Source of the DNA: Actinomycetota bacterium
GTDB lineage: Bacteria; Actinomycetota; Acidimicrobiia; IMCC26256; VFJJ01
Assembly (NCBI GenBank): GCA_009886115.1
Contig: VFJJ01000191.1
Coordinates: forward strand, 1 to 39,256
Direction of reading: 5' to 3'
Length of the DNA: 39,256 nucleotides
Shown here in pieces: positions 1-39,256 of this stretch (its first letter is position 1; each line of letters starts with the position of its first letter). The notes beneath the pieces are model-generated. The model saw only the letters and a program-made list of their open reading frames with translations, searched no databases and had not been told where the DNA came from. The position numbers were made by a program, and so were the translations under genes.

Positions 1-440
1 AGGCCGACGCCAGGTCGTAGCCACCGGTCTCGGCCATGGGCCCCTCGGAGCCCCAGCCGGAGCCTCGCACGTAGACGATGCCCGGCGCGACGGCTCGCAC
101 GTCGTCGACATCGATTCGCAACTTGCGGCGCAACTGGGGCAGATAGCTCGTGAGGAACACGTCGGCATTGGCGGCCAGCTTGAGCAGCGTCTCCCGACCG
201 CCGGGGTTGGTGAGGTCGAGGGTGACGCTGCGCTTTCCCCGGTTCGGAACCTCGGTGAACGGGTTGGGGCCGTTGCTCGAGAGATTGAGCATGTTGGCCA
301 GGCCGCGCTGCGGATCGCCGGTGGGGGGCTCGATCTTGATGACGTCGGCGCCGAGATCGGCGAGCAACGCGCCCGCGGCGGGAACGAACGTCCATGCCGC
401 CACTTCCACGACACGAATGCCTTGCAGGGGAAGGTTCATC
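1..440 (-). CDS. CaiB/BaiF family CoA-transferase, N-terminal part (cut by window edge)
   Basis: The protein starts at the ATG complementary to 438-440 and runs off the left edge, so only about 146 N-terminal residues are visible. It opens with MNLPLQGIRVVEVA, then has a short-chain segment LLADLGADVIKIEPPTGD, and later GKRSVTLDL, FLTSYLPQLRRKL and GGYDLASA. This order is typical of class III (CaiB/BaiF) CoA-transferases, which move CoA between an acyl-CoA donor and a free carboxylate through an aspartyl-CoA thioester. The catalytic Asp (near residue 169 in the family) lies outside the window. The gene is divergent from the cyclase-family gene at 581. The substrate cannot be inferred; carnitine, formate, methylsuccinate and steroid-derived acids are all used in this family. 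The family call is secure. Confidence 0.9.
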
Positions 441-537
441 GGTGCTCCAGGTTTGGGGTGTGGCCCGGGCCCTCGAGCTCGGCGGCGGGACATCAGGAGT
501 GCTCGCGGTCATGATCGCAGCACACCCGTCCAGGCGT

Positions 538-566
538 CGAACGGCCCGAGGCCGTTCGGGCCGAAC
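538..566. promoter_or_regulatory. Overlapping inverted repeats ahead of the cyclase-family gene
   Basis: CGAACGGCC (538-546) and GGCCGTTCG (550-558) form a 9-bp perfect inverted repeat around the trinucleotide CGA. The second arm also overlaps another inverted repeat, GTTCGG (554-559) and CCGAAC (561-566). The two hairpins would compete for the same bases. They end 14 bases before the start codon at 581, just ahead of the ribosome binding site GAGAGGG, in the divergent gap to the CoA-transferase. It could be an operator with three alternating half-sites or a leader switch; no cognate regulator is encoded in the window. Confidence 0.35.
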
Positions 567-580
567 CGTGAGAGGGATCG

Positions 581-1558
581 ATGGCCGACCTCCCGAGCTA
601 CGCCGAGTTGTGTGAGCGCACCGACGGGCCCTCCGGCTCGTCCTGGGGACTCTGGGGTGCCGACGACGCGCTGGGTTGCCTCAACCTGCTGACGGCCGAA
701 CGCGCGGTCAGGGGCGCGGGCCTGGTGCGGCGAGGGCGAACGTTCTCCCTCAACCTCGATCTCGACCTGCCCGAGCCCCCGTTGTTCGGCCGGCGGGCTC
801 ATCGCCACGAGGTGACGTGGCTGGCCCACGACGTCGGCCACGACGACGAGCTGATCGACTGGAACCCGCAGCGCAGCACCCAGTGGGACGGCTTCCGTCA
901 CATCCGCAGCCTCCACCACGGCTTCTACAACGGCGTGGCCGACGAGACCCATGGCGTGCACCACTGGTCGCGCCGGGGTCTCGTGGGTCGGGGCGTGCTG
1001 GCCGACGTTGCTCGTCATCGAGAGCGCCTCGGCCGGCCGCTGCAGCCGGGCGCGCCCGACATCATCGAGCCCGATGACGTGCTCGAATGCCTTGTGGCGC
1101 AAGGGGTCGAGGTCGAGGTGGGCGACATCCTGCTCGTCAGGACGGGCTGGCTCGACTGGTATCGGGCCCTCGACGCCGGCGGGCGGGCTGCGGTGGCCGC
1201 AGGGAACCTCAGCGCCTGCGGGCTGAGGAACGGGACCGAGTGCGCGGCGATGCTCTGGGACCTCCACGTGGCAGCCGTGGCGGCCGACAATCCGGCGCTG
1301 GAGGTGTTGCCCACCACCACGGGCCTCAGCGCTGCGGCTCGCCAGGCCCTGTTCTCGGGCACGGCCGACACGCCCGTCCTGTTCCTGCACGGGAACCTGT
1401 TGGCGTTGCTGGGAATCCCGATCGGCGAGTTCTTCGATCTCGATGCCCTCGCCGCCGACTGCGCGGCCGACGGCGTCTACGAGTTCCTGTTCACGTCGGC
1501 GCCGCTCAACCTCGCGGGCGGCGTCGCGTCGCCACCCAACGCCCTGGCCGTGAAATAG
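581..1558 (+). CDS. Cyclase family protein (kynurenine formamidase-like metal hydrolase)
   Basis: A 325-residue protein of the cyclase/kynurenine formamidase-like family (PF04199), which hydrolyses amides, esters or lactones at a divalent metal site. The classical motif HxGTHxDxPxH appears here in the variant form STQWDGFRHI near residues 104-113, followed by HHGFYNG and THGVHHWSRRGLVGRGVLLD-like sequence, as in the longer actinobacterial branch. Later DILLVRTGW and the C-terminal FLHGNLLALLGIPIGEFFDL also fit the family. The ATG at 581 follows GAGAGGG at a normal distance. It stands divergent to the CoA-transferase and convergent with the crotonase ending at 1652. The substrate is unknown; a ring-opening or lactone-hydrolysis step in the surrounding CoA pathways is a reasonable guess only. 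Confidence 0.88.
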   Translation: MADLPSYAELCERTDGPSGSSWGLWGADDALGCLNLLTAERAVRGAGLVRRGRTFSLNLDLDLPEPPLFGRRAHRHEVTWLAHDVGHDDELIDWNPQRSTQWDGFRHIRSLHHGFYNGVADETHGVHHWSRRGLVGRGVLADVARHRERLGRPLQPGAPDIIEPDDVLECLVAQGVEVEVGDILLVRTGWLDWYRALDAGGRAAVAAGNLSACGLRNGTECAAMLWDLHVAAVAADNPALEVLPTTTGLSAAARQALFSGTADTPVLFLHGNLLALLGIPIGEFFDLDALAADCAADGVYEFLFTSAPLNLAGGVASPPNALAVK

Positions 1559-1607
1559 CTGCGGTGCCTCGGCTCGACGCGGCCGGGCTCGGATCACCTG
1601 TGACGGC

Positions 1608-1633
1608 GTCGTGCCGGTTTGGCCGCGCACGAC
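1608..1633. terminator. Hairpin between convergent genes, candidate bidirectional terminator
   Basis: GTCGTGCCGG pairs with CCG(C)GCACGAC around the loop TTTGG, giving a 10-bp GC-rich stem with one bulged C. It lies between the stop of the cyclase-family gene (1558) and the stop of the opposing crotonase gene (1652). There is no T-tract, as is common for high-GC actinobacterial terminators, so the call rests on stem and position. Confidence 0.45.
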
Positions 1634-1651
1634 CATGACCGACGTCCCGCG

Positions 1652-2437
1652 TCACCGGAAGCGGGGTTGACGGTTCGGGGCGCGGGGTGGACGCTCGCCG
1701 GGCGGAGGGTTGCCGATGTGGGTGTACGCGAGGCCGTTCTGCAGCGCCATGAGGCGGGGCATGTCGATCGATTCCCAGATGGCGCGTACCGTGCCCTGCA
1801 CGGCTTCCGGGCGCCGGCTTGCGATGTCGGCGGCGATCTCGTGGGCCCGGTCCCACAGAGCGGCCCGTTCGACGACCTCGGTCACGAGGCCCAGCCGCAG
1901 CGCAGTGGGCGCCGTGATCCGTTCCTCGTTGCCCATCAAGGCCCAGCGCAGCACGTCGCCGAGGGGCACGCCCCGGTGCAACATGCCGATGGGCTCCAAC
2001 GCGGAGACGATGCCCCCGTTGGCGTGCGGGTCGAAGAACGTCGCGTCGTCGGAGCAGATGACGATGTCGGCCTCGTTCACGAAGTACTGGGCGCCGCCCG
2101 CGCACATCCCGTGGACGGCGGCGACGACCGGCTTCCAGACCTGATGGTGCTTGGGTCCGAGCTTCGTACCCGGGTCGGCCTGGTTCCACACGTTGAGGTG
2201 GCCCCACCACATGCCGCCCTTGATGTCGATGCCGGTGCAGAACGCCCGTTCACCGGCGGCGCGCAGCACGACAGCGTGCACGTCGTCGGTGTCGCGCACG
2301 ATTCCCCACGCCTCGGCCACCTCGGCGGTCATGCCTTCGGTGAAGGAGTTGAGCTGATCGGGCCGATTCAGCGTGATGGTGGCCACGTGATCGTCGCCGA
2401 TCTCGAAGATGATGTCCTCGAAGGTGGTTGCGCTCAT
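1652..2437 (-). CDS. Enoyl-CoA hydratase/isomerase (crotonase) family protein without the two catalytic glutamates
   Basis: The protein has the crotonase layout: VATITLNRPDQLNSF, an oxyanion loop ERAFCTGIDIKGG, and AAVHGMCAGGAQYFVNEADI. The residues equal to Glu144 and Glu164 of rat enoyl-CoA hydratase are Gln (GGAQY) and a residue in DPHANGG, so it is probably not an ordinary hydratase. Crotonase-fold proteins also act as isomerases, hydrolases and C-C lyases. I chose the ATG at 2437 (MSATTFEDIIFE, 261 residues), where family similarity begins, over the ATG at 2464. It is divergent from the crotonase at 2583 and probably shares a promoter region with it. Confidence 0.88.
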   Translation of the reverse strand: MSATTFEDIIFEIGDDHVATITLNRPDQLNSFTEGMTAEVAEAWGIVRDTDDVHAVVLRAAGERAFCTGIDIKGGMWWGHLNVWNQADPGTKLGPKHHQVWKPVVAAVHGMCAGGAQYFVNEADIVICSDDATFFDPHANGGIVSALEPIGMLHRGVPLGDVLRWALMGNEERITAPTALRLGLVTEVVERAALWDRAHEIAADIASRRPEAVQGTVRAIWESIDMPRLMALQNGLAYTHIGNPPPGERPPRAPNRQPRFR

Positions 2438-2541
2438 TGGTCTCGTCCCGGGAGTGGTCGCCACGGTGGTCGGGTGGCGCAGGTCCGCACCCTACGCGGC
2501 CGAACGCTCGCCGAGCTGTGGCGCTGCCTGGTCGGCCGCAA

Positions 2542-2547
2542 TACGTT
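2542..2547 (+). promoter_or_regulatory. Possible -10 element (TACGTT)
   Basis: TACGTT fits the actinobacterial TANNNT -10 consensus. A transcript starting about 7 bases later would have a leader of about 30 bases that carries the GGGGGA ribosome binding site of the gene at 2583. No clear -35 box is visible, so the call is weak. Confidence 0.3.
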
Positions 2548-2582
2548 GGCGGCGGAGACCGATACGCCATCACGGGGGACGG

Positions 2583-3434
2583 ATGCACGACAGCTACGGG
2601 CCGTTGAAGGTCGCGACCGATGGGTCCATTGTGATCGTCACGATCGACCACCCGCCGACGAACCTGGTCGACGGCCCGTTCATCATGGCGTTGCTGGCGC
2701 TGCTCGACGCGCTGGCCGCGCTCGCGGCCGAGTCCGACGTGAGGGTCGTGGTGTTCCGCAGCGCTGACCCCGACTTCTTCCTCATGCACGGCGACGTCGA
2801 GTCGCTGCTCGGGATCCCCGTTCACGACCACGAGACGGCCACGGTGCCCAACGTCGCGGCGGCGGCCCTCCAGCGCATCACGGCCGCACCCTTTCTCAGC
2901 ATCGGGATGATCGACGGCGCCGCCCGGGGCGGCGGGGCCGAGTTCCTGTCTGCGCTCGACCTGCGGTACGGCTCGCCGCGGGCGGTGATCGGCCAGCCCG
3001 AGGTGGCCATGGGCATCCTCCCGGGCGCCGGCGGCTCCACCCGTCTCCCTCGGATCATCGGACGGGGTCCGGCGCTCGAGCTGATCCTCACCGGGCGCGA
3101 CGTCGATGCAACCGAGGCCCGGGCCCTCGGTTGGCTCGATGCCCTGGTGCCGGCAGAGTCGCTCGAAACCCGCGTGATGGCCGTGGCTCGTCGGGTCGCG
3201 GCCATGCCGGCGGCGTCGATCGCCGCAGCCAAGGAGGTCGTCGACGCGTCCCTCGGCGATCCGACACCGGCGCTGACGATGGAGACCGATCACCTGGGGC
3301 GCCTCACCGCGGCCGGTGCCCACCTGGCGCCCATGCAAGCGTTCATGGCCGCCGGAGGCCAGACCCGAGCGGGAGAGACGACCCGGATGGCCGAGATCGT
3401 CGACGCCATGCTCGCCAGCCCCGGGCCCGAGTGA
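2583..3434 (+). CDS. Enoyl-CoA hydratase (crotonase) with both catalytic glutamates
   Basis: A 283-residue crotonase. After VIVTIDHPPTNLVDG it has the oxyanion and active-site segment DGAARGGGAEFLSALDL, with Glu120 at the position of rat Glu144. IGQPEVAMGILPGAGG follows, with Glu140 at the position of Glu164; the 20-residue spacing matches the hydratase. Of the four crotonases here it is the only one with both acids, so it is the best candidate for true beta-oxidation hydration of a trans-2-enoyl-CoA. The ATG at 2583 has GGGGGA about 8 bases upstream; an in-frame extension back to 2409 is not family-like. The gene meets the next crotonase tail to tail, with 6 bases between the two genes. Confidence 0.92.
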   Translation: MHDSYGPLKVATDGSIVIVTIDHPPTNLVDGPFIMALLALLDALAALAAESDVRVVVFRSADPDFFLMHGDVESLLGIPVHDHETATVPNVAAAALQRITAAPFLSIGMIDGAARGGGAEFLSALDLRYGSPRAVIGQPEVAMGILPGAGGSTRLPRIIGRGPALELILTGRDVDATEARALGWLDALVPAESLETRVMAVARRVAAMPAASIAAAKEVVDASLGDPTPALTMETDHLGRLTAAGAHLAPMQAFMAAGGQTRAGETTRMAEIVDAMLASPGPE

Positions 3435-3440
3435 CCCGTC

Positions 3441-4247
3441 CTACATCGGCTTCCAGATCGGATCGCGCTTCTCGCGAAACGCTGCGGCGGCTTCGGTCAT
3501 GTTCCCTGTGAACGTGCCCAGCACCTGGGTCCGGTTCTCGAGCTCGATGGCATGGCGCAGGCTGGGGGCGTCGAGGTTGGCCCACAGCCCCACCTTGGTC
3601 ATCGAGACGCCGAACTCACTGTTGGCGATGATCATCTCGGCCAGTTCGAGAGCCGTCTCCACAAGGACGTCGCGTTCGACCACCCGGTTGAGCAAGCCGA
3701 TCCGGTGTGCTTCGTCGGCACCGAACCGTCGACCGGTGAGCATCAGCTCGGCGGCCATGGTGGGTCCCACCAGGCGGGGGAGGAGGTAGCTCGTCCCCAC
3801 ATCGCAGCTCGAGAGGCCCACACGAATGAACTGGGATGCGAAGAACGCGTCGGGACTGGCGACGCGTAGGTCGCTCGCCAGCGCCAGGGCCAGACCGCCG
3901 CCCACGGCCGCTCCGTGCACGGCGGCGATCACCGGCGCGGGCAGCTCACGCACTGCGAGCATGAGCTCGGCCAGGTGCTCCTGCATGACCTGGACCAGGC
4001 CGACGGGGCCCCGATCCCGAGCTTCCGCGGGGAGCTCCTCGTCGGCCGCGAGGTTGGCACCGGCGCAGAACCCCCGCCCGGATCCGGTGAGCACCACGGC
4101 GCGCACCGCCCGATCGGCCTTGACCTCGCGGAGTGCGTCCCGAAGCTGGTGCACCATGGCCGAGCTGAGCGCGTTGTACCGCTGGGGGTCGTTCATCGTG
4201 AGCTGCGTGATGCCCGGCCGTGCCTGGGTGACGTCGACCAATCTCAT
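3441..4247 (-). CDS. Enoyl-CoA hydratase/isomerase family protein (EchA-like)
   Basis: A 268-residue crotonase: ITQLTMNDPQRYNALS, GRGFCAGANLAAD, AAVHGAAVGGGLALALASDL, then FIRVGLSSCDVGTSYLLPRL and the C-terminal FREKRDPIW. The Glu144 site is Ala (GGGLAL), but there is an Asp in SSCDVG, as in several mycobacterial EchA and dienoyl-CoA isomerase-like proteins. Isomerase or specialised hydratase chemistry is therefore more likely than standard hydration. Its ATG overlaps the stop of the upstream methyltransferase gene in an ATGA arrangement (4244-4247), so the two are almost certainly translated together, and the methyltransferase is its operon partner. Confidence 0.9.
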   Translation of the reverse strand: MRLVDVTQARPGITQLTMNDPQRYNALSSAMVHQLRDALREVKADRAVRAVVLTGSGRGFCAGANLAADEELPAEARDRGPVGLVQVMQEHLAELMLAVRELPAPVIAAVHGAAVGGGLALALASDLRVASPDAFFASQFIRVGLSSCDVGTSYLLPRLVGPTMAAELMLTGRRFGADEAHRIGLLNRVVERDVLVETALELAEMIIANSEFGVSMTKVGLWANLDAPSLRHAIELENRTQVLGTFTGNMTEAAAAFREKRDPIWKPM

Positions 4248-5929
4248 GCGTCGCTCCTGGCTTGGTGGGCTCGGACGAGTTGGAACACGCTGACGCGGAG
4301 TTGCCAGCCGGGGGTCACCAGGTGACCGTCGAGGTCGAGGATCTCGACGACGATCTCGGGCTCGGCACTCGGGAGCTCGGCTCGAAGCAGGCGCGTCTCC
4401 TGGAGGGCGACGAGCTGATCGCCGAGGACCCGATCACCTGCGCTCACCCTCACCCGGAAAGGCTGCCCGTCTCCGACGACCGCGTAGTACCGGAACAGCA
4501 ACACGGTGTCGGAGTCCCGCAGCCCGAGCTGCACCCGGCTCCGGGCGTTGAGGTTGACGAGCGAGATCGCCCCGTTGGCCTCGTCGTTGACGAGCCAGTC
4601 CTCGGGCGGGAACCAGGTGGCCAGCCGGTCGCGGTGCTCGGGGCGGAACACGTCGGGCAGCAAGGTCGCCGTGAGCCGACCGGCGCCGGAGTGGGAGCCG
4701 TCGGCTTCGGTCCAGAGCCCGCCGGCGCGCTCGGTCATGGGGCGGCGGAAGCGATCCGGGGGCGTCGCAGCGACCGGGCGTCGGCTCGTGCGGGAGGACC
4801 GGACCCAGCGCAGCCTTCGGCGGCGCTCGCTCGGGGCGCTCGGGGCGCTCGGGGCCGCGTCGGTGGTGTCGGTCAGGGCCACCGGGGCCCGGCGAACGAC
4901 GGCGCTGACGCTGGCGCCGAACAGATCGGCCAGGACGCGGTCGCTCGGGGGCGCATCGTCGTCGAGACTGGCGCCGTCGGGTCGGCGGATCGAGCTCAAC
5001 GTCGACGCCACCGCCCGAGCGACGGCGTGGACCTCGCCCACGGTCGGCAGCTCGTAGCCGAGCAGATGCTCGAGCGCTCCAAGGTGCGGGCGTGCATCGT
5101 CGACGGCGTCGGCGAGGAGATCGAAGACCGCGCCCTGCAATGCATCTCCACGCTCTTCGAGCGCCAGGATCCGATGCTCGAAGTCGCCCACCTGTTGGGT
5201 GTTCGTGAGGTGCAGCTCCTCGATGGTCCCGTGTCGGGTGAACTCGGTGCGGAACAAGTCGAGTGGGATCCGATCGTTCTCGGTCATCCCGAAGAGCTCC
5301 TCGGGCCGCGAACCCCAAAAGGGTGACGAGATCGTGGGCAGGAGACCGTGGCCGTCGAGGTAGGTCTCGAACGGTGTGAAGGCATCGGATCGGTTGCTGC
5401 GAAAGGCGTAGAAGCAGCAGATGCGCCTGACGGGCTCGTCGTGGACGATCACGATCCCCCCTGGAGCGGTGACGCGAAACAGTTCCCGGAGGACTCGTTC
5501 GGGCTGCCAGGTGTGGTGGACCGCGGTGGCGATGAACACCACGTCGAAGTATCCGGTCGAGAACGGGAGATCGAGGAAATCGGCGACCACGGCCGTGGCG
5601 CCCGGGTGTCGCCCGGCGAGCCGAGCGGCGGCCAGGCCCTCGATGAGCGAGGTGGGGGCGATGTCGGTGACGACGCACTCGGCGCCATCGTCCGAGGCCA
5701 GCGCGTGCAGCGAGTGGTGCCGGTAGGCCGCGACCTCGAGGACGCGCAGACCCTCGACGGCCCGGCCGGGGAGATGGCTGGCGATCGCGCTGCGGACAGC
5801 CTGGAGGTGGGCGTCGCTCTGGGCGTCGACCGTGGTGTCGTTGGTGACGGTGTGCCACGCGAGCTCGCCGAGCTGCGGGGCGTGGAGGTCGAGGGCGTGG
5901 GAAGCGGGGGCGGCGGCGTCGATGGGCAC
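4244..5929 (-). CDS. SAM-dependent methyltransferase domain fused to a C-terminal beta-rich domain
   Basis: About 561 residues from the GTG at 5929; an ATG at 6073 would add 48 more. The N-terminal half is a class I methyltransferase: LRVLEVAAY at motif I, VVTDIAP, ADFLDLPF, FDVVFIATAVHHTWQPERVL, then RVTAPGGIVIVHDEP. The usual GxGxG of motif I is replaced by VAAYRHH. A linker rich in Ser/Ala/Pro and Arg (9-bp repeat near 4826-4857) leads to a C-terminal part of about 140 residues (DWLVNDEANGAISLVNLNAR, LLFRYYAVVGDG, FRVRVSAGDRVLG) that looks like a beta sandwich I cannot name. I prefer 5929 because the ATG at 6073 overlaps the divergent acuI start and the likely acuI promoter lies between. 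It is coupled to the crotonase downstream (ATGA). The substrate is unknown; glycan or lipid methylation is possible. Confidence 0.75.
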   Translation of the reverse strand: MPIDAAAPASHALDLHAPQLGELAWHTVTNDTTVDAQSDAHLQAVRSAIASHLPGRAVEGLRVLEVAAYRHHSLHALASDDGAECVVTDIAPTSLIEGLAAARLAGRHPGATAVVADFLDLPFSTGYFDVVFIATAVHHTWQPERVLRELFRVTAPGGIVIVHDEPVRRICCFYAFRSNRSDAFTPFETYLDGHGLLPTISSPFWGSRPEELFGMTENDRIPLDLFRTEFTRHGTIEELHLTNTQQVGDFEHRILALEERGDALQGAVFDLLADAVDDARPHLGALEHLLGYELPTVGEVHAVARAVASTLSSIRRPDGASLDDDAPPSDRVLADLFGASVSAVVRRAPVALTDTTDAAPSAPSAPSERRRRLRWVRSSRTSRRPVAATPPDRFRRPMTERAGGLWTEADGSHSGAGRLTATLLPDVFRPEHRDRLATWFPPEDWLVNDEANGAISLVNLNARSRVQLGLRDSDTVLLFRYYAVVGDGQPFRVRVSAGDRVLGDQLVALQETRLLRAELPSAEPEIVVEILDLDGHLVTPGWQLRVSVFQLVRAHQARSDA

Positions 5930-6022
5930 GACGCTAGTGCTACCGGCCGTCACCGAACGAGGGTGCTCTGGCGCCGCGCTTCCGGAGTGGTGCTCGAAGG
6001 GGAGATCCGATCGGGGCACGGA

Positions 6023-6028
6023 TATCGT
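6023..6028 (+). promoter_or_regulatory. Possible -10 element (TATCGT) for acuI-type gene
   Basis: TATCGT matches TANNNT. With a start of transcription about 7 bases on, the leader would be about 36 bases and would contain the GAGGAG ribosome binding site ahead of the ATG at 6072. Its position inside the longest reading of the divergent methyltransferase gene is one reason to prefer a shorter start for that gene. Confidence 0.35.
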
Positions 6029-6071
6029 CTCGACAACCGGCTGCGCTGACGCCGATGACGAGGAGCCGTTC

Positions 6072-7052
6072 ATGTTCCGTGCCCTGTTGCTCACCAAGGA
6101 CGACGAGGGGACGGTCGCCTCGACCGTCACCGACCTCGACGATTCGGCGCTCCCCGAGGGCGACGCCACGGTGGCCGTCGAGTATTCGACCGTCAACTAC
6201 AAGGACGGGCTGGCGCTCAAGAACCTCAACGGGGTCGTGCGCACCTGGCCCATGGTTCCAGGGATCGACTTCGCCGGCACCGTGATCGAGGCCCCCGGTC
6301 TCGCTGCGGGTAGCAGAGTGGTTCTCAATGGCTGGGGCGTTGGCGAGTCGCACTGGGGCGGGTTCGCCCAGCGGGCCCGGGTGAAGGCTGGCTGGCTCAC
6401 ACCGCTGCCGGATGCCATCTCGACCAAGCGGGCCATGGCGATCGGGACGGCCGGGTTCACGTCGATGCTGTGTGTCCTGGCGTTGGAAGCCCACGGGAGT
6501 AGGCCCGGCGACGGCCCGGTGATCGTCACCGGCGCCTCGGGCGGCGTGGGTTCCACCGCAGTGGCCATCCTTGCCACGTTGGGGTACGAGGTGCACGCAT
6601 CGACGGGTCGCCCGAACGAGTCCGAGTATCTCAAGGGCCTCGGGGCCACGACGATCATCCCCCGCGACGAGCTCACCGGCTCGCCGCGGATGCTGGGCAA
6701 GGTGCGTTGGGCAGCGGGCATCGACGCCGTTGGCAGTACGACCCTGGCCAACGTGCTCTCGATGGTGCGCGACGACGGTTGTGTGGCTGCGTGTGGTCTG
6801 GCCCAGGGCATGGACCTGCCGACATCGGTGGCGCCGTTCATCCTGCGTGGCGTCACGCTGGCCGGTGTGAACTCCGTGACCCGTACGGCCGAGCAGCGCA
6901 CCGTGGCCTGGGAGCGGCTCGCCACCGATCTGCCGTTCGAGAAGCTCGACGCCATGACCACCACGGCCGGTCTCGCCGACCTGCCGCGACTGGCCGAGGA
7001 GATCCTTGCCGGCCAGGTGCGCGGCCGGGTCGTCATCGACGTCAACGTCTGA
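6072..7052 (+). CDS. acuI: AcuI/YhdH-type acryloyl-CoA reductase (zinc-less MDR family)
   Basis: A 326-residue medium-chain dehydrogenase/reductase of the AcuI/YhdH/YhfP group. AcuI reduces acryloyl-CoA to propionyl-CoA with NADPH, detoxifying acrylate from DMSP, 3-hydroxypropionate or other C3 routes. Visible hallmarks are the start MFRALLLTKDDEG, EYSTVNYKDGLALKN, PMVPGIDFAGTV, LNGWGVGESHWGG, the cofactor motif TGASGGVGSTA from Thr153, and the family-typical LPRLAEEILAGQVRGR near the C terminus. Length and motifs agree with full-length AcuI. GAGGAG precedes the ATG. It is alone on its strand, divergent from the methyltransferase and followed by the 51-bp palindrome. The family is certain; the exact substrate is inferred. 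Confidence 0.88.
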   Translation: MFRALLLTKDDEGTVASTVTDLDDSALPEGDATVAVEYSTVNYKDGLALKNLNGVVRTWPMVPGIDFAGTVIEAPGLAAGSRVVLNGWGVGESHWGGFAQRARVKAGWLTPLPDAISTKRAMAIGTAGFTSMLCVLALEAHGSRPGDGPVIVTGASGGVGSTAVAILATLGYEVHASTGRPNESEYLKGLGATTIIPRDELTGSPRMLGKVRWAAGIDAVGSTTLANVLSMVRDDGCVAACGLAQGMDLPTSVAPFILRGVTLAGVNSVTRTAEQRTVAWERLATDLPFEKLDAMTTTAGLADLPRLAEEILAGQVRGRVVIDVNV

Positions 7053-7056
7053 GCGC

Positions 7057-7111
7057 GCCCCCAGGCCCCAGGCCGGCCGCCCCCAGGCCCCAGGCCGGCC
7101 GCCCCCAGGCC
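7057..7111. repeat. 22-bp tandem repeat, about 2.5 copies
   Basis: The unit GCCCCCAGGCCCCAGGCCGG plus CC occupies 7057-7078 and 7079-7100 without change, and a third partial copy begins at 7101 and runs into the palindrome. Each unit holds two CCCCAGG blocks. It starts 5 bases after the stop codon of the acuI-type gene. Confidence 0.85.
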
Positions 7112-7161
7112 GAAATTTGTGCAGAAATCGTCGCCTGGCGACGATTTCTGCACAAATTTCG
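7111..7161. repeat. Perfect 51-bp palindrome (25-bp arms, one central base)
   Basis: The left arm 7111-7135 begins CGAAATTTGTGCAG and the right arm 7137-7161 is its exact reverse complement; the single unpaired centre is T7136. The arms are much richer in A+T than the surrounding DNA. It lies between the stops of two convergent genes (7052 and 7198), so it could end transcription in both directions, although no T-tract follows. A perfect palindrome this long, flanked by other repeats, also resembles a small dispersed repeat of the REP or miniature-element kind. One copy is seen in this window. Confidence 0.9.
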
Positions 7162-7194
7162 AGGGGATGGAGGGGGATGGAGGGGGATGGGGGG
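7161..7194. repeat. 10-bp purine-rich tandem repeat, three copies
   Basis: GAGGGGATGG, AGGGGGATGG, AGGGGGATGG and a run of G follow each other directly after the palindrome and stop 4 bases before the end of the opposing SDR gene. The strand is all purine apart from one T per unit, so unusual structures such as a triplex or G-quadruplex are conceivable. Confidence 0.8.
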
Positions 7195-7197
7195 GCG

Positions 7198-8052
7198 CTA
7201 CGCCTTGTAGGGGACGGCTTTCAGGTAGCCGCCGGCGTCGACGCGCATCTGCATGCCGGTCACGTACCGGGCCTCGTCGGACGCCAGGAAGAGCACGACG
7301 TTGCTGATGTCGATGGGCTCCACATAGCCGATGGGCATGGCGTTCATGGCCGGGAAGGCCAGCTCGGCGTCCTCGCGTGTGGGGTTCTCGACGTCGGGTC
7401 GGAAGATCCGGTACATGGGGCCGCTCTGGAGCATGGGGGTGTTGACGTTGGTGGGGTGCACGGCATTGGCCCGGATGCTGTACGGCGCGAGCTGGAGCGC
7501 CAGGTCGTTGATGTACGCGCCGACCATCCGCTTGGCGAACCCGTAGCCCGCGCCACCGGGGCCGGCTGGTCCCGCGTCGACCGTGTTGGGGAGAAAGGCT
7601 GCCAGCGACCCGGTGGCGATGATCGAGGCGCCGGCCTTCAGGTAGCCAACCGTGGCGCTGATGGTGTTGATGACCCCGGTGAGGTTGACGTCGACGGCGT
7701 CGATGAACGCCTGCGGCGCCTCGGGCCCGAGCGGGCAGATGGCGGCGTTGGCGACGACGATGTCGAGGCGGCCCAGCTCGGCCACGCCGGCGGCTACGGC
7801 CGCGCCGACCGCAGAGCGGTCGCGCACGTCGACCTGCGTGGTGATCACGCGGCGGTCGAGCGCCTCGATCAGACGGGCCGTCTCGGCGAGGTCTTCGGGA
7901 CGTGACAGTGGGTACTTGTTGCTGGCGATGTCCTCGCAGATGTCGACGGCGATGATGTCGGCCCCCTCGGAGGCCAGGAGCAGGGCGTGACTGCGACCCT
8001 GCCCGCGAGCGGCGCCGGTGACGAATGCGACCTTGCCATCTACTCGACCCAC
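7198..8052 (-). CDS. Mycofactocin-coupled SDR family oxidoreductase
   Basis: A 284-residue SDR starting at GTG 8052 with AAGGAG well placed upstream. It begins MGRVDGKVAFVTGAARGQGR, with the Rossmann TGAARGQG at 12-19, followed by IIAVDICEDI and the inserted segment YPLSRPEDLAETARLIE. That insertion and the RGQGRSHA start are typical of the mycofactocin-coupled SDR family (TIGR03971), which keeps NAD bound and passes electrons to mycofactocin. The catalytic Ser is in IATGSLAAF and the YxxxK is YGFAK; VTGMQMRVDAGG closes the fold. The substrate is probably an alcohol. It implies that mycofactocin genes exist elsewhere in the genome. It is divergent from the SDR at 8218. Confidence 0.88.
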   Translation of the reverse strand: MGRVDGKVAFVTGAARGQGRSHALLLASEGADIIAVDICEDIASNKYPLSRPEDLAETARLIEALDRRVITTQVDVRDRSAVGAAVAAGVAELGRLDIVVANAAICPLGPEAPQAFIDAVDVNLTGVINTISATVGYLKAGASIIATGSLAAFLPNTVDAGPAGPGGAGYGFAKRMVGAYINDLALQLAPYSIRANAVHPTNVNTPMLQSGPMYRIFRPDVENPTREDAELAFPAMNAMPIGYVEPIDISNVVLFLASDEARYVTGMQMRVDAGGYLKAVPYKA

Positions 8053-8125
8053 GGTGCGAGCTCCTTGTCGGTGTGCGTGCCTGTGTCCCGCTGTGTTCGT
8101 GCTGGTGGACGGTGCTCGTGTCTCG

Positions 8126-8140
8126 GTGGCAGCTTGCCAC
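8126..8140. promoter_or_regulatory. Inverted repeat in the divergent SDR/SDR promoter region
   Basis: GTGGCA and TGCCAC flank GCT, about 75 bases from either start codon in the 165-base gap between two divergent SDR genes. Size and place fit an operator shared by both genes, but six-base arms can arise by chance in this base composition. Confidence 0.25.
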
Positions 8141-8217
8141 AGGGTCGTGGGACGCTTCGATCCCGCGCGCTGGTCAGCACGCGGTGGAACGTCATCGACT
8201 CGGGAGGCGCCAAGCCC

Positions 8218-9123
8218 ATGGGATTTCTGGAAGATCGAGCCGGTCTGGCCGGCAGGACGGCGCTCGTCACCGGCGGTGGAGGAGGGTTGGGCGCGGCGAT
8301 CGCGCTCGACCTGGCCCGGGCCGGTGTCGATCTCGCGCTGTGCGATCGCGACGAGCCCGCGCTCGAACGCACCGTGGCCGAGGCCCGCGAGCTCGGCGTC
8401 ACGGTGATCTCACGGGCCCTCGACGTGCGCGACCCCGAGGCGCTGGGCCGGTTCTTCGCAGCCTTCGACGAAACGTTCGGGCGGCTCGACATCCTCGTCA
8501 ACGTCGTCGGCGGCACGTTCAGGGCCGACTTCATCGACACGAATCCCAAGGGGTGGGACGCCATCATCCGGACGAACTTCATGCACGTGCTCCACGCCAC
8601 CCAGATGGCCGCGGTCCGCATGAGGGCCGCGGGGCGGGGCGGGTCGATCATCAACCTCACGTCGATCGAGGCGCATCGGGCCGTGCCCGGGTTCGCGGTG
8701 TACGGAGCGATGAAGGCGGGGATCGCCAGCCTGGCCCGCAGCTTGGCCCTCGAGCTCGGGCCCGACGGCATCCGGGTCAACAACATCGCGCCCGACATCA
8801 CACCCACCGAGGGAATGGTGGGGATCAGGGCGCTCGACGGGACATCGGTCGAGGTTCCGACTGGCGACGACGCCCGGACCGCACTCGGCGATCGTGTGGC
8901 GATCCCCATGGGGCGCAAGGGAAAGCTGACCGATGTCGGGAACTGCGCGCTGTTCCTGGCTTCTGACCTGTCGGCGTACGTCACCGGCACGACGCTGCAT
9001 CCCGACGGCGGGGCGATGGCCTCGGCGGGCTGGTTCAACTGGCCCGGTGAGGGCTACCGCAACACCCTTCCCGAGCCGGTTCTCGACGACCTGTACGCCG
9101 CGGAGCGATCCCGCGAGTCCTGA
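8218..9123 (+). CDS. SDR family oxidoreductase
   Basis: A 301-residue classical SDR. The cofactor motif TGGGGGLG starts at Thr18, the DVRDPEAL segment and NVVGG-type NNAG variant follow, and the catalytic Ser lies in INLTSIEAHR with YGAMK as YxxxK. NNIAPDITPTEGM and FLASDLSAYVTGTTLHPDGG complete the fold. A tail of about 30 residues after the usual end (WFNWPGEGYRNTL) is longer than in most SDRs and recurs in actinobacterial relatives that accompany lipid catabolism. The ATG at 8218 follows GGGAGG at 10 bases. The gene is divergent from the mycofactocin-type SDR and convergent with the crotonase at 9176. The substrate is unknown, probably a hydroxyacyl or alicyclic alcohol. Confidence 0.88.
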   Translation: MGFLEDRAGLAGRTALVTGGGGGLGAAIALDLARAGVDLALCDRDEPALERTVAEARELGVTVISRALDVRDPEALGRFFAAFDETFGRLDILVNVVGGTFRADFIDTNPKGWDAIIRTNFMHVLHATQMAAVRMRAAGRGGSIINLTSIEAHRAVPGFAVYGAMKAGIASLARSLALELGPDGIRVNNIAPDITPTEGMVGIRALDGTSVEVPTGDDARTALGDRVAIPMGRKGKLTDVGNCALFLASDLSAYVTGTTLHPDGGAMASAGWFNWPGEGYRNTLPEPVLDDLYAAERSRES

Positions 9124-9175
9124 GCCGCTCGGTCACGACACGGTTCGACGCTGGACTCGCCGCCCGAGCGCCAGG

Positions 9176-10006
9176 TCAACGCCAGGGCGCGCCGTACTGG
9201 GCCTCGCGTGCTGCCTTCATGCCGGCCATGCCTTCGGCGTCGAGTATGGCTCGGAAGCTCCGGCCGTCGGGAGCCGTCGCCCGTTCGCTGTTGGCCAGCG
9301 TGATCGAGTCGTGCGCCGCAGCGACGATTCGTGACGCGGCGTCTCCGGCCGCGTCGCATGCGGCGTCGATGGCTCGCTTGTTGAGCAGCGTGGCCTCCCG
9401 AGGCATCCGAGCGATGCGCCCAGCAAGGTCACGCGCTCGGTCGAGGAGCTGGTCGTCATCGACCACGGCCAGAACCAGGCCGAGCTCGGCAGCGGTCTCG
9501 GCGTCGATGAGCTCGCCGGTGAGGATCAGGAACTTGGCCCACTGACGGCCGACGATCGGGGCCACCGAGGCGCCGCCCACAAGTCCGATGCGGCCTTCGG
9601 GGAGGCCCATTCGGGTGCTCCGGGCTGCGATCACGAGGTCGCAACTCGTGGCGAGCAGCAGCCCGGCACCCACGCACACGCCATGCACCGCCGCGACAAC
9701 CGGAACGCGGGCGTCGCGGACGCGCCGGTGGAACCCGTCGGCGCCGGCGACGAAGGCCTCGTGCTCGAAGGCGTGCTCCCGCTTGGCGTTGCCGGTGATG
9801 TCGCCGCCGGACGAGAAACCCTTGCCCGCACCTCGCAACAGCACGCAGCCGACGGTCGGATCGGCCTCGGCCTCGGCCAGCGCGTGAACGATCTGTTCAC
9901 GGGTGCCCCCCGGTCCGGCCGAGATGGCGTTGAGCACGGCGGGCCGGTCGAGCACGATCTCGGCGATCCCGTCATGGGTTTCGTAGGTGAGGTGATGTGA
10001 TTCCAT
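9176..10006 (-). CDS. Enoyl-CoA hydratase/isomerase family protein with one catalytic glutamate
   Basis: A 276-residue crotonase: IAEIVLDRPAVLNAIS, GKGFSSGGDITGN, AAVHGVCVGAGLLLATSCDL, then MGLPEGRIGLVGGAS. The Glu144 site carries Leu (GAGLLL), while the glutamate of GLPEGRIG stands where Glu164 is expected. PaaG- and isomerase-like crotonases often work with a single acid, so isomerisation is at least as likely as hydration. The C terminus (GMKAAREAQYGAPW) is usual for the group. It faces the P450 operon across an 87-base divergent gap. Confidence 0.88.
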   Translation of the reverse strand: MESHHLTYETHDGIAEIVLDRPAVLNAISAGPGGTREQIVHALAEAEADPTVGCVLLRGAGKGFSSGGDITGNAKREHAFEHEAFVAGADGFHRRVRDARVPVVAAVHGVCVGAGLLLATSCDLVIAARSTRMGLPEGRIGLVGGASVAPIVGRQWAKFLILTGELIDAETAAELGLVLAVVDDDQLLDRARDLAGRIARMPREATLLNKRAIDAACDAAGDAASRIVAAAHDSITLANSERATAPDGRSFRAILDAEGMAGMKAAREAQYGAPWR

Positions 10007-10040
10007 GGCGACTTCTCGACCTTTCGTGCTCGACCCGACC

Positions 10041-10046
10041 TAGCGT
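10041..10046 (+). promoter_or_regulatory. Possible -10 element (TAGCGT) for the P450 operon
   Basis: TAGCGT matches TANNNT; a start about 7 bases later leaves a leader of about 40 bases ending in GAGGACCGCCG before the P450 ATG at 10094. The same hexamer precedes the thioesterase gene at 17616. Confidence 0.35.
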
Positions 10047-10093
10047 GTCGGCGCGTGGTGAGCCCACGAGCCGACTGAGATCGAGGACCGCCG

Positions 10094-11344
10094 ATGACCG
10101 CCCAAGTCTGTCCGGTCGAGCACCGCGTGCCGTGGCTGGAGCCTGAGTTCCTGCTCGAACCCTTTCCCACCTTGGCCGAGATCCGGGCTGAGACCCCGCT
10201 CTTCTTCGACCCCGACCTGGGCCACATCGTCGTCACCCGCTACGCCGACATCGAGAGGATCCTCCTCGACCGGACGACGTTCGCCGCGGCGAACGCGTCG
10301 TCGCCCATCTGGCCCCCGTGCGAGGCGGCGCAGCAGGTGTTGGCGCTCGAGGGCTACAAGCGGGTGCCCACGCTGAACAACGCCGATCCGCCCCGGCACG
10401 GCCCCATGCGCAAGGCGGTCTTCACGTGCATGAGCCCTCGGCGTCTGCGCCAACTCGAGCCTGAGCTGCGCGACCACACCCGCCATCTCGTCGAGCACCT
10501 GGTGACCCTGCCCCGGTGCGACCTGGTGGCCGAGCTCACGTACCCCCTCCCAGCGCACGCCGGCCTGGGGCTGCTCGGAATCCCCGAGGCCGATCACGAG
10601 CAGATCAAGCGCTGGGGCGCCAAGCGGGTGCTGCTCACCTACGGGCATCTCGCCGAGGACGAGCAGGTGGAGGTGGCCCACAACGTCACCGCGTTCTGGC
10701 GCTACGTCGAGCAGTTCGTGGCCGCCAAGAACGCCGATCGCGGCGACGACTTCACCAGCGATCTGCTGCGCCGCCACGACACCCTGCCCGACGAGGTCAC
10801 CATCGACGACATCGTGAACATCACGTATGCCATGGCGCTGGCGGGCCACGATTCCACGACCAACGCCCTCTCGTCGGGCCTGCGGCGCCTGCTCGGTCGC
10901 CGCGATCAGTGGGACGCCATCTGTGCCGATCCGGCGCTCATCCCCAAAGCCGTCGAGGAGTGCCTGCGCTTCGACCCGCCCGTCATGGGCCACCGACGCA
11001 TCACCACGACCGACACCGAGATCGCCGGCATCCACGTCGCCGCCGGCACCAAGCTCGTGATGCTGTTCGGTTCGGCGCATCGCGACGCCGAGCACTTCCC
11101 CGATGCCGACCGGTTCGACGTGCGCCGAGAGAACGCCGACGAGCACCTCACGTTCGGCAAGGGAGTGCACTTCTGCCTCGGGGCGCCCTTGGCCCGCTTG
11201 GAGTTCGAGCTCGTGCTCGAGCTGCTCACCGAGCTTGCGCCGGGGATGCGCCTCGTCGATCCCCAGCCCTTCCCGTACCAGGCCAACGTGATGTGGCGCT
11301 CGCTCGAGCAGCTGCTCGTCGAGCCCGGAGTCGTCGCTCCATGA
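10094..11344 (+). CDS. Cytochrome P450
   Basis: A 416-residue soluble bacterial P450. The I-helix motif AGHDST is at 250-255 (Thr255 for oxygen activation), the ExxR motif is in VEECLRF, and the heme loop FGKGVHFCLGAPLAR places the axial ligand at Cys361. There is no membrane anchor, so it needs a separate ferredoxin and reductase, neither of which is encoded nearby. It would hydroxylate a hydrophobic substrate. GAGG lies ahead of the ATG. Its stop overlaps the ATG of the next gene (ATGA at 11341-11344), so it is the first gene of a coupled P450/monooxygenase/kinase operon. The subfamily and substrate cannot be told from sequence reading alone. Confidence 0.95.
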   Translation: MTAQVCPVEHRVPWLEPEFLLEPFPTLAEIRAETPLFFDPDLGHIVVTRYADIERILLDRTTFAAANASSPIWPPCEAAQQVLALEGYKRVPTLNNADPPRHGPMRKAVFTCMSPRRLRQLEPELRDHTRHLVEHLVTLPRCDLVAELTYPLPAHAGLGLLGIPEADHEQIKRWGAKRVLLTYGHLAEDEQVEVAHNVTAFWRYVEQFVAAKNADRGDDFTSDLLRRHDTLPDEVTIDDIVNITYAMALAGHDSTTNALSSGLRRLLGRRDQWDAICADPALIPKAVEECLRFDPPVMGHRRITTTDTEIAGIHVAAGTKLVMLFGSAHRDAEHFPDADRFDVRRENADEHLTFGKGVHFCLGAPLARLEFELVLELLTELAPGMRLVDPQPFPYQANVMWRSLEQLLVEPGVVAP

Positions 11345-12450
11345 CCGACGGTCCCCCGGGGCCCGGTTGCGGTGGTGCCGGCCTCCCGAGCCCTCCCGGG
11401 CCCGGGCGCGGTGCCGAGTGCCTCGGGGCCTACGTGCTGCCGGGCGGGGTCACCGACCCCACGGCGGTGGTCGGGCAGGCCCATGCGGCAGAGGCTCTCG
11501 GGCTGGGAACGGTCTGGATCGGCGAGCGCTACGACACGAAGGACCTCCCGTCGCTCGCCGGCGCGCTCACCCAGGTCACCACGAGGGTGCGCATCGGGGC
11601 CGGGATCACCCATACGGGGCTTCGTCATCCGATGGTGCTGGCCTCGATGGGCCAGACGCTGCAGGCGCTCTCGGGCGGACGGTTCGCGCTCGGGCTGGGC
11701 CGGTCGGCCTCGTGGCGCTGGACCAACTACGGCGCGCCCGAGCCCACCCTGGCGATCATGGGCGACACGGCGCTCATCCTGCGGCGACTGTGGGCCGGCG
11801 AGACCGTCGACTACGACGGCCCGGCGGGACGGTTCCCGTCACTGCGACTCGCGCAGCGGGCCGCGGTCCCCCCGCCGCCGGTGCTGCTGGCCGCGATCGG
11901 GCCCCGCACCTTGGCCCTGGCGGGGCAGGCGTTCGACGGTGCGATCCTCCATCCCTTTCTCACGCCCGACGGCGTCGCTCGCTCGGTCGCCCTCGTTCGC
12001 GATGCGGCCATCGCACACGGGCGCGATCCCGATGCGATCCGTTGTTACGCGACGGTCGTCGTGGCCCCCGACCGGACCCCGGGCGACGAGGATCTGGCCG
12101 TGGGCGCCCGGGCGGCCGGTTATCTCCAGCTCCCGGGGCTGGGCGACGCCCTCGCCGCCGCCAATCGTTGGCCGGCTGACGATCTGGCCCGCTACCGCAG
12201 CCATCCCACGCTGGTGGCCCTCGGCGGACGCTCGGCCGACAAGGCCCTCCCTCGTTCCGAGCTCATCGAGCTCTCACGCACGCTGCCCAGGCACTGGCTG
12301 CCGTCGTCGTCGGCTGTGGGATCGGCTGCTACGTGCGCGTCGCGGCTGCACGAGTACCTCGACGCGGGTGCCGACGAGCTGGTGTTGCACGGCAGCACCG
12401 CCGAGCACCTCGCCGGTCTCGTCGAGGCGTTCACCGGGAGCAGGTCGTGA
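11341..12450 (+). CDS. LLM-class (luciferase-like, probably F420-dependent) oxidoreductase
   Basis: A 369-residue luciferase-like TIM barrel. After a Pro/Gly-rich N terminus the barrel begins ECLGAYVLPGGVTDP, with GLGTVWIGERYDTKD, VRIGAGITHTGLRHPMVLAS, SGGRFALGLGRS and VLLAAIGPRTLALAGQAFDG in order. This pattern is typical of actinobacterial F420-dependent members, but FMN cannot be excluded. The start at 11341 overlaps the P450 stop, and its own stop overlaps the GTG of the kinase gene (GTGA at 12447-12450). It presumably oxidises or reduces the same compound that the P450 handles. A much longer upstream reading of this frame lies inside the P450 gene and is rejected. Confidence 0.88.
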   Translation: MTDGPPGPGCGGAGLPSPPGPGRGAECLGAYVLPGGVTDPTAVVGQAHAAEALGLGTVWIGERYDTKDLPSLAGALTQVTTRVRIGAGITHTGLRHPMVLASMGQTLQALSGGRFALGLGRSASWRWTNYGAPEPTLAIMGDTALILRRLWAGETVDYDGPAGRFPSLRLAQRAAVPPPPVLLAAIGPRTLALAGQAFDGAILHPFLTPDGVARSVALVRDAAIAHGRDPDAIRCYATVVVAPDRTPGDEDLAVGARAAGYLQLPGLGDALAAANRWPADDLARYRSHPTLVALGGRSADKALPRSELIELSRTLPRHWLPSSSAVGSAATCASRLHEYLDAGADELVLHGSTAEHLAGLVEAFTGSRS

Positions 12451-13661
12451 GTGTCGGCGCCGGCGTCGATGCAGGCGGCGGATCGTCCGAGTGCCGGCGT
12501 GCCGCTCTCGAACGCTGGGTCGCGGCCCGGCTCGAGCCCGTCGCTCTCGGCGGGGTCCGCGATCTCACGGTGTCGTTCGTCGACGAGCGGATCGGCGGCC
12601 AGTCGAACGAGACGGTCCTGTTCGGCGTCCGGTGGAGCGACGCCGAGGGCCAGCGTGACGCCAGGCTGGTGCTGCGCCTGCAACCGTCGGCGCGGACCCA
12701 GATCTTCGAGCATCCCGATGCGGTACGCGAGTCGAGGGTGCTCGATGCACTCGCTCGCCAGTCGACCGTCCCCGTGCCTCGGGTGTGGTGGGCCGAGGCC
12801 GACCCGAGCATCCTGGGCGTGCCGTTCTTCGTGATGAGTGAGGTCGTCGGCCGGGTGCCGCTGGCCAAGCCGTCGGTCCACACCAACGGCTGGCTGCCGA
12901 CGCTCACGCCTTTGCAGCGACGCCGTGTGAGCGACACGGGTATCGAGGCGCTCGCTGCCATCCACCGCGTCGACTGGCGGTCGCCGCTGGCGTTCCTCGT
13001 CGACCCGCTGGGCGCTCCGCCGGGGGTTGCCGGCGAGCTCGAACGGCTCACGCGCTACTACCGGTGGGTCGTCGACGGCCGGCCGTACCCGGTGACCGAC
13101 GCCGCGTTGGCCTGGCTGGCCGAGCGGGCGCCAGCCGTGGCCGAGCGGGCCGGCGATCCGGTTCTGGTGTGGGGCGATGCTCGGATCGGCAACGTGATCT
13201 ACGACGGGCCCGGCGATGCCGGCGACGATGTGAGCGTGGCGGCCGTCATCGACTGGGAGCTGGCGACGATCGGTCCCGCGGGCGTCGATCTCGGCCACTG
13301 GTCGTTCATGGACGCCTTCCACGCCGAGGCTGCCGGCATCGAGCGTCTCGACGGGTACCCGAGCGGCGAGGAGGTCGTCGCCCGCTACGAGAGCGCGGTG
13401 GGCCGGAGCCTGCCCGACCTCGACTGGTTCGAGATCCGCTCGGCACTGTTCATGGCCGCGACGATCATCCGTCAGGCCGACCTGCGCATCGCCCGGGGCG
13501 AGCAGCGGGCCGACACCGACATGGGACATGGCAACCTCTGCACCCGCTACATCGCCGAGCGACTCGGCCTCGCCGTCCCCGAGCTCTCGCAGGACTGGAT
13601 CGCCCACCGCCGCGTGCCGGCCCCCTCGTCGCCCACGGCAACCGTCGAGGAACGTCTCTAA
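12447..13661 (+). CDS. APH-fold phosphotransferase family protein, possible hydroxyacyl-CoA kinase
   Basis: A 404-residue protein of the aminoglycoside phosphotransferase/ACAD10-like family. The N lobe has GGQSNETVLFGV and RLQPSARTQIFEH. The catalytic loop VWGDARIGNVIYD carries Asp244, with Trp at the usual His position, and the metal motif VIDWELATIGPAGVDLGHW carries Asp269. In this family LvaA of Pseudomonas putida and mammalian ACAD10/11 phosphorylate 4-hydroxyacyl-CoA before phosphate elimination. That fits the CoA-rich surroundings far better than antibiotic resistance, but the substrate is inferred. It starts at GTG 12447, overlapping the preceding stop (GTGA), with GGAGCAGG as ribosome binding site. 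It is third in the P450 operon. Confidence 0.85.
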   Translation: MSVGAGVDAGGGSSECRRAALERWVAARLEPVALGGVRDLTVSFVDERIGGQSNETVLFGVRWSDAEGQRDARLVLRLQPSARTQIFEHPDAVRESRVLDALARQSTVPVPRVWWAEADPSILGVPFFVMSEVVGRVPLAKPSVHTNGWLPTLTPLQRRRVSDTGIEALAAIHRVDWRSPLAFLVDPLGAPPGVAGELERLTRYYRWVVDGRPYPVTDAALAWLAERAPAVAERAGDPVLVWGDARIGNVIYDGPGDAGDDVSVAAVIDWELATIGPAGVDLGHWSFMDAFHAEAAGIERLDGYPSGEEVVARYESAVGRSLPDLDWFEIRSALFMAATIIRQADLRIARGEQRADTDMGHGNLCTRYIAERLGLAVPELSQDWIAHRRVPAPSSPTATVEERL

Positions 13662-13724
13662 CATTCATGCCCCCGGGGCGCCAAGAGAGATCGTCGCGCC
13701 CCCGACGAGAGACACGAGATCACG

Positions 13725-14474
13725 ATGAGGCTCGCGGGCAAGGTGGCACTGGTGACCGGCTCGACCCGGGGGATCGGTCGGTCGATCTGCGAGATGTTCG
13801 CTCGGGAGGGCGCCCGGGTCGCCGTCACCGGCCGCACCGTCGAACGGGGCCAGAAGGTCGTGGCCCGCATCCGCGATGCGGGCGGCGACGCCGAGTTCAT
13901 CCGTCTGGATGTGACCGATGAGCAGAGCGTCCACGACTGCGTCGAGGCCACCGTCGCCCGCTTCGGCACGCTCACCACGCTCATCAACAACGCGGCACCC
14001 ACCGACATCGTGAGCACCACCATCAAGCGGCTCGTCGACTACACGACCGACGAGTGGAACTCGATCATCCTCGGGGCCCTCACCGGCAACGTCTTCTGGA
14101 CCACGAAGTACGCCGTTCCGCACCTCGAAGCAGCGGGCGGCGGTTCGATCGTCAACATCTCGTCGGGCCAGTCGATCGTCGGCATCTCGGGCTTCGCTGC
14201 ATACGCTGCGGCCAAGGGCGGCATGAACTCCATCACGCGCAGCATCGCCGTCGAGGAGGCCCCCCGTAACATCCGCTGCAACGCCATCGTTGTCGGACGG
14301 GTCGTAGCCAAGGGCGACACCGGCGCCGGCATCTCACCCGGGCATCTCACCCGCCTCGGCGTGCCCGACGACATCGCCTACACCGCCACCTACCTGGCTG
14401 CCGACGAGTCGGCCTTCGTCACCGGCTCGATCATCACCGCCGACGGCGGCTTCACCATCAACGGCGAGCACTGA
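13725..14474 (+). CDS. SDR family oxidoreductase
   Basis: A 249-residue classical SDR close to FabG-like proteins. It has GKVALVTGSTRGIGR at the N terminus, LDVTDEQSV, LINNAAPTD, NISSGQSIVG with the catalytic Ser, YAAAK as YxxxK, and FVTGSIITADGGF at the C terminus. The segment between the active site and the C terminus (VVAKGDTGAGISPGHLTR) is shorter than usual, so the substrate lid is small. It follows the kinase gene by 63 bases on the same strand and may be the fourth operon gene, oxidising or reducing a hydroxy/keto-acyl intermediate. The ribosome binding site ahead of the ATG is weak (ACGAGATCACG). Confidence 0.87.
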   Translation: MRLAGKVALVTGSTRGIGRSICEMFAREGARVAVTGRTVERGQKVVARIRDAGGDAEFIRLDVTDEQSVHDCVEATVARFGTLTTLINNAAPTDIVSTTIKRLVDYTTDEWNSIILGALTGNVFWTTKYAVPHLEAAGGGSIVNISSGQSIVGISGFAAYAAAKGGMNSITRSIAVEEAPRNIRCNAIVVGRVVAKGDTGAGISPGHLTRLGVPDDIAYTATYLAADESAFVTGSIITADGGFTINGEH

Positions 14475-14593
14475 CGCTCGTAGGACTGCCGGGTCGGAGT
14501 CGCGTTCGAGCCTCAGGGCGGTCCCTTCGGGAACGTATGGATTCGCTCTGCTTTATCTCGAAAAGGCTGCCGGTTACTGTCGTACCTATCTGG

Positions 14594-14599
14594 TATCAT
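14594..14599 (+). promoter_or_regulatory. Leaderless -10 element (TATCAT) of the DUF222-HNH gene
   Basis: TATCAT is followed by 8 bases and then the ATG at 14608, and no ribosome binding site is present. This is the TANNNT-N7/8-ATG layout of actinobacterial leaderless genes. The 60 bases upstream are noticeably A+T-rich for this window. Confidence 0.5.
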
Positions 14600-14607
14600 T
14601 AACATTG

Positions 14608-15843
14608 ATGAACACGACGGTATTTGATGGGTGTGAGGTTGATGACCTGGCCGAGGCAATCGGTCAGCTCCGGGCGCTCATGACGGTGATTCATGCCCAG
14701 TTGATCGACGTGGTAGGCGTGTTCCAAGAACGTGAAGGCCACACGATCGATGCCATGCCGGACGCCGCCACCTGGCTCGCCGCCCGATCCAACCTCGCTC
14801 TGCCTACCGCCCGCCGCGAAGCCGACATCGCCACCCGAGCCCCAGCCATCCCTGCGCTGATGCACGCGTGGCGCAGCGGACGGATCTCCTGGGACCAACT
14901 CCTCGTCCTGGCCCCCGTCGCCACACCTGAGACCGATACCGAGCTCGCCGAGCAGGCACCCGGCTGGACCTATCACTCCACGGTCGTCAACGCCCGCGCC
15001 CTCAAACCTGTCAGTGCCGAAGAAGCACTCGAACAACACCGTGAACGGTTCGTGCAACTCGTCCGCCGACACGACTCGACACTCCGAATCCGGGGACTCC
15101 TCTCAGGCGACCAAGGCGCGATCGTCGAAGCCGCACTCAACCGTCTCGCCGACAGCCTCCCCGAAGAAGGCCGCCTCGAAGGTGGCGAGCCTGCCCGTCG
15201 TGGAGCCCGCATGGCCGACGCGCTCGTCGCCATGTGCGAAGCCCATCCCGAGGTCCTCGCCCAGAACCCCGCCCGACCTCTCGTCGTCGTCCACATCGAC
15301 GTCGAACCCTTCACCCACCACGACAACAGCGACTCAGGCGGTCACGGTCACAGGCCCGCGGCGGCCAAGCCCACCACCATCGGGGCTGGTTGGACCATCA
15401 CCAACGACACCGCCCGCCGACTCGCATGCGACTGCCGGTGGCAGATCATCGCCGACGACCCCAACGGCCAGCCCGTCGGGATCAGCCGCGATTCACGCCG
15501 TATCCCACCCTGGCTCGCCCGAGTCGTCGCCCGCCGCGACCAACACCGATGCCGATGGCCCCGCTGCGACCGCACCGCCTGGCTCGAACTCCACCACATC
15601 ATCCACTGGGCCAACGACGGCCTCACCAACGAGAACAACCTCATTACCATGTGCTGGCACCACCACCACATGCTCCACGAAGGCCACTGGACCATGTCGA
15701 TCAATAAGTCGACTCGTGATATCACCATCACCCGACCAGATGGCCGAACCTACACACCACCGACCGAACCCGACCAGCTCTCCGAACACACCCGAACCTG
15801 GCTCACCCAACTCACCGACTCGCCACCCACTGGCGGTGGGTGA
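14608..15843 (+). CDS. DUF222 / HNH endonuclease (13E12-type)
   Basis: A 411-residue protein with an N-terminal helical DUF222 region (about 1-280) and a C-terminal HNH nuclease. The nuclease core reads RDQHRCRWPRCDRTAWLELH then HIIHWANDGLTNENNL and CWHHHHMLHEG; the catalytic HH is His329-His330 and the CxxxC pair is RWPRCD-adjacent. Such genes occur in many copies in actinobacteria (REP13E12 family in mycobacteria) and are thought to be mobile, though the function is unproven. Codon use differs from neighbours: GAA, CAA and CGA are common, while nearby genes prefer GAG, CAG and CGG/CGC. The start is leaderless, 3 bases after an in-frame TTG. No flanking transposase or target duplication was found. 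Confidence 0.92.
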   Translation: MNTTVFDGCEVDDLAEAIGQLRALMTVIHAQLIDVVGVFQEREGHTIDAMPDAATWLAARSNLALPTARREADIATRAPAIPALMHAWRSGRISWDQLLVLAPVATPETDTELAEQAPGWTYHSTVVNARALKPVSAEEALEQHRERFVQLVRRHDSTLRIRGLLSGDQGAIVEAALNRLADSLPEEGRLEGGEPARRGARMADALVAMCEAHPEVLAQNPARPLVVVHIDVEPFTHHDNSDSGGHGHRPAAAKPTTIGAGWTITNDTARRLACDCRWQIIADDPNGQPVGISRDSRRIPPWLARVVARRDQHRCRWPRCDRTAWLELHHIIHWANDGLTNENNLITMCWHHHHMLHEGHWTMSINKSTRDITITRPDGRTYTPPTEPDQLSEHTRTWLTQLTDSPPTGGG

Positions 15844-15973
15844 TCTGTCGGTGGCCTCCGGATGCGCCGCCCTCCGTTGCCGTGAGCTGATCATGGGAAC
15901 TGGCCGCGGTCAACGACAGAGGGTCGGCCTCGGCCGGCATGTACGGCTCGGCGCGGGTAGGGGCTCCTCGCCG

Positions 15974-15979
15974 TAGCCT
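15974..15979 (+). promoter_or_regulatory. Leaderless -10 element (TAGCCT)
   Basis: TAGCCT, 8 bases, then the ATG at 15988; no ribosome binding site lies between. The spacing is the same as at the DUF222-HNH gene upstream. Confidence 0.45.
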
Positions 15980-15987
15980 GTCCGCCC

Positions 15988-16677
15988 ATGCTGGTGAGCG
16001 ACGCGTGGGAGGAGCATGCGCACGACTGGATCCGTTGGGCCCGGAGCGCGCCGGGCGATGGATTTCGCGACGCGACGTGGCCTGAGCTCGCCCAGATGCT
16101 CCCGCCCCCGGACGGCCTGGTCGTCGACCTCGGCTGCGGGGAGGGTCGCCTCGGCCGAGAGCTCACGCCGCTCGGATATCACGTGGTGGGCCTCGACCGT
16201 TCGCCCACGCTGGCGCGAGCTGCCAGGGCGGCTGACCCGTCGATCGCCGTCGTGCTCGCCGACGCCGCGCACGTCCCGCTGCGCGATGGCTGCGCCCAGC
16301 TCGTCGTCGCCTGCATGTCGCTCCTCGACATGGACGACCTCGACAGCACACTCGGCGAGGCCAGCCGCGTTCTCGGTCCCCGAGGTGTCGTGTGCGCGGC
16401 GATCGTGCACCCGTTCGCCTCTGCGCAGGACGCGAACTTCACCGACGACGACCATCCACGGTTCACCGAGCGATACCTCGATGAACGCCGCACCGAGGTC
16501 GTCGCACGAAGCCACGGCGTCTCGATGACGTTCGTCAGCATGCACCGGCCCCTCGCCAGGTATGTCAGCGCCTTGGGGGCCAACGGTTTCGCCGTCGCCG
16601 CACTCCGCGAATACGGCACGGCCGCCATCCCTTGGCTGCTCGTCCTCCGCGCCGAGAAGCACGACCCTGGTGGGTGA
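15988..16677 (+). CDS. Class I SAM-dependent methyltransferase
   Basis: A 229-residue stand-alone methyltransferase. Motif I is VVDLGCGEGRLG at 45-56, motif II VVGLDRSP, then LADAAHVPLRDGCAQLVVAC and RVLGPRGVVCAAIVHP, as in the UbiE/Methyltransf_11 group. The acceptor cannot be predicted. In contrast to the larger methyltransferase ending at 4244, its SAM-binding loop is fully canonical. It is probably transcribed alone, from the TAGCCT element and without a leader, and meets the next SDR gene tail to tail. Confidence 0.88.
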   Translation: MLVSDAWEEHAHDWIRWARSAPGDGFRDATWPELAQMLPPPDGLVVDLGCGEGRLGRELTPLGYHVVGLDRSPTLARAARAADPSIAVVLADAAHVPLRDGCAQLVVACMSLLDMDDLDSTLGEASRVLGPRGVVCAAIVHPFASAQDANFTDDDHPRFTERYLDERRTEVVARSHGVSMTFVSMHRPLARYVSALGANGFAVAALREYGTAAIPWLLVLRAEKHDPGG

Positions 16678-16697
16678 ACCCAGCTCGGGCCAGGTGT

Positions 16698-16710
16698 GGG
16701 AATGGTTCCC
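16698..16710. terminator. Short hairpin between convergent genes
   Basis: GGGAA and TTCCC flank TGG in the 68-base gap between the methyltransferase stop (16677) and the SDR stop (16746). A 5-bp stem is marginal; position is the main support. Confidence 0.25.
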
Positions 16711-16745
16711 GATCAGGTGGTCCGCAGCGTTGCCAGGAGCCCACG

Positions 16746-17540
16746 TCAGTCGAGGGGGATGCCGCCCATCTGGGCACCGCCGTCGGCCGAGAACACCTGA
16801 CCGGTCACGAACGAGGCGGCGTCGCTGGCCAGGAACAGCACGACCGATGCGATCTCGGACGGCTGGCCGACCCGCCGCAGGGGCATGCCCGCCGAGATCT
16901 CGGACGGATCGAGGTTGGCGGCCTTCCAGGCCTCGACGGCGTTCTCGGAGGCCACCAGGCCGACGGCGACGCAGTTCGACCTGATGTTGAAGCGTCCCCA
17001 TTCACCCGCCACGATCTGGGTGAACATCTGCAGCCCGGCCTTGGACGCACCGTAGGCGCTGCCGCCGAGCACACCCCTCACGCCGGCCGCCGACGAGATG
17101 TTCACGATGGCGCCCGTCCGTCGCTCGATCATGTGTCGGCCGACCTCGCGGGTGAGCAGGAACGGCCCCCGCGAGTTGAGCGAGAAGACGCTGTCCCACA
17201 CACGGGTGGGGGTGCTCTCGATGGGCATCATCCGGGTGCCGCCGGCGTTGTTGACGAGGATGTCGACCTGGCCGAGCTCGGCGATCGCCTGCTCGGCCAA
17301 GGCGATCACGTCGTCTTCGACCTTCACGTCGCAGCGGATCGGTACGCACCGCTGGCCCGTCTCGGCCGCCACGGCGACCGCGATCCGTTCGAGCGACTCC
17401 GGCGTGCGCCCGGCCAGCACCACCGACGCTCCGTGCTGGGCCAGGATGCGGACCGTCGCCGCGCCGATGCCCGTCCCGCCGCCGGTGACCAGTGCCACCC
17501 GTCCCGTGAGGTCGAACAGGGAACCGGGTGCGTCGGTCAT
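16746..17540 (-). CDS. SDR family oxidoreductase
   Basis: A 264-residue classical SDR: GRVALVTGGGTGIGAATVR at the cofactor site, CDVKVEDDV, ILVNNAGGTRMM, catalytic Ser in VNISSAAGVRG, YGASK as YxxxK, and FLASDAASFVTGQVFSADGG. Related proteins include 2,4-dienoyl-CoA reductase-like and 3-oxoacyl reductases. The ATG at 17540 lies 7 bases after TACGCT with no ribosome binding site, so it appears leaderless, mirror-image to the divergent thioesterase gene at 17616. Co-expression with that gene is likely. Confidence 0.9.
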   Translation of the reverse strand: MTDAPGSLFDLTGRVALVTGGGTGIGAATVRILAQHGASVVLAGRTPESLERIAVAVAAETGQRCVPIRCDVKVEDDVIALAEQAIAELGQVDILVNNAGGTRMMPIESTPTRVWDSVFSLNSRGPFLLTREVGRHMIERRTGAIVNISSAAGVRGVLGGSAYGASKAGLQMFTQIVAGEWGRFNIRSNCVAVGLVASENAVEAWKAANLDPSEISAGMPLRRVGQPSEIASVVLFLASDAASFVTGQVFSADGGAQMGGIPLD

Positions 17541-17547
17541 GGCGGGC

Positions 17548-17553
17548 AGCGTA
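17548..17553 (-). promoter_or_regulatory. Leaderless -10 element (TACGCT, minus strand)
   Basis: Read on the minus strand, TACGCT is followed by GCCCGCC (7 bases) and the ATG at 17540. Together with the plus-strand element at 17603 it forms a compact divergent promoter pair within 75 bases. Confidence 0.5.
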
Positions 17554-17602
17554 GCGACCGTCCCTGTTGGCCGTCGGCTGCGCCGGTCGCGGCCCCAACG
17601 TC

Positions 17603-17608
17603 TAGCGT
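17603..17608 (+). promoter_or_regulatory. Leaderless -10 element (TAGCGT)
   Basis: TAGCGT is followed by CGGCGCC (7 bases) and the ATG at 17616, with no ribosome binding site. Confidence 0.5.
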
Positions 17609-17615
17609 CGGCGCC

Positions 17616-18014
17616 ATGCTCGAGGTGGGATCGATCGAGACGCTCACGTACGTGGTCGGCGCTGACGACCTGGCATCGACGGTCGGGGTCGCGAGCGGCG
17701 ACGTGTTCCCGGCCGTGCTGGCGACGGCCCGGTTGGTGGCGTTGATGGAGGTGACCGCGGCCCGGTTGCTGACGCCGCTCCTTGGCGAGGGCGAGATGTC
17801 GGTGGGGGTCAGCATCGACATGCGCCACTCGGCGCCCACGCCCGTCGGGGCGACGGTCGAGGTGGTCGCCAGCTACCGCGGTCACGAAGGCTCCTTGCAC
17901 CGCTTCGAGATCGAGGCTGCCGACCCCGGCGGCCCGATCGGTCGGGCCAGCCACGAACGGGCCATCGTCGACGCCGCCCGCATCATGGCCCGTGCCGCCG
18001 AACGTCGCGCCTGA
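17616..18014 (+). CDS. FlK-like thioesterase (hotdog fold)
   Basis: A 132-residue hotdog-fold protein resembling fluoroacetyl-CoA thioesterase FlK. The shared landmarks are FPAVLATARLVALMEVTAAR with the family Thr/Glu region, GEMSVGVSIDMRH with the catalytic-type His in RHSAPTPVG, and the terminal ERAIVDAARI. It would hydrolyse a short or branched acyl-CoA, perhaps to relieve trapped CoA. The next gene encodes an ADP-forming acyl-CoA synthetase, so formation and hydrolysis of the same thioester may be balanced here. The start is leaderless. Confidence 0.85.
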   Translation: MLEVGSIETLTYVVGADDLASTVGVASGDVFPAVLATARLVALMEVTAARLLTPLLGEGEMSVGVSIDMRHSAPTPVGATVEVVASYRGHEGSLHRFEIEAADPGGPIGRASHERAIVDAARIMARAAERRA

Positions 18015-18124
18015 GCGAGGGGAGACGCCGTGTGTGGTGGCTCGTGTACCAAAGGCGTCGACGACCTCGGTGCTGCCGGTGTGATCCCGCGGCGGCACCC
18101 TGATCGACTCGACCGCACCACCAC

Positions 18125-20482
18125 ATGAGCCAGGACCCCCCCGCAGGCCCCGCAGGCCCCGAAGGCGCCGCCGTGTCGAGCGGGCCCCCCGTCGGGCCGA
18201 ACCTACGCCGGCTCCTCGCGCCCGCCACCCTGGCTGTGGTGGGCGCCAACGAGAAGCTCGGGATGTCGAACAACGCCGTCGTGCCCATGCTCGAGGCCGG
18301 CCTGGCCGTGCACCTCGTGAACCCCAGTCGCGAGACGCTCTACGACCAGCTGGCCCATCGCACCCTGAGTGATGTCGTGGCCGAGCACGGGCCCATCGAT
18401 GCCGTGCTGGCTCTGGTGAACGCCGAGCGTGCTGTGGCGCTCGTCGAGGAGGCCGCGGCGCTGGGCTGCGGGGGAGTTGCCGTCGCCGCGGCCGGCTTCG
18501 GCGAGCTGGGCGACGAGGGTCGCCTGCTGCAGGCCCGACTGGTCGATGCCGCCCGCAGCAACGGCCTGGCCGTCATCGGCCCCAACTGCAGCGGTTTCAA
18601 GAACGTCCCGCTCGGTGTGAACCTGTTCACCGGAGGGCGGCTCTCCCTGAAGCCCGGCGGGGTGTCGGTGGTCTCGCAGAGCGGCTTCCTGGTGCGATCG
18701 GCGCTGGCTGCGGGAGCCCAGCGGGGCCTGGGGATCGGCATCGCGATCTCGTCGGGCAACGAGGCCGTCTGCGATCTCGCGGACCATCTCGAGGCGCTCG
18801 TCGACGACGAGCACACCCGTGTCATCTGCTTGGTGATCGAGACGATCCGTCGTCCGGCGGCCTTCTTCGCGGCCGTGGCCCGCGCTCGCAGAGCCGAGAA
18901 GCCCGTGCTGGCGTTGAAGCTGGGCCGCACCGACCGGTCGCGTCGCATCATGGCCTCGCACACCGGCGCCATCGCAGACGCCAGCTGGGTGTACGAGCTG
19001 GCCTTCCGCGAACATGGTGTGCTCTCGGCGCGCGACATCGACGACCTGCTCGACCAGGCTCAGCTCTTCGCCCAGCTGCCACCCTCGCTCTGGAAGCCGA
19101 TCGAGCGAATCGGCGTCATCACCACCTCGGGAGGGGTGGCGGCGCTGGCCGCCGACATCGCAGAGGACGAGCAGGCGCCCGTTCCCCCGCTCGACGAGCT
19201 CGAAGCCTGGGTGCGAGAGCGCGTTCCCGGCGACACCGTGAACCCCCTCGATCTCACCGGCTTCGTGATGACCCGGCGCGACCTCACCGAGGAGCTGTTC
19301 GATCGCTACGCGGAGGCGGTCGACCTGCTCGTGCTGGCGTGGTGGGCCGCAGAGGGCGACGAAGGTTGGAGCACCACACTGCTGGAGCCGTTCGAGGCAG
19401 TGGCCGCCCGATCGTCGACGCCGTTCCTGGTGACGCCGGTCGAAGCCACGGCGGTGGGGGAGTGGACGGGCGCCGTGCGCGAACGCTCGGGAGTGGCGTT
19501 CGCCCGCGGTGTGCAGTCGGTCTACCGGGCCGTACGGGCGCTCAACCGCTACGTCGGCGATCCGCTCCGCGAGCCGGTCGGTGAGCCGGTCCTTGAACCC
19601 ACGACCCCGGCCGCCGGGCCGCTTGGGGCTTCGACAACGCCATCGACTGCGACACCGACGACAGTCGCGCCGCAGCTGACCTCAGCGCCGCCGCCGGTGA
19701 GACTCGTCGACAGCGAGGTTGGGCCCATCGTCGGCTTCGCCGACGCCATGGCGCTGCTGGCCGACGTGGGCATCGCGACTGCGCCCCACGTGGTGATCGC
19801 GGCCGACGCCCGTCCCGCCGATCCCCCGCTCGCGGCGGCACTGGGGGCGCTGGCGTCCCTCGGCGGGCGGTTGGTCGTGAAGCTCGCCGACGTGGCGCAC
19901 CGTACCGAGCTGGGTGCGGTCCGCGTCGGCGTCACGCCATCGGAGCTCGCGGCCACGGTCGACGAGCTGCGGAGCATCGCCACCGGTCACGGCGTACCGT
20001 CGACCGTCGTGGTGCAGCAGATGGTGCAGGGCCACGGCGAGGCCTTCGCCGGGCTCCAGGTGCACACCGATCTGGGCTCGGTGGTGCTCCTTGGGCGCGG
20101 CGGCGTGCTCGTGGAGATCGCCGGGCCGGTGGCCGGCCGCCTGTTGCCGCTCACCCGGCTCGACGCCGAGCGGCTCGTCGAGGAGGTTGCCGGCGCCGCG
20201 GTCTTCGCTCGCCTCCGGGGCCAGCGGGCCTGGGCGGCCGAGCCGCTGGTGAATGCCGTGCTCGGCGTGGCCGAGCTGTCGCGGCGCCACGCCGGTTGGC
20301 TGGCCAGCGTCGACCTCAACCCGCTCATCGTCACCGACACCGGCGTCGTGGCCGTCGATGCGCTCATGGTCGGATCGGTCACGAGCGCCACGCGCCCCTG
20401 GTCGCCCACGAGCCCTACGAGTCCCGCGAGCCCGCACGAGATGTCGACGGGGGCACCGCGTGGGCTCGCAGAGCCGGTCTGA
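18125..20482 (+). CDS. ADP-forming acyl-CoA (acetate-CoA ligase type) synthetase, alpha-beta fusion
   Basis: A 785-residue fused NDP-forming acyl-CoA synthetase. The CoA-binding Rossmann domain (LLAPATLAVVGANEKLG) comes first. Succinyl-CoA-synthetase-like domains follow, with GPNCSGFKN, VSVVSQSGF and the phospho-histidine motif SHTGAIAD, whose His279 matches the phosphorylated His of the archaeal alpha subunit. A Pro/Thr-rich linker (about 485-525) leads to an ATP-grasp beta domain (VVKLADVAHRTELGAVRVGV, VVQQMVQGHGE, SVDLNPLIV). It makes acyl-CoA from acid, CoA and ATP, or ATP in reverse. The C-terminal 30 residues hold a 9-bp-unit Ser/Pro/Thr repeat. There is no clear ribosome binding site at the ATG; a later GTG at 18173 (before SSGPPVG) is possible. 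Substrate unknown. Confidence 0.9.
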   Translation: MSQDPPAGPAGPEGAAVSSGPPVGPNLRRLLAPATLAVVGANEKLGMSNNAVVPMLEAGLAVHLVNPSRETLYDQLAHRTLSDVVAEHGPIDAVLALVNAERAVALVEEAAALGCGGVAVAAAGFGELGDEGRLLQARLVDAARSNGLAVIGPNCSGFKNVPLGVNLFTGGRLSLKPGGVSVVSQSGFLVRSALAAGAQRGLGIGIAISSGNEAVCDLADHLEALVDDEHTRVICLVIETIRRPAAFFAAVARARRAEKPVLALKLGRTDRSRRIMASHTGAIADASWVYELAFREHGVLSARDIDDLLDQAQLFAQLPPSLWKPIERIGVITTSGGVAALAADIAEDEQAPVPPLDELEAWVRERVPGDTVNPLDLTGFVMTRRDLTEELFDRYAEAVDLLVLAWWAAEGDEGWSTTLLEPFEAVAARSSTPFLVTPVEATAVGEWTGAVRERSGVAFARGVQSVYRAVRALNRYVGDPLREPVGEPVLEPTTPAAGPLGASTTPSTATPTTVAPQLTSAPPPVRLVDSEVGPIVGFADAMALLADVGIATAPHVVIAADARPADPPLAAALGALASLGGRLVVKLADVAHRTELGAVRVGVTPSELAATVDELRSIATGHGVPSTVVVQQMVQGHGEAFAGLQVHTDLGSVVLLGRGGVLVEIAGPVAGRLLPLTRLDAERLVEEVAGAAVFARLRGQRAWAAEPLVNAVLGVAELSRRHAGWLASVDLNPLIVTDTGVVAVDALMVGSVTSATRPWSPTSPTSPASPHEMSTGAPRGLAEPV

Positions 20483-20496
20483 CACGCGCGGTTCCG

Positions 20497-20502
20497 TACG
20501 AT
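20497..20502 (+). promoter_or_regulatory. Possible -10 element (TACGAT) for the VOC gene
   Basis: TACGAT matches TANNNT closely; transcription from about 20510 gives a 16-base leader that contains the AGGAG ribosome binding site of the gene at 20526. Confidence 0.4.
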
Positions 20503-20525
20503 GGTCCTCGACGCCAGGAGATTCC

Positions 20526-21146
20526 ATGACGACCACCCTGCCGCAGACCGACGCCAGCGACGCGATCCGGCCCGCCGTGCCGGCCGGCCTCAGCCATGTC
20601 GCCTACGTCACCCACGACACCGCGGCGACCGTCGACTTCTACCGGCGGCTGCTGGGCATGGAGCTGGTGAACGCCGTGCTCGACGACAAGATCCCCTCGA
20701 CCGGTGATCCCGTCCCGTACTTCCACAGCTTCTTCCGCATGGCTGACGGGTCGACGATCGCCTTCTTCGAAGCGCCCGACCTGCCGCCGGCCGCTGTCGA
20801 CACGCATCCGGCGTACAACGTGTTCCGCCACATCGCGCTCCAGGCCGACAGCCCGGCGACGGTCGACGCCTGGAAGGTGTGGCTCGAGAGCAACGGCGTC
20901 GACGTCCTCGGGCCGGTCGACCACAAGATCATCTACAGCGTCTACTTCCACGATCCCAACGGGATCAGGCTCGAGATCACCACGCCGCTGAGCCCGGCCT
21001 GGAACGACTCGGCGGCATCGGCCCAGGCTGCGTTCGACGACTGGCAGGCCATCAAGCGCACGGCCGTCGAGACCGGGGCCGACATGGTCACGGCACTCGC
21101 CGAGCACACCCGACGTCAGAGCCACCAGAGGACCGAGCCGTCGTAG
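20526..21146 (+). CDS. VOC family protein (glyoxalase/extradiol dioxygenase superfamily)
   Basis: A 206-residue vicinal-oxygen-chelate protein with one visible pair of beta-alpha-beta modules. Probable metal ligands are His24 (GLSHVAYVTHD), His102 (FRHIALQAD) and Glu150 (IRLEITTP). DFYRRLLGMELVN and YFHDPNGIRLEI are signature segments. Members are glyoxalases, ring-cleaving dioxygenases or epimerases. The helical C-terminal tail (AFDDWQAIKRTAVETGADMV) is an extension over the minimal fold. AGGAG lies just ahead of the ATG. It is followed on the same strand by the amidohydrolase, with which it probably shares a pathway; ring cleavage plus hydrolysis or decarboxylation would be consistent. Confidence 0.87.
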   Translation: MTTTLPQTDASDAIRPAVPAGLSHVAYVTHDTAATVDFYRRLLGMELVNAVLDDKIPSTGDPVPYFHSFFRMADGSTIAFFEAPDLPPAAVDTHPAYNVFRHIALQADSPATVDAWKVWLESNGVDVLGPVDHKIIYSVYFHDPNGIRLEITTPLSPAWNDSAASAQAAFDDWQAIKRTAVETGADMVTALAEHTRRQSHQRTEPS

Positions 21147-21170
21147 CTCCGTCGGGCCGTGGCGCGCCGC

Positions 21171-21210
21171 GTCGGAGCGCGTCGGATTGCGTCGGATTGC
21201 GTCGGAACCA
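21171..21210. repeat. 10-bp tandem repeat, four units
   Basis: GTCGGAGCGC, GTCGGATTGC, GTCGGATTGC and GTCGGAACCA follow one another in the gap between the VOC gene and the amidohydrolase, ending 19 bases before the ATG at 21230. The 10-base period is not coding. Confidence 0.8.
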
Positions 21211-21229
21211 TGCGAGCTGGAGGAACGTC

Positions 21230-22426
21230 ATGCCGATCGAGCTCCCCAAGATCATCAGCGTCGACGACCACGTGATCGAGCCGCCCCACGTCTGGCAGAC
21301 CTGGCTCCCGGCCAAGCTCCGTGAGCGGGGCCCCCGGATCATCAGACGGGGCCTGGCCGGTGTCGAATGGCTGGGGCCGGCGGCGTACAAGGAGATCTTC
21401 GACGACGATGCCCCGAACAAGGTCGACGTCTGGCACTACGAAGACCTCACGTACACGAACAAGCGCAACATCGCCGCGGCCGGCTACCCCAAGGAGACCT
21501 GGACGACCGATCCGGTCAACTACGACGACATGCGTCCGGGCTGCTACGACGCCAAGGCCCGCTTGGCCGACATGGACGCCAACTGGGTCGAGCGCTCGAT
21601 GATCTTCCCCACGTTCCCGCGGTTTTGCGGCCAGATGTTCAAGGAGGCCCGGGACAAGGACCTGGCGATGGCCTGTGTCGAGGCCTACAACAACTGGCTC
21701 GTCGAGGAGTGGTGCGGCGACTCGGGCGGACGACTCATCCCCATCTGCCTCATCCCCTTGTGGGACGTGCCCGCGGCGGCTGGCGAGGTGCGCCGCAATG
21801 CCGCCCGGGGCGTGCGCGCCGTGGCGTTCAGCGAGATACCCCACCACCTGGGTCTGCCCAGCATCCACACCGATCACTGGAACCCGTTCTTCGAGGCCTG
21901 CGAAGAGACGGGAACGGTCATCTGCATGCACATCGGCTCGTCGTCGAAGATGCCGGCCACCTCGCCCGATGCGCCCATCAGTGTGTCGGCATCGCTGGCG
22001 TTCGGGAACTCCATGGCGTCCATGGTCGATTTCCTGTACTCCGGCGTGCTCGTGCGCTACCCGCGCCTCACGCTGTCGTACGCCGAGAGCCAGATCGGCT
22101 GGCTGCCGTACGTGTTGGAGCGCATCGACGACGTGTGGGACGACAACCAGGCCTGGGCCCAGACCAAGCACATCCCCGAACCCCCGTCGAGCTACTACTA
22201 CTCCAACATCTACGTGAGCTTCTTCAAGGACGAGTCGGGGATCGAGGCGATCCACCGGACGGGCCGCACCAACATCTGCTTCGAGACCGACTACCCCCAC
22301 GGCGACACGACCTGGCCCACCACCAAGCCCTATGCCGAGAAGCTGTTCGCCGATCTGGGCGAGGACGATCTCTACAACGTCGTCCGGGGCAATGCCTTGC
22401 GGATGCTCGGGATGCGCGACTCCTGA
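21230..22426 (+). CDS. Amidohydrolase family protein (amidohydrolase_2 / ACMSD-like)
   Basis: A 398-residue TIM-barrel metal hydrolase or decarboxylase. It starts IISVDDHVIEPPHVWQTW, the actinobacterial amidohydrolase_2 signature in which the first HxH is replaced by H-x-x-E. The later metal-site segments are VICMHIGSSSK and CFETDYPHGDTTWP, and LYNVVRGNALRMLG closes the barrel. Related enzymes decarboxylate aromatic or muconic acids (ACMSD, gamma-resorcylate decarboxylase) or hydrolyse C-N and C-C bonds. CTGGAGGA precedes the ATG at 21230. It probably shares a transcript with the VOC protein and is convergent with the Liv operon. Confidence 0.9.
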   Translation: MPIELPKIISVDDHVIEPPHVWQTWLPAKLRERGPRIIRRGLAGVEWLGPAAYKEIFDDDAPNKVDVWHYEDLTYTNKRNIAAAGYPKETWTTDPVNYDDMRPGCYDAKARLADMDANWVERSMIFPTFPRFCGQMFKEARDKDLAMACVEAYNNWLVEEWCGDSGGRLIPICLIPLWDVPAAAGEVRRNAARGVRAVAFSEIPHHLGLPSIHTDHWNPFFEACEETGTVICMHIGSSSKMPATSPDAPISVSASLAFGNSMASMVDFLYSGVLVRYPRLTLSYAESQIGWLPYVLERIDDVWDDNQAWAQTKHIPEPPSSYYYSNIYVSFFKDESGIEAIHRTGRTNICFETDYPHGDTTWPTTKPYAEKLFADLGEDDLYNVVRGNALRMLGMRDS

Positions 22427-22447
22427 CGCCCGCGAGCGCCCCATCGG

Positions 22448-23521
22448 TCATCCCTCGGCGCGGCGCGGGCGCCGGAGGGCTCGGAGTCGCAGCTCCCGTC
22501 CCCCGGTGATGCCGCGGGGACGCACGAGGATCACGATCATCATGACCACGGCGATCGCGATGTTGCTCGAGCTGGCCGGCAGCGTGACGTCGATCCCGAC
22601 GACCGAGAGGCCCTTCTCGCCCTCGAACAACAGGGAGTTCAGGAGGCTCACGAAGAGGCCCCCGACGACCGCTCCCCAGAGGCTGTCGATCCCGCCCACG
22701 ACGAGCATCGCCAGGGTCAAGAACGTGAGCTCCAGGTACACCTGGTCGACGCTCACGCTGCCAAGCAGGTGCACGTAGACCGCACCGGCGAAGCCGGCGA
22801 CGGCGCCGCTCAGGGCGAAGGCGATGAGCCGTTCCTTGTACACGCCGATCCCGCTGCCCCTGGCGGCCGCGGGGTCTTCGCGTGACGCGCGGAGCCGGCG
22901 GCCCCATCGGCTGGCCTGGTACGCGTACGCGACGCCGATGCACACGAGCAGGGCGACGGTGGCCTGCGTCAGCCCGGTGGTCTGAGGGATCGACGGGATG
23001 GCCTTGGCGCCGGGGCCGACGCCGCTCCAGTTGCGCAGCACGTTGCGAGTGATGCCCAGGACGGCGAAGGTGGCGATCCCCGCGCCCAGCCCCGACAAGC
23101 GCACCAGCGCCGTCCCGACGACCAGCGCGAAGATCCCGCCGACCAGCGCGCCGAGAGCGAGCGATGCGACGTTGCCGAGATCGTTGTCGCGAATGAAGCC
23201 GAACAGCTCGGGGAACACCGTGGCCTTCTGTTGCGCGGGCATGCTCATGATCCCGGCGGCGAAGGCGCCCACGCCCACGAAGCTGACGTGCCCGAAGCTC
23301 ACGATGCCCGAGTTCCCGCTGAAGACCGAGAGACCGACGACCATGGCGGTCGTCACCAGCGCGGTGTGGAGTTGGAGCTGCACGCTGTCGCTGAAGGCGG
23401 ACGAGGCGACGCCAACGACGATCGTGAGCGCGACCGGCCCCGCCAGGGGTACGAGGTGCCGTCCGAGCACGAGCCTCGCGGGCCGACGACCGACGAGTGC
23501 GGTCGTCTCGGGCGCGCTCAC
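22448..23521 (-). CDS. livM: Branched-chain amino acid-type ABC transporter permease (LivM)
   Basis: A 357-residue polytopic membrane protein of the LivM group. Many hydrophobic segments are visible, with the family stretches GNSGIVSFGHVSFVGVGAFA, LRASREDPAAARGSGIGVY and LVVGGIDSLWGAVVGG, and the end VILVRPRGITGG. RASREDPAAA corresponds to the cytoplasmic coupling (EAA-like) loop. It is last in a minus-strand operon and starts at 23521, overlapping the livH stop (ATGA). In this transporter class substrates range from branched-chain amino acids to amides, urea and aromatic acids, so the CoA-rich context makes a carboxylate plausible. Confidence 0.92.
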   Translation of the reverse strand: MSAPETTALVGRRPARLVLGRHLVPLAGPVALTIVVGVASSAFSDSVQLQLHTALVTTAMVVGLSVFSGNSGIVSFGHVSFVGVGAFAAGIMSMPAQQKATVFPELFGFIRDNDLGNVASLALGALVGGIFALVVGTALVRLSGLGAGIATFAVLGITRNVLRNWSGVGPGAKAIPSIPQTTGLTQATVALLVCIGVAYAYQASRWGRRLRASREDPAAARGSGIGVYKERLIAFALSGAVAGFAGAVYVHLLGSVSVDQVYLELTFLTLAMLVVGGIDSLWGAVVGGLFVSLLNSLLFEGEKGLSVVGIDVTLPASSSNIAIAVVMMIVILVRPRGITGGRELRLRALRRPRRAEG

Positions 23522-24399
23522 AGCCGCGACGTCACGGTCTCGCGTTGGAACAGCCCACTCGGGCGCACGAGCAGCACGACGATCACGAGCCCGTAGAGCG
23601 CCGAGTCGAGGAAGACCCGCTGCCCCTTGGGTAACAGGCTGAACAGCATCGAGTTGGCGAAGCCGATGAAGAACCCGCCGAGGGTGGCCGAGCTGGGCTT
23701 GTCCATCCCGCCCACCACGACCCCGACGAGAGCGAGGATGGCGATCTGGAGCCCGAAGTCGGGGGTGACGACGGGGCGCTGCGGAGCGAACAACACCAGT
23801 GCGGCCGTGGCGAGCACCCCGGCGATGACGAACGCGCCGACGACGACGTGATTGGCCCGGACCCCCAGCGCCTGGGCGATGCGTTCGTCGCTGGCAGTGG
23901 CGCGCATCTGCAACCCGAGGTCGGTACGGTCGAGGAACAGCGTGACGGCGCCGAGCAGCACCCCACCCACGACGACCGCGGCGATCGTGAGGTACTTGAT
24001 CCGCAGCTCGCCGATCGTGAAGGCCTGGTTCAAGTCGGTGAACAGGTTCATGGTCTTGCCCTGGGCCGACCAGCGCTTCTGGGCGATGCTGCGGAGGAGG
24101 AAGCTCACCGCGAACGTCATCACCAGGGTCGTGGTGGGCGAGGCCCGTCGCAACGGACGCAAGGCCAGGCGCTCCATCAGCAACGCCACGGCGATCACCA
24201 CGGCCAGGGCCGTGAGCACCCTGAGGACGGCCGGCCAGCCGTTGGTCTCGTAGAGGGTGTACCCGCCGGCCATGAGGAGCTCACCGTGGGCCAGGTTCAC
24301 GATCCGCATCACGCCGAAGACGAGCCCGATGCCCAGGGCCACGAGCGCGTAGAGCGAACCCAGGGCGATGGCGTCGATCAGGTACTGGACGTACTTCAT
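23518..24399 (-). CDS. livH: Branched-chain amino acid-type ABC transporter permease (LivH)
   Basis: A 293-residue permease of the LivH group, with about eight hydrophobic segments. Typical stretches are YLIDAIALGSLYALVALGIG, FGVMRIVNLAHGELLMAGGY, LQMRATASDERIAQALG (coupling loop) and LALVGVVVGGMDKPSSATLG, and it ends VLLVRPSGLFQRETV. Its ATG overlaps the livF stop and its stop overlaps the livM ATG, both in ATGA form, so expression of the transporter subunits is tightly coupled. Together with LivM it forms the membrane channel. Confidence 0.93.
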   Translation of the reverse strand: MKYVQYLIDAIALGSLYALVALGIGLVFGVMRIVNLAHGELLMAGGYTLYETNGWPAVLRVLTALAVVIAVALLMERLALRPLRRASPTTTLVMTFAVSFLLRSIAQKRWSAQGKTMNLFTDLNQAFTIGELRIKYLTIAAVVVGGVLLGAVTLFLDRTDLGLQMRATASDERIAQALGVRANHVVVGAFVIAGVLATAALVLFAPQRPVVTPDFGLQIAILALVGVVVGGMDKPSSATLGGFFIGFANSMLFSLLPKGQRVFLDSALYGLVIVVLLVRPSGLFQRETVTSRL

Positions 24400-25214
24400 C
24401 GGCGCACCGGATCGTCGGCTGGTGTCCCCACCTTCGGCGTGCCTCCGGTCGGCGTGCCGGCACCGGCGACGGCGCGCGTGTCGGCGCCGAAGTACGCAGC
24501 GCGAAGCCGCTCGGCGTCGGTGGCATCGGCAGCGACGAGGCGGTCACGCACGACGCCGTCGGCGAGAACGTAGGTCCGGTCGGCGAAGGCGATGGCCCGC
24601 TGGGCCCGCTGTTCGACGAGCACGATCGTGCGACCCGACTCCCTGATGGCCGCCAGCGCGGCGAAGACGGTGTCGATGACGGTCGGGGCCAAGCCGAGCG
24701 ACGGCTCGTCGAGGAGCAGCACGTCGGGCTCGGCGACGATCGCCCTGGCGATGGCGAGCTGTTGCTGCTGGCCCCCTGAAAGCAGCCCGGCCGGCCGATC
24801 GAGGAAGGTCTTGACGATCGGGAACTGCTCGAAGACCGCGTCGAGCGCTTCGGCGGCACCGGTCCTGGACCGACGGGCGACCATCCCGAGCCGCAGGTTC
24901 TCGTGGACGGTGAGGTCGGCGAAGATCTGACGGCCCTCGGGAACCAGGGCGATTCCCCGCCGAGCGACCTCGTCGGACGAACGCTTGCGGAGCGACTCAC
25001 CGTCGAGGCGCACGTCGCCCGCCGACCAGGCGACCATCCGCATGACCGCCGAGAGGACGGTGGTCTTGCCCGCGCCGTTGGGGCCGACGATGGCCACGAC
25101 CTCACCGGCCGCCACGGTCAGAGAGAGCTCGCGTACGGCCGGCACCGACCCGTAGCGCACGCTCAGGCAGTCGATCTCGAGGATGGGTCGTGTCGCCTGG
25201 ACGCTCACCGACAC
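24396..25214 (-). CDS. livF: Branched-chain amino acid-type ABC transporter ATP-binding protein (LivF)
   Basis: A 272-residue ATPase of the LivF type. Walker A is GPNGAGKTT at 44-52, the signature is LLSGGQQQQLAIARAI and Walker B is LLLDEPSLGLAP; VPEGRQIFADLTVHENL is specific to LivF. The C-terminal 35 residues (GAGTPTGGTPKVGTPADD) form an unusual Gly/Thr/Pro repeat beyond the usual end. The start is GTG at 25214, 4 bases after the livG stop; a second GTG at 25208 is an alternative. It pairs with LivG to drive transport. Confidence 0.93.
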   Translation of the reverse strand: MSVSVQATRPILEIDCLSVRYGSVPAVRELSLTVAAGEVVAIVGPNGAGKTTVLSAVMRMVAWSAGDVRLDGESLRKRSSDEVARRGIALVPEGRQIFADLTVHENLRLGMVARRSRTGAAEALDAVFEQFPIVKTFLDRPAGLLSGGQQQQLAIARAIVAEPDVLLLDEPSLGLAPTVIDTVFAALAAIRESGRTIVLVEQRAQRAIAFADRTYVLADGVVRDRLVAADATDAERLRAAYFGADTRAVAGAGTPTGGTPKVGTPADDPVRR

Positions 25215-25218
25215 CCGC

Positions 25219-25971
25219 TCACGAGACGCCGATCCCGGTGACGTCGAGCACGCCCAGGTAGGCCTCGGCCACGGCTGGATGGGCGCGGATCTCGTCGGGT
25301 GTCCCCTCGGCCAGGGTCTGGCCCTGGTCGAGCACGTGGATGCGATCGCACACCCCCAGCACCAGGGCCACGTTGTGATCGATCAGCACCACGCCCGCGG
25401 AGCGCTCGTCGCGTACCAGCCGGATCGCCGCGGCGAACCCGCCGATCTCCTCCTCGTTGAGCCCGGCCGCGGGCTCGTCGAGGAACACGAACGTGGGCGA
25501 CGTGGCCAGCGCTCGGGCCACACCCAGGAGGCGCTCGTCGCCGTGGGAGAGCGATGCGGCGTCACGTCGGGCCTGCGCGGCGATGCCCACCAGCTCGAGG
25601 AGCTCGGTGCCCCGCTGGCGTGCGGTCCGGGCCGAGGCACCCACCCCGAGGGCGGCGACCTCCACGTTCTCCTGCACCGACAACGCCCCGAAGGTGTGGC
25701 CGTGCTGGAAGGTCCGGGCCAGCCCGGCTCTGACCCGCCGGTGCGCCGGCCAGGTGGTGATGTCGACGTCGTCGAGGAGAACACTCCCCGCTGTGGGACG
25801 GTCGAAGCCCGTCACCAGGTTCACGAAGGTCGACTTGCCGGCCCCGTTGGGCCCGATGAGGCCGACGACCTCGTGGCGGTGCACCGTGAGGTCGATGCCG
25901 TCGAGCGCCCGGACCCCTGCGTAGGAGCGGCTGAGGGCCGTCGCACGCAGCGATCCGTTGCGCTCGTTCAT
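25219..25971 (-). CDS. livG: Branched-chain amino acid-type ABC transporter ATP-binding protein (LivG)
   Basis: A 250-residue ATPase with Walker A GPNGAGKST at 40-48, ARTFQHGHTFGALSVQENV typical of LivG, the signature SLSHGDERLLGVARALA (a Gly-Asp variant of LSGGQ that is normal for LivG) and Walker B FVFLDEPAAGLNEEE. I chose the ATG at 25971 (MNERNGSLRATALSRSYAG), because the sequence further upstream (to 26076) overlaps livK and is not family-like. The gene lies 64 bases behind the livK stop, a gap that could hold a partial terminator that lowers expression relative to the binding protein. Confidence 0.92.
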   Translation of the reverse strand: MNERNGSLRATALSRSYAGVRALDGIDLTVHRHEVVGLIGPNGAGKSTFVNLVTGFDRPTAGSVLLDDVDITTWPAHRRVRAGLARTFQHGHTFGALSVQENVEVAALGVGASARTARQRGTELLELVGIAAQARRDAASLSHGDERLLGVARALATSPTFVFLDEPAAGLNEEEIGGFAAAIRLVRDERSAGVVLIDHNVALVLGVCDRIHVLDQGQTLAEGTPDEIRAHPAVAEAYLGVLDVTGIGVS

Positions 25972-26035
25972 GATCGGCCGGAGTCCCGGGATTCGAGGGC
26001 CGTCACCACGCGTCCTGTCACCCGCCGGGATCCGG

Positions 26036-27307
26036 TCAGGAGATGACCGCGGGTGACGTGGCGGCCAGCAGCTCACCGAACGTGGCCACCCCGTCCTGGA
26101 AGGTCATCATGCGGTACTCACGCCCGAAGACCGTGTGGAGCTCGGGCGAGAAGCTGATGTTGCCCGAGATGGTCGGCAGCCCCGAGAAGCTCTCGAACTC
26201 GGCGGCCAAGGCGGCACCGTCGGTGGAGCCGGCCGCCTCGATCGCGGCCACGATGGCCTCGATGGCCGCAGCGCCGGTCACGAAGCCGCCGGTCGCCGGG
26301 GCCGAGCCTGCGTCCTCCATGGCCGCGATGAGCCCGTTCATCTCGGCGCTCGGATCGTCGCCGAACACCGATGCGTACGTGCTGAACGTGAAGTCGCTCA
26401 GGCCCTCGGGGATCCAGAAGTTCCCGTCGCCCGACCACGGGCTGAAGATCGGGGTGTCGATGCCGGCGTCGCGGATGCCGCCCACGGCGATGCTGATGTC
26501 GGGCGGGAACGTGCACAGGGCGATCACGTCGGCCTCGCCGGCTTGCGACACGGCAGTGGCCAGGTTGTTGACCGAACCGTCGAACGACGCGAAGCCCTCC
26601 TCGGCGATGACTTCGCCGCCGAGCTCCTCGAAGCGGGCGGTGAACGCCTGACAGACGTTCTGGAAGTACACGAGCAGGTTGTCGGGCACGACGATGGCGC
26701 TCGAGTGACCCTGGGCGATCGCGTACTCGGCCAACACCGCGCCCTCGTCCTGCGCGAGGTTGCCGATGCTGAAGGCGAGACGACCGGGCTCACCGAAACG
26801 CGACGGGCCCATCTGGTCGGTGCCGATGCACGGCGCGATCGTGAGGAGCCCGGCGCTGATGCCCTCCTGGATGGCCGGAGTGGCGAAGTCGACGTCGCAG
26901 GTGGTGAGCAGCACGTCGGCACCACCCTGGATGAGATCGAGCGCGGCGGCCTTGGTCTCGGCCGGATCGAGCGCGGTGTCGACGAACCGCAGCTCGAGCT
27001 GGCGCCCGAGCACGCCTCCTGCGGCGTTGACCGTGTCGACGGTGATCTGAGCTGCGGCCAGGGCCGGGCCGTCGAACGGCGCCATGTTCCCCGTGAGGTC
27101 GATGGCCGCGCCGATCACGATGGGATCGGTGCTGGCGGCCGCGGTGGCCGAGGTGTCGGTGGCGCCTGAGGCCGCCGTGGTCGCCGAGGTCGCTGACGTG
27201 TCAGCCTCGCCACCGGTGGCGTCATCGTCGTCGTCGCCGCAGGCCGCGGCGAACAACGCCACGACGCCGACCGCCGCGATGAGTCGAACAAGAGCTCTCC
27301 TGCGCAT
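26036..27307 (-). CDS. ABC transporter substrate-binding lipoprotein (LivK/Peripla_BP_6)
   Basis: A 423-residue extracytoplasmic binding protein. The N terminus MRRRALVRL plus a hydrophobic stretch ends in the lipobox-like LFAAAC with Cys23 as the lipidated residue. An Asp run and a Ser/Thr/Ala-rich linker (to about 58) precede the binding domain, which starts DPIVIGAAIDLTGNMAPFDG and contains VNAAGGVLGRQLELRFVDTA and ADVIALCTFPPDISIAVGGI. This is the high-affinity receptor of the Liv-type transporter encoded behind it. Ligand specificity is not readable; the family binds amino acids, amides or aromatic acids. AAGGAAAGGG lies ahead of the ATG at 27307; an upstream extension to 27466 lacks a signal peptide. 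Confidence 0.92.
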   Translation of the reverse strand: MRRRALVRLIAAVGVVALFAAACGDDDDDATGGEADTSATSATTAASGATDTSATAAASTDPIVIGAAIDLTGNMAPFDGPALAAAQITVDTVNAAGGVLGRQLELRFVDTALDPAETKAAALDLIQGGADVLLTTCDVDFATPAIQEGISAGLLTIAPCIGTDQMGPSRFGEPGRLAFSIGNLAQDEGAVLAEYAIAQGHSSAIVVPDNLLVYFQNVCQAFTARFEELGGEVIAEEGFASFDGSVNNLATAVSQAGEADVIALCTFPPDISIAVGGIRDAGIDTPIFSPWSGDGNFWIPEGLSDFTFSTYASVFGDDPSAEMNGLIAAMEDAGSAPATGGFVTGAAAIEAIVAAIEAAGSTDGAALAAEFESFSGLPTISGNISFSPELHTVFGREYRMMTFQDGVATFGELLAATSPAVIS

Positions 27308-27470
27308 GGTGTCCCTTTCCTTTGACGGCTCAGCCGCCACCAGGCGGGGGTCTACGCGCCTCTCGACGAGTCGACGCCCCGCTCGTGCCCCCTGTGCCAC
27401 CGGCGCTCCCCCGGCCGGTGCAGCCCGAGCAGTATGGCAAAGCCGGACCCGGCTCGGACAGTTCAAGACC

Positions 27471-27506
27471 GCGGGTCGACTGCGGGTCGACCGCGTGTCG
27501 ACTGCG
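27471..27506. repeat. 11-bp tandem repeat, three and a third units
   Basis: GCGGGTCGACT, GCGGGTCGACC, GCGTGTCGACT and GCG lie end to end in the divergent promoter region. The one-helical-turn period would place each GTCGAC core (a palindrome in itself) on the same face of the DNA, as expected for a regulator array. Confidence 0.8.
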
Positions 27507-27553
27507 TTCTCAGCACCCCCGCCGTCACGCCCCGCGGCTCGGTCGTCACCGGT

Positions 27554-27565
27554 CCGAGATCTCGG
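27554..27565. promoter_or_regulatory. 12-bp perfect palindrome, possible operator
   Basis: CCGAGATCTCGG is a perfect palindrome, 67 bases ahead of the LLM-class start and about 35 bases ahead of the TACCGT element. It could be a repressor or activator site. Confidence 0.3.
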
Positions 27566-27599
27566 GCTGCGAGGCGAGCGTGGCTGTCGGCGAGGCAGC

Positions 27600-27605
27600 T
27601 ACCGT
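27600..27605 (+). promoter_or_regulatory. Possible -10 element (TACCGT)
   Basis: TACCGT matches TANNNT. Starting about 7 bases later, the transcript would have a leader of about 20 bases with GGGGGAACG as the ribosome binding site for the ATG at 27633. Confidence 0.35.
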
Positions 27606-27632
27606 TCCGTGCCGCTCACCACCGGGGGAACG

Positions 27633-28349
27633 ATGAACTGGCCGGCCAACCGGATGCGCAACGACAACCCGCTCAAGCTCGGCATCTTCTCGCCGAACTG
27701 CTCGGGCGGGATGGCCGTCACGACGGTGCCCGAACGATGGGACCCGAGCTGGGACAACAACGCCGCCCTGGCCGTGATGGCCGACGGCTACGGCATCGAG
27801 TTCCTGCTCCCGATCGCCCGGTGGCGGGGCTACGGCGGTGAGACCAACTTCCAGGGCACGACCCTCGAGACCATGACCTGGTGCGCTGGCCTCCTGGCCC
27901 TCACCAAGGGGATCACCGTCTTCTGCACGGCGCACACGTCGTTCCACCATCCGCTGGTTGCCGCCAAGATGCTCTCCACCGTCGATCAGATCAGCCACGG
28001 GCGGCTCGGGCTCAACGTGGTCTGCGGTTGGAACCAGCCCGAGTACGAGATGATGGGCAAGGACCTCCCCGATTCGCACGACGACCGGTACGACTACGGC
28101 CAGGAGTGGCTCGACGTCATCGAGAAGGTGTGGACCTCCGACGCCGAGTTCGCCGCCGGCCACGGCGTCTACCCGCTCGTCGGCGATCCCGACCACATCG
28201 CGTCCGAGCTGGAACGGGTGCACCGGGCCGGCTTCGACGGCACGACCATCAGCTTCGTCGACTACCTGGCCGAGCTGCCGTACTTCGCCGAGGAGGTCAT
28301 TCCCCGCCTCGAGGCCAAGGGTCTCCGGTCGCCGGTTCCGTCCGCGTAG
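27633..28349 (+). CDS. LLM-class flavin-dependent monooxygenase with a missing middle part
   Basis: Only 238 residues, where RutA/SfnG-like members of this family have about 350-380. The N-terminal two thirds are typical: LGIFSPNCSGGMAVT, IARWRGYGGETNFQGTTLET, STVDQISHGRLGLNVVCGWN, PEYEMMGKDL and DVIEKVWTSDAEF. Right after this the sequence jumps to GVYPLVGDPDHIASELERVH, which resembles the C-terminal region (GD-x-xx-IA near the end of the barrel), and ends FAEEVIPRLEAKGLRSP. About 110-140 residues, including barrel strands that hold the flavin phosphate, are absent without a frameshift, so an in-frame deletion near 28147-28170 is likely. Activity is doubtful. GGGGGA precedes the ATG. Confidence 0.8.
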   Translation: MNWPANRMRNDNPLKLGIFSPNCSGGMAVTTVPERWDPSWDNNAALAVMADGYGIEFLLPIARWRGYGGETNFQGTTLETMTWCAGLLALTKGITVFCTAHTSFHHPLVAAKMLSTVDQISHGRLGLNVVCGWNQPEYEMMGKDLPDSHDDRYDYGQEWLDVIEKVWTSDAEFAAGHGVYPLVGDPDHIASELERVHRAGFDGTTISFVDYLAELPYFAEEVIPRLEAKGLRSPVPSA

Positions 28350-28396
28350 GCCGCACCGTCCCCCGAGCGCTCGATCATCGAGAGGGAGGGCTGGCG

Positions 28397-29839
28397 ATGC
28401 GGCAGCTCAACGCTCAGGACGACCGTTGGCGCTGCCTCGAGTCGGCGACCACGCCGTTCCAGATCGGGGCGCTCCTGCGCTTCACCGCCGACGCCGACGG
28501 TGCTGGGCGCGGTGTTGGGCGCGGCGCTGAGGGGTTCCACGACGCGGTCACGGCCCACATCGCGGGGCGTATCGCCTCCACCGGGGCGCTCGTGAGGCAT
28601 CAGCCCGCCCCCTTCGGATTCGACGCCGGGCTCTGGCTCGACATCGGGTCGATCGACCTCGCTCGCCATCTTCGGCGTTTCGACACCGTCGAGCCGTTGA
28701 CCCGCGCCCAGGTCCACGTCATGCTCGCCGATGCCGTGATGGAACCGCTCGATCCCCGAGGGGCTCCGGTGCGGATGGTCGTGCTCGATCGCCTCGACGA
28801 CGGTTCGGTGGCGCTCGTGCTCCAGATCCACCACTCGCTGACCGACGGGATCGGCTTCCAGGCCATCGTCGAGGCGCTCACCGACGATGCGCCGTCCGTG
28901 ACTCCCGGTTCCGCTCCCCGTCTGATTCCCGATGCGACGTCCGGTGTGAATCCACGGGCGAGCCGTCTCGACGCCGGTCGTCGTGGCGACGAGCGACCAC
29001 CGATCGCCCCGTGGTGGCTCGCCCGCTCGTCGGCCCGATTCGCCCACGAGGCCTGGGTACGCCGGCGGGGGAGTGCTGATCGGGAGCGCGCTCGCGACGA
29101 GCTGGCCGCGCTTCGATTGGACCCCGCTGCCAAGCGGGCCAGGACACCCGACCTGGGCCCCCTCTCGACGCCCAGCTCCGACCGGCGGTCCTACGACACG
29201 TCGTCGCTTGCGCTCGACGAGGTCCGGGCGGTGGGCCGGGCGCTCGATGGCACCGTCAACGACGTGGTGCTCGCGGTATGTGGCGGCGCGTTGCGCATGC
29301 TGCTGGCCGACGTCGGGCTCCTCGACGCCCTCGGCGATTCGCCTGTGGTGGCAATGGTTCCCCGGAGCCGACGCCGACCCGAGCACGGACCGCTCGGGAA
29401 CCACCTCGGCCTGCTCCTGCCCCATCTGGGTACGCACATCGCCGATCCGTGCGAGCGATTGGGGGCGGTGAAGGCATCCATGCGCGCCGAGATCGCCCGG
29501 GCCGAGATCAACGATCGTCTCGTGCCGCCCGACGACCGTCCCTTCGGTGCCCGACGCCGCCGCACGACCGAGGAACAGGCGACGACGGCGGGGAACGTGT
29601 CGATCTCGAACGTCCCGGGACCGTCCGCACCTCGCTTCCTCGGCGAGTATCGGCTGATCGCCAACCACCCGATGCCGACGCTCCCGGCGACCCAGTTCCT
29701 CAACGTCACGCTTCGGCGCTACGGGAACGCGCTCGACCTCGGGATCATGGTCGACGCGGCCAAGGTCGCCTCGGCCCAGACGATCACGGGCCTGATCGAG
29801 GCGTCGTTCGACGAGCTGGTCGCTTCGGCCCGCCCATGA
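28397..29839 (+). CDS. Wax ester synthase/diacylglycerol acyltransferase (WS/DGAT) family
   Basis: A 480-residue acyltransferase of the WS/DGAT family, which makes wax esters or triacylglycerol from acyl-CoA. The catalytic motif HHxxxDG is HHSLTDG at 145-151. The start MRQLNAQDDRW corresponds to the family's LSxxDxxF region. VNDVVLAVCGGALR, NHLGLLLPHLG and ISNVPGPSAPRFLGEYRL are the C-terminal landmarks. It differs from many family members in its short N terminus and in two low-complexity loops. GAGGGAGGG precedes the ATG at 28397. It sits 47 bases behind the shortened monooxygenase and 33 bases ahead of an acyl-CoA ligase that could supply its acyl-CoA. Confidence 0.9.
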   Translation: MRQLNAQDDRWRCLESATTPFQIGALLRFTADADGAGRGVGRGAEGFHDAVTAHIAGRIASTGALVRHQPAPFGFDAGLWLDIGSIDLARHLRRFDTVEPLTRAQVHVMLADAVMEPLDPRGAPVRMVVLDRLDDGSVALVLQIHHSLTDGIGFQAIVEALTDDAPSVTPGSAPRLIPDATSGVNPRASRLDAGRRGDERPPIAPWWLARSSARFAHEAWVRRRGSADRERARDELAALRLDPAAKRARTPDLGPLSTPSSDRRSYDTSSLALDEVRAVGRALDGTVNDVVLAVCGGALRMLLADVGLLDALGDSPVVAMVPRSRRRPEHGPLGNHLGLLLPHLGTHIADPCERLGAVKASMRAEIARAEINDRLVPPDDRPFGARRRRTTEEQATTAGNVSISNVPGPSAPRFLGEYRLIANHPMPTLPATQFLNVTLRRYGNALDLGIMVDAAKVASAQTITGLIEASFDELVASARP

Positions 29840-29872
29840 GCACGAGACTCACGCAACGAACAAGGAGACGTG

Positions 29873-31405
29873 ATGCAGCCTGGTGACTTCGTCGAGCTCA
29901 GGGGTCATGTGCCCGCGGTGATCATGGCCGAGAGCGGCGCGGTGGTGACCTACGCCGAGCTCGACGAGCGGTCGATGCGCTTGGCGCAGCTGTTGTACCA
30001 GCGCGGGCTGCGGCCGGGCGACCATCTGGCGATCCTGCTCGAGAACCATCCCCGGTACTTGGAGGTCTACTGGGCCGCCCAGCGTGCCGGCCTGTACACC
30101 ACGCCGATCAACTGGCACTTGAAGCCCGAGGAGGCGGCATACATCATCGAAGACTGCGGCGCTGCAGCCTTGGTCACGTCCGTCGCCATGGGCCCGGTGG
30201 TGGCCGGCCTCGGAGGTGCGCTCGACGGGGTCTCGATCCGCTTGGTGGTCGACGGCGAGATCGACGGTTTCGAGCGCTACGAGCAGGCCATCGCCGGCCA
30301 CCCGGCGCAGCCCCTCGCCCACGAGGTCGAGGGCAGCTTCATGTTCTATTCGTCGGGAACGACGGGACGGCCCAAGGGAATCAAGCCACCGCGCTCGAGC
30401 GAGCCGTACGGCTCAGGGGGCGGCATGATCATCGCGCTCATCCAGCATCTGTTCGGGTTCAGCTCCGAGACGGTGTATCTGTGCCCCGCCCCGCTCTATC
30501 ACGCAGCACCGCTCGGGTGGAGCACGGCGGCGCAGCGCCTCGGGGGGACGGTCGTGGTGATGGAACGCTTCGACCCCCGCCTGGCCCTCGAGCTCATTGA
30601 ACGCCACCGCGTGACCCACGCTCAGTTCGTGCCCACGCACTTCGTCCGGATGCTCAAGCTCACCGACGAGGAGCGCACGGCGTACGACCTGTCGAGCCTC
30701 GAGATGGCGGTGCACGCGGCCGCGCCGTGCCCCGTGGAGGTGAAGGATCGGATGATCGAGTGGTGGGGGCCGAGGATCCACGAGTACTACGCGGGCAGTG
30801 AGGGCAACGGGTTCTGCTCCATCGGCCCCGAGCAGTGGCTGGCCCACCGGGGTTCGGTCGGCCCGCCGATGATGGGCGCGCTCCACATCCTCGACGACGA
30901 CGGCCACGAGCTCCCGACGGGGGAGGCCGGACAGATCTGGTTCGAGAGCCCGACGGTGTTCGAGTACCACAACGACCCCGTCAAGACCGCCAAGGCCTTC
31001 AACGAGCACGGCTGGAGCTCGCTCGGCGATATCGGGTACCTCGACGGCGACGGGTATCTGTATCTCACCGACCGGGTGTCGCACATGATCATCTCGGGCG
31101 GGGTGAACATCTACCCGCAGGAGGTCGAGAACCTCCTGACCATGCACCCGGCCGTGGCCGACGTGGCCGTGATCGGGGTTCCCAACGCCGACATGGGCGA
31201 GGAGGTGAAGGCCGTCGTCATCCCGGTCGATCAGGAGCGAGCCGGTGACGAGCTCGCCGCCGAGCTCATCGCCTACTGCCGTGAGCGCATGGCCACCTAC
31301 AAGTGCCCGGCGACCGTCGATTTCGTCGCCGAGCTCCCACGACTGCCGACCGGAAAGCTCCTCAAGCGCGAACTCCGGAGCCGCTACTGGACCGGCCAGA
31401 CCTGA
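29873..31405 (+). CDS. AMP-forming acyl-CoA synthetase (fatty-acid/aryl-CoA ligase type)
   Basis: A 510-residue ANL-superfamily ligase that activates a carboxylic acid through an acyl-adenylate. The P-loop is YSSGTTGRPKG at 159-169; YYAGSEGNGF, YLTDRVSHMIISGGVNIYPQ and the C-terminal catalytic Lys495 in PTGKLLKREL follow. It resembles FadD-type acyl-CoA synthetases of actinobacteria that carry long or aromatic acids. AAGGAG lies 5 bases ahead of the ATG at 29873; the GTG directly upstream is too close to it. It probably shares a transcript with the WS/DGAT gene. The stop codon lies within the 10-bp tandem repeat. Confidence 0.92.
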   Translation: MQPGDFVELRGHVPAVIMAESGAVVTYAELDERSMRLAQLLYQRGLRPGDHLAILLENHPRYLEVYWAAQRAGLYTTPINWHLKPEEAAYIIEDCGAAALVTSVAMGPVVAGLGGALDGVSIRLVVDGEIDGFERYEQAIAGHPAQPLAHEVEGSFMFYSSGTTGRPKGIKPPRSSEPYGSGGGMIIALIQHLFGFSSETVYLCPAPLYHAAPLGWSTAAQRLGGTVVVMERFDPRLALELIERHRVTHAQFVPTHFVRMLKLTDEERTAYDLSSLEMAVHAAAPCPVEVKDRMIEWWGPRIHEYYAGSEGNGFCSIGPEQWLAHRGSVGPPMMGALHILDDDGHELPTGEAGQIWFESPTVFEYHNDPVKTAKAFNEHGWSSLGDIGYLDGDGYLYLTDRVSHMIISGGVNIYPQEVENLLTMHPAVADVAVIGVPNADMGEEVKAVVIPVDQERAGDELAAELIAYCRERMATYKCPATVDFVAELPRLPTGKLLKRELRSRYWTGQT

Positions 31406-31440
31406 CAAGACCTGACCAGACCTGACCGGACCTGACAAGA
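31401..31440. repeat. 10-bp tandem repeat, four units
   Basis: CCTGACAAGA, CCTGACCAGA, CCTGACCGGA and CCTGACAAGA are consecutive and begin inside the last codons of the ligase gene, whose TGA stop is part of the first unit. Every unit carries TGA, so the array supplies stop codons in more than one frame. Confidence 0.85.
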
Positions 31441-31458
31441 CCGCCCGGATCAGCGGTC
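31439..31458. terminator. Hairpin between convergent ligase and SDR genes
   Basis: GACCGC and GCGGTC flank CCGGATCA, directly after the 10-bp repeat and 14 bases before the end of the opposing SDR gene. Stem is short but GC-rich; no T-tract. Confidence 0.35.
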
Positions 31459-31471
31459 GCCCGCAGGGGCG

Positions 31472-32194
31472 TCAGATGAACTCCGCGAACTGGGCTTCGA
31501 CGGCCTTGTGATCGGCGGCGAGACCTCCGGCGACGCCGCTGGCCATGTCGCCGGGATAGGCGTCTTCGACCTCATCGCGCAACGCCGCCAGCAACGCCAC
31601 CGCCGCCTCGGCCGGAGACAGCTTGGGGATGGGCAGATGGGCGGTGAGGCGGGTGTCGACCGCGCCGGGCATGAACGCGCACACGAACGTGCCCTGGGAG
31701 CGCAACTGGGCCCGCAGCGCCTGCGTTACCGAGTACAGCGCGGCCTTCGATGCGCAGTAGGTGGCCATACCCGGATGGTTGATGCGGCTGAGGATCGAGA
31801 GCACGTTCACCATCGCCCCGCCGCCGTTGGCCCCCAGGATCGGGGCGAAGGCCCGGCTGACAGCGAGCGTGCCCAGGTAGTTCACCTCGATCTCGTGCCG
31901 TGCCCACTCGTCGTCGCTGGCACCCATCACGGGTGCGTTGTGGTTCACGCCAGCGTTGTTCACGAGCACGGTCACGTCGGGGCACCGAGCTGCGGCCGCG
32001 GCGATCGTCGCCGGTTCGGTGACGTCGAGATGGACGGGCACCACGTGCTCGGCGGCCAGGGCCACCTCGGCTCCGTCGACGCGGGTGGCCGCATAGACCT
32101 TGGCCGCGCCCGCGTCGACGAACGCACGTGTGGCCGCCTGGCCGATCGATCCGCCGGCGCCGGTGATCAGCACCACAGCTCCGTTGATGTCCAT
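31472..32194 (-). CDS. SDR family oxidoreductase
   Basis: A 240-residue short SDR. MDINGAVVLITGAGGSIGQA carries the TGxxxxxG site, then LDVTEPATI, VLVNNAGVNHNAP, catalytic Ser in VNVLSILSRIN, YCASK as YxxxK and FMPGAVDTRLT. The usual C-terminal VTGxxxxVDGG stretch is absent, and the protein ends in a helical tail (HKAVEAQFAEFI), as in non-FabG SDRs that act on lipids or aldehydes. The ATG at 32194 has GAGAGGAC upstream, in preference to the longer reading to 32362. It is convergent with the acyl-CoA ligase. Confidence 0.87.
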   Translation of the reverse strand: MDINGAVVLITGAGGSIGQAATRAFVDAGAAKVYAATRVDGAEVALAAEHVVPVHLDVTEPATIAAAAARCPDVTVLVNNAGVNHNAPVMGASDDEWARHEIEVNYLGTLAVSRAFAPILGANGGGAMVNVLSILSRINHPGMATYCASKAALYSVTQALRAQLRSQGTFVCAFMPGAVDTRLTAHLPIPKLSPAEAAVALLAALRDEVEDAYPGDMASGVAGGLAADHKAVEAQFAEFI

Positions 32195-32430
32195 GCTGTC
32201 CTCTCGTTCTCTCCTCGACACCGCTGCGCTCTTCGGTCGCCGACCGCACGACCGCTCAGGCGCTCCGGCCCTGCTGGCAGTATGACCCAGGCCCATCGGG
32301 GTCCCCTGAACCGCGAACTGGTCACCCGGCGACAGATGACCGCTGCATGCGCCTCGGAGCATTCCCGTAGACGTCGACCGCGTAGTGCATCGTTGCGCGC
32401 TTGTCCCGCCGGCACGACATCGGCCCGTGG

Positions 32431-32446
32431 CGTGCCAGACGGCACG
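32431..32446. terminator. Hairpin behind the dienelactone hydrolase-NTF2 gene
   Basis: CGTGCC and GGCACG flank AGAC, 8 bases beyond the stop of the minus-strand gene that ends at 32454. The block GGCACGAC occurs a second time at 32411-32418, so an alternative pairing exists. A transcription terminator for the hydrolase gene is the simplest reading. Confidence 0.4.
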
Positions 32447-32453
32447 ACTCCGA

Positions 32454-33695
32454 TCAGCCGACGGGCTTGCCCTCGCTCGACGACCAGGCGGCCATGAGCG
32501 TGTTCGACGGCAGGCTCTCGTCGACGAGCTTGCGGGCGGTCTCGATGCCGGCCACCGGGAGCCCCGTCGGATCGAGCACGCCGATCTGCACGAGCACCGA
32601 CGCCTGATCCCAGTAGATGTGCTCGTGGTAGAGCTTCTCGCCCCGGAAGTTCACGATGGCCACGAGCGGGATCTCGACGTAGCGCCCGGTGGGTGCCACG
32701 CCGGGGAGCATCCAGTCGATCTCACTGGTGTGGGTGAAGCAGAAGAGCATCTCGTCGACGAGGCTGGTGGCGCCGACCGTGCGCGACAACGGGATGAGCT
32801 TGGTGTCGGGCGGGTTCGCGTTCACGAAGTGCCACTGGTAGAAGCGCGCGAGCTGCTCGGCGCCCACCCCGCCCGTCATGGTGGGGATGTGGTTCACGTA
32901 GGGCTCGGCGACCATGGTGGCCATGGTGTCGGGGACGTTGCGGGTCGCGAACTCGTGGTAGCAGTGCTGATCCCACAGTGCGACGAGGTCGTATGTCGGG
33001 CCGAGGACGCGCCGGAACAACCCGATCGTGCGCTCGTAGGCGAGCGCAGCGGCCGCCTTGTCGAAATGCTCGCCTTCGTCGCGGGCGAAGGCGTGGTCAC
33101 AGCCGGGATAGGTGTGGAACGAGGCGTTGGTGCTGCCGGCGAAGGCCGCCTGCACGGCATCCCGGGCTTCCTGGGGCGCGAACGAGTCGTGCTCGGCGAA
33201 GTGGAACACGATCGGACAGGTGATCGAAGCCGCCTCGTCGACGTGCGCCTCGAGACCCACGCCGTAGTAGCTCACCGCACACTCGACGTCGGTCCGGGCC
33301 GCGGTGAGCATCGCCAACGTGCCGCCCAGGCAGTAGCCCACGCAGCCCACGCCGCCGGCCTGCCCGGGATCGGCCCGCACGGCGGCCACCGTGGCCGCGA
33401 TGTCGTCGATGCCCCGGTCGACGTCGAACGTTCCGAACAGGCCGAACGCCCGTTGCCACTCCTCGGGGCTGTACCCGAGGTCGATGCCGGGCTCGATGCG
33501 CCAGAAGAGGTCGGGCGCGTACACCACGTAGCCCTCCTCGGCGAGACGGTCGGCCGTACGGCGCACGTACTCGTTGACGCCGAAGATCTCCTGGGCCAGC
33601 ACGATCCCGGGCCCCGACCCGTGGGGGGGACGGGCCACGTAGGCCCGGAAGCTCCCCGAGCCGTCGGTCGCTGCGATCGTGACGCGCTCGCCCAT
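32454..33695 (-). CDS. Dienelactone hydrolase fused to a C-terminal NTF2/SnoaL-like domain
   Basis: A 413-residue two-domain protein. The N-terminal alpha/beta hydrolase of the dienelactone hydrolase family has the nucleophile Cys122 in GCVGYCLGG, preceded by IVLAQEIFGVN and APDLFWR, and a catalytic Asp/His pair in FHFAEHDSFAP and YPGCDHAFARD. From about residue 255 a second part (LVALWDQHCYHEFATRN, GRYVEIPLVAIVNFRGEKLY, HEHIYWDQASVLVQIGVLDP) resembles SnoaL-like or ester-cyclase NTF2 folds. Ring opening of a lactone followed by handling in the second domain is conceivable. GGGGGA lies ahead of the ATG at 33695. It shares its strand and a 147-base gap with the RAM-domain gene. Confidence 0.88.
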   Translation of the reverse strand: MGERVTIAATDGSGSFRAYVARPPHGSGPGIVLAQEIFGVNEYVRRTADRLAEEGYVVYAPDLFWRIEPGIDLGYSPEEWQRAFGLFGTFDVDRGIDDIAATVAAVRADPGQAGGVGCVGYCLGGTLAMLTAARTDVECAVSYYGVGLEAHVDEAASITCPIVFHFAEHDSFAPQEARDAVQAAFAGSTNASFHTYPGCDHAFARDEGEHFDKAAAALAYERTIGLFRRVLGPTYDLVALWDQHCYHEFATRNVPDTMATMVAEPYVNHIPTMTGGVGAEQLARFYQWHFVNANPPDTKLIPLSRTVGATSLVDEMLFCFTHTSEIDWMLPGVAPTGRYVEIPLVAIVNFRGEKLYHEHIYWDQASVLVQIGVLDPTGLPVAGIETARKLVDESLPSNTLMAAWSSSEGKPVG

Positions 33696-33842
33696 GTCAG
33701 TTCCCCCTGATCCGGCCCGTCGTCTGGTGGACCGGAGGGACTCTAACAACGGCGATCGGAGCGCCACCCGTCATGAGTGCACACGCGCCAGCACACCTGA
33801 CACCGACCCCGTTGTGGGCCCGATGGTTGCGCTGGCGCGAGT

Positions 33843-34103
33843 TCAGATGAGGTTGCGATCGGCGGTGGAGTAGGCCCGGTAGGCGATCGAGGTGCGGGTG
33901 GAGACGACGCCCTCGAGCGCGGCGAGCTTCTCGGTGACGACCGTGGCGATCGCCTGGTGGTCGCTCACCCCGAGCACGGCGATGAGGTCGGCCTCGCCGG
34001 TGGTGGAGTACACCTCGCGGACCCCGTCGATGTCGGCGATGGCAGCGCCCAGGCTGGCGACCGCCTTGGGCGCGGCATGGACGAACACGAAGGCTGTGAT
34101 CAC
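33843..34103 (-). CDS. Stand-alone RAM (Lrp/AsnC ligand-binding) domain protein
   Basis: An 86-residue protein starting at GTG 34103 (VITAFVFVHAAPKAV) that consists only of the effector-binding domain of Lrp/AsnC regulators; IDGVREVYSTTGEADLIAVL and KLAALEGVVSTRTSIAY match it. No helix-turn-helix is present. Such small proteins form decamers or bind amino acids and may modulate full-length Lrp-type regulators. It lies 67 bases behind the start of a ligase gene that is read on the same strand. Confidence 0.85.
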   Translation of the reverse strand: MITAFVFVHAAPKAVASLGAAIADIDGVREVYSTTGEADLIAVLGVSDHQAIATVVTEKLAALEGVVSTRTSIAYRAYSTADRNLI

Positions 34104-34170
34104 GCCACCCACAGTACCGGTCGTGGCGGTGCGGGCCGTGGGTGGCTCCACATGCGGAGCTCGCTCGTGA

Positions 34171-35793
34171 TCAAGCGTGCGGTGACGAGAACGTCGCGCG
34201 GAGGGCCTGCTTGTTGATCTTGCCCAGGTCGTTGCGGGGGATCGCCTCGACCAGCTCGAGCTGCTCGGGGATCTTCTGGGCGGCCATCCCCAGCTCGCGG
34301 CAGTGGCGGGCGATCTCGGCCAGGGTGAGCACCCGCTCGCCCGGAGCGGGAGCCACCACGGCGCAGCATCGCTCGCCGGTCTTCGGGTCGGGGACCCCGA
34401 TCACGGCGACGTCGGCGATGCCGGGATGGCTGCTGAGCGCGTTCTCGACCTCGAGCGCCGAGATGTTCTCGGCGTTGCGGATGATGATGTCCTTGATCCG
34501 GCCGGTGACGCGCACGTGGCCGGTGGGTTCGATCACCCCGAGGTCGCCGGTGCGGAACAGGCCCCGTTCGTCGAACGCCGCCACGTCGAGCGAGGCGTCG
34601 ACGTAGCCCTGGAAGAGCTGGGGCCCCCGCACTCGCAGCTCACCCTCGACGCCTGCCGGGCAATCGTGCCCGGCGGCGTCGACGACGTGGAGCTCGACGC
34701 CCGCGATCGCCGGACCCTCGGTGCGGGCCAGGAGGTCGTTGTCGTCGGTGGGGTCACAGCACGTGATGGCCGGGCACTCGGTGAGCCCCCACGACGACAT
34801 GGTGCCCAGGCCGCCCAGCTCGCGCCGCACGGCTTCGTGCAGCTCGGGGGAGCGGGGCGCTCCCCCGTTGGGCGCCACCTTGAAGCGGGGCCACAGACGC
34901 TCGGCGCCATGCGCGTGCTGAGCGGCGATGTACGCGTGGAACACGAGCACGTTGCCGACGATCACCGTCGCGTCGTGCTCAGCGGCGAGCGCCGGTGTGA
35001 GAACGGGATCGAACGCCTCCACCAGCACCTGCCGGAACCCCGTGGAGAGCTGGGCGGTGAGCATCATGATCCCGGCGATGTGCGCCGCCGGGATGGGCAC
35101 GACGAGCACGTCGGTGTCGTCGTACCAGCCCGTCGTGAGGTACGAACGGGCGCTGGCCATGGCCGAACGGTCGACGTGACGCACACCCTTGGGCTCGGCG
35201 GTCGTGCCCGAGGTGTAGAAGATCCACCGGGTCGGGTCGGGGCCGTCGCTCGGGCCACCTGTCTGCAGCGGACCGTGAGCGCCCGGTGGCGCCCGGAACG
35301 GCGCGAGCACCGCGGGATCGGCGGTGGGCAGTGACAGCCCGAACCGGGAGTCGTGGGAGGCGAGGGAGTCGTCGAGGACGAGGACCGCGCAGCCCACATC
35401 GTCGGACACGTCGCGGGCCAGCGCAGCATGGTCGAAGCCTCGGAACTCCGACGGGACGATGAAGAGCTCGCAGCGGGTCTGGCCCACGATGAACGAGACC
35501 TCGCGACGCCGCAGGATGGGCACGATCGGGTTCTGCACCGCCCCGAGCCGGGCCAGCGCGCCCATGGTCACGAAGGCCTCGATGGTCGTGGGGAGCTGCC
35601 AGCTCACCCGGGACCCCTCCCCGATGCCCATGCCGTGCAACGCTGCGGCGACGGCCTCGGCCGCTTCGCCGAACTCGCTGAATGTGAGCGAGCGGCCGCG
35701 GGCGTCGACGAGCATGACGACATCGGGGGTTGCGGCCACGCGCCGGAGGACGAGCTCCCACAGCGTGGGCGGGACTTCGAGCGCCGGGTTCAT
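34171..35793 (-). CDS. AMP-forming acyl-CoA synthetase
   Basis: A 540-residue ANL-superfamily ligase. The ATP loop is YTSGTTAEPKG; SSWGLTECPAITCC, FRTGDLGVIEP, GRIKDIIIRNAENISALEVE and the catalytic Lys525 in RNDLGKINKQ follow in the usual order. It is closer to cyclohexanecarboxylate-CoA or fadD-type ligases than to acetyl-CoA synthetase, a judgement from overall pattern only. GGAGGCC precedes the ATG at 35793. It is divergent from the SDR at 35955 and upstream of the RAM-domain gene; acid activation would feed the CoA pathway genes around it. Confidence 0.92.
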   Translation of the reverse strand: MNPALEVPPTLWELVLRRVAATPDVVMLVDARGRSLTFSEFGEAAEAVAAALHGMGIGEGSRVSWQLPTTIEAFVTMGALARLGAVQNPIVPILRRREVSFIVGQTRCELFIVPSEFRGFDHAALARDVSDDVGCAVLVLDDSLASHDSRFGLSLPTADPAVLAPFRAPPGAHGPLQTGGPSDGPDPTRWIFYTSGTTAEPKGVRHVDRSAMASARSYLTTGWYDDTDVLVVPIPAAHIAGIMMLTAQLSTGFRQVLVEAFDPVLTPALAAEHDATVIVGNVLVFHAYIAAQHAHGAERLWPRFKVAPNGGAPRSPELHEAVRRELGGLGTMSSWGLTECPAITCCDPTDDNDLLARTEGPAIAGVELHVVDAAGHDCPAGVEGELRVRGPQLFQGYVDASLDVAAFDERGLFRTGDLGVIEPTGHVRVTGRIKDIIIRNAENISALEVENALSSHPGIADVAVIGVPDPKTGERCCAVVAPAPGERVLTLAEIARHCRELGMAAQKIPEQLELVEAIPRNDLGKINKQALRATFSSPHA

Positions 35794-35954
35794 CGACAGG
35801 CCTCCGCTGGTGGTCGGTGGATTCGGTGGTATCGCCGGCTTCGAGGGGTGCTGGTGCGAACGGTTGCGAGAGTGCAAGGACCGAGCGCCCGGATCGCCTT
35901 GCGCAGCAATGGTCTCAGGTCCGAGCATAGGTGCCGATCCGAGCCTGGAGCCAG

Positions 35955-36692
35955 ATGGAAGACCACCGACGCGTCGCGCTCGTGACCGGCGCCAACAAGG
36001 GGATCGGCTATGAGGTCGCCTCCGCGCTCGGCCGTCTCGGATACGTCACGTTGCTGGGCGCTCGCGACCCTGAGCGGGGCCGGGGCGCCGTCGCGAAGCT
36101 CGTCGACGACGCGGGTGTCGACGCCCGGTTCGTACACCTCGACGTGACCGACCCCGACACCGTCGGGGCTGCCGCGACCGAGATCGACGACGAGTTCGGG
36201 CGGCTTGACGTGTTGGTGAGCAACGCTGCGATCAAGCTCGAGTTCCATCCGGCCCCACCCACGACGACCACGCTCGATCTCGTGCGTCAGACCTACGAGA
36301 CCAACGTCTTCGGGACGATCACGGTCCTCCAGGCCATGGTGCCACTGGTGCTGCGCTCGTCGGCCGGTCGGATCGTCATGGTCTCGAGCGGCCTGGGCTC
36401 GGCGGGGATGGCCGCCGATCCGGCCAGTCTCTACTCGCGCCATCCGATGCTCGGGTACAACACGTCCAAGGCCGCGGTGAACTCGATCTCGCTCCAGTTC
36501 GCCAACGAGCTGCGGACGACGCAGGTGAAGGTGAACGTCGTCGACCCCGGGTTCACGAGCACCGACATGACCGGCAATCAGGGCCGGCGGACCGCCGCCC
36601 GAGCCGCCGCCGTCGTCGTGAAGTACGCGACCCTGCCCGACGACGGGCCGACCGGCGGGTACTTCGACGAACGGGGCGCCGTCGCCTGGTGA
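35955..36692 (+). CDS. SDR family oxidoreductase (carbonyl reductase-like)
   Basis: A 245-residue SDR of the carbonyl-reductase-like branch. RVALVTGANKGIGYEVASAL is at the cofactor site, with LLGARDPERG, LDVLVSNAAIK, catalytic Ser in VMVSSGLGSAG, a long insertion before YNTSK (YxxxK), and VNVVDPGFTSTDMTGN near the end. The insertion and TGANKGIG are typical for menthol- and carbonyl-reductase relatives. I start it at the ATG at 35955, which follows CTGGAG; a GTG at 35931 is an alternative. The gene is divergent from the ligase at 35793. Confidence 0.87.
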   Translation: MEDHRRVALVTGANKGIGYEVASALGRLGYVTLLGARDPERGRGAVAKLVDDAGVDARFVHLDVTDPDTVGAAATEIDDEFGRLDVLVSNAAIKLEFHPAPPTTTTLDLVRQTYETNVFGTITVLQAMVPLVLRSSAGRIVMVSSGLGSAGMAADPASLYSRHPMLGYNTSKAAVNSISLQFANELRTTQVKVNVVDPGFTSTDMTGNQGRRTAARAAAVVVKYATLPDDGPTGGYFDERGAVAW

Positions 36693-36731
36693 GAGCCGTT
36701 TGCGATCAGCAGCCGCCCGAGAGCGCCTCGC

Positions 36732-36737
36732 TAATGT
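36732..36737 (+). promoter_or_regulatory. Possible -10 element (TAATGT) for the acyl-CoA dehydrogenase pair
   Basis: TAATGT matches TANNNT; with initiation about 7 bases later the leader would be near 77 bases, long for this window. A GTG 7 bases after the element is not in frame with the dehydrogenase. Confidence 0.3.
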
Positions 36738-36821
36738 GGCGAGGGTGTCGCAGCCCGACGCCGACGCCGCCGGGTCACGGGGAGCGAGGAACGGGTCCGT
36801 CCGGGGCCGAGGAGGACTCGC

Positions 36822-37991
36822 GTGGAGCTGCAGTTCACCAAGGCGGAGCAGGAGTTCCGCGACGAAGTGCGCACCTGGCTCTCGGAGCACGTCCCCCGAG
36901 AACGCCGCCCCCGAGACCTTCGGGCGGCCCGCGACTTCGACCTGGCCTGGCAGCGCACGCAATACGACGCCGGCTGGGCCGGGATCGCCTGGCCCGTCGA
37001 GTACGGCGGCCGGGGCCTGTCGCTCACCCAGCAGCTCATCTGGTTCGAGGAGTACGCCCGGACGGGCCTCGTCTCGATCGACTCGCGGTTTGTGGGTCTG
37101 GCCCACGCCGGGCCCACGCTCATCGCCAGGGCCACCCCCGAGCAGCAGGCGCAGCATCTGCCGCCGATCCTGCGCGGCGACGTCGTGTGGTGCCAGGGGT
37201 TCTCCGAGCCGGAGGCGGGGTCCGACCTGGCCTCGCTGCGCACCCGGGCGATCGTCGACGGCGACGACCTCGTCGTCACCGGCCAGAAGGTGTGGACGAG
37301 CTTCGCGCCCATCGCCGACTGGCAGGAGCTGCTCGTGCGCACCGACCCCGACGCCCCGAAGCACAAGGGGATCACCTGGGTCATCTGCGACATGCGTTCG
37401 CCGGGGATCGAGGTGCGGCCGTTGCGCACCATCCCGGGATCGGCCGAGTTCGCCGAGGTGTTCTACGACGAGGTTCGCATCCCGACGGCCAACGTCGTGG
37501 GGGCGGTCAACGACGGCTGGCGCGTCGCCATGTCGACCCTGTCGTTCGAGCGGGGGACGGCGTTCACGATCGACCAGGTGCAGCTGGCGATGACGGTCGA
37601 CCGGCTGATCGAGCTGGCCCGGCAGCGCAAGGGCTTCGACGGCAGGCCGCTGATCGCCGACGAGGCGATCGCCGGCGAGCTGGCCTTGGCCCGGGCCGAG
37701 GTGTCGGCGCTCCGGGCGATGACCTACGCCGGGGTCTCGCGCAACCTCACCAGCGCCGAGCCCGGCCCCGAGGGATCGATGTTCAAGCTGTTCTGGTCGG
37801 AGTTGGCCCAACGGGTCGACCGGCTGGCCATGGACGTCCTCGGTGCCGGCGGCCTTCGGCGACGTGACGAGTCGCCCGACGCTGAGTGGATCGAGCGCTA
37901 CCTCAGCTCGTACGCGAACTCCATCGGTGGGGGAACCTCGGAGATCCAGCGCAACATCATCGCCGAGCGGGTGCTCGGGCTACCCCGCTGA
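36822..37991 (+). CDS. Acyl-CoA dehydrogenase family protein, full length
   Basis: A 389-residue flavoprotein dehydrogenase starting at GTG 36822 behind GGAGGA. Landmarks are MELQFTKAEQEFRDEVRTWL, WCQGFSEPEAGSDLASLRTR at the flavin pocket, VTGQKVWTSFA, FYDEVRIPTANVVG and SIGGGTSEIQRNIIAERVLG at the C terminus. At the position of Glu376 of medium-chain dehydrogenase the sequence has Gly (GGGTS for YEGTS), so its base is probably elsewhere, as in other FadE groups. It oxidises an acyl-CoA to the 2-enoyl-CoA and passes electrons to ETF. It lies just ahead of a second, shorter dehydrogenase; pairs like this form heteromeric enzymes in steroid side-chain degradation (ChsE types). Confidence 0.92.
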   Translation: MELQFTKAEQEFRDEVRTWLSEHVPRERRPRDLRAARDFDLAWQRTQYDAGWAGIAWPVEYGGRGLSLTQQLIWFEEYARTGLVSIDSRFVGLAHAGPTLIARATPEQQAQHLPPILRGDVVWCQGFSEPEAGSDLASLRTRAIVDGDDLVVTGQKVWTSFAPIADWQELLVRTDPDAPKHKGITWVICDMRSPGIEVRPLRTIPGSAEFAEVFYDEVRIPTANVVGAVNDGWRVAMSTLSFERGTAFTIDQVQLAMTVDRLIELARQRKGFDGRPLIADEAIAGELALARAEVSALRAMTYAGVSRNLTSAEPGPEGSMFKLFWSELAQRVDRLAMDVLGAGGLRRRDESPDAEWIERYLSSYANSIGGGTSEIQRNIIAERVLGLPR

Positions 37992-38041
37992 ACCCCGCTG
38001 GCGCTCCGCCGGCACCCGCCTGCGCCCGCCGGCGCTCCGCC
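37981..38041. repeat. Degenerate 10-bp tandem repeat, about six units
   Basis: TACCCCGCTG, AACCCCGCTG, GCGCTCCGCC, GGCACCCGCC, TGCGCCCGCC and GGCGCTCCGCC form a degenerate 10-base series that begins within the last codons of the first dehydrogenase and fills the gap before the second. The first two and last four units differ, so two arrays may be joined. Confidence 0.6.
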
Positions 38042-38106
38042 TGCACGAGCGCCGCAGCTCCCGGTCGGTCCCCGCCAGCCGATCCGACCCGATCCCCGAG
38101 GACACC

Positions 38107-39138
38107 ATGGATCTGACACCGACCGTCGATCAGGAGGAGATCATCTCCTCGACTCGCGCCTTCCTCGTCGACCGGCTCCCCGTGGCCCGCACCCGCGAGC
38201 TCATCGACGAGCCGTCGAACGTCGATCTCGACGCCTGGCGGGCGAGTGCCGAGCAGGGGTGGTTCGGTCTCGGGCTGGCCGAGGTGCTCGGCGGTGTGGG
38301 GGTCGGTCTGGCCGACGAGGCGCTGCTGTTCAGGGAGATCGGCCGTTCGTTGGCTTCTGGCCCGTTCCTGGCCACCACCTTGGCGGCGCGGGTCGCTGCG
38401 GTCGCCGGGTTCGACGATCTGGCCGCCCGGTTGCTCGAGGGCACGGTGAGGGCTGGGCTGGCTGAACCCCGGTCGCAGCTCGACGCCTTCGGCCCTGGAG
38501 GCGTCGACGGCGACCTCGACCTGTTCGACGCGGTCGACGTGGAGGTGGTCGTCCTGGTCGGTGTCGGCGGTGCGGCGTTGCTCAGCATGTCGGCACTCGC
38601 CGACATCACGCCGGTGGAGTGCATCGACCCCGCCAGCCGCCTGCACGAGGCAACGGCGACGTCGGCCCTGCCCCTCGCGTTCGTCGCTGCGAGCGCCGAC
38701 CCGGTGTTCCTGCGGGGCGTCACCTTGAGCGCAGCCGCGCTGGCGGGCATGGCCGAGGCCCTGCGCGACCTCTCGGCCGAGCACGCACGGACCCGCATCC
38801 AGTTCGGCTCGCCCATCGGCACGAACCAGGCCGTCAAGCATCCCTGTGCCGAGATGCACGTCCGGGCCGAGGCCGCATGGTCGCAGACGGTCTTCGCCGC
38901 ACTGGCCCTCGACGAGGACCGGGCCGATGCCGAGTTCCACGCCTTGGCGGCCAAGGTGGTCGCGTCGCAGGCGGCCCGGCGCAACGCTGCGGCGGCGATC
39001 CAAGTGCTCGGGGGCATGGGCTTCACGTTCGAGCACGACGCCCACCTCTACATGAAGCGCGCCCACGTGCTCGCCCATGTGCTCGGCGATGCCCGCTGGG
39101 CCCAGGCCCGTCTGCTCAACCTCCCCGTCGAGCTGTAG
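38107..39138 (+). CDS. Acyl-CoA dehydrogenase family protein, shorter partner subunit
   Basis: A 343-residue member of the family, shorter than its neighbour. The N-terminal helical domain (TVDQEEIISSTRAFLVDRLP, WFGLGLAEVLGGVGVGLADE) and the C-terminal four-helix part (HARTRIQFGSPIGTNQAVKH, VLGGMGFTFEHDAHLYMKRA) are clear, but the middle beta domain is brief and lacks the WITNG-type flavin segment. It resembles the ChsE-like second subunits that contribute part of a shared active site. It follows the first dehydrogenase by 115 bases on the same strand, with GAGG ahead of the ATG at 38107. Together they probably form one alpha2beta2 enzyme; the substrate is unknown. Confidence 0.88.
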   Translation: MDLTPTVDQEEIISSTRAFLVDRLPVARTRELIDEPSNVDLDAWRASAEQGWFGLGLAEVLGGVGVGLADEALLFREIGRSLASGPFLATTLAARVAAVAGFDDLAARLLEGTVRAGLAEPRSQLDAFGPGGVDGDLDLFDAVDVEVVVLVGVGGAALLSMSALADITPVECIDPASRLHEATATSALPLAFVAASADPVFLRGVTLSAAALAGMAEALRDLSAEHARTRIQFGSPIGTNQAVKHPCAEMHVRAEAAWSQTVFAALALDEDRADAEFHALAAKVVASQAARRNAAAAIQVLGGMGFTFEHDAHLYMKRAHVLAHVLGDARWAQARLLNLPVEL

Positions 39139-39197
39139 CCGCCCCGGTGTGCAGCGCCCGGTCGCTCGATCCCGTGTCGGTCGCCGATTCGCCGGCC

Positions 39198-39256
39198 GGT
39201 CAGTCCCCGGTCAGTCACCGGTCAGTCGCCGGTCAGTCGCCGGTCAGTCGCCGGTC
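39198..39256. repeat. 11-bp tandem repeat, at least five units, cut by window edge
   Basis: The core GGTCAGTC recurs every 11 bases at 39198, 39209, 39220, 39231 and 39242, and the sixth begins at 39253 where the window ends. The last three complete units are identical (GGTCAGTCGCC). It lies 60 bases behind the stop of the second dehydrogenase, so its full extent and the next gene are not visible. Confidence 0.85.

Follow-up and report, generated by a model that had tools for sequence, protein, structure and literature searches.

Which process placed a perfect 51-bp palindrome between two convergent genes, and what does this palindrome do there? It is located in a window, by which we denote the whole analysed stretch of 39,256 nucleotides. 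As claimed in the sequence-only reading, its arms are complementary throughout: counting outward from T7136, the first mismatch occurs at distance 26. The chance expectation for such a site in the window is 39,256 x 4^-25, which corresponds to about 3e-11. The convergent orientation of the neighbouring genes was confirmed as well; an ADH-family gene on the plus strand terminates at 7052 and an SDR gene on the minus strand at 7198. The locus contains the following features.

5922-7052, plus strand: convergent gene for a zinc-binding dehydrogenase (ADH_N, ADH_zinc_N) upstream of the palindrome; its start is uncertain
7061-7110, plus strand: left flank of C-rich tandem CCCCCAGGCCCCAGGCCGGCCG units; C-richness is general, the sequence is copy-specific
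7111-7161, no strand: perfect 51-bp palindrome, from outward base comparison and RNA and DNA folds
7113-7159, no strand: 47-bp frame shared by every copy, extending 23 bases to either side of its centre T7136
7113-7134, plus strand: left arm AAATTTGTGCAGAAATCGTCGC, outer end type A (AAATTTG)
7135-7137, no strand: 3-nt apical loop, varying from copy to copy
7138-7159, minus strand: right arm, exact reverse complement of the left arm
7162-7193, plus strand: right flank of G-rich tandem AGGGGGATGG units
7198-8052, minus strand: downstream convergent gene, short-chain dehydrogenase (adh_short_C2)

Fold computations yielded a stem of 24 bp with a 3-nt loop and -38.6 kcal/mol (z -13) for the RNA, and -29.2 kcal/mol (z -12) for the DNA. 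The arms had been described as A+T-rich. The element is indeed richer in A+T than its surroundings (about 51% G+C in a genome of about 70% G+C), but it is not A+T-rich as such, and the centre CGTCGCC-T-GGCGACG is rich in G+C. Neither the window nor 20 relatives matched any Rfam family, and phage records contained no match. The sole match in plasmid records comprised 25 bp of the flank.

In the genome collection searched, the source draft genome (G000; 5.45 Mb, 224 contigs, 95.6% complete) is the sole representative of both its genus and its family. A search of this genome with the arm sequence identified other copies, and the arm was found almost exclusively in inverted pairs. A covariance model derived from 38 copies detected about 75 sites scoring above 40 bits, and hits below this value were few and far weaker. 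A pattern search added two copies, and the full list comprises 78 places. The site thus belongs to a dispersed palindromic repeat with conserved arms, variable flanks and relatives in other families, as had been proposed. Seven contigs (C18, C21, C31, C124, C129, C151, C163) start at a repeat copy; the assembly is therefore interrupted at these places, and the genome may contain more copies than were counted.

An ungapped alignment in one 47-bp frame was obtained for 73 copies. On a common scaffold, two subfamilies can be distinguished, which are represented by GTGCAGAAATCGTCGCC (I) and GTGCGCGGAAATGCTCACC (II). The main outer ends are AAATTTG (type A) and TTCTGTG. The inner CGTC of the arm is paired, and it is replaced by GCTC in subfamily II. 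The arms covary: 221 two-sided changes were counted, compared to 91 in shuffles and 9-31 with the partner slid. At distances 3, 6, 7, 13 and 16 from the centre, complementarity is 0.90-0.97 within sites, but only about 0.5 across sites; the loop bases are free of pairing constraint. At distance 24, which is the pair just outside the stem, C or G is found, and a G-G or C-C mismatch occurs in 47 of 70 copies, which is above chance. Read inward, one arm tends to CCG in this context and the other to CCC. The ten flanking nucleotides, read towards the element, contain about 60% C and 13% G, compared to 38% C and 36% G behind other stop codons. This pattern, C-rich before and G-rich after the hairpin, is seen on both sides and at tandem sites too, and often consists of short tandem repeats. 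No target-site duplication, a criterion for MITEs, was seen by eye in the flanks inspected.

For locating the copies relative to genes, a dicodon gene caller was trained on 792 kb of the source genome. An earlier codon-based caller had put some copies inside genes; the dicodon version placed none there, and its genes were sensible. Convergent gaps hold 33 copies, compared to 9.1 expected from intergenic length, tandem gaps hold 32 (34.9 expected) and divergent gaps only 2 (23 expected). A facing stop codon lies at most 60 nt away in 67 of 70 copies, with a median of 17. At tandem sites, the upstream stop is 2-115 nt off, whereas the next start is up to 664 nt off; in these gaps the position of the hairpin follows the upstream stop rather than the next start. 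By its position, the window hairpin is a 3'-end element.

The pairing of the arms also depends on the type of gap. Convergent sites contain 0.76 core mismatches per site, compared to 1.44 in tandem sites (P 0.046), and the difference is present inside each subfamily (I, P 0.05; II, P 0.019). In Bacillus cereus, bidirectional terminators are more conserved than one-way terminators (PMC5381666), and better pairing at convergent sites is what a two-way terminator would show. In tandem sites, mismatches in the sense of the transcript are G-U (11) about as often as A-C (12), so that selection on the transcript strand is not apparent. No U-tract directly follows the stem; there are just AUUU-type stretches within it. 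The bidirectional terminator suggested by the sequence-only reading is thus supported by the convergent position behind stop codons and by the stable hairpin; the U-tract is lacking. Proximity to stop codons, enrichment in convergent gaps and avoidance of divergent gaps argue for a two-way 3'-end hairpin, and the site is most likely such an element without a U-tract, acting as terminator or insulator. In hybrids of outer-end types A and B between true tandem genes, end A is upstream in 5/5 cases; five hybrids are too few to conclude that the outer ends reflect the polarity of transcription.

With the covariance model, similar hairpins were found in other Acidimicrobiia, mostly a few nucleotides behind stop codons. 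The interior of the arm is identical to arms of the source genome in 14/15 positions in G118, which belongs to another order, and in 13/15 positions in G001 from the same order; both values exceed all 300 shuffles. The class-wide form, present in other Acidimicrobiia families, is a 47-bp hairpin with the ends TTCTGTG...CACAGAA and a diverged centre. A free-spacing search yielded no lengths other than 47 bp (elements in G000, G001, G203 and G737), and when 28-80 bp were allowed, 17/17 elements from five genomes measured 47 bp. The TTCTGTG form was located, with at most two mismatches, at 153 places in 24 of 395 sampled genomes; the reversed control gave 11. In a set of 56 elements drawn from 17 genomes, pairing is 0.84-1.0 at the outer ten positions, weak at positions 13-18 and present again at positions 19-21, and the tip is open. 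According to this profile, the window family is the fully paired version of a hairpin of fixed length with an internal loop.

Near-identical elements also occur in tandem, at spacings of 60, 73 and 72 bp (G737, G144 and G724, respectively):

G737:C7 52092-52198: tandem element array
G737:C20 208074-208180: tandem element array
G144:C1 63248-63367: tandem element array
G724:C9 2274-2392: tandem element array

Beyond the class, palindromes of Microbacteriaceae are longer than 47 bp, and only the TGTGCAGAAA arm is shared. Dictyobacter kobayashii possesses several palindromes (L059, L075, L090, L104, L110) in which the core is TGTGCAGAAA and the outer arms are unrelated. No AbiEi/DUF559 gene neighbours the palindromes of Dictyobacter, Firmicutes and others with this arm in the DNA examined, and they were set aside as unrelated. 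IMG/VR contained a few matches to the arm or the ends; three viral contigs (L340, L342, L344) carry a related stretch of 47 bp, TTCTGTG...CACAGAA, whose centre is poorly palindromic.

A candidate partner of the repeat is found beside it. In G248 and in G117, the gene between two close copies encodes a DUF559/MTES_1575 (Vsr-like) nuclease. Further such genes are present in the examined DNA, and an AbiEi_4 winged helix is recognisable in most of them. A profile made from seven Acidimicrobiia nuclease proteins, in which the catalytic-type residues E200, D232, E243, H250, D259 and R262 are invariant, also found genes in Agreia pratensis, Agreia bicolorata and Pseudoclavibacter soli, whose loci had been selected by the TGTGCAGAAA hairpin pattern alone. 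Clear copies bracket the nuclease gene in five genomes (G000, G090, G117, G248 and Pseudoclavibacter soli), and in G123, G118, G732 and the two Agreia the gene lies beside a copy. Hence, in ten genomes the palindrome adjoins 10/10 distinct AbiEi/DUF559 genes of the examined DNA, an adjacency that is partly biased, as most loci were chosen for containing a palindrome and only L180 is from an unselected stretch. No palindrome lies beside the two AbiEi-domain genes that are devoid of the nuclease domain (L177, L222). Three loci are specified here.

L180 15833-16741 (G000:C178): gene with AbiEi_4 and DUF559/MTES_1575 domains, elements at 15732-15778 and 16755-16801 (diverged copies)
L054 1056-1976 (G090): nuclease gene with elements on both sides
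L122 5600-5760, compared to L105 and L069: Agreia presence/absence locus

About 1.6% of the approximately 4,900 gaps of the source genome hold a copy, so that a given gene is bracketed with a chance of about 3e-4. Within the roughly 1.3 Mb of this genome that were examined, no AbiEi/DUF559 gene other than that of L180 is present, and together these values make coincidence a weak explanation for G000. At the orthologous locus of Agreia sp. VKM Ac-1783, the nuclease gene is missing and a single palindrome is left. In several genomes, the copy on the 5' side precedes the start of the nuclease gene by about 30-180 bp; the window copy is not so placed. An AlphaFold model of the L054 protein, calculated with 4 sequences, has a mean pLDDT of 43. 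In the literature searched, which did not cover subscription journals, no report of a pairing of the palindrome with an AbiEi/DUF559 nuclease was found.

One further gene of the source genome, encoding a PhyH dioxygenase (G000:C52, L171 17132-18091), is bracketed by two copies as well. These carry a common variant, AACGAACG, which occurs in no other listed copy.

Several explanations can be weighed against these data. If the palindromes were ordinary intrinsic terminators without a tail, an RNA hairpin would be selected at gene ends and the similarity of the copies would stem from occasional segmental copying in the absence of any mobilising protein. This would account for the location at stop codons, the convergent enrichment, the better pairing at convergent sites and the high stability of the hairpin; bidirectional intrinsic terminators are likewise stable hairpins that are more constrained between convergent than between tandem genes. 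However, near-identical 47-bp copies in unrelated flanks, discrete subfamilies, an invariant length and a stem-base sequence conserved across families are all superfluous for termination. Moreover, other gene-end hairpins of the source genome are arbitrary in sequence. We regard this explanation as unlikely. From bidirectional intrinsic terminators, the element differs in that it lacks a U-tract and forms a sequence-conserved repeat family of fixed length. The placement of the copies is also that of REPs, which are short palindromic extragenic repeats near gene 3' ends; in some REP families, copies flank a partner gene (PMC3733652). As in tagged REPs (REPIN/BIME, RAYT), there are tens of extragenic copies in convergent and tandem gaps. 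It is nevertheless very improbable that the copies form a classical REP family whose mobilising RAYT (Y1 tyrosine transposase) has been lost or falls into an assembly gap: the search for Y1_Tnp (PF01797) gave no match in the source genome at its given completeness, whereas five control genomes were positive, and the neighbouring nuclease genes belong to another family. Furthermore, the element measures 47-51 bp instead of the 20-40 bp of REPs, its length is invariant across bacterial families, and its AAATTTG or TTCTGTG ends are paired, in contrast to the unpaired GTAG or CGTC tag. As a possible tag, the CGTC within the arm was rejected on the basis of its pairing and its replacement in subfamily II. 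Without tag and transposase and with a different size, the element was not classified as a tagged REP despite its REP-like placement. Untagged REP-like stem-loops of M. tuberculosis, Deinococcus and Bordetella (PMC3733652) are similarly dispersed palindromes lacking a terminal tag, but differ in sequence, host class and neighbouring gene.

The palindromes could also be operators of an AbiEi-like repressor regulon, the nuclease domain having no part in their spread. In type IV toxin-antitoxin systems (abiE), the AbiEi protein of Streptococcus agalactiae recognises a pair of 23-bp inverted repeats separated by 3 bp (11-N27-11, 49 bp) in its own promoter; two monomers occupy the operator and the DNA is bent (PMC3985639, PMC7319586). 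The present element of 47 bp is arranged as 22-3-22, with N27 between TTCTGTGNGC and its mirror, compared to 23-3-23 in the AbiEi operator. Both consist of paired inverted repeats with a 3-bp centre and are best conserved in their outer part, and the 5'-side copies near the nuclease gene start could fit an operator. In contrast, the element is unrelated in sequence to the operator, its partner protein carries a nuclease domain, and dozens of copies are dispersed at gene 3' ends, with only 2 of 67 in divergent promoter regions. A regulon is therefore quite improbable. Least probable of all is an integron-like arrangement in which the palindromes mark where cassettes, each made up of gene and hairpin, recombine, and in which solo copies are scars. 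Like copies bracket the DUF559 gene of L180 and the PhyH gene of L171, and the Agreia presence/absence locus with its one remaining palindrome would fit this reading. The copies are, however, mostly solo and dispersed rather than arrayed, and the ends TTCTGTG...CACAGAA do not fit integron attC boxes, which read GTTRRRY/RYYYAAC.

With moderate confidence, we favour a REP-like family of 47-bp hairpins that is tied to an AbiEi-type nuclease, persists at gene ends and probably terminates transcripts. The window site would then be a solo copy of this element of fixed length, whose copies have presumably spread through the genome and persisted just behind stop codons. There, the hairpin would mark and probably terminate transcripts, from both sides where genes converge. 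Two AbiEi-nuclease proteins may bind the two arms, as AbiEi does on its paired 23-bp operator; such binding would account for the fixed length, the conserved ends and the drifting centre. Cutting by the nuclease and subsequent repair could copy the palindrome to new places, and the host may keep copies behind genes, where a hairpin would do no harm or would serve as a two-way 3' end. More tentatively, the palindrome-bounded gene of the AbiEi-Vsr-like nuclease may represent a new kind of selfish unit in Actinomycetota. The nuclease would bind the two 23-bp arms and disperse the palindrome at its own borders in the form of solo hairpins, which the host would retain as signals for two-way 3' ends. 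It would correspond to a REP system in which a restriction-type nuclease replaces the tyrosine transposase.

A survey of 2013 found no transposase for a whole REP superfamily (PMC3733652). As the agent that could spread untagged palindromic repeats when a RAYT is lacking, the repeat-bracketed AbiEi/DUF559 nuclease is a concrete candidate. If this proposal is true, DUF559/AbiEi fusion proteins would gain a function beyond toxin-antitoxin systems or defence, and some terminators would form a class of their own, delivered in finished form as mobile hairpins.

Follow-up and report, generated by a model that had tools for sequence, protein, structure and literature searches.

A conserved gene pair for an F420-family oxidoreductase and an APH-fold kinase in an actinobacterial catabolic island

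Three overlapping genes and their products

The window that we analyzed, a stretch of 39,256 nucleotides from an actinobacterial genome (contig VFJJ01000191.1), contains genes for a cytochrome P450, a luciferase-like (LLM-class) oxidoreductase and an APH-fold kinase, which are joined by overlaps of four bases (Table 1). An earlier note on this DNA had described this arrangement and assigned the three families; we found the boundaries to be exact and the profile matches to be above cut-off in all three cases, including that of the LLM protein to Bac_luciferase (PF00296, 160.5 bits). No in-frame ATG, GTG or TTG lies between 11341 and the beginning of the LLM family model as an alternative start, and an Rfam search gave no match. 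An overlap by itself is little proof of common function, since 4-base overlaps join at least three further same-strand ORF pairs in the window (3441-4247/4244-6196, 22448-23521/23518-24399 and 23518-24399/24396-25214) and 30 matches to the APH family occur in the genome.

Table 1. Features of the window, with their coordinates and the evidence for each
Feature	Position	Strand	Evidence and remarks
Mycofactocin-coupled SDR (TIGR03971)	7198..8052	-	343.6 bits (cut-off 300); 53-54% ortholog immediately after the kinase in four g46 genomes
Enoyl-CoA hydratase-fold protein	9176..10006	-	Divergent from P450; 58-59% orthologs in G610 and G781 islands
Cytochrome P450, heme domain only, 416 aa	10094..11344	+	PF00067 87.7 bits; start ATG 10094, end 11344
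LLM-class oxidoreductase, F420 family TIGR03857	11341..12450	+	Start ATG 11341; ATGA overlap with P450
APH-fold kinase, WGDAR type	12447..13661	+	Start GTG 12447; GTGA overlap with LLM; PF01636 90.0 bits
SDR directly downstream of kinase	13725..14474	+	69% orthologs close to pair in G610, G781, G684 and G595
ADP-forming acyl-CoA synthetase-like protein	18125..20482	+	58% orthologs in G610 and G781 islands
Amidohydro_2-fold protein	20879..22426	+	Nearest DitZ (8uyr) 200.4 bits, PtmU3 (6omp) 134.5 bits; orthologs 65% and 57%
Acyl-CoA ligase, FadD4-like	29870..31405	+	72-76% orthologs in G781 (near pair) and G684
Acyl-CoA dehydrogenase	36822..37991	+	Nearest 4x28_A and Tcur3483; 59-67% orthologs in G073, G595, G610 and G781
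Partner acyl-CoA dehydrogenase-fold protein	37843..39138	+	Tcur3481 and 4x28_D among top solved relatives

The P450 carries the ExxR and heme-Cys loop motifs of its family, as EECLR and FGKGVHFCLG. Its closest solved structure is 6kbh (276 bits), and its best structural relatives do not include the CYP125/CYP142 steroid hydroxylases. The LLM protein matches the family model TIGR03857 ('LLM class F420-dependent oxidoreductase', MSMEG_2249) over its full length, with a score well beyond the curated cut-off (420.7 compared to 218.4 bits). Thus, an oxygenase role is improbable for this member of an F420 family, and the description of the locus as encoding two oxygenase-type enzymes was probably wrong. 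Within the family, the kinase-linked LLM proteins stand apart as one branch of their tree. The kinase has the catalytic Asp, Asn and metal Asp (D244, N249 and D269), which are invariant across 36 aligned sequences.

Conservation of the pair and of the surrounding island

We found that the LLM gene and the kinase gene stay together in other genomes beyond chance. In all six genomes with an LLM ortholog at the threshold of at least 52% identity (52-56%; G610, G781, G073, G684, G606 and G595), the ortholog is adjoined by an orthologous kinase. A 4-base overlap between the two recurs, as ATGA, in G781 and G610, and the pair occurs in two orientations. Moreover, the branching of the LLM tree agrees with that of the kinase tree, and the pairwise LLM and kinase identities correlate at 0.994 across the seven pair loci, all from one class. 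Among more distant LLM relatives (43-45%), those in G445 and G622 adjoin a kinase from another clade, and that in G014 has no APH match on its 10.2-kb contig; for relatives at 41% or less, an APH match was found near 0 of 18 loci (L034-L051), whose flanks are partly cut by contig ends. Among the open-access papers searched, titles and abstract openings gave no sign of a description of the pair.

The P450 is not a constant member of this arrangement. The exact P450-LLM-kinase order was found only in the source genome among the genomes sampled. The earlier note had named such uniqueness as a ground for refutation; by that measure, the three-gene order fails within this sample and the LLM-kinase pair holds. 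Orthologs of the P450 (49-54%) are present in G073, G610 and G781, but none was found in the g46 genomes within the stretches covered around the pair. A P450 match flanks kinase relatives at 2 of 29 loci (L014 and L028, among L002-L030 with flanks of ~1.5 kb), and also adjoins the kinase in L055, where the kinase is identical to that of L014, and in L058; these cases are too few to establish a general P450-kinase linkage. In G073, the P450 ortholog and the pair are on separate contigs, the former close to the end of C1 and the latter at the start of C56. We do not claim that these contigs adjoin, and their joining is disfavored because the relative G684 carries the pair inside a 40.8-kb contig without the P450. 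We regard the LLM-kinase pair, rather than a three-gene operon, as the core unit.

The pair lies within a larger conserved island: of the 32 window proteins, 10 have a match of at least 45% within ~60 kb around the pair in G610, and 12 have one in G781. The conserved content comprises the P450, FadE26-like dehydrogenases, a PtmU3/DitZ-like oxygenase, CoA ligases and the mycofactocin SDR (Table 1), and the genome also encodes a mycofactocin maturase (TIGR03962, 613.5 bits, cut-off 265). The PtmU3/DitZ-like protein, which stands outside the three-gene unit, is the Amidohydro_2-fold protein; from its nearest solved structures, it is a candidate non-heme diiron oxygenase acting on diterpenoid acyl-CoAs. 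PtmU3 itself is described as a non-heme diiron monooxygenase (PMC10127204). Together with the dehydrogenases resembling 4x28 and Tcur3483/3481, this protein hints at a polycyclic substrate, and the island appears suited to digesting bulky terpenoid- or steroid-like molecules. Neither a comparison of the thiolase nor the literature shed light on the substrate.

Relatives of the kinase and the dehydrogenases beside it

The earlier note had placed the kinase in the LvaA/ACAD10 family and proposed that one of the monooxygenases hydroxylates, that the kinase phosphorylates the resulting (4-)hydroxyacyl-CoA and that phosphate is then eliminated by an enzyme with the acyl-CoA dehydrogenase fold. The kinase does share its fold and catalytic loop with that type, but its closest characterized relative by sequence is the 25-hydroxysteroid kinase (25-HSK) of Sterolibacterium denitrificans (9fsg; 131.6 bits, E 3.6e-37), compared to 37.8 bits for ACAD11. 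The fold comparison gave the same order: VIA Z 36.5 over 354 residues at 28% identity for 25-HSK (9ft5), 27.1 for 3dxp of the ACAD11 clade and about 20 for aminoglycoside and choline kinases. In the kinase tree, which PDB chains entered by their aligned stretches only, ACAD11, 3dxp and 9o56 form a clade with two locus sequences (100/96) apart from the window kinase, which argues against the assigned membership. The window kinase groups instead with those of G610 and G781 (100/98), and with four g46 kinases added (95/94). The loop that starts with HGD in the LvaA/ACAD10 type starts with WGDAR here. In addition, the position of Arg176 of ACAD11 (PMC12440821) is Gly in the window kinase and Ser in two orthologs, as placed by the D220/N225 offset in a loosely aligned stretch.

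The neighborhood nonetheless speaks for an acyl-CoA setting. A FadE26-like acyl-CoA dehydrogenase gene (ACADg) directly precedes the pair in G781, with an ATGA overlap, and is the next gene to it in G610; thus, an acyl-CoA might be the kinase substrate after all. Acyl-CoA enzymes are abundant in the island, and the PtmU3-like protein could supply hydroxyacyl-CoAs. However, we detected no LvaC-like partner when we used the HCMR motif described in work on ACAD10/11 as a test for LvaC/ACAD11-type dehydrogenases: the motif is absent from the window and from the island loci searched. The phosphate-contacting residues R626, H634 and R637 are replaced by L or V, E, and T or V in all five ACADg sequences, and by T, A and I in the dehydrogenase at 36822-37991; the partner protein at 37843-39138 is unaligned over this stretch. 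Dehydrogenases of the HCMR type do occur elsewhere in the source genome, on contig C125, with another APH gene on either side, and on contig C146. A pattern for an LvaC motif, ADGPDEVH, had no match in 105 loci or the source genome, a result to which we give little weight. Of the proposed route, then, our results support a genuine kinase that retains its catalytic residues and that conserved gene neighborhood ties to acyl-CoA metabolism and, in two other genomes, to a P450 and an acyl-CoA dehydrogenase. The LvaA/ACAD10 membership, the oxygenase role of the LLM protein and the LvaC-like partner found no support. We consider phosphorylation of a hydroxyacyl-CoA by an LvaA/ACAD10-type kinase, followed by such elimination, to be rather unlikely.

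Possible roles of the pair

The reading that we hold most likely, though tentatively, is that a bulky isoprenoid intermediate bearing a hydroxyl is activated at the expense of ATP, and that the F420 enzyme catalyzes the step immediately preceding or following this. The hydroxyl would come from the P450 or the PtmU3/DitZ-like oxygenase. With ATP as the donor, the kinase may then phosphorylate a hindered and probably tertiary hydroxyl of a hydrophobic polycyclic isoprenoid (terpenoid- or steroid-like), as 25-HSK does with the tertiary C25 alcohol of steroids, so that a group that stands in the way of beta-oxidation becomes a leaving group. The F420-type LLM enzyme would use the same intermediate, for example by reducing the alkene that follows phosphate loss, and the island's acyl-CoA ligases, dehydrogenases, hydratases and thiolase could complete the breakdown. 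25-HSK and the window kinase share the WGDAR loop and a catabolic setting, but no substrate can be transferred by homology, because the identity is 28% and the tree does not unite the two: 25-HSK groups with Rv3168, L023, L026 and L025 (100/96) and the window kinase lies in a separate clade. Rv3168 of Mycobacterium tuberculosis (3ats) is about as close to the window kinase as 25-HSK (128.8 bits, Z 36.1), but falls with 25-HSK (86/7, weak). The settings also differ, in that S. denitrificans obtains the hydroxyl from a molybdenum enzyme without oxygen, whereas oxygenases are at hand in the island.

A distinctly unlikely alternative is that phosphorylation by the kinase serves to trap an alcohol or make it recognizable, without elimination, and that the phosphate group gives the LLM enzyme a handle, as in F420-dependent glucose-6-phosphate dehydrogenase. 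Two kinase clades pair with one LLM branch, which fits a common requirement for phosphate, and the glucose-6-phosphate LLM family TIGR03557 also matches the LLM protein, but at only 59 bits, far below TIGR03857, and an island of catabolic genes that includes several CoA ligases has no obvious need for a handle. Least likely is that the genes are neighbors without a common pathway step and that the kinase serves in detoxification, as an enzyme of the antibiotic type, which its similarity to aminoglycoside and choline kinases and the many APH matches in the genome would allow, but which the congruent trees, the conserved overlap and the two orientations of the pair oppose.

Within the activation of an isoprenoid intermediate that we favor, the two proteins might constitute an ATP-driven deoxygenation module, in which the LLM partner, dependent on F420H2, takes the phosphate off the phosphorylated hindered hydroxyl, by elimination and alkene reduction or by direct hydride displacement; this is a long shot. 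If true, it would be a new route to clear hydroxyls that block beta-oxidation. To our knowledge, phosphorylation of an unreactive hydroxyl for elimination has few known cases (4-hydroxy acids and anaerobic sterols), and such a kinase, inherited jointly with an F420-type oxidoreductase and set among oxygenases and a mycofactocin enzyme in one island, would carry the trick into another catabolic setting. The pair and its island are a small, concrete gene set in which to seek a phosphate-removing enzyme; for 25-phosphosteroids, the phosphate lyase is called putative (PMC11061730), and a deoxygenation module would hint at its enzyme type. The sections of the 25-HSK literature examined describe no F420 partner, and the 25-HSK paper notes peptides of the luciferase family in an enriched preparation of the kinase, which may be coincidence (PMC8449060).

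Conservation and order of the three genes

The P450, LLM oxidoreductase and APH-fold kinase genes lie where the earlier note had placed them, joined by ATGA (11341) and GTGA (12447) overlaps, and all three proteins passed their Pfam cut-offs. The P450 contains EECLR and FGKGVHFCLG, which we take to be P450 signatures. Since at least three further four-base overlaps occur between genes within the window, the overlaps hint at an operon rather than at any special link between these three genes. Among the loci compared, the order P450-LLM-kinase was seen in the window only. In genome G781, a FadE26-like acyl-CoA dehydrogenase (ACADg) replaces the P450, giving ACADg-LLM-kinase with ATGA at both joints; the window's own genome carries its ACADg (73%) on contig C161.

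Features of the window and of other loci, by position on each record
Record	Position	Feature
Window	7198-8052	SDR, mycofactocin-coupled type
Window	10094-11344 (+)	P450
Window	11341-12450 (+)	LLM oxidoreductase
Window	12447-13661 (+)	APH-fold kinase
Window	13725	SDR
Window	14605-15843	DUF222/HNH-type protein
Window	18125	ADP-forming ligase
Window	20879-22426	Amidohydro_2-fold protein
Window	22448-27466	branched-chain-amino-acid-type ABC transporter
Window	36822-39138	acyl-CoA dehydrogenase pair (first, 36822-37991)
L109 (own genome, C125)	2758-5881	HCMR-type acyl-CoA dehydrogenase between two APH kinase genes
L084	9229-11201	LLM relative and APH kinase
L085	6874-8912	LLM relative and APH kinase
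L058	3395	HCMR (or HAMR) motif
L061	1071	HCMR (or HAMR) motif
L062	5477	HCMR (or HAMR) motif
L063	1101	HCMR (or HAMR) motif

We searched for the LLM protein in overlapping genome draws, with the own genome counted where drawn, and found matches in 21 of 100 relatives (1e-60), 2 of 296 genomes of the phylum (1e-85), 7 of 150 of G073's family (1e-75) and 5 of 395 of the class (1e-78). Nine other genomes passed the family and class searches. In six (G610, G781 and the four g46 genomes G073, G684, G606 and G595), an orthologous kinase adjoins the LLM gene (52-56%); in G014, no kinase was found on the LLM-bearing contig. The remaining two, G445 and G622 (LLM 43-45%), have a neighbouring APH kinase from a quite different clade (L084, L085), apparently a second, independent pairing. 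In G781 and G610 the two genes run head-to-tail and share an ATGA overlap, whereas in the g46 genomes they are divergent; thus, the pair survived rearrangement or was rebuilt through it. The 28-row LLM tree shows the branching of the kinase tree, and all members of its seven-row clade (98/97) are kinase-linked. Across the seven loci, pairwise identities of LLM and kinase show a correlation of 0.994, which is what co-inheritance predicts, although some correlation would be expected for any two genes from one set of genomes.

The P450 is tied less tightly than the kinase to the LLM gene. Its orthologs in G610 and G781 (53-54%) lie ~3 kb from the pair on the opposite strand, with a flavin reductase and a TetR-type gene in between; that of G073 (49%) is on a different contig, and none was found in the stretches fetched around the pair in G684 and G595. 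P450 searches, own genome counted, matched 2 of 100 genomes (1e-85) and 5 of 296 (1e-95).

The LLM enzyme scored 420.7 bits against TIGR03857, an F420-dependent family model (cut-off 218.4; next model 107.8), and from the family name we infer that it may use F420. If so, it would be an oxidoreductase without oxygen chemistry, leaving the P450 as the only oxygenase of the three, not one of two as had been proposed.

Relationships of the kinase and the elimination step

The window kinase retains D244, N249 and D269, invariant across 36 aligned relatives. By alignment offset, D244 and N249 correspond to ACAD11 D220 and N225, which PMC12440821 describes as the catalytic Asp and an Asn that supports it. 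The same paper implicates ACAD11 Arg176 in CoA binding; this position, where the alignment is loose, is Gly in the window kinase and Ser in two orthologs. By sequence, the closest solved relatives are 9fsg (131.6 bits), a 25-hydroxysteroid kinase (25-HSK) of Sterolibacterium denitrificans, and Rv3168 (3ats, 128.8); 3dxp (75.1), 9o56 (44.6) and ACAD11 (8v3v, 37.8) are more distant, and the G781 ortholog ranks them in the same order. A fold search with a model of mean pLDDT 89.3 placed 9fsg and 9ft5, entries of 25-HSK with 25-hydroxy- or 25-phospho-cholestadienone, at the top (best Z 36.5 over 354 residues, rmsd 2.6), with 3dxp at Z 27.1. In the 55-row kinase tree, the window, G610 and G781 kinases group (100/98), then join those of the g46 genomes (95/94); ACAD11, 3dxp, 9o56, L062 and L058_4784 form a separate clade (100/96), and a third holds 25-HSK and Rv3168. 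Thus, the window kinase is a relative of 25-HSK that lies outside its clade, and it also falls outside the ACAD11 clade, contrary to the LvaA/ACAD10 membership first assigned.

The proposed LvaC-like partner dehydrogenase did not appear in the window or the searched island loci. Phosphate handling in ACAD10/11 and LvaC is tied, in PMC12440821, to R626, H634 and R637 (HCMR) and a catalytic Asp. We found no HCMR-like motif in the window or island loci searched; the three positions read L or V, E, and T or V in five ACADg sequences, and T, A and I in the first dehydrogenase of the window's pair. HCMR-like motifs do adjoin other kinase relatives (L058, L061, L062, L063), and records with such motifs near APH relatives include Acrocarpospora, Mesorhizobium and Microthrix. 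In the own genome, they occur on C125, flanked by two APH genes, and on C146. Thus, an LvaA/LvaC-like pair, likely the L109 genes, seems to exist in this genome away from the window.

The catabolic island and a proposed reading

With 32 window proteins as queries (matches of at least 45% within ~60 kb around the pair), 10 matched in G610 and 12 in G781, including the P450, the LLM, the SDR at 13725, the acyl-CoA dehydrogenase pair, the ligase and the Amidohydro_2 protein; the kinase itself is 41-42% identical to the island kinases. The nearest relatives of the island dehydrogenases are 4x28 and Tcur3483/Tcur3481, known acyl-CoA dehydrogenases for the side chain of cholesterol and for steroids. 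The Amidohydro_2 protein, a candidate non-heme diiron oxygenase for acyl-CoAs in this actinobacterial island, has DitZ and PtmU3 as its nearest relatives; PMC10127204 describes PtmU3 as a non-heme diiron monooxygenase that acts on diterpenoid-CoA intermediates. The own genome encodes a mycofactocin maturase. Taken together, the DitZ/PtmU3-like protein, the dehydrogenases and the mycofactocin-coupled SDR speak for degradation of a bulky isoprenoid, although no gene alone proves this.

The best-supported account is that the kinase would use ATP to activate a hindered hydroxyl of a polycyclic isoprenoid, as 25-HSK does. The F420 enzyme would be the partner inherited with it, and the hydroxyl would likely come from oxygenases encoded in the same island. 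In S. denitrificans, phosphate is lost after the kinase step via a lyase, called "unknown" in 2021 (PMC8449060) and "putative" in 2024 (PMC11061730). In a bold version of this account, the LLM-kinase pair would include the missing lyase-type enzyme.

We also note that the island ABC transporter (two permeases, two ATPases and a binding protein) perhaps serves substrate uptake, and that the DUF222/HNH-type protein, which separates the kinase operon from the rest of the island, possibly marks a mobile insertion.
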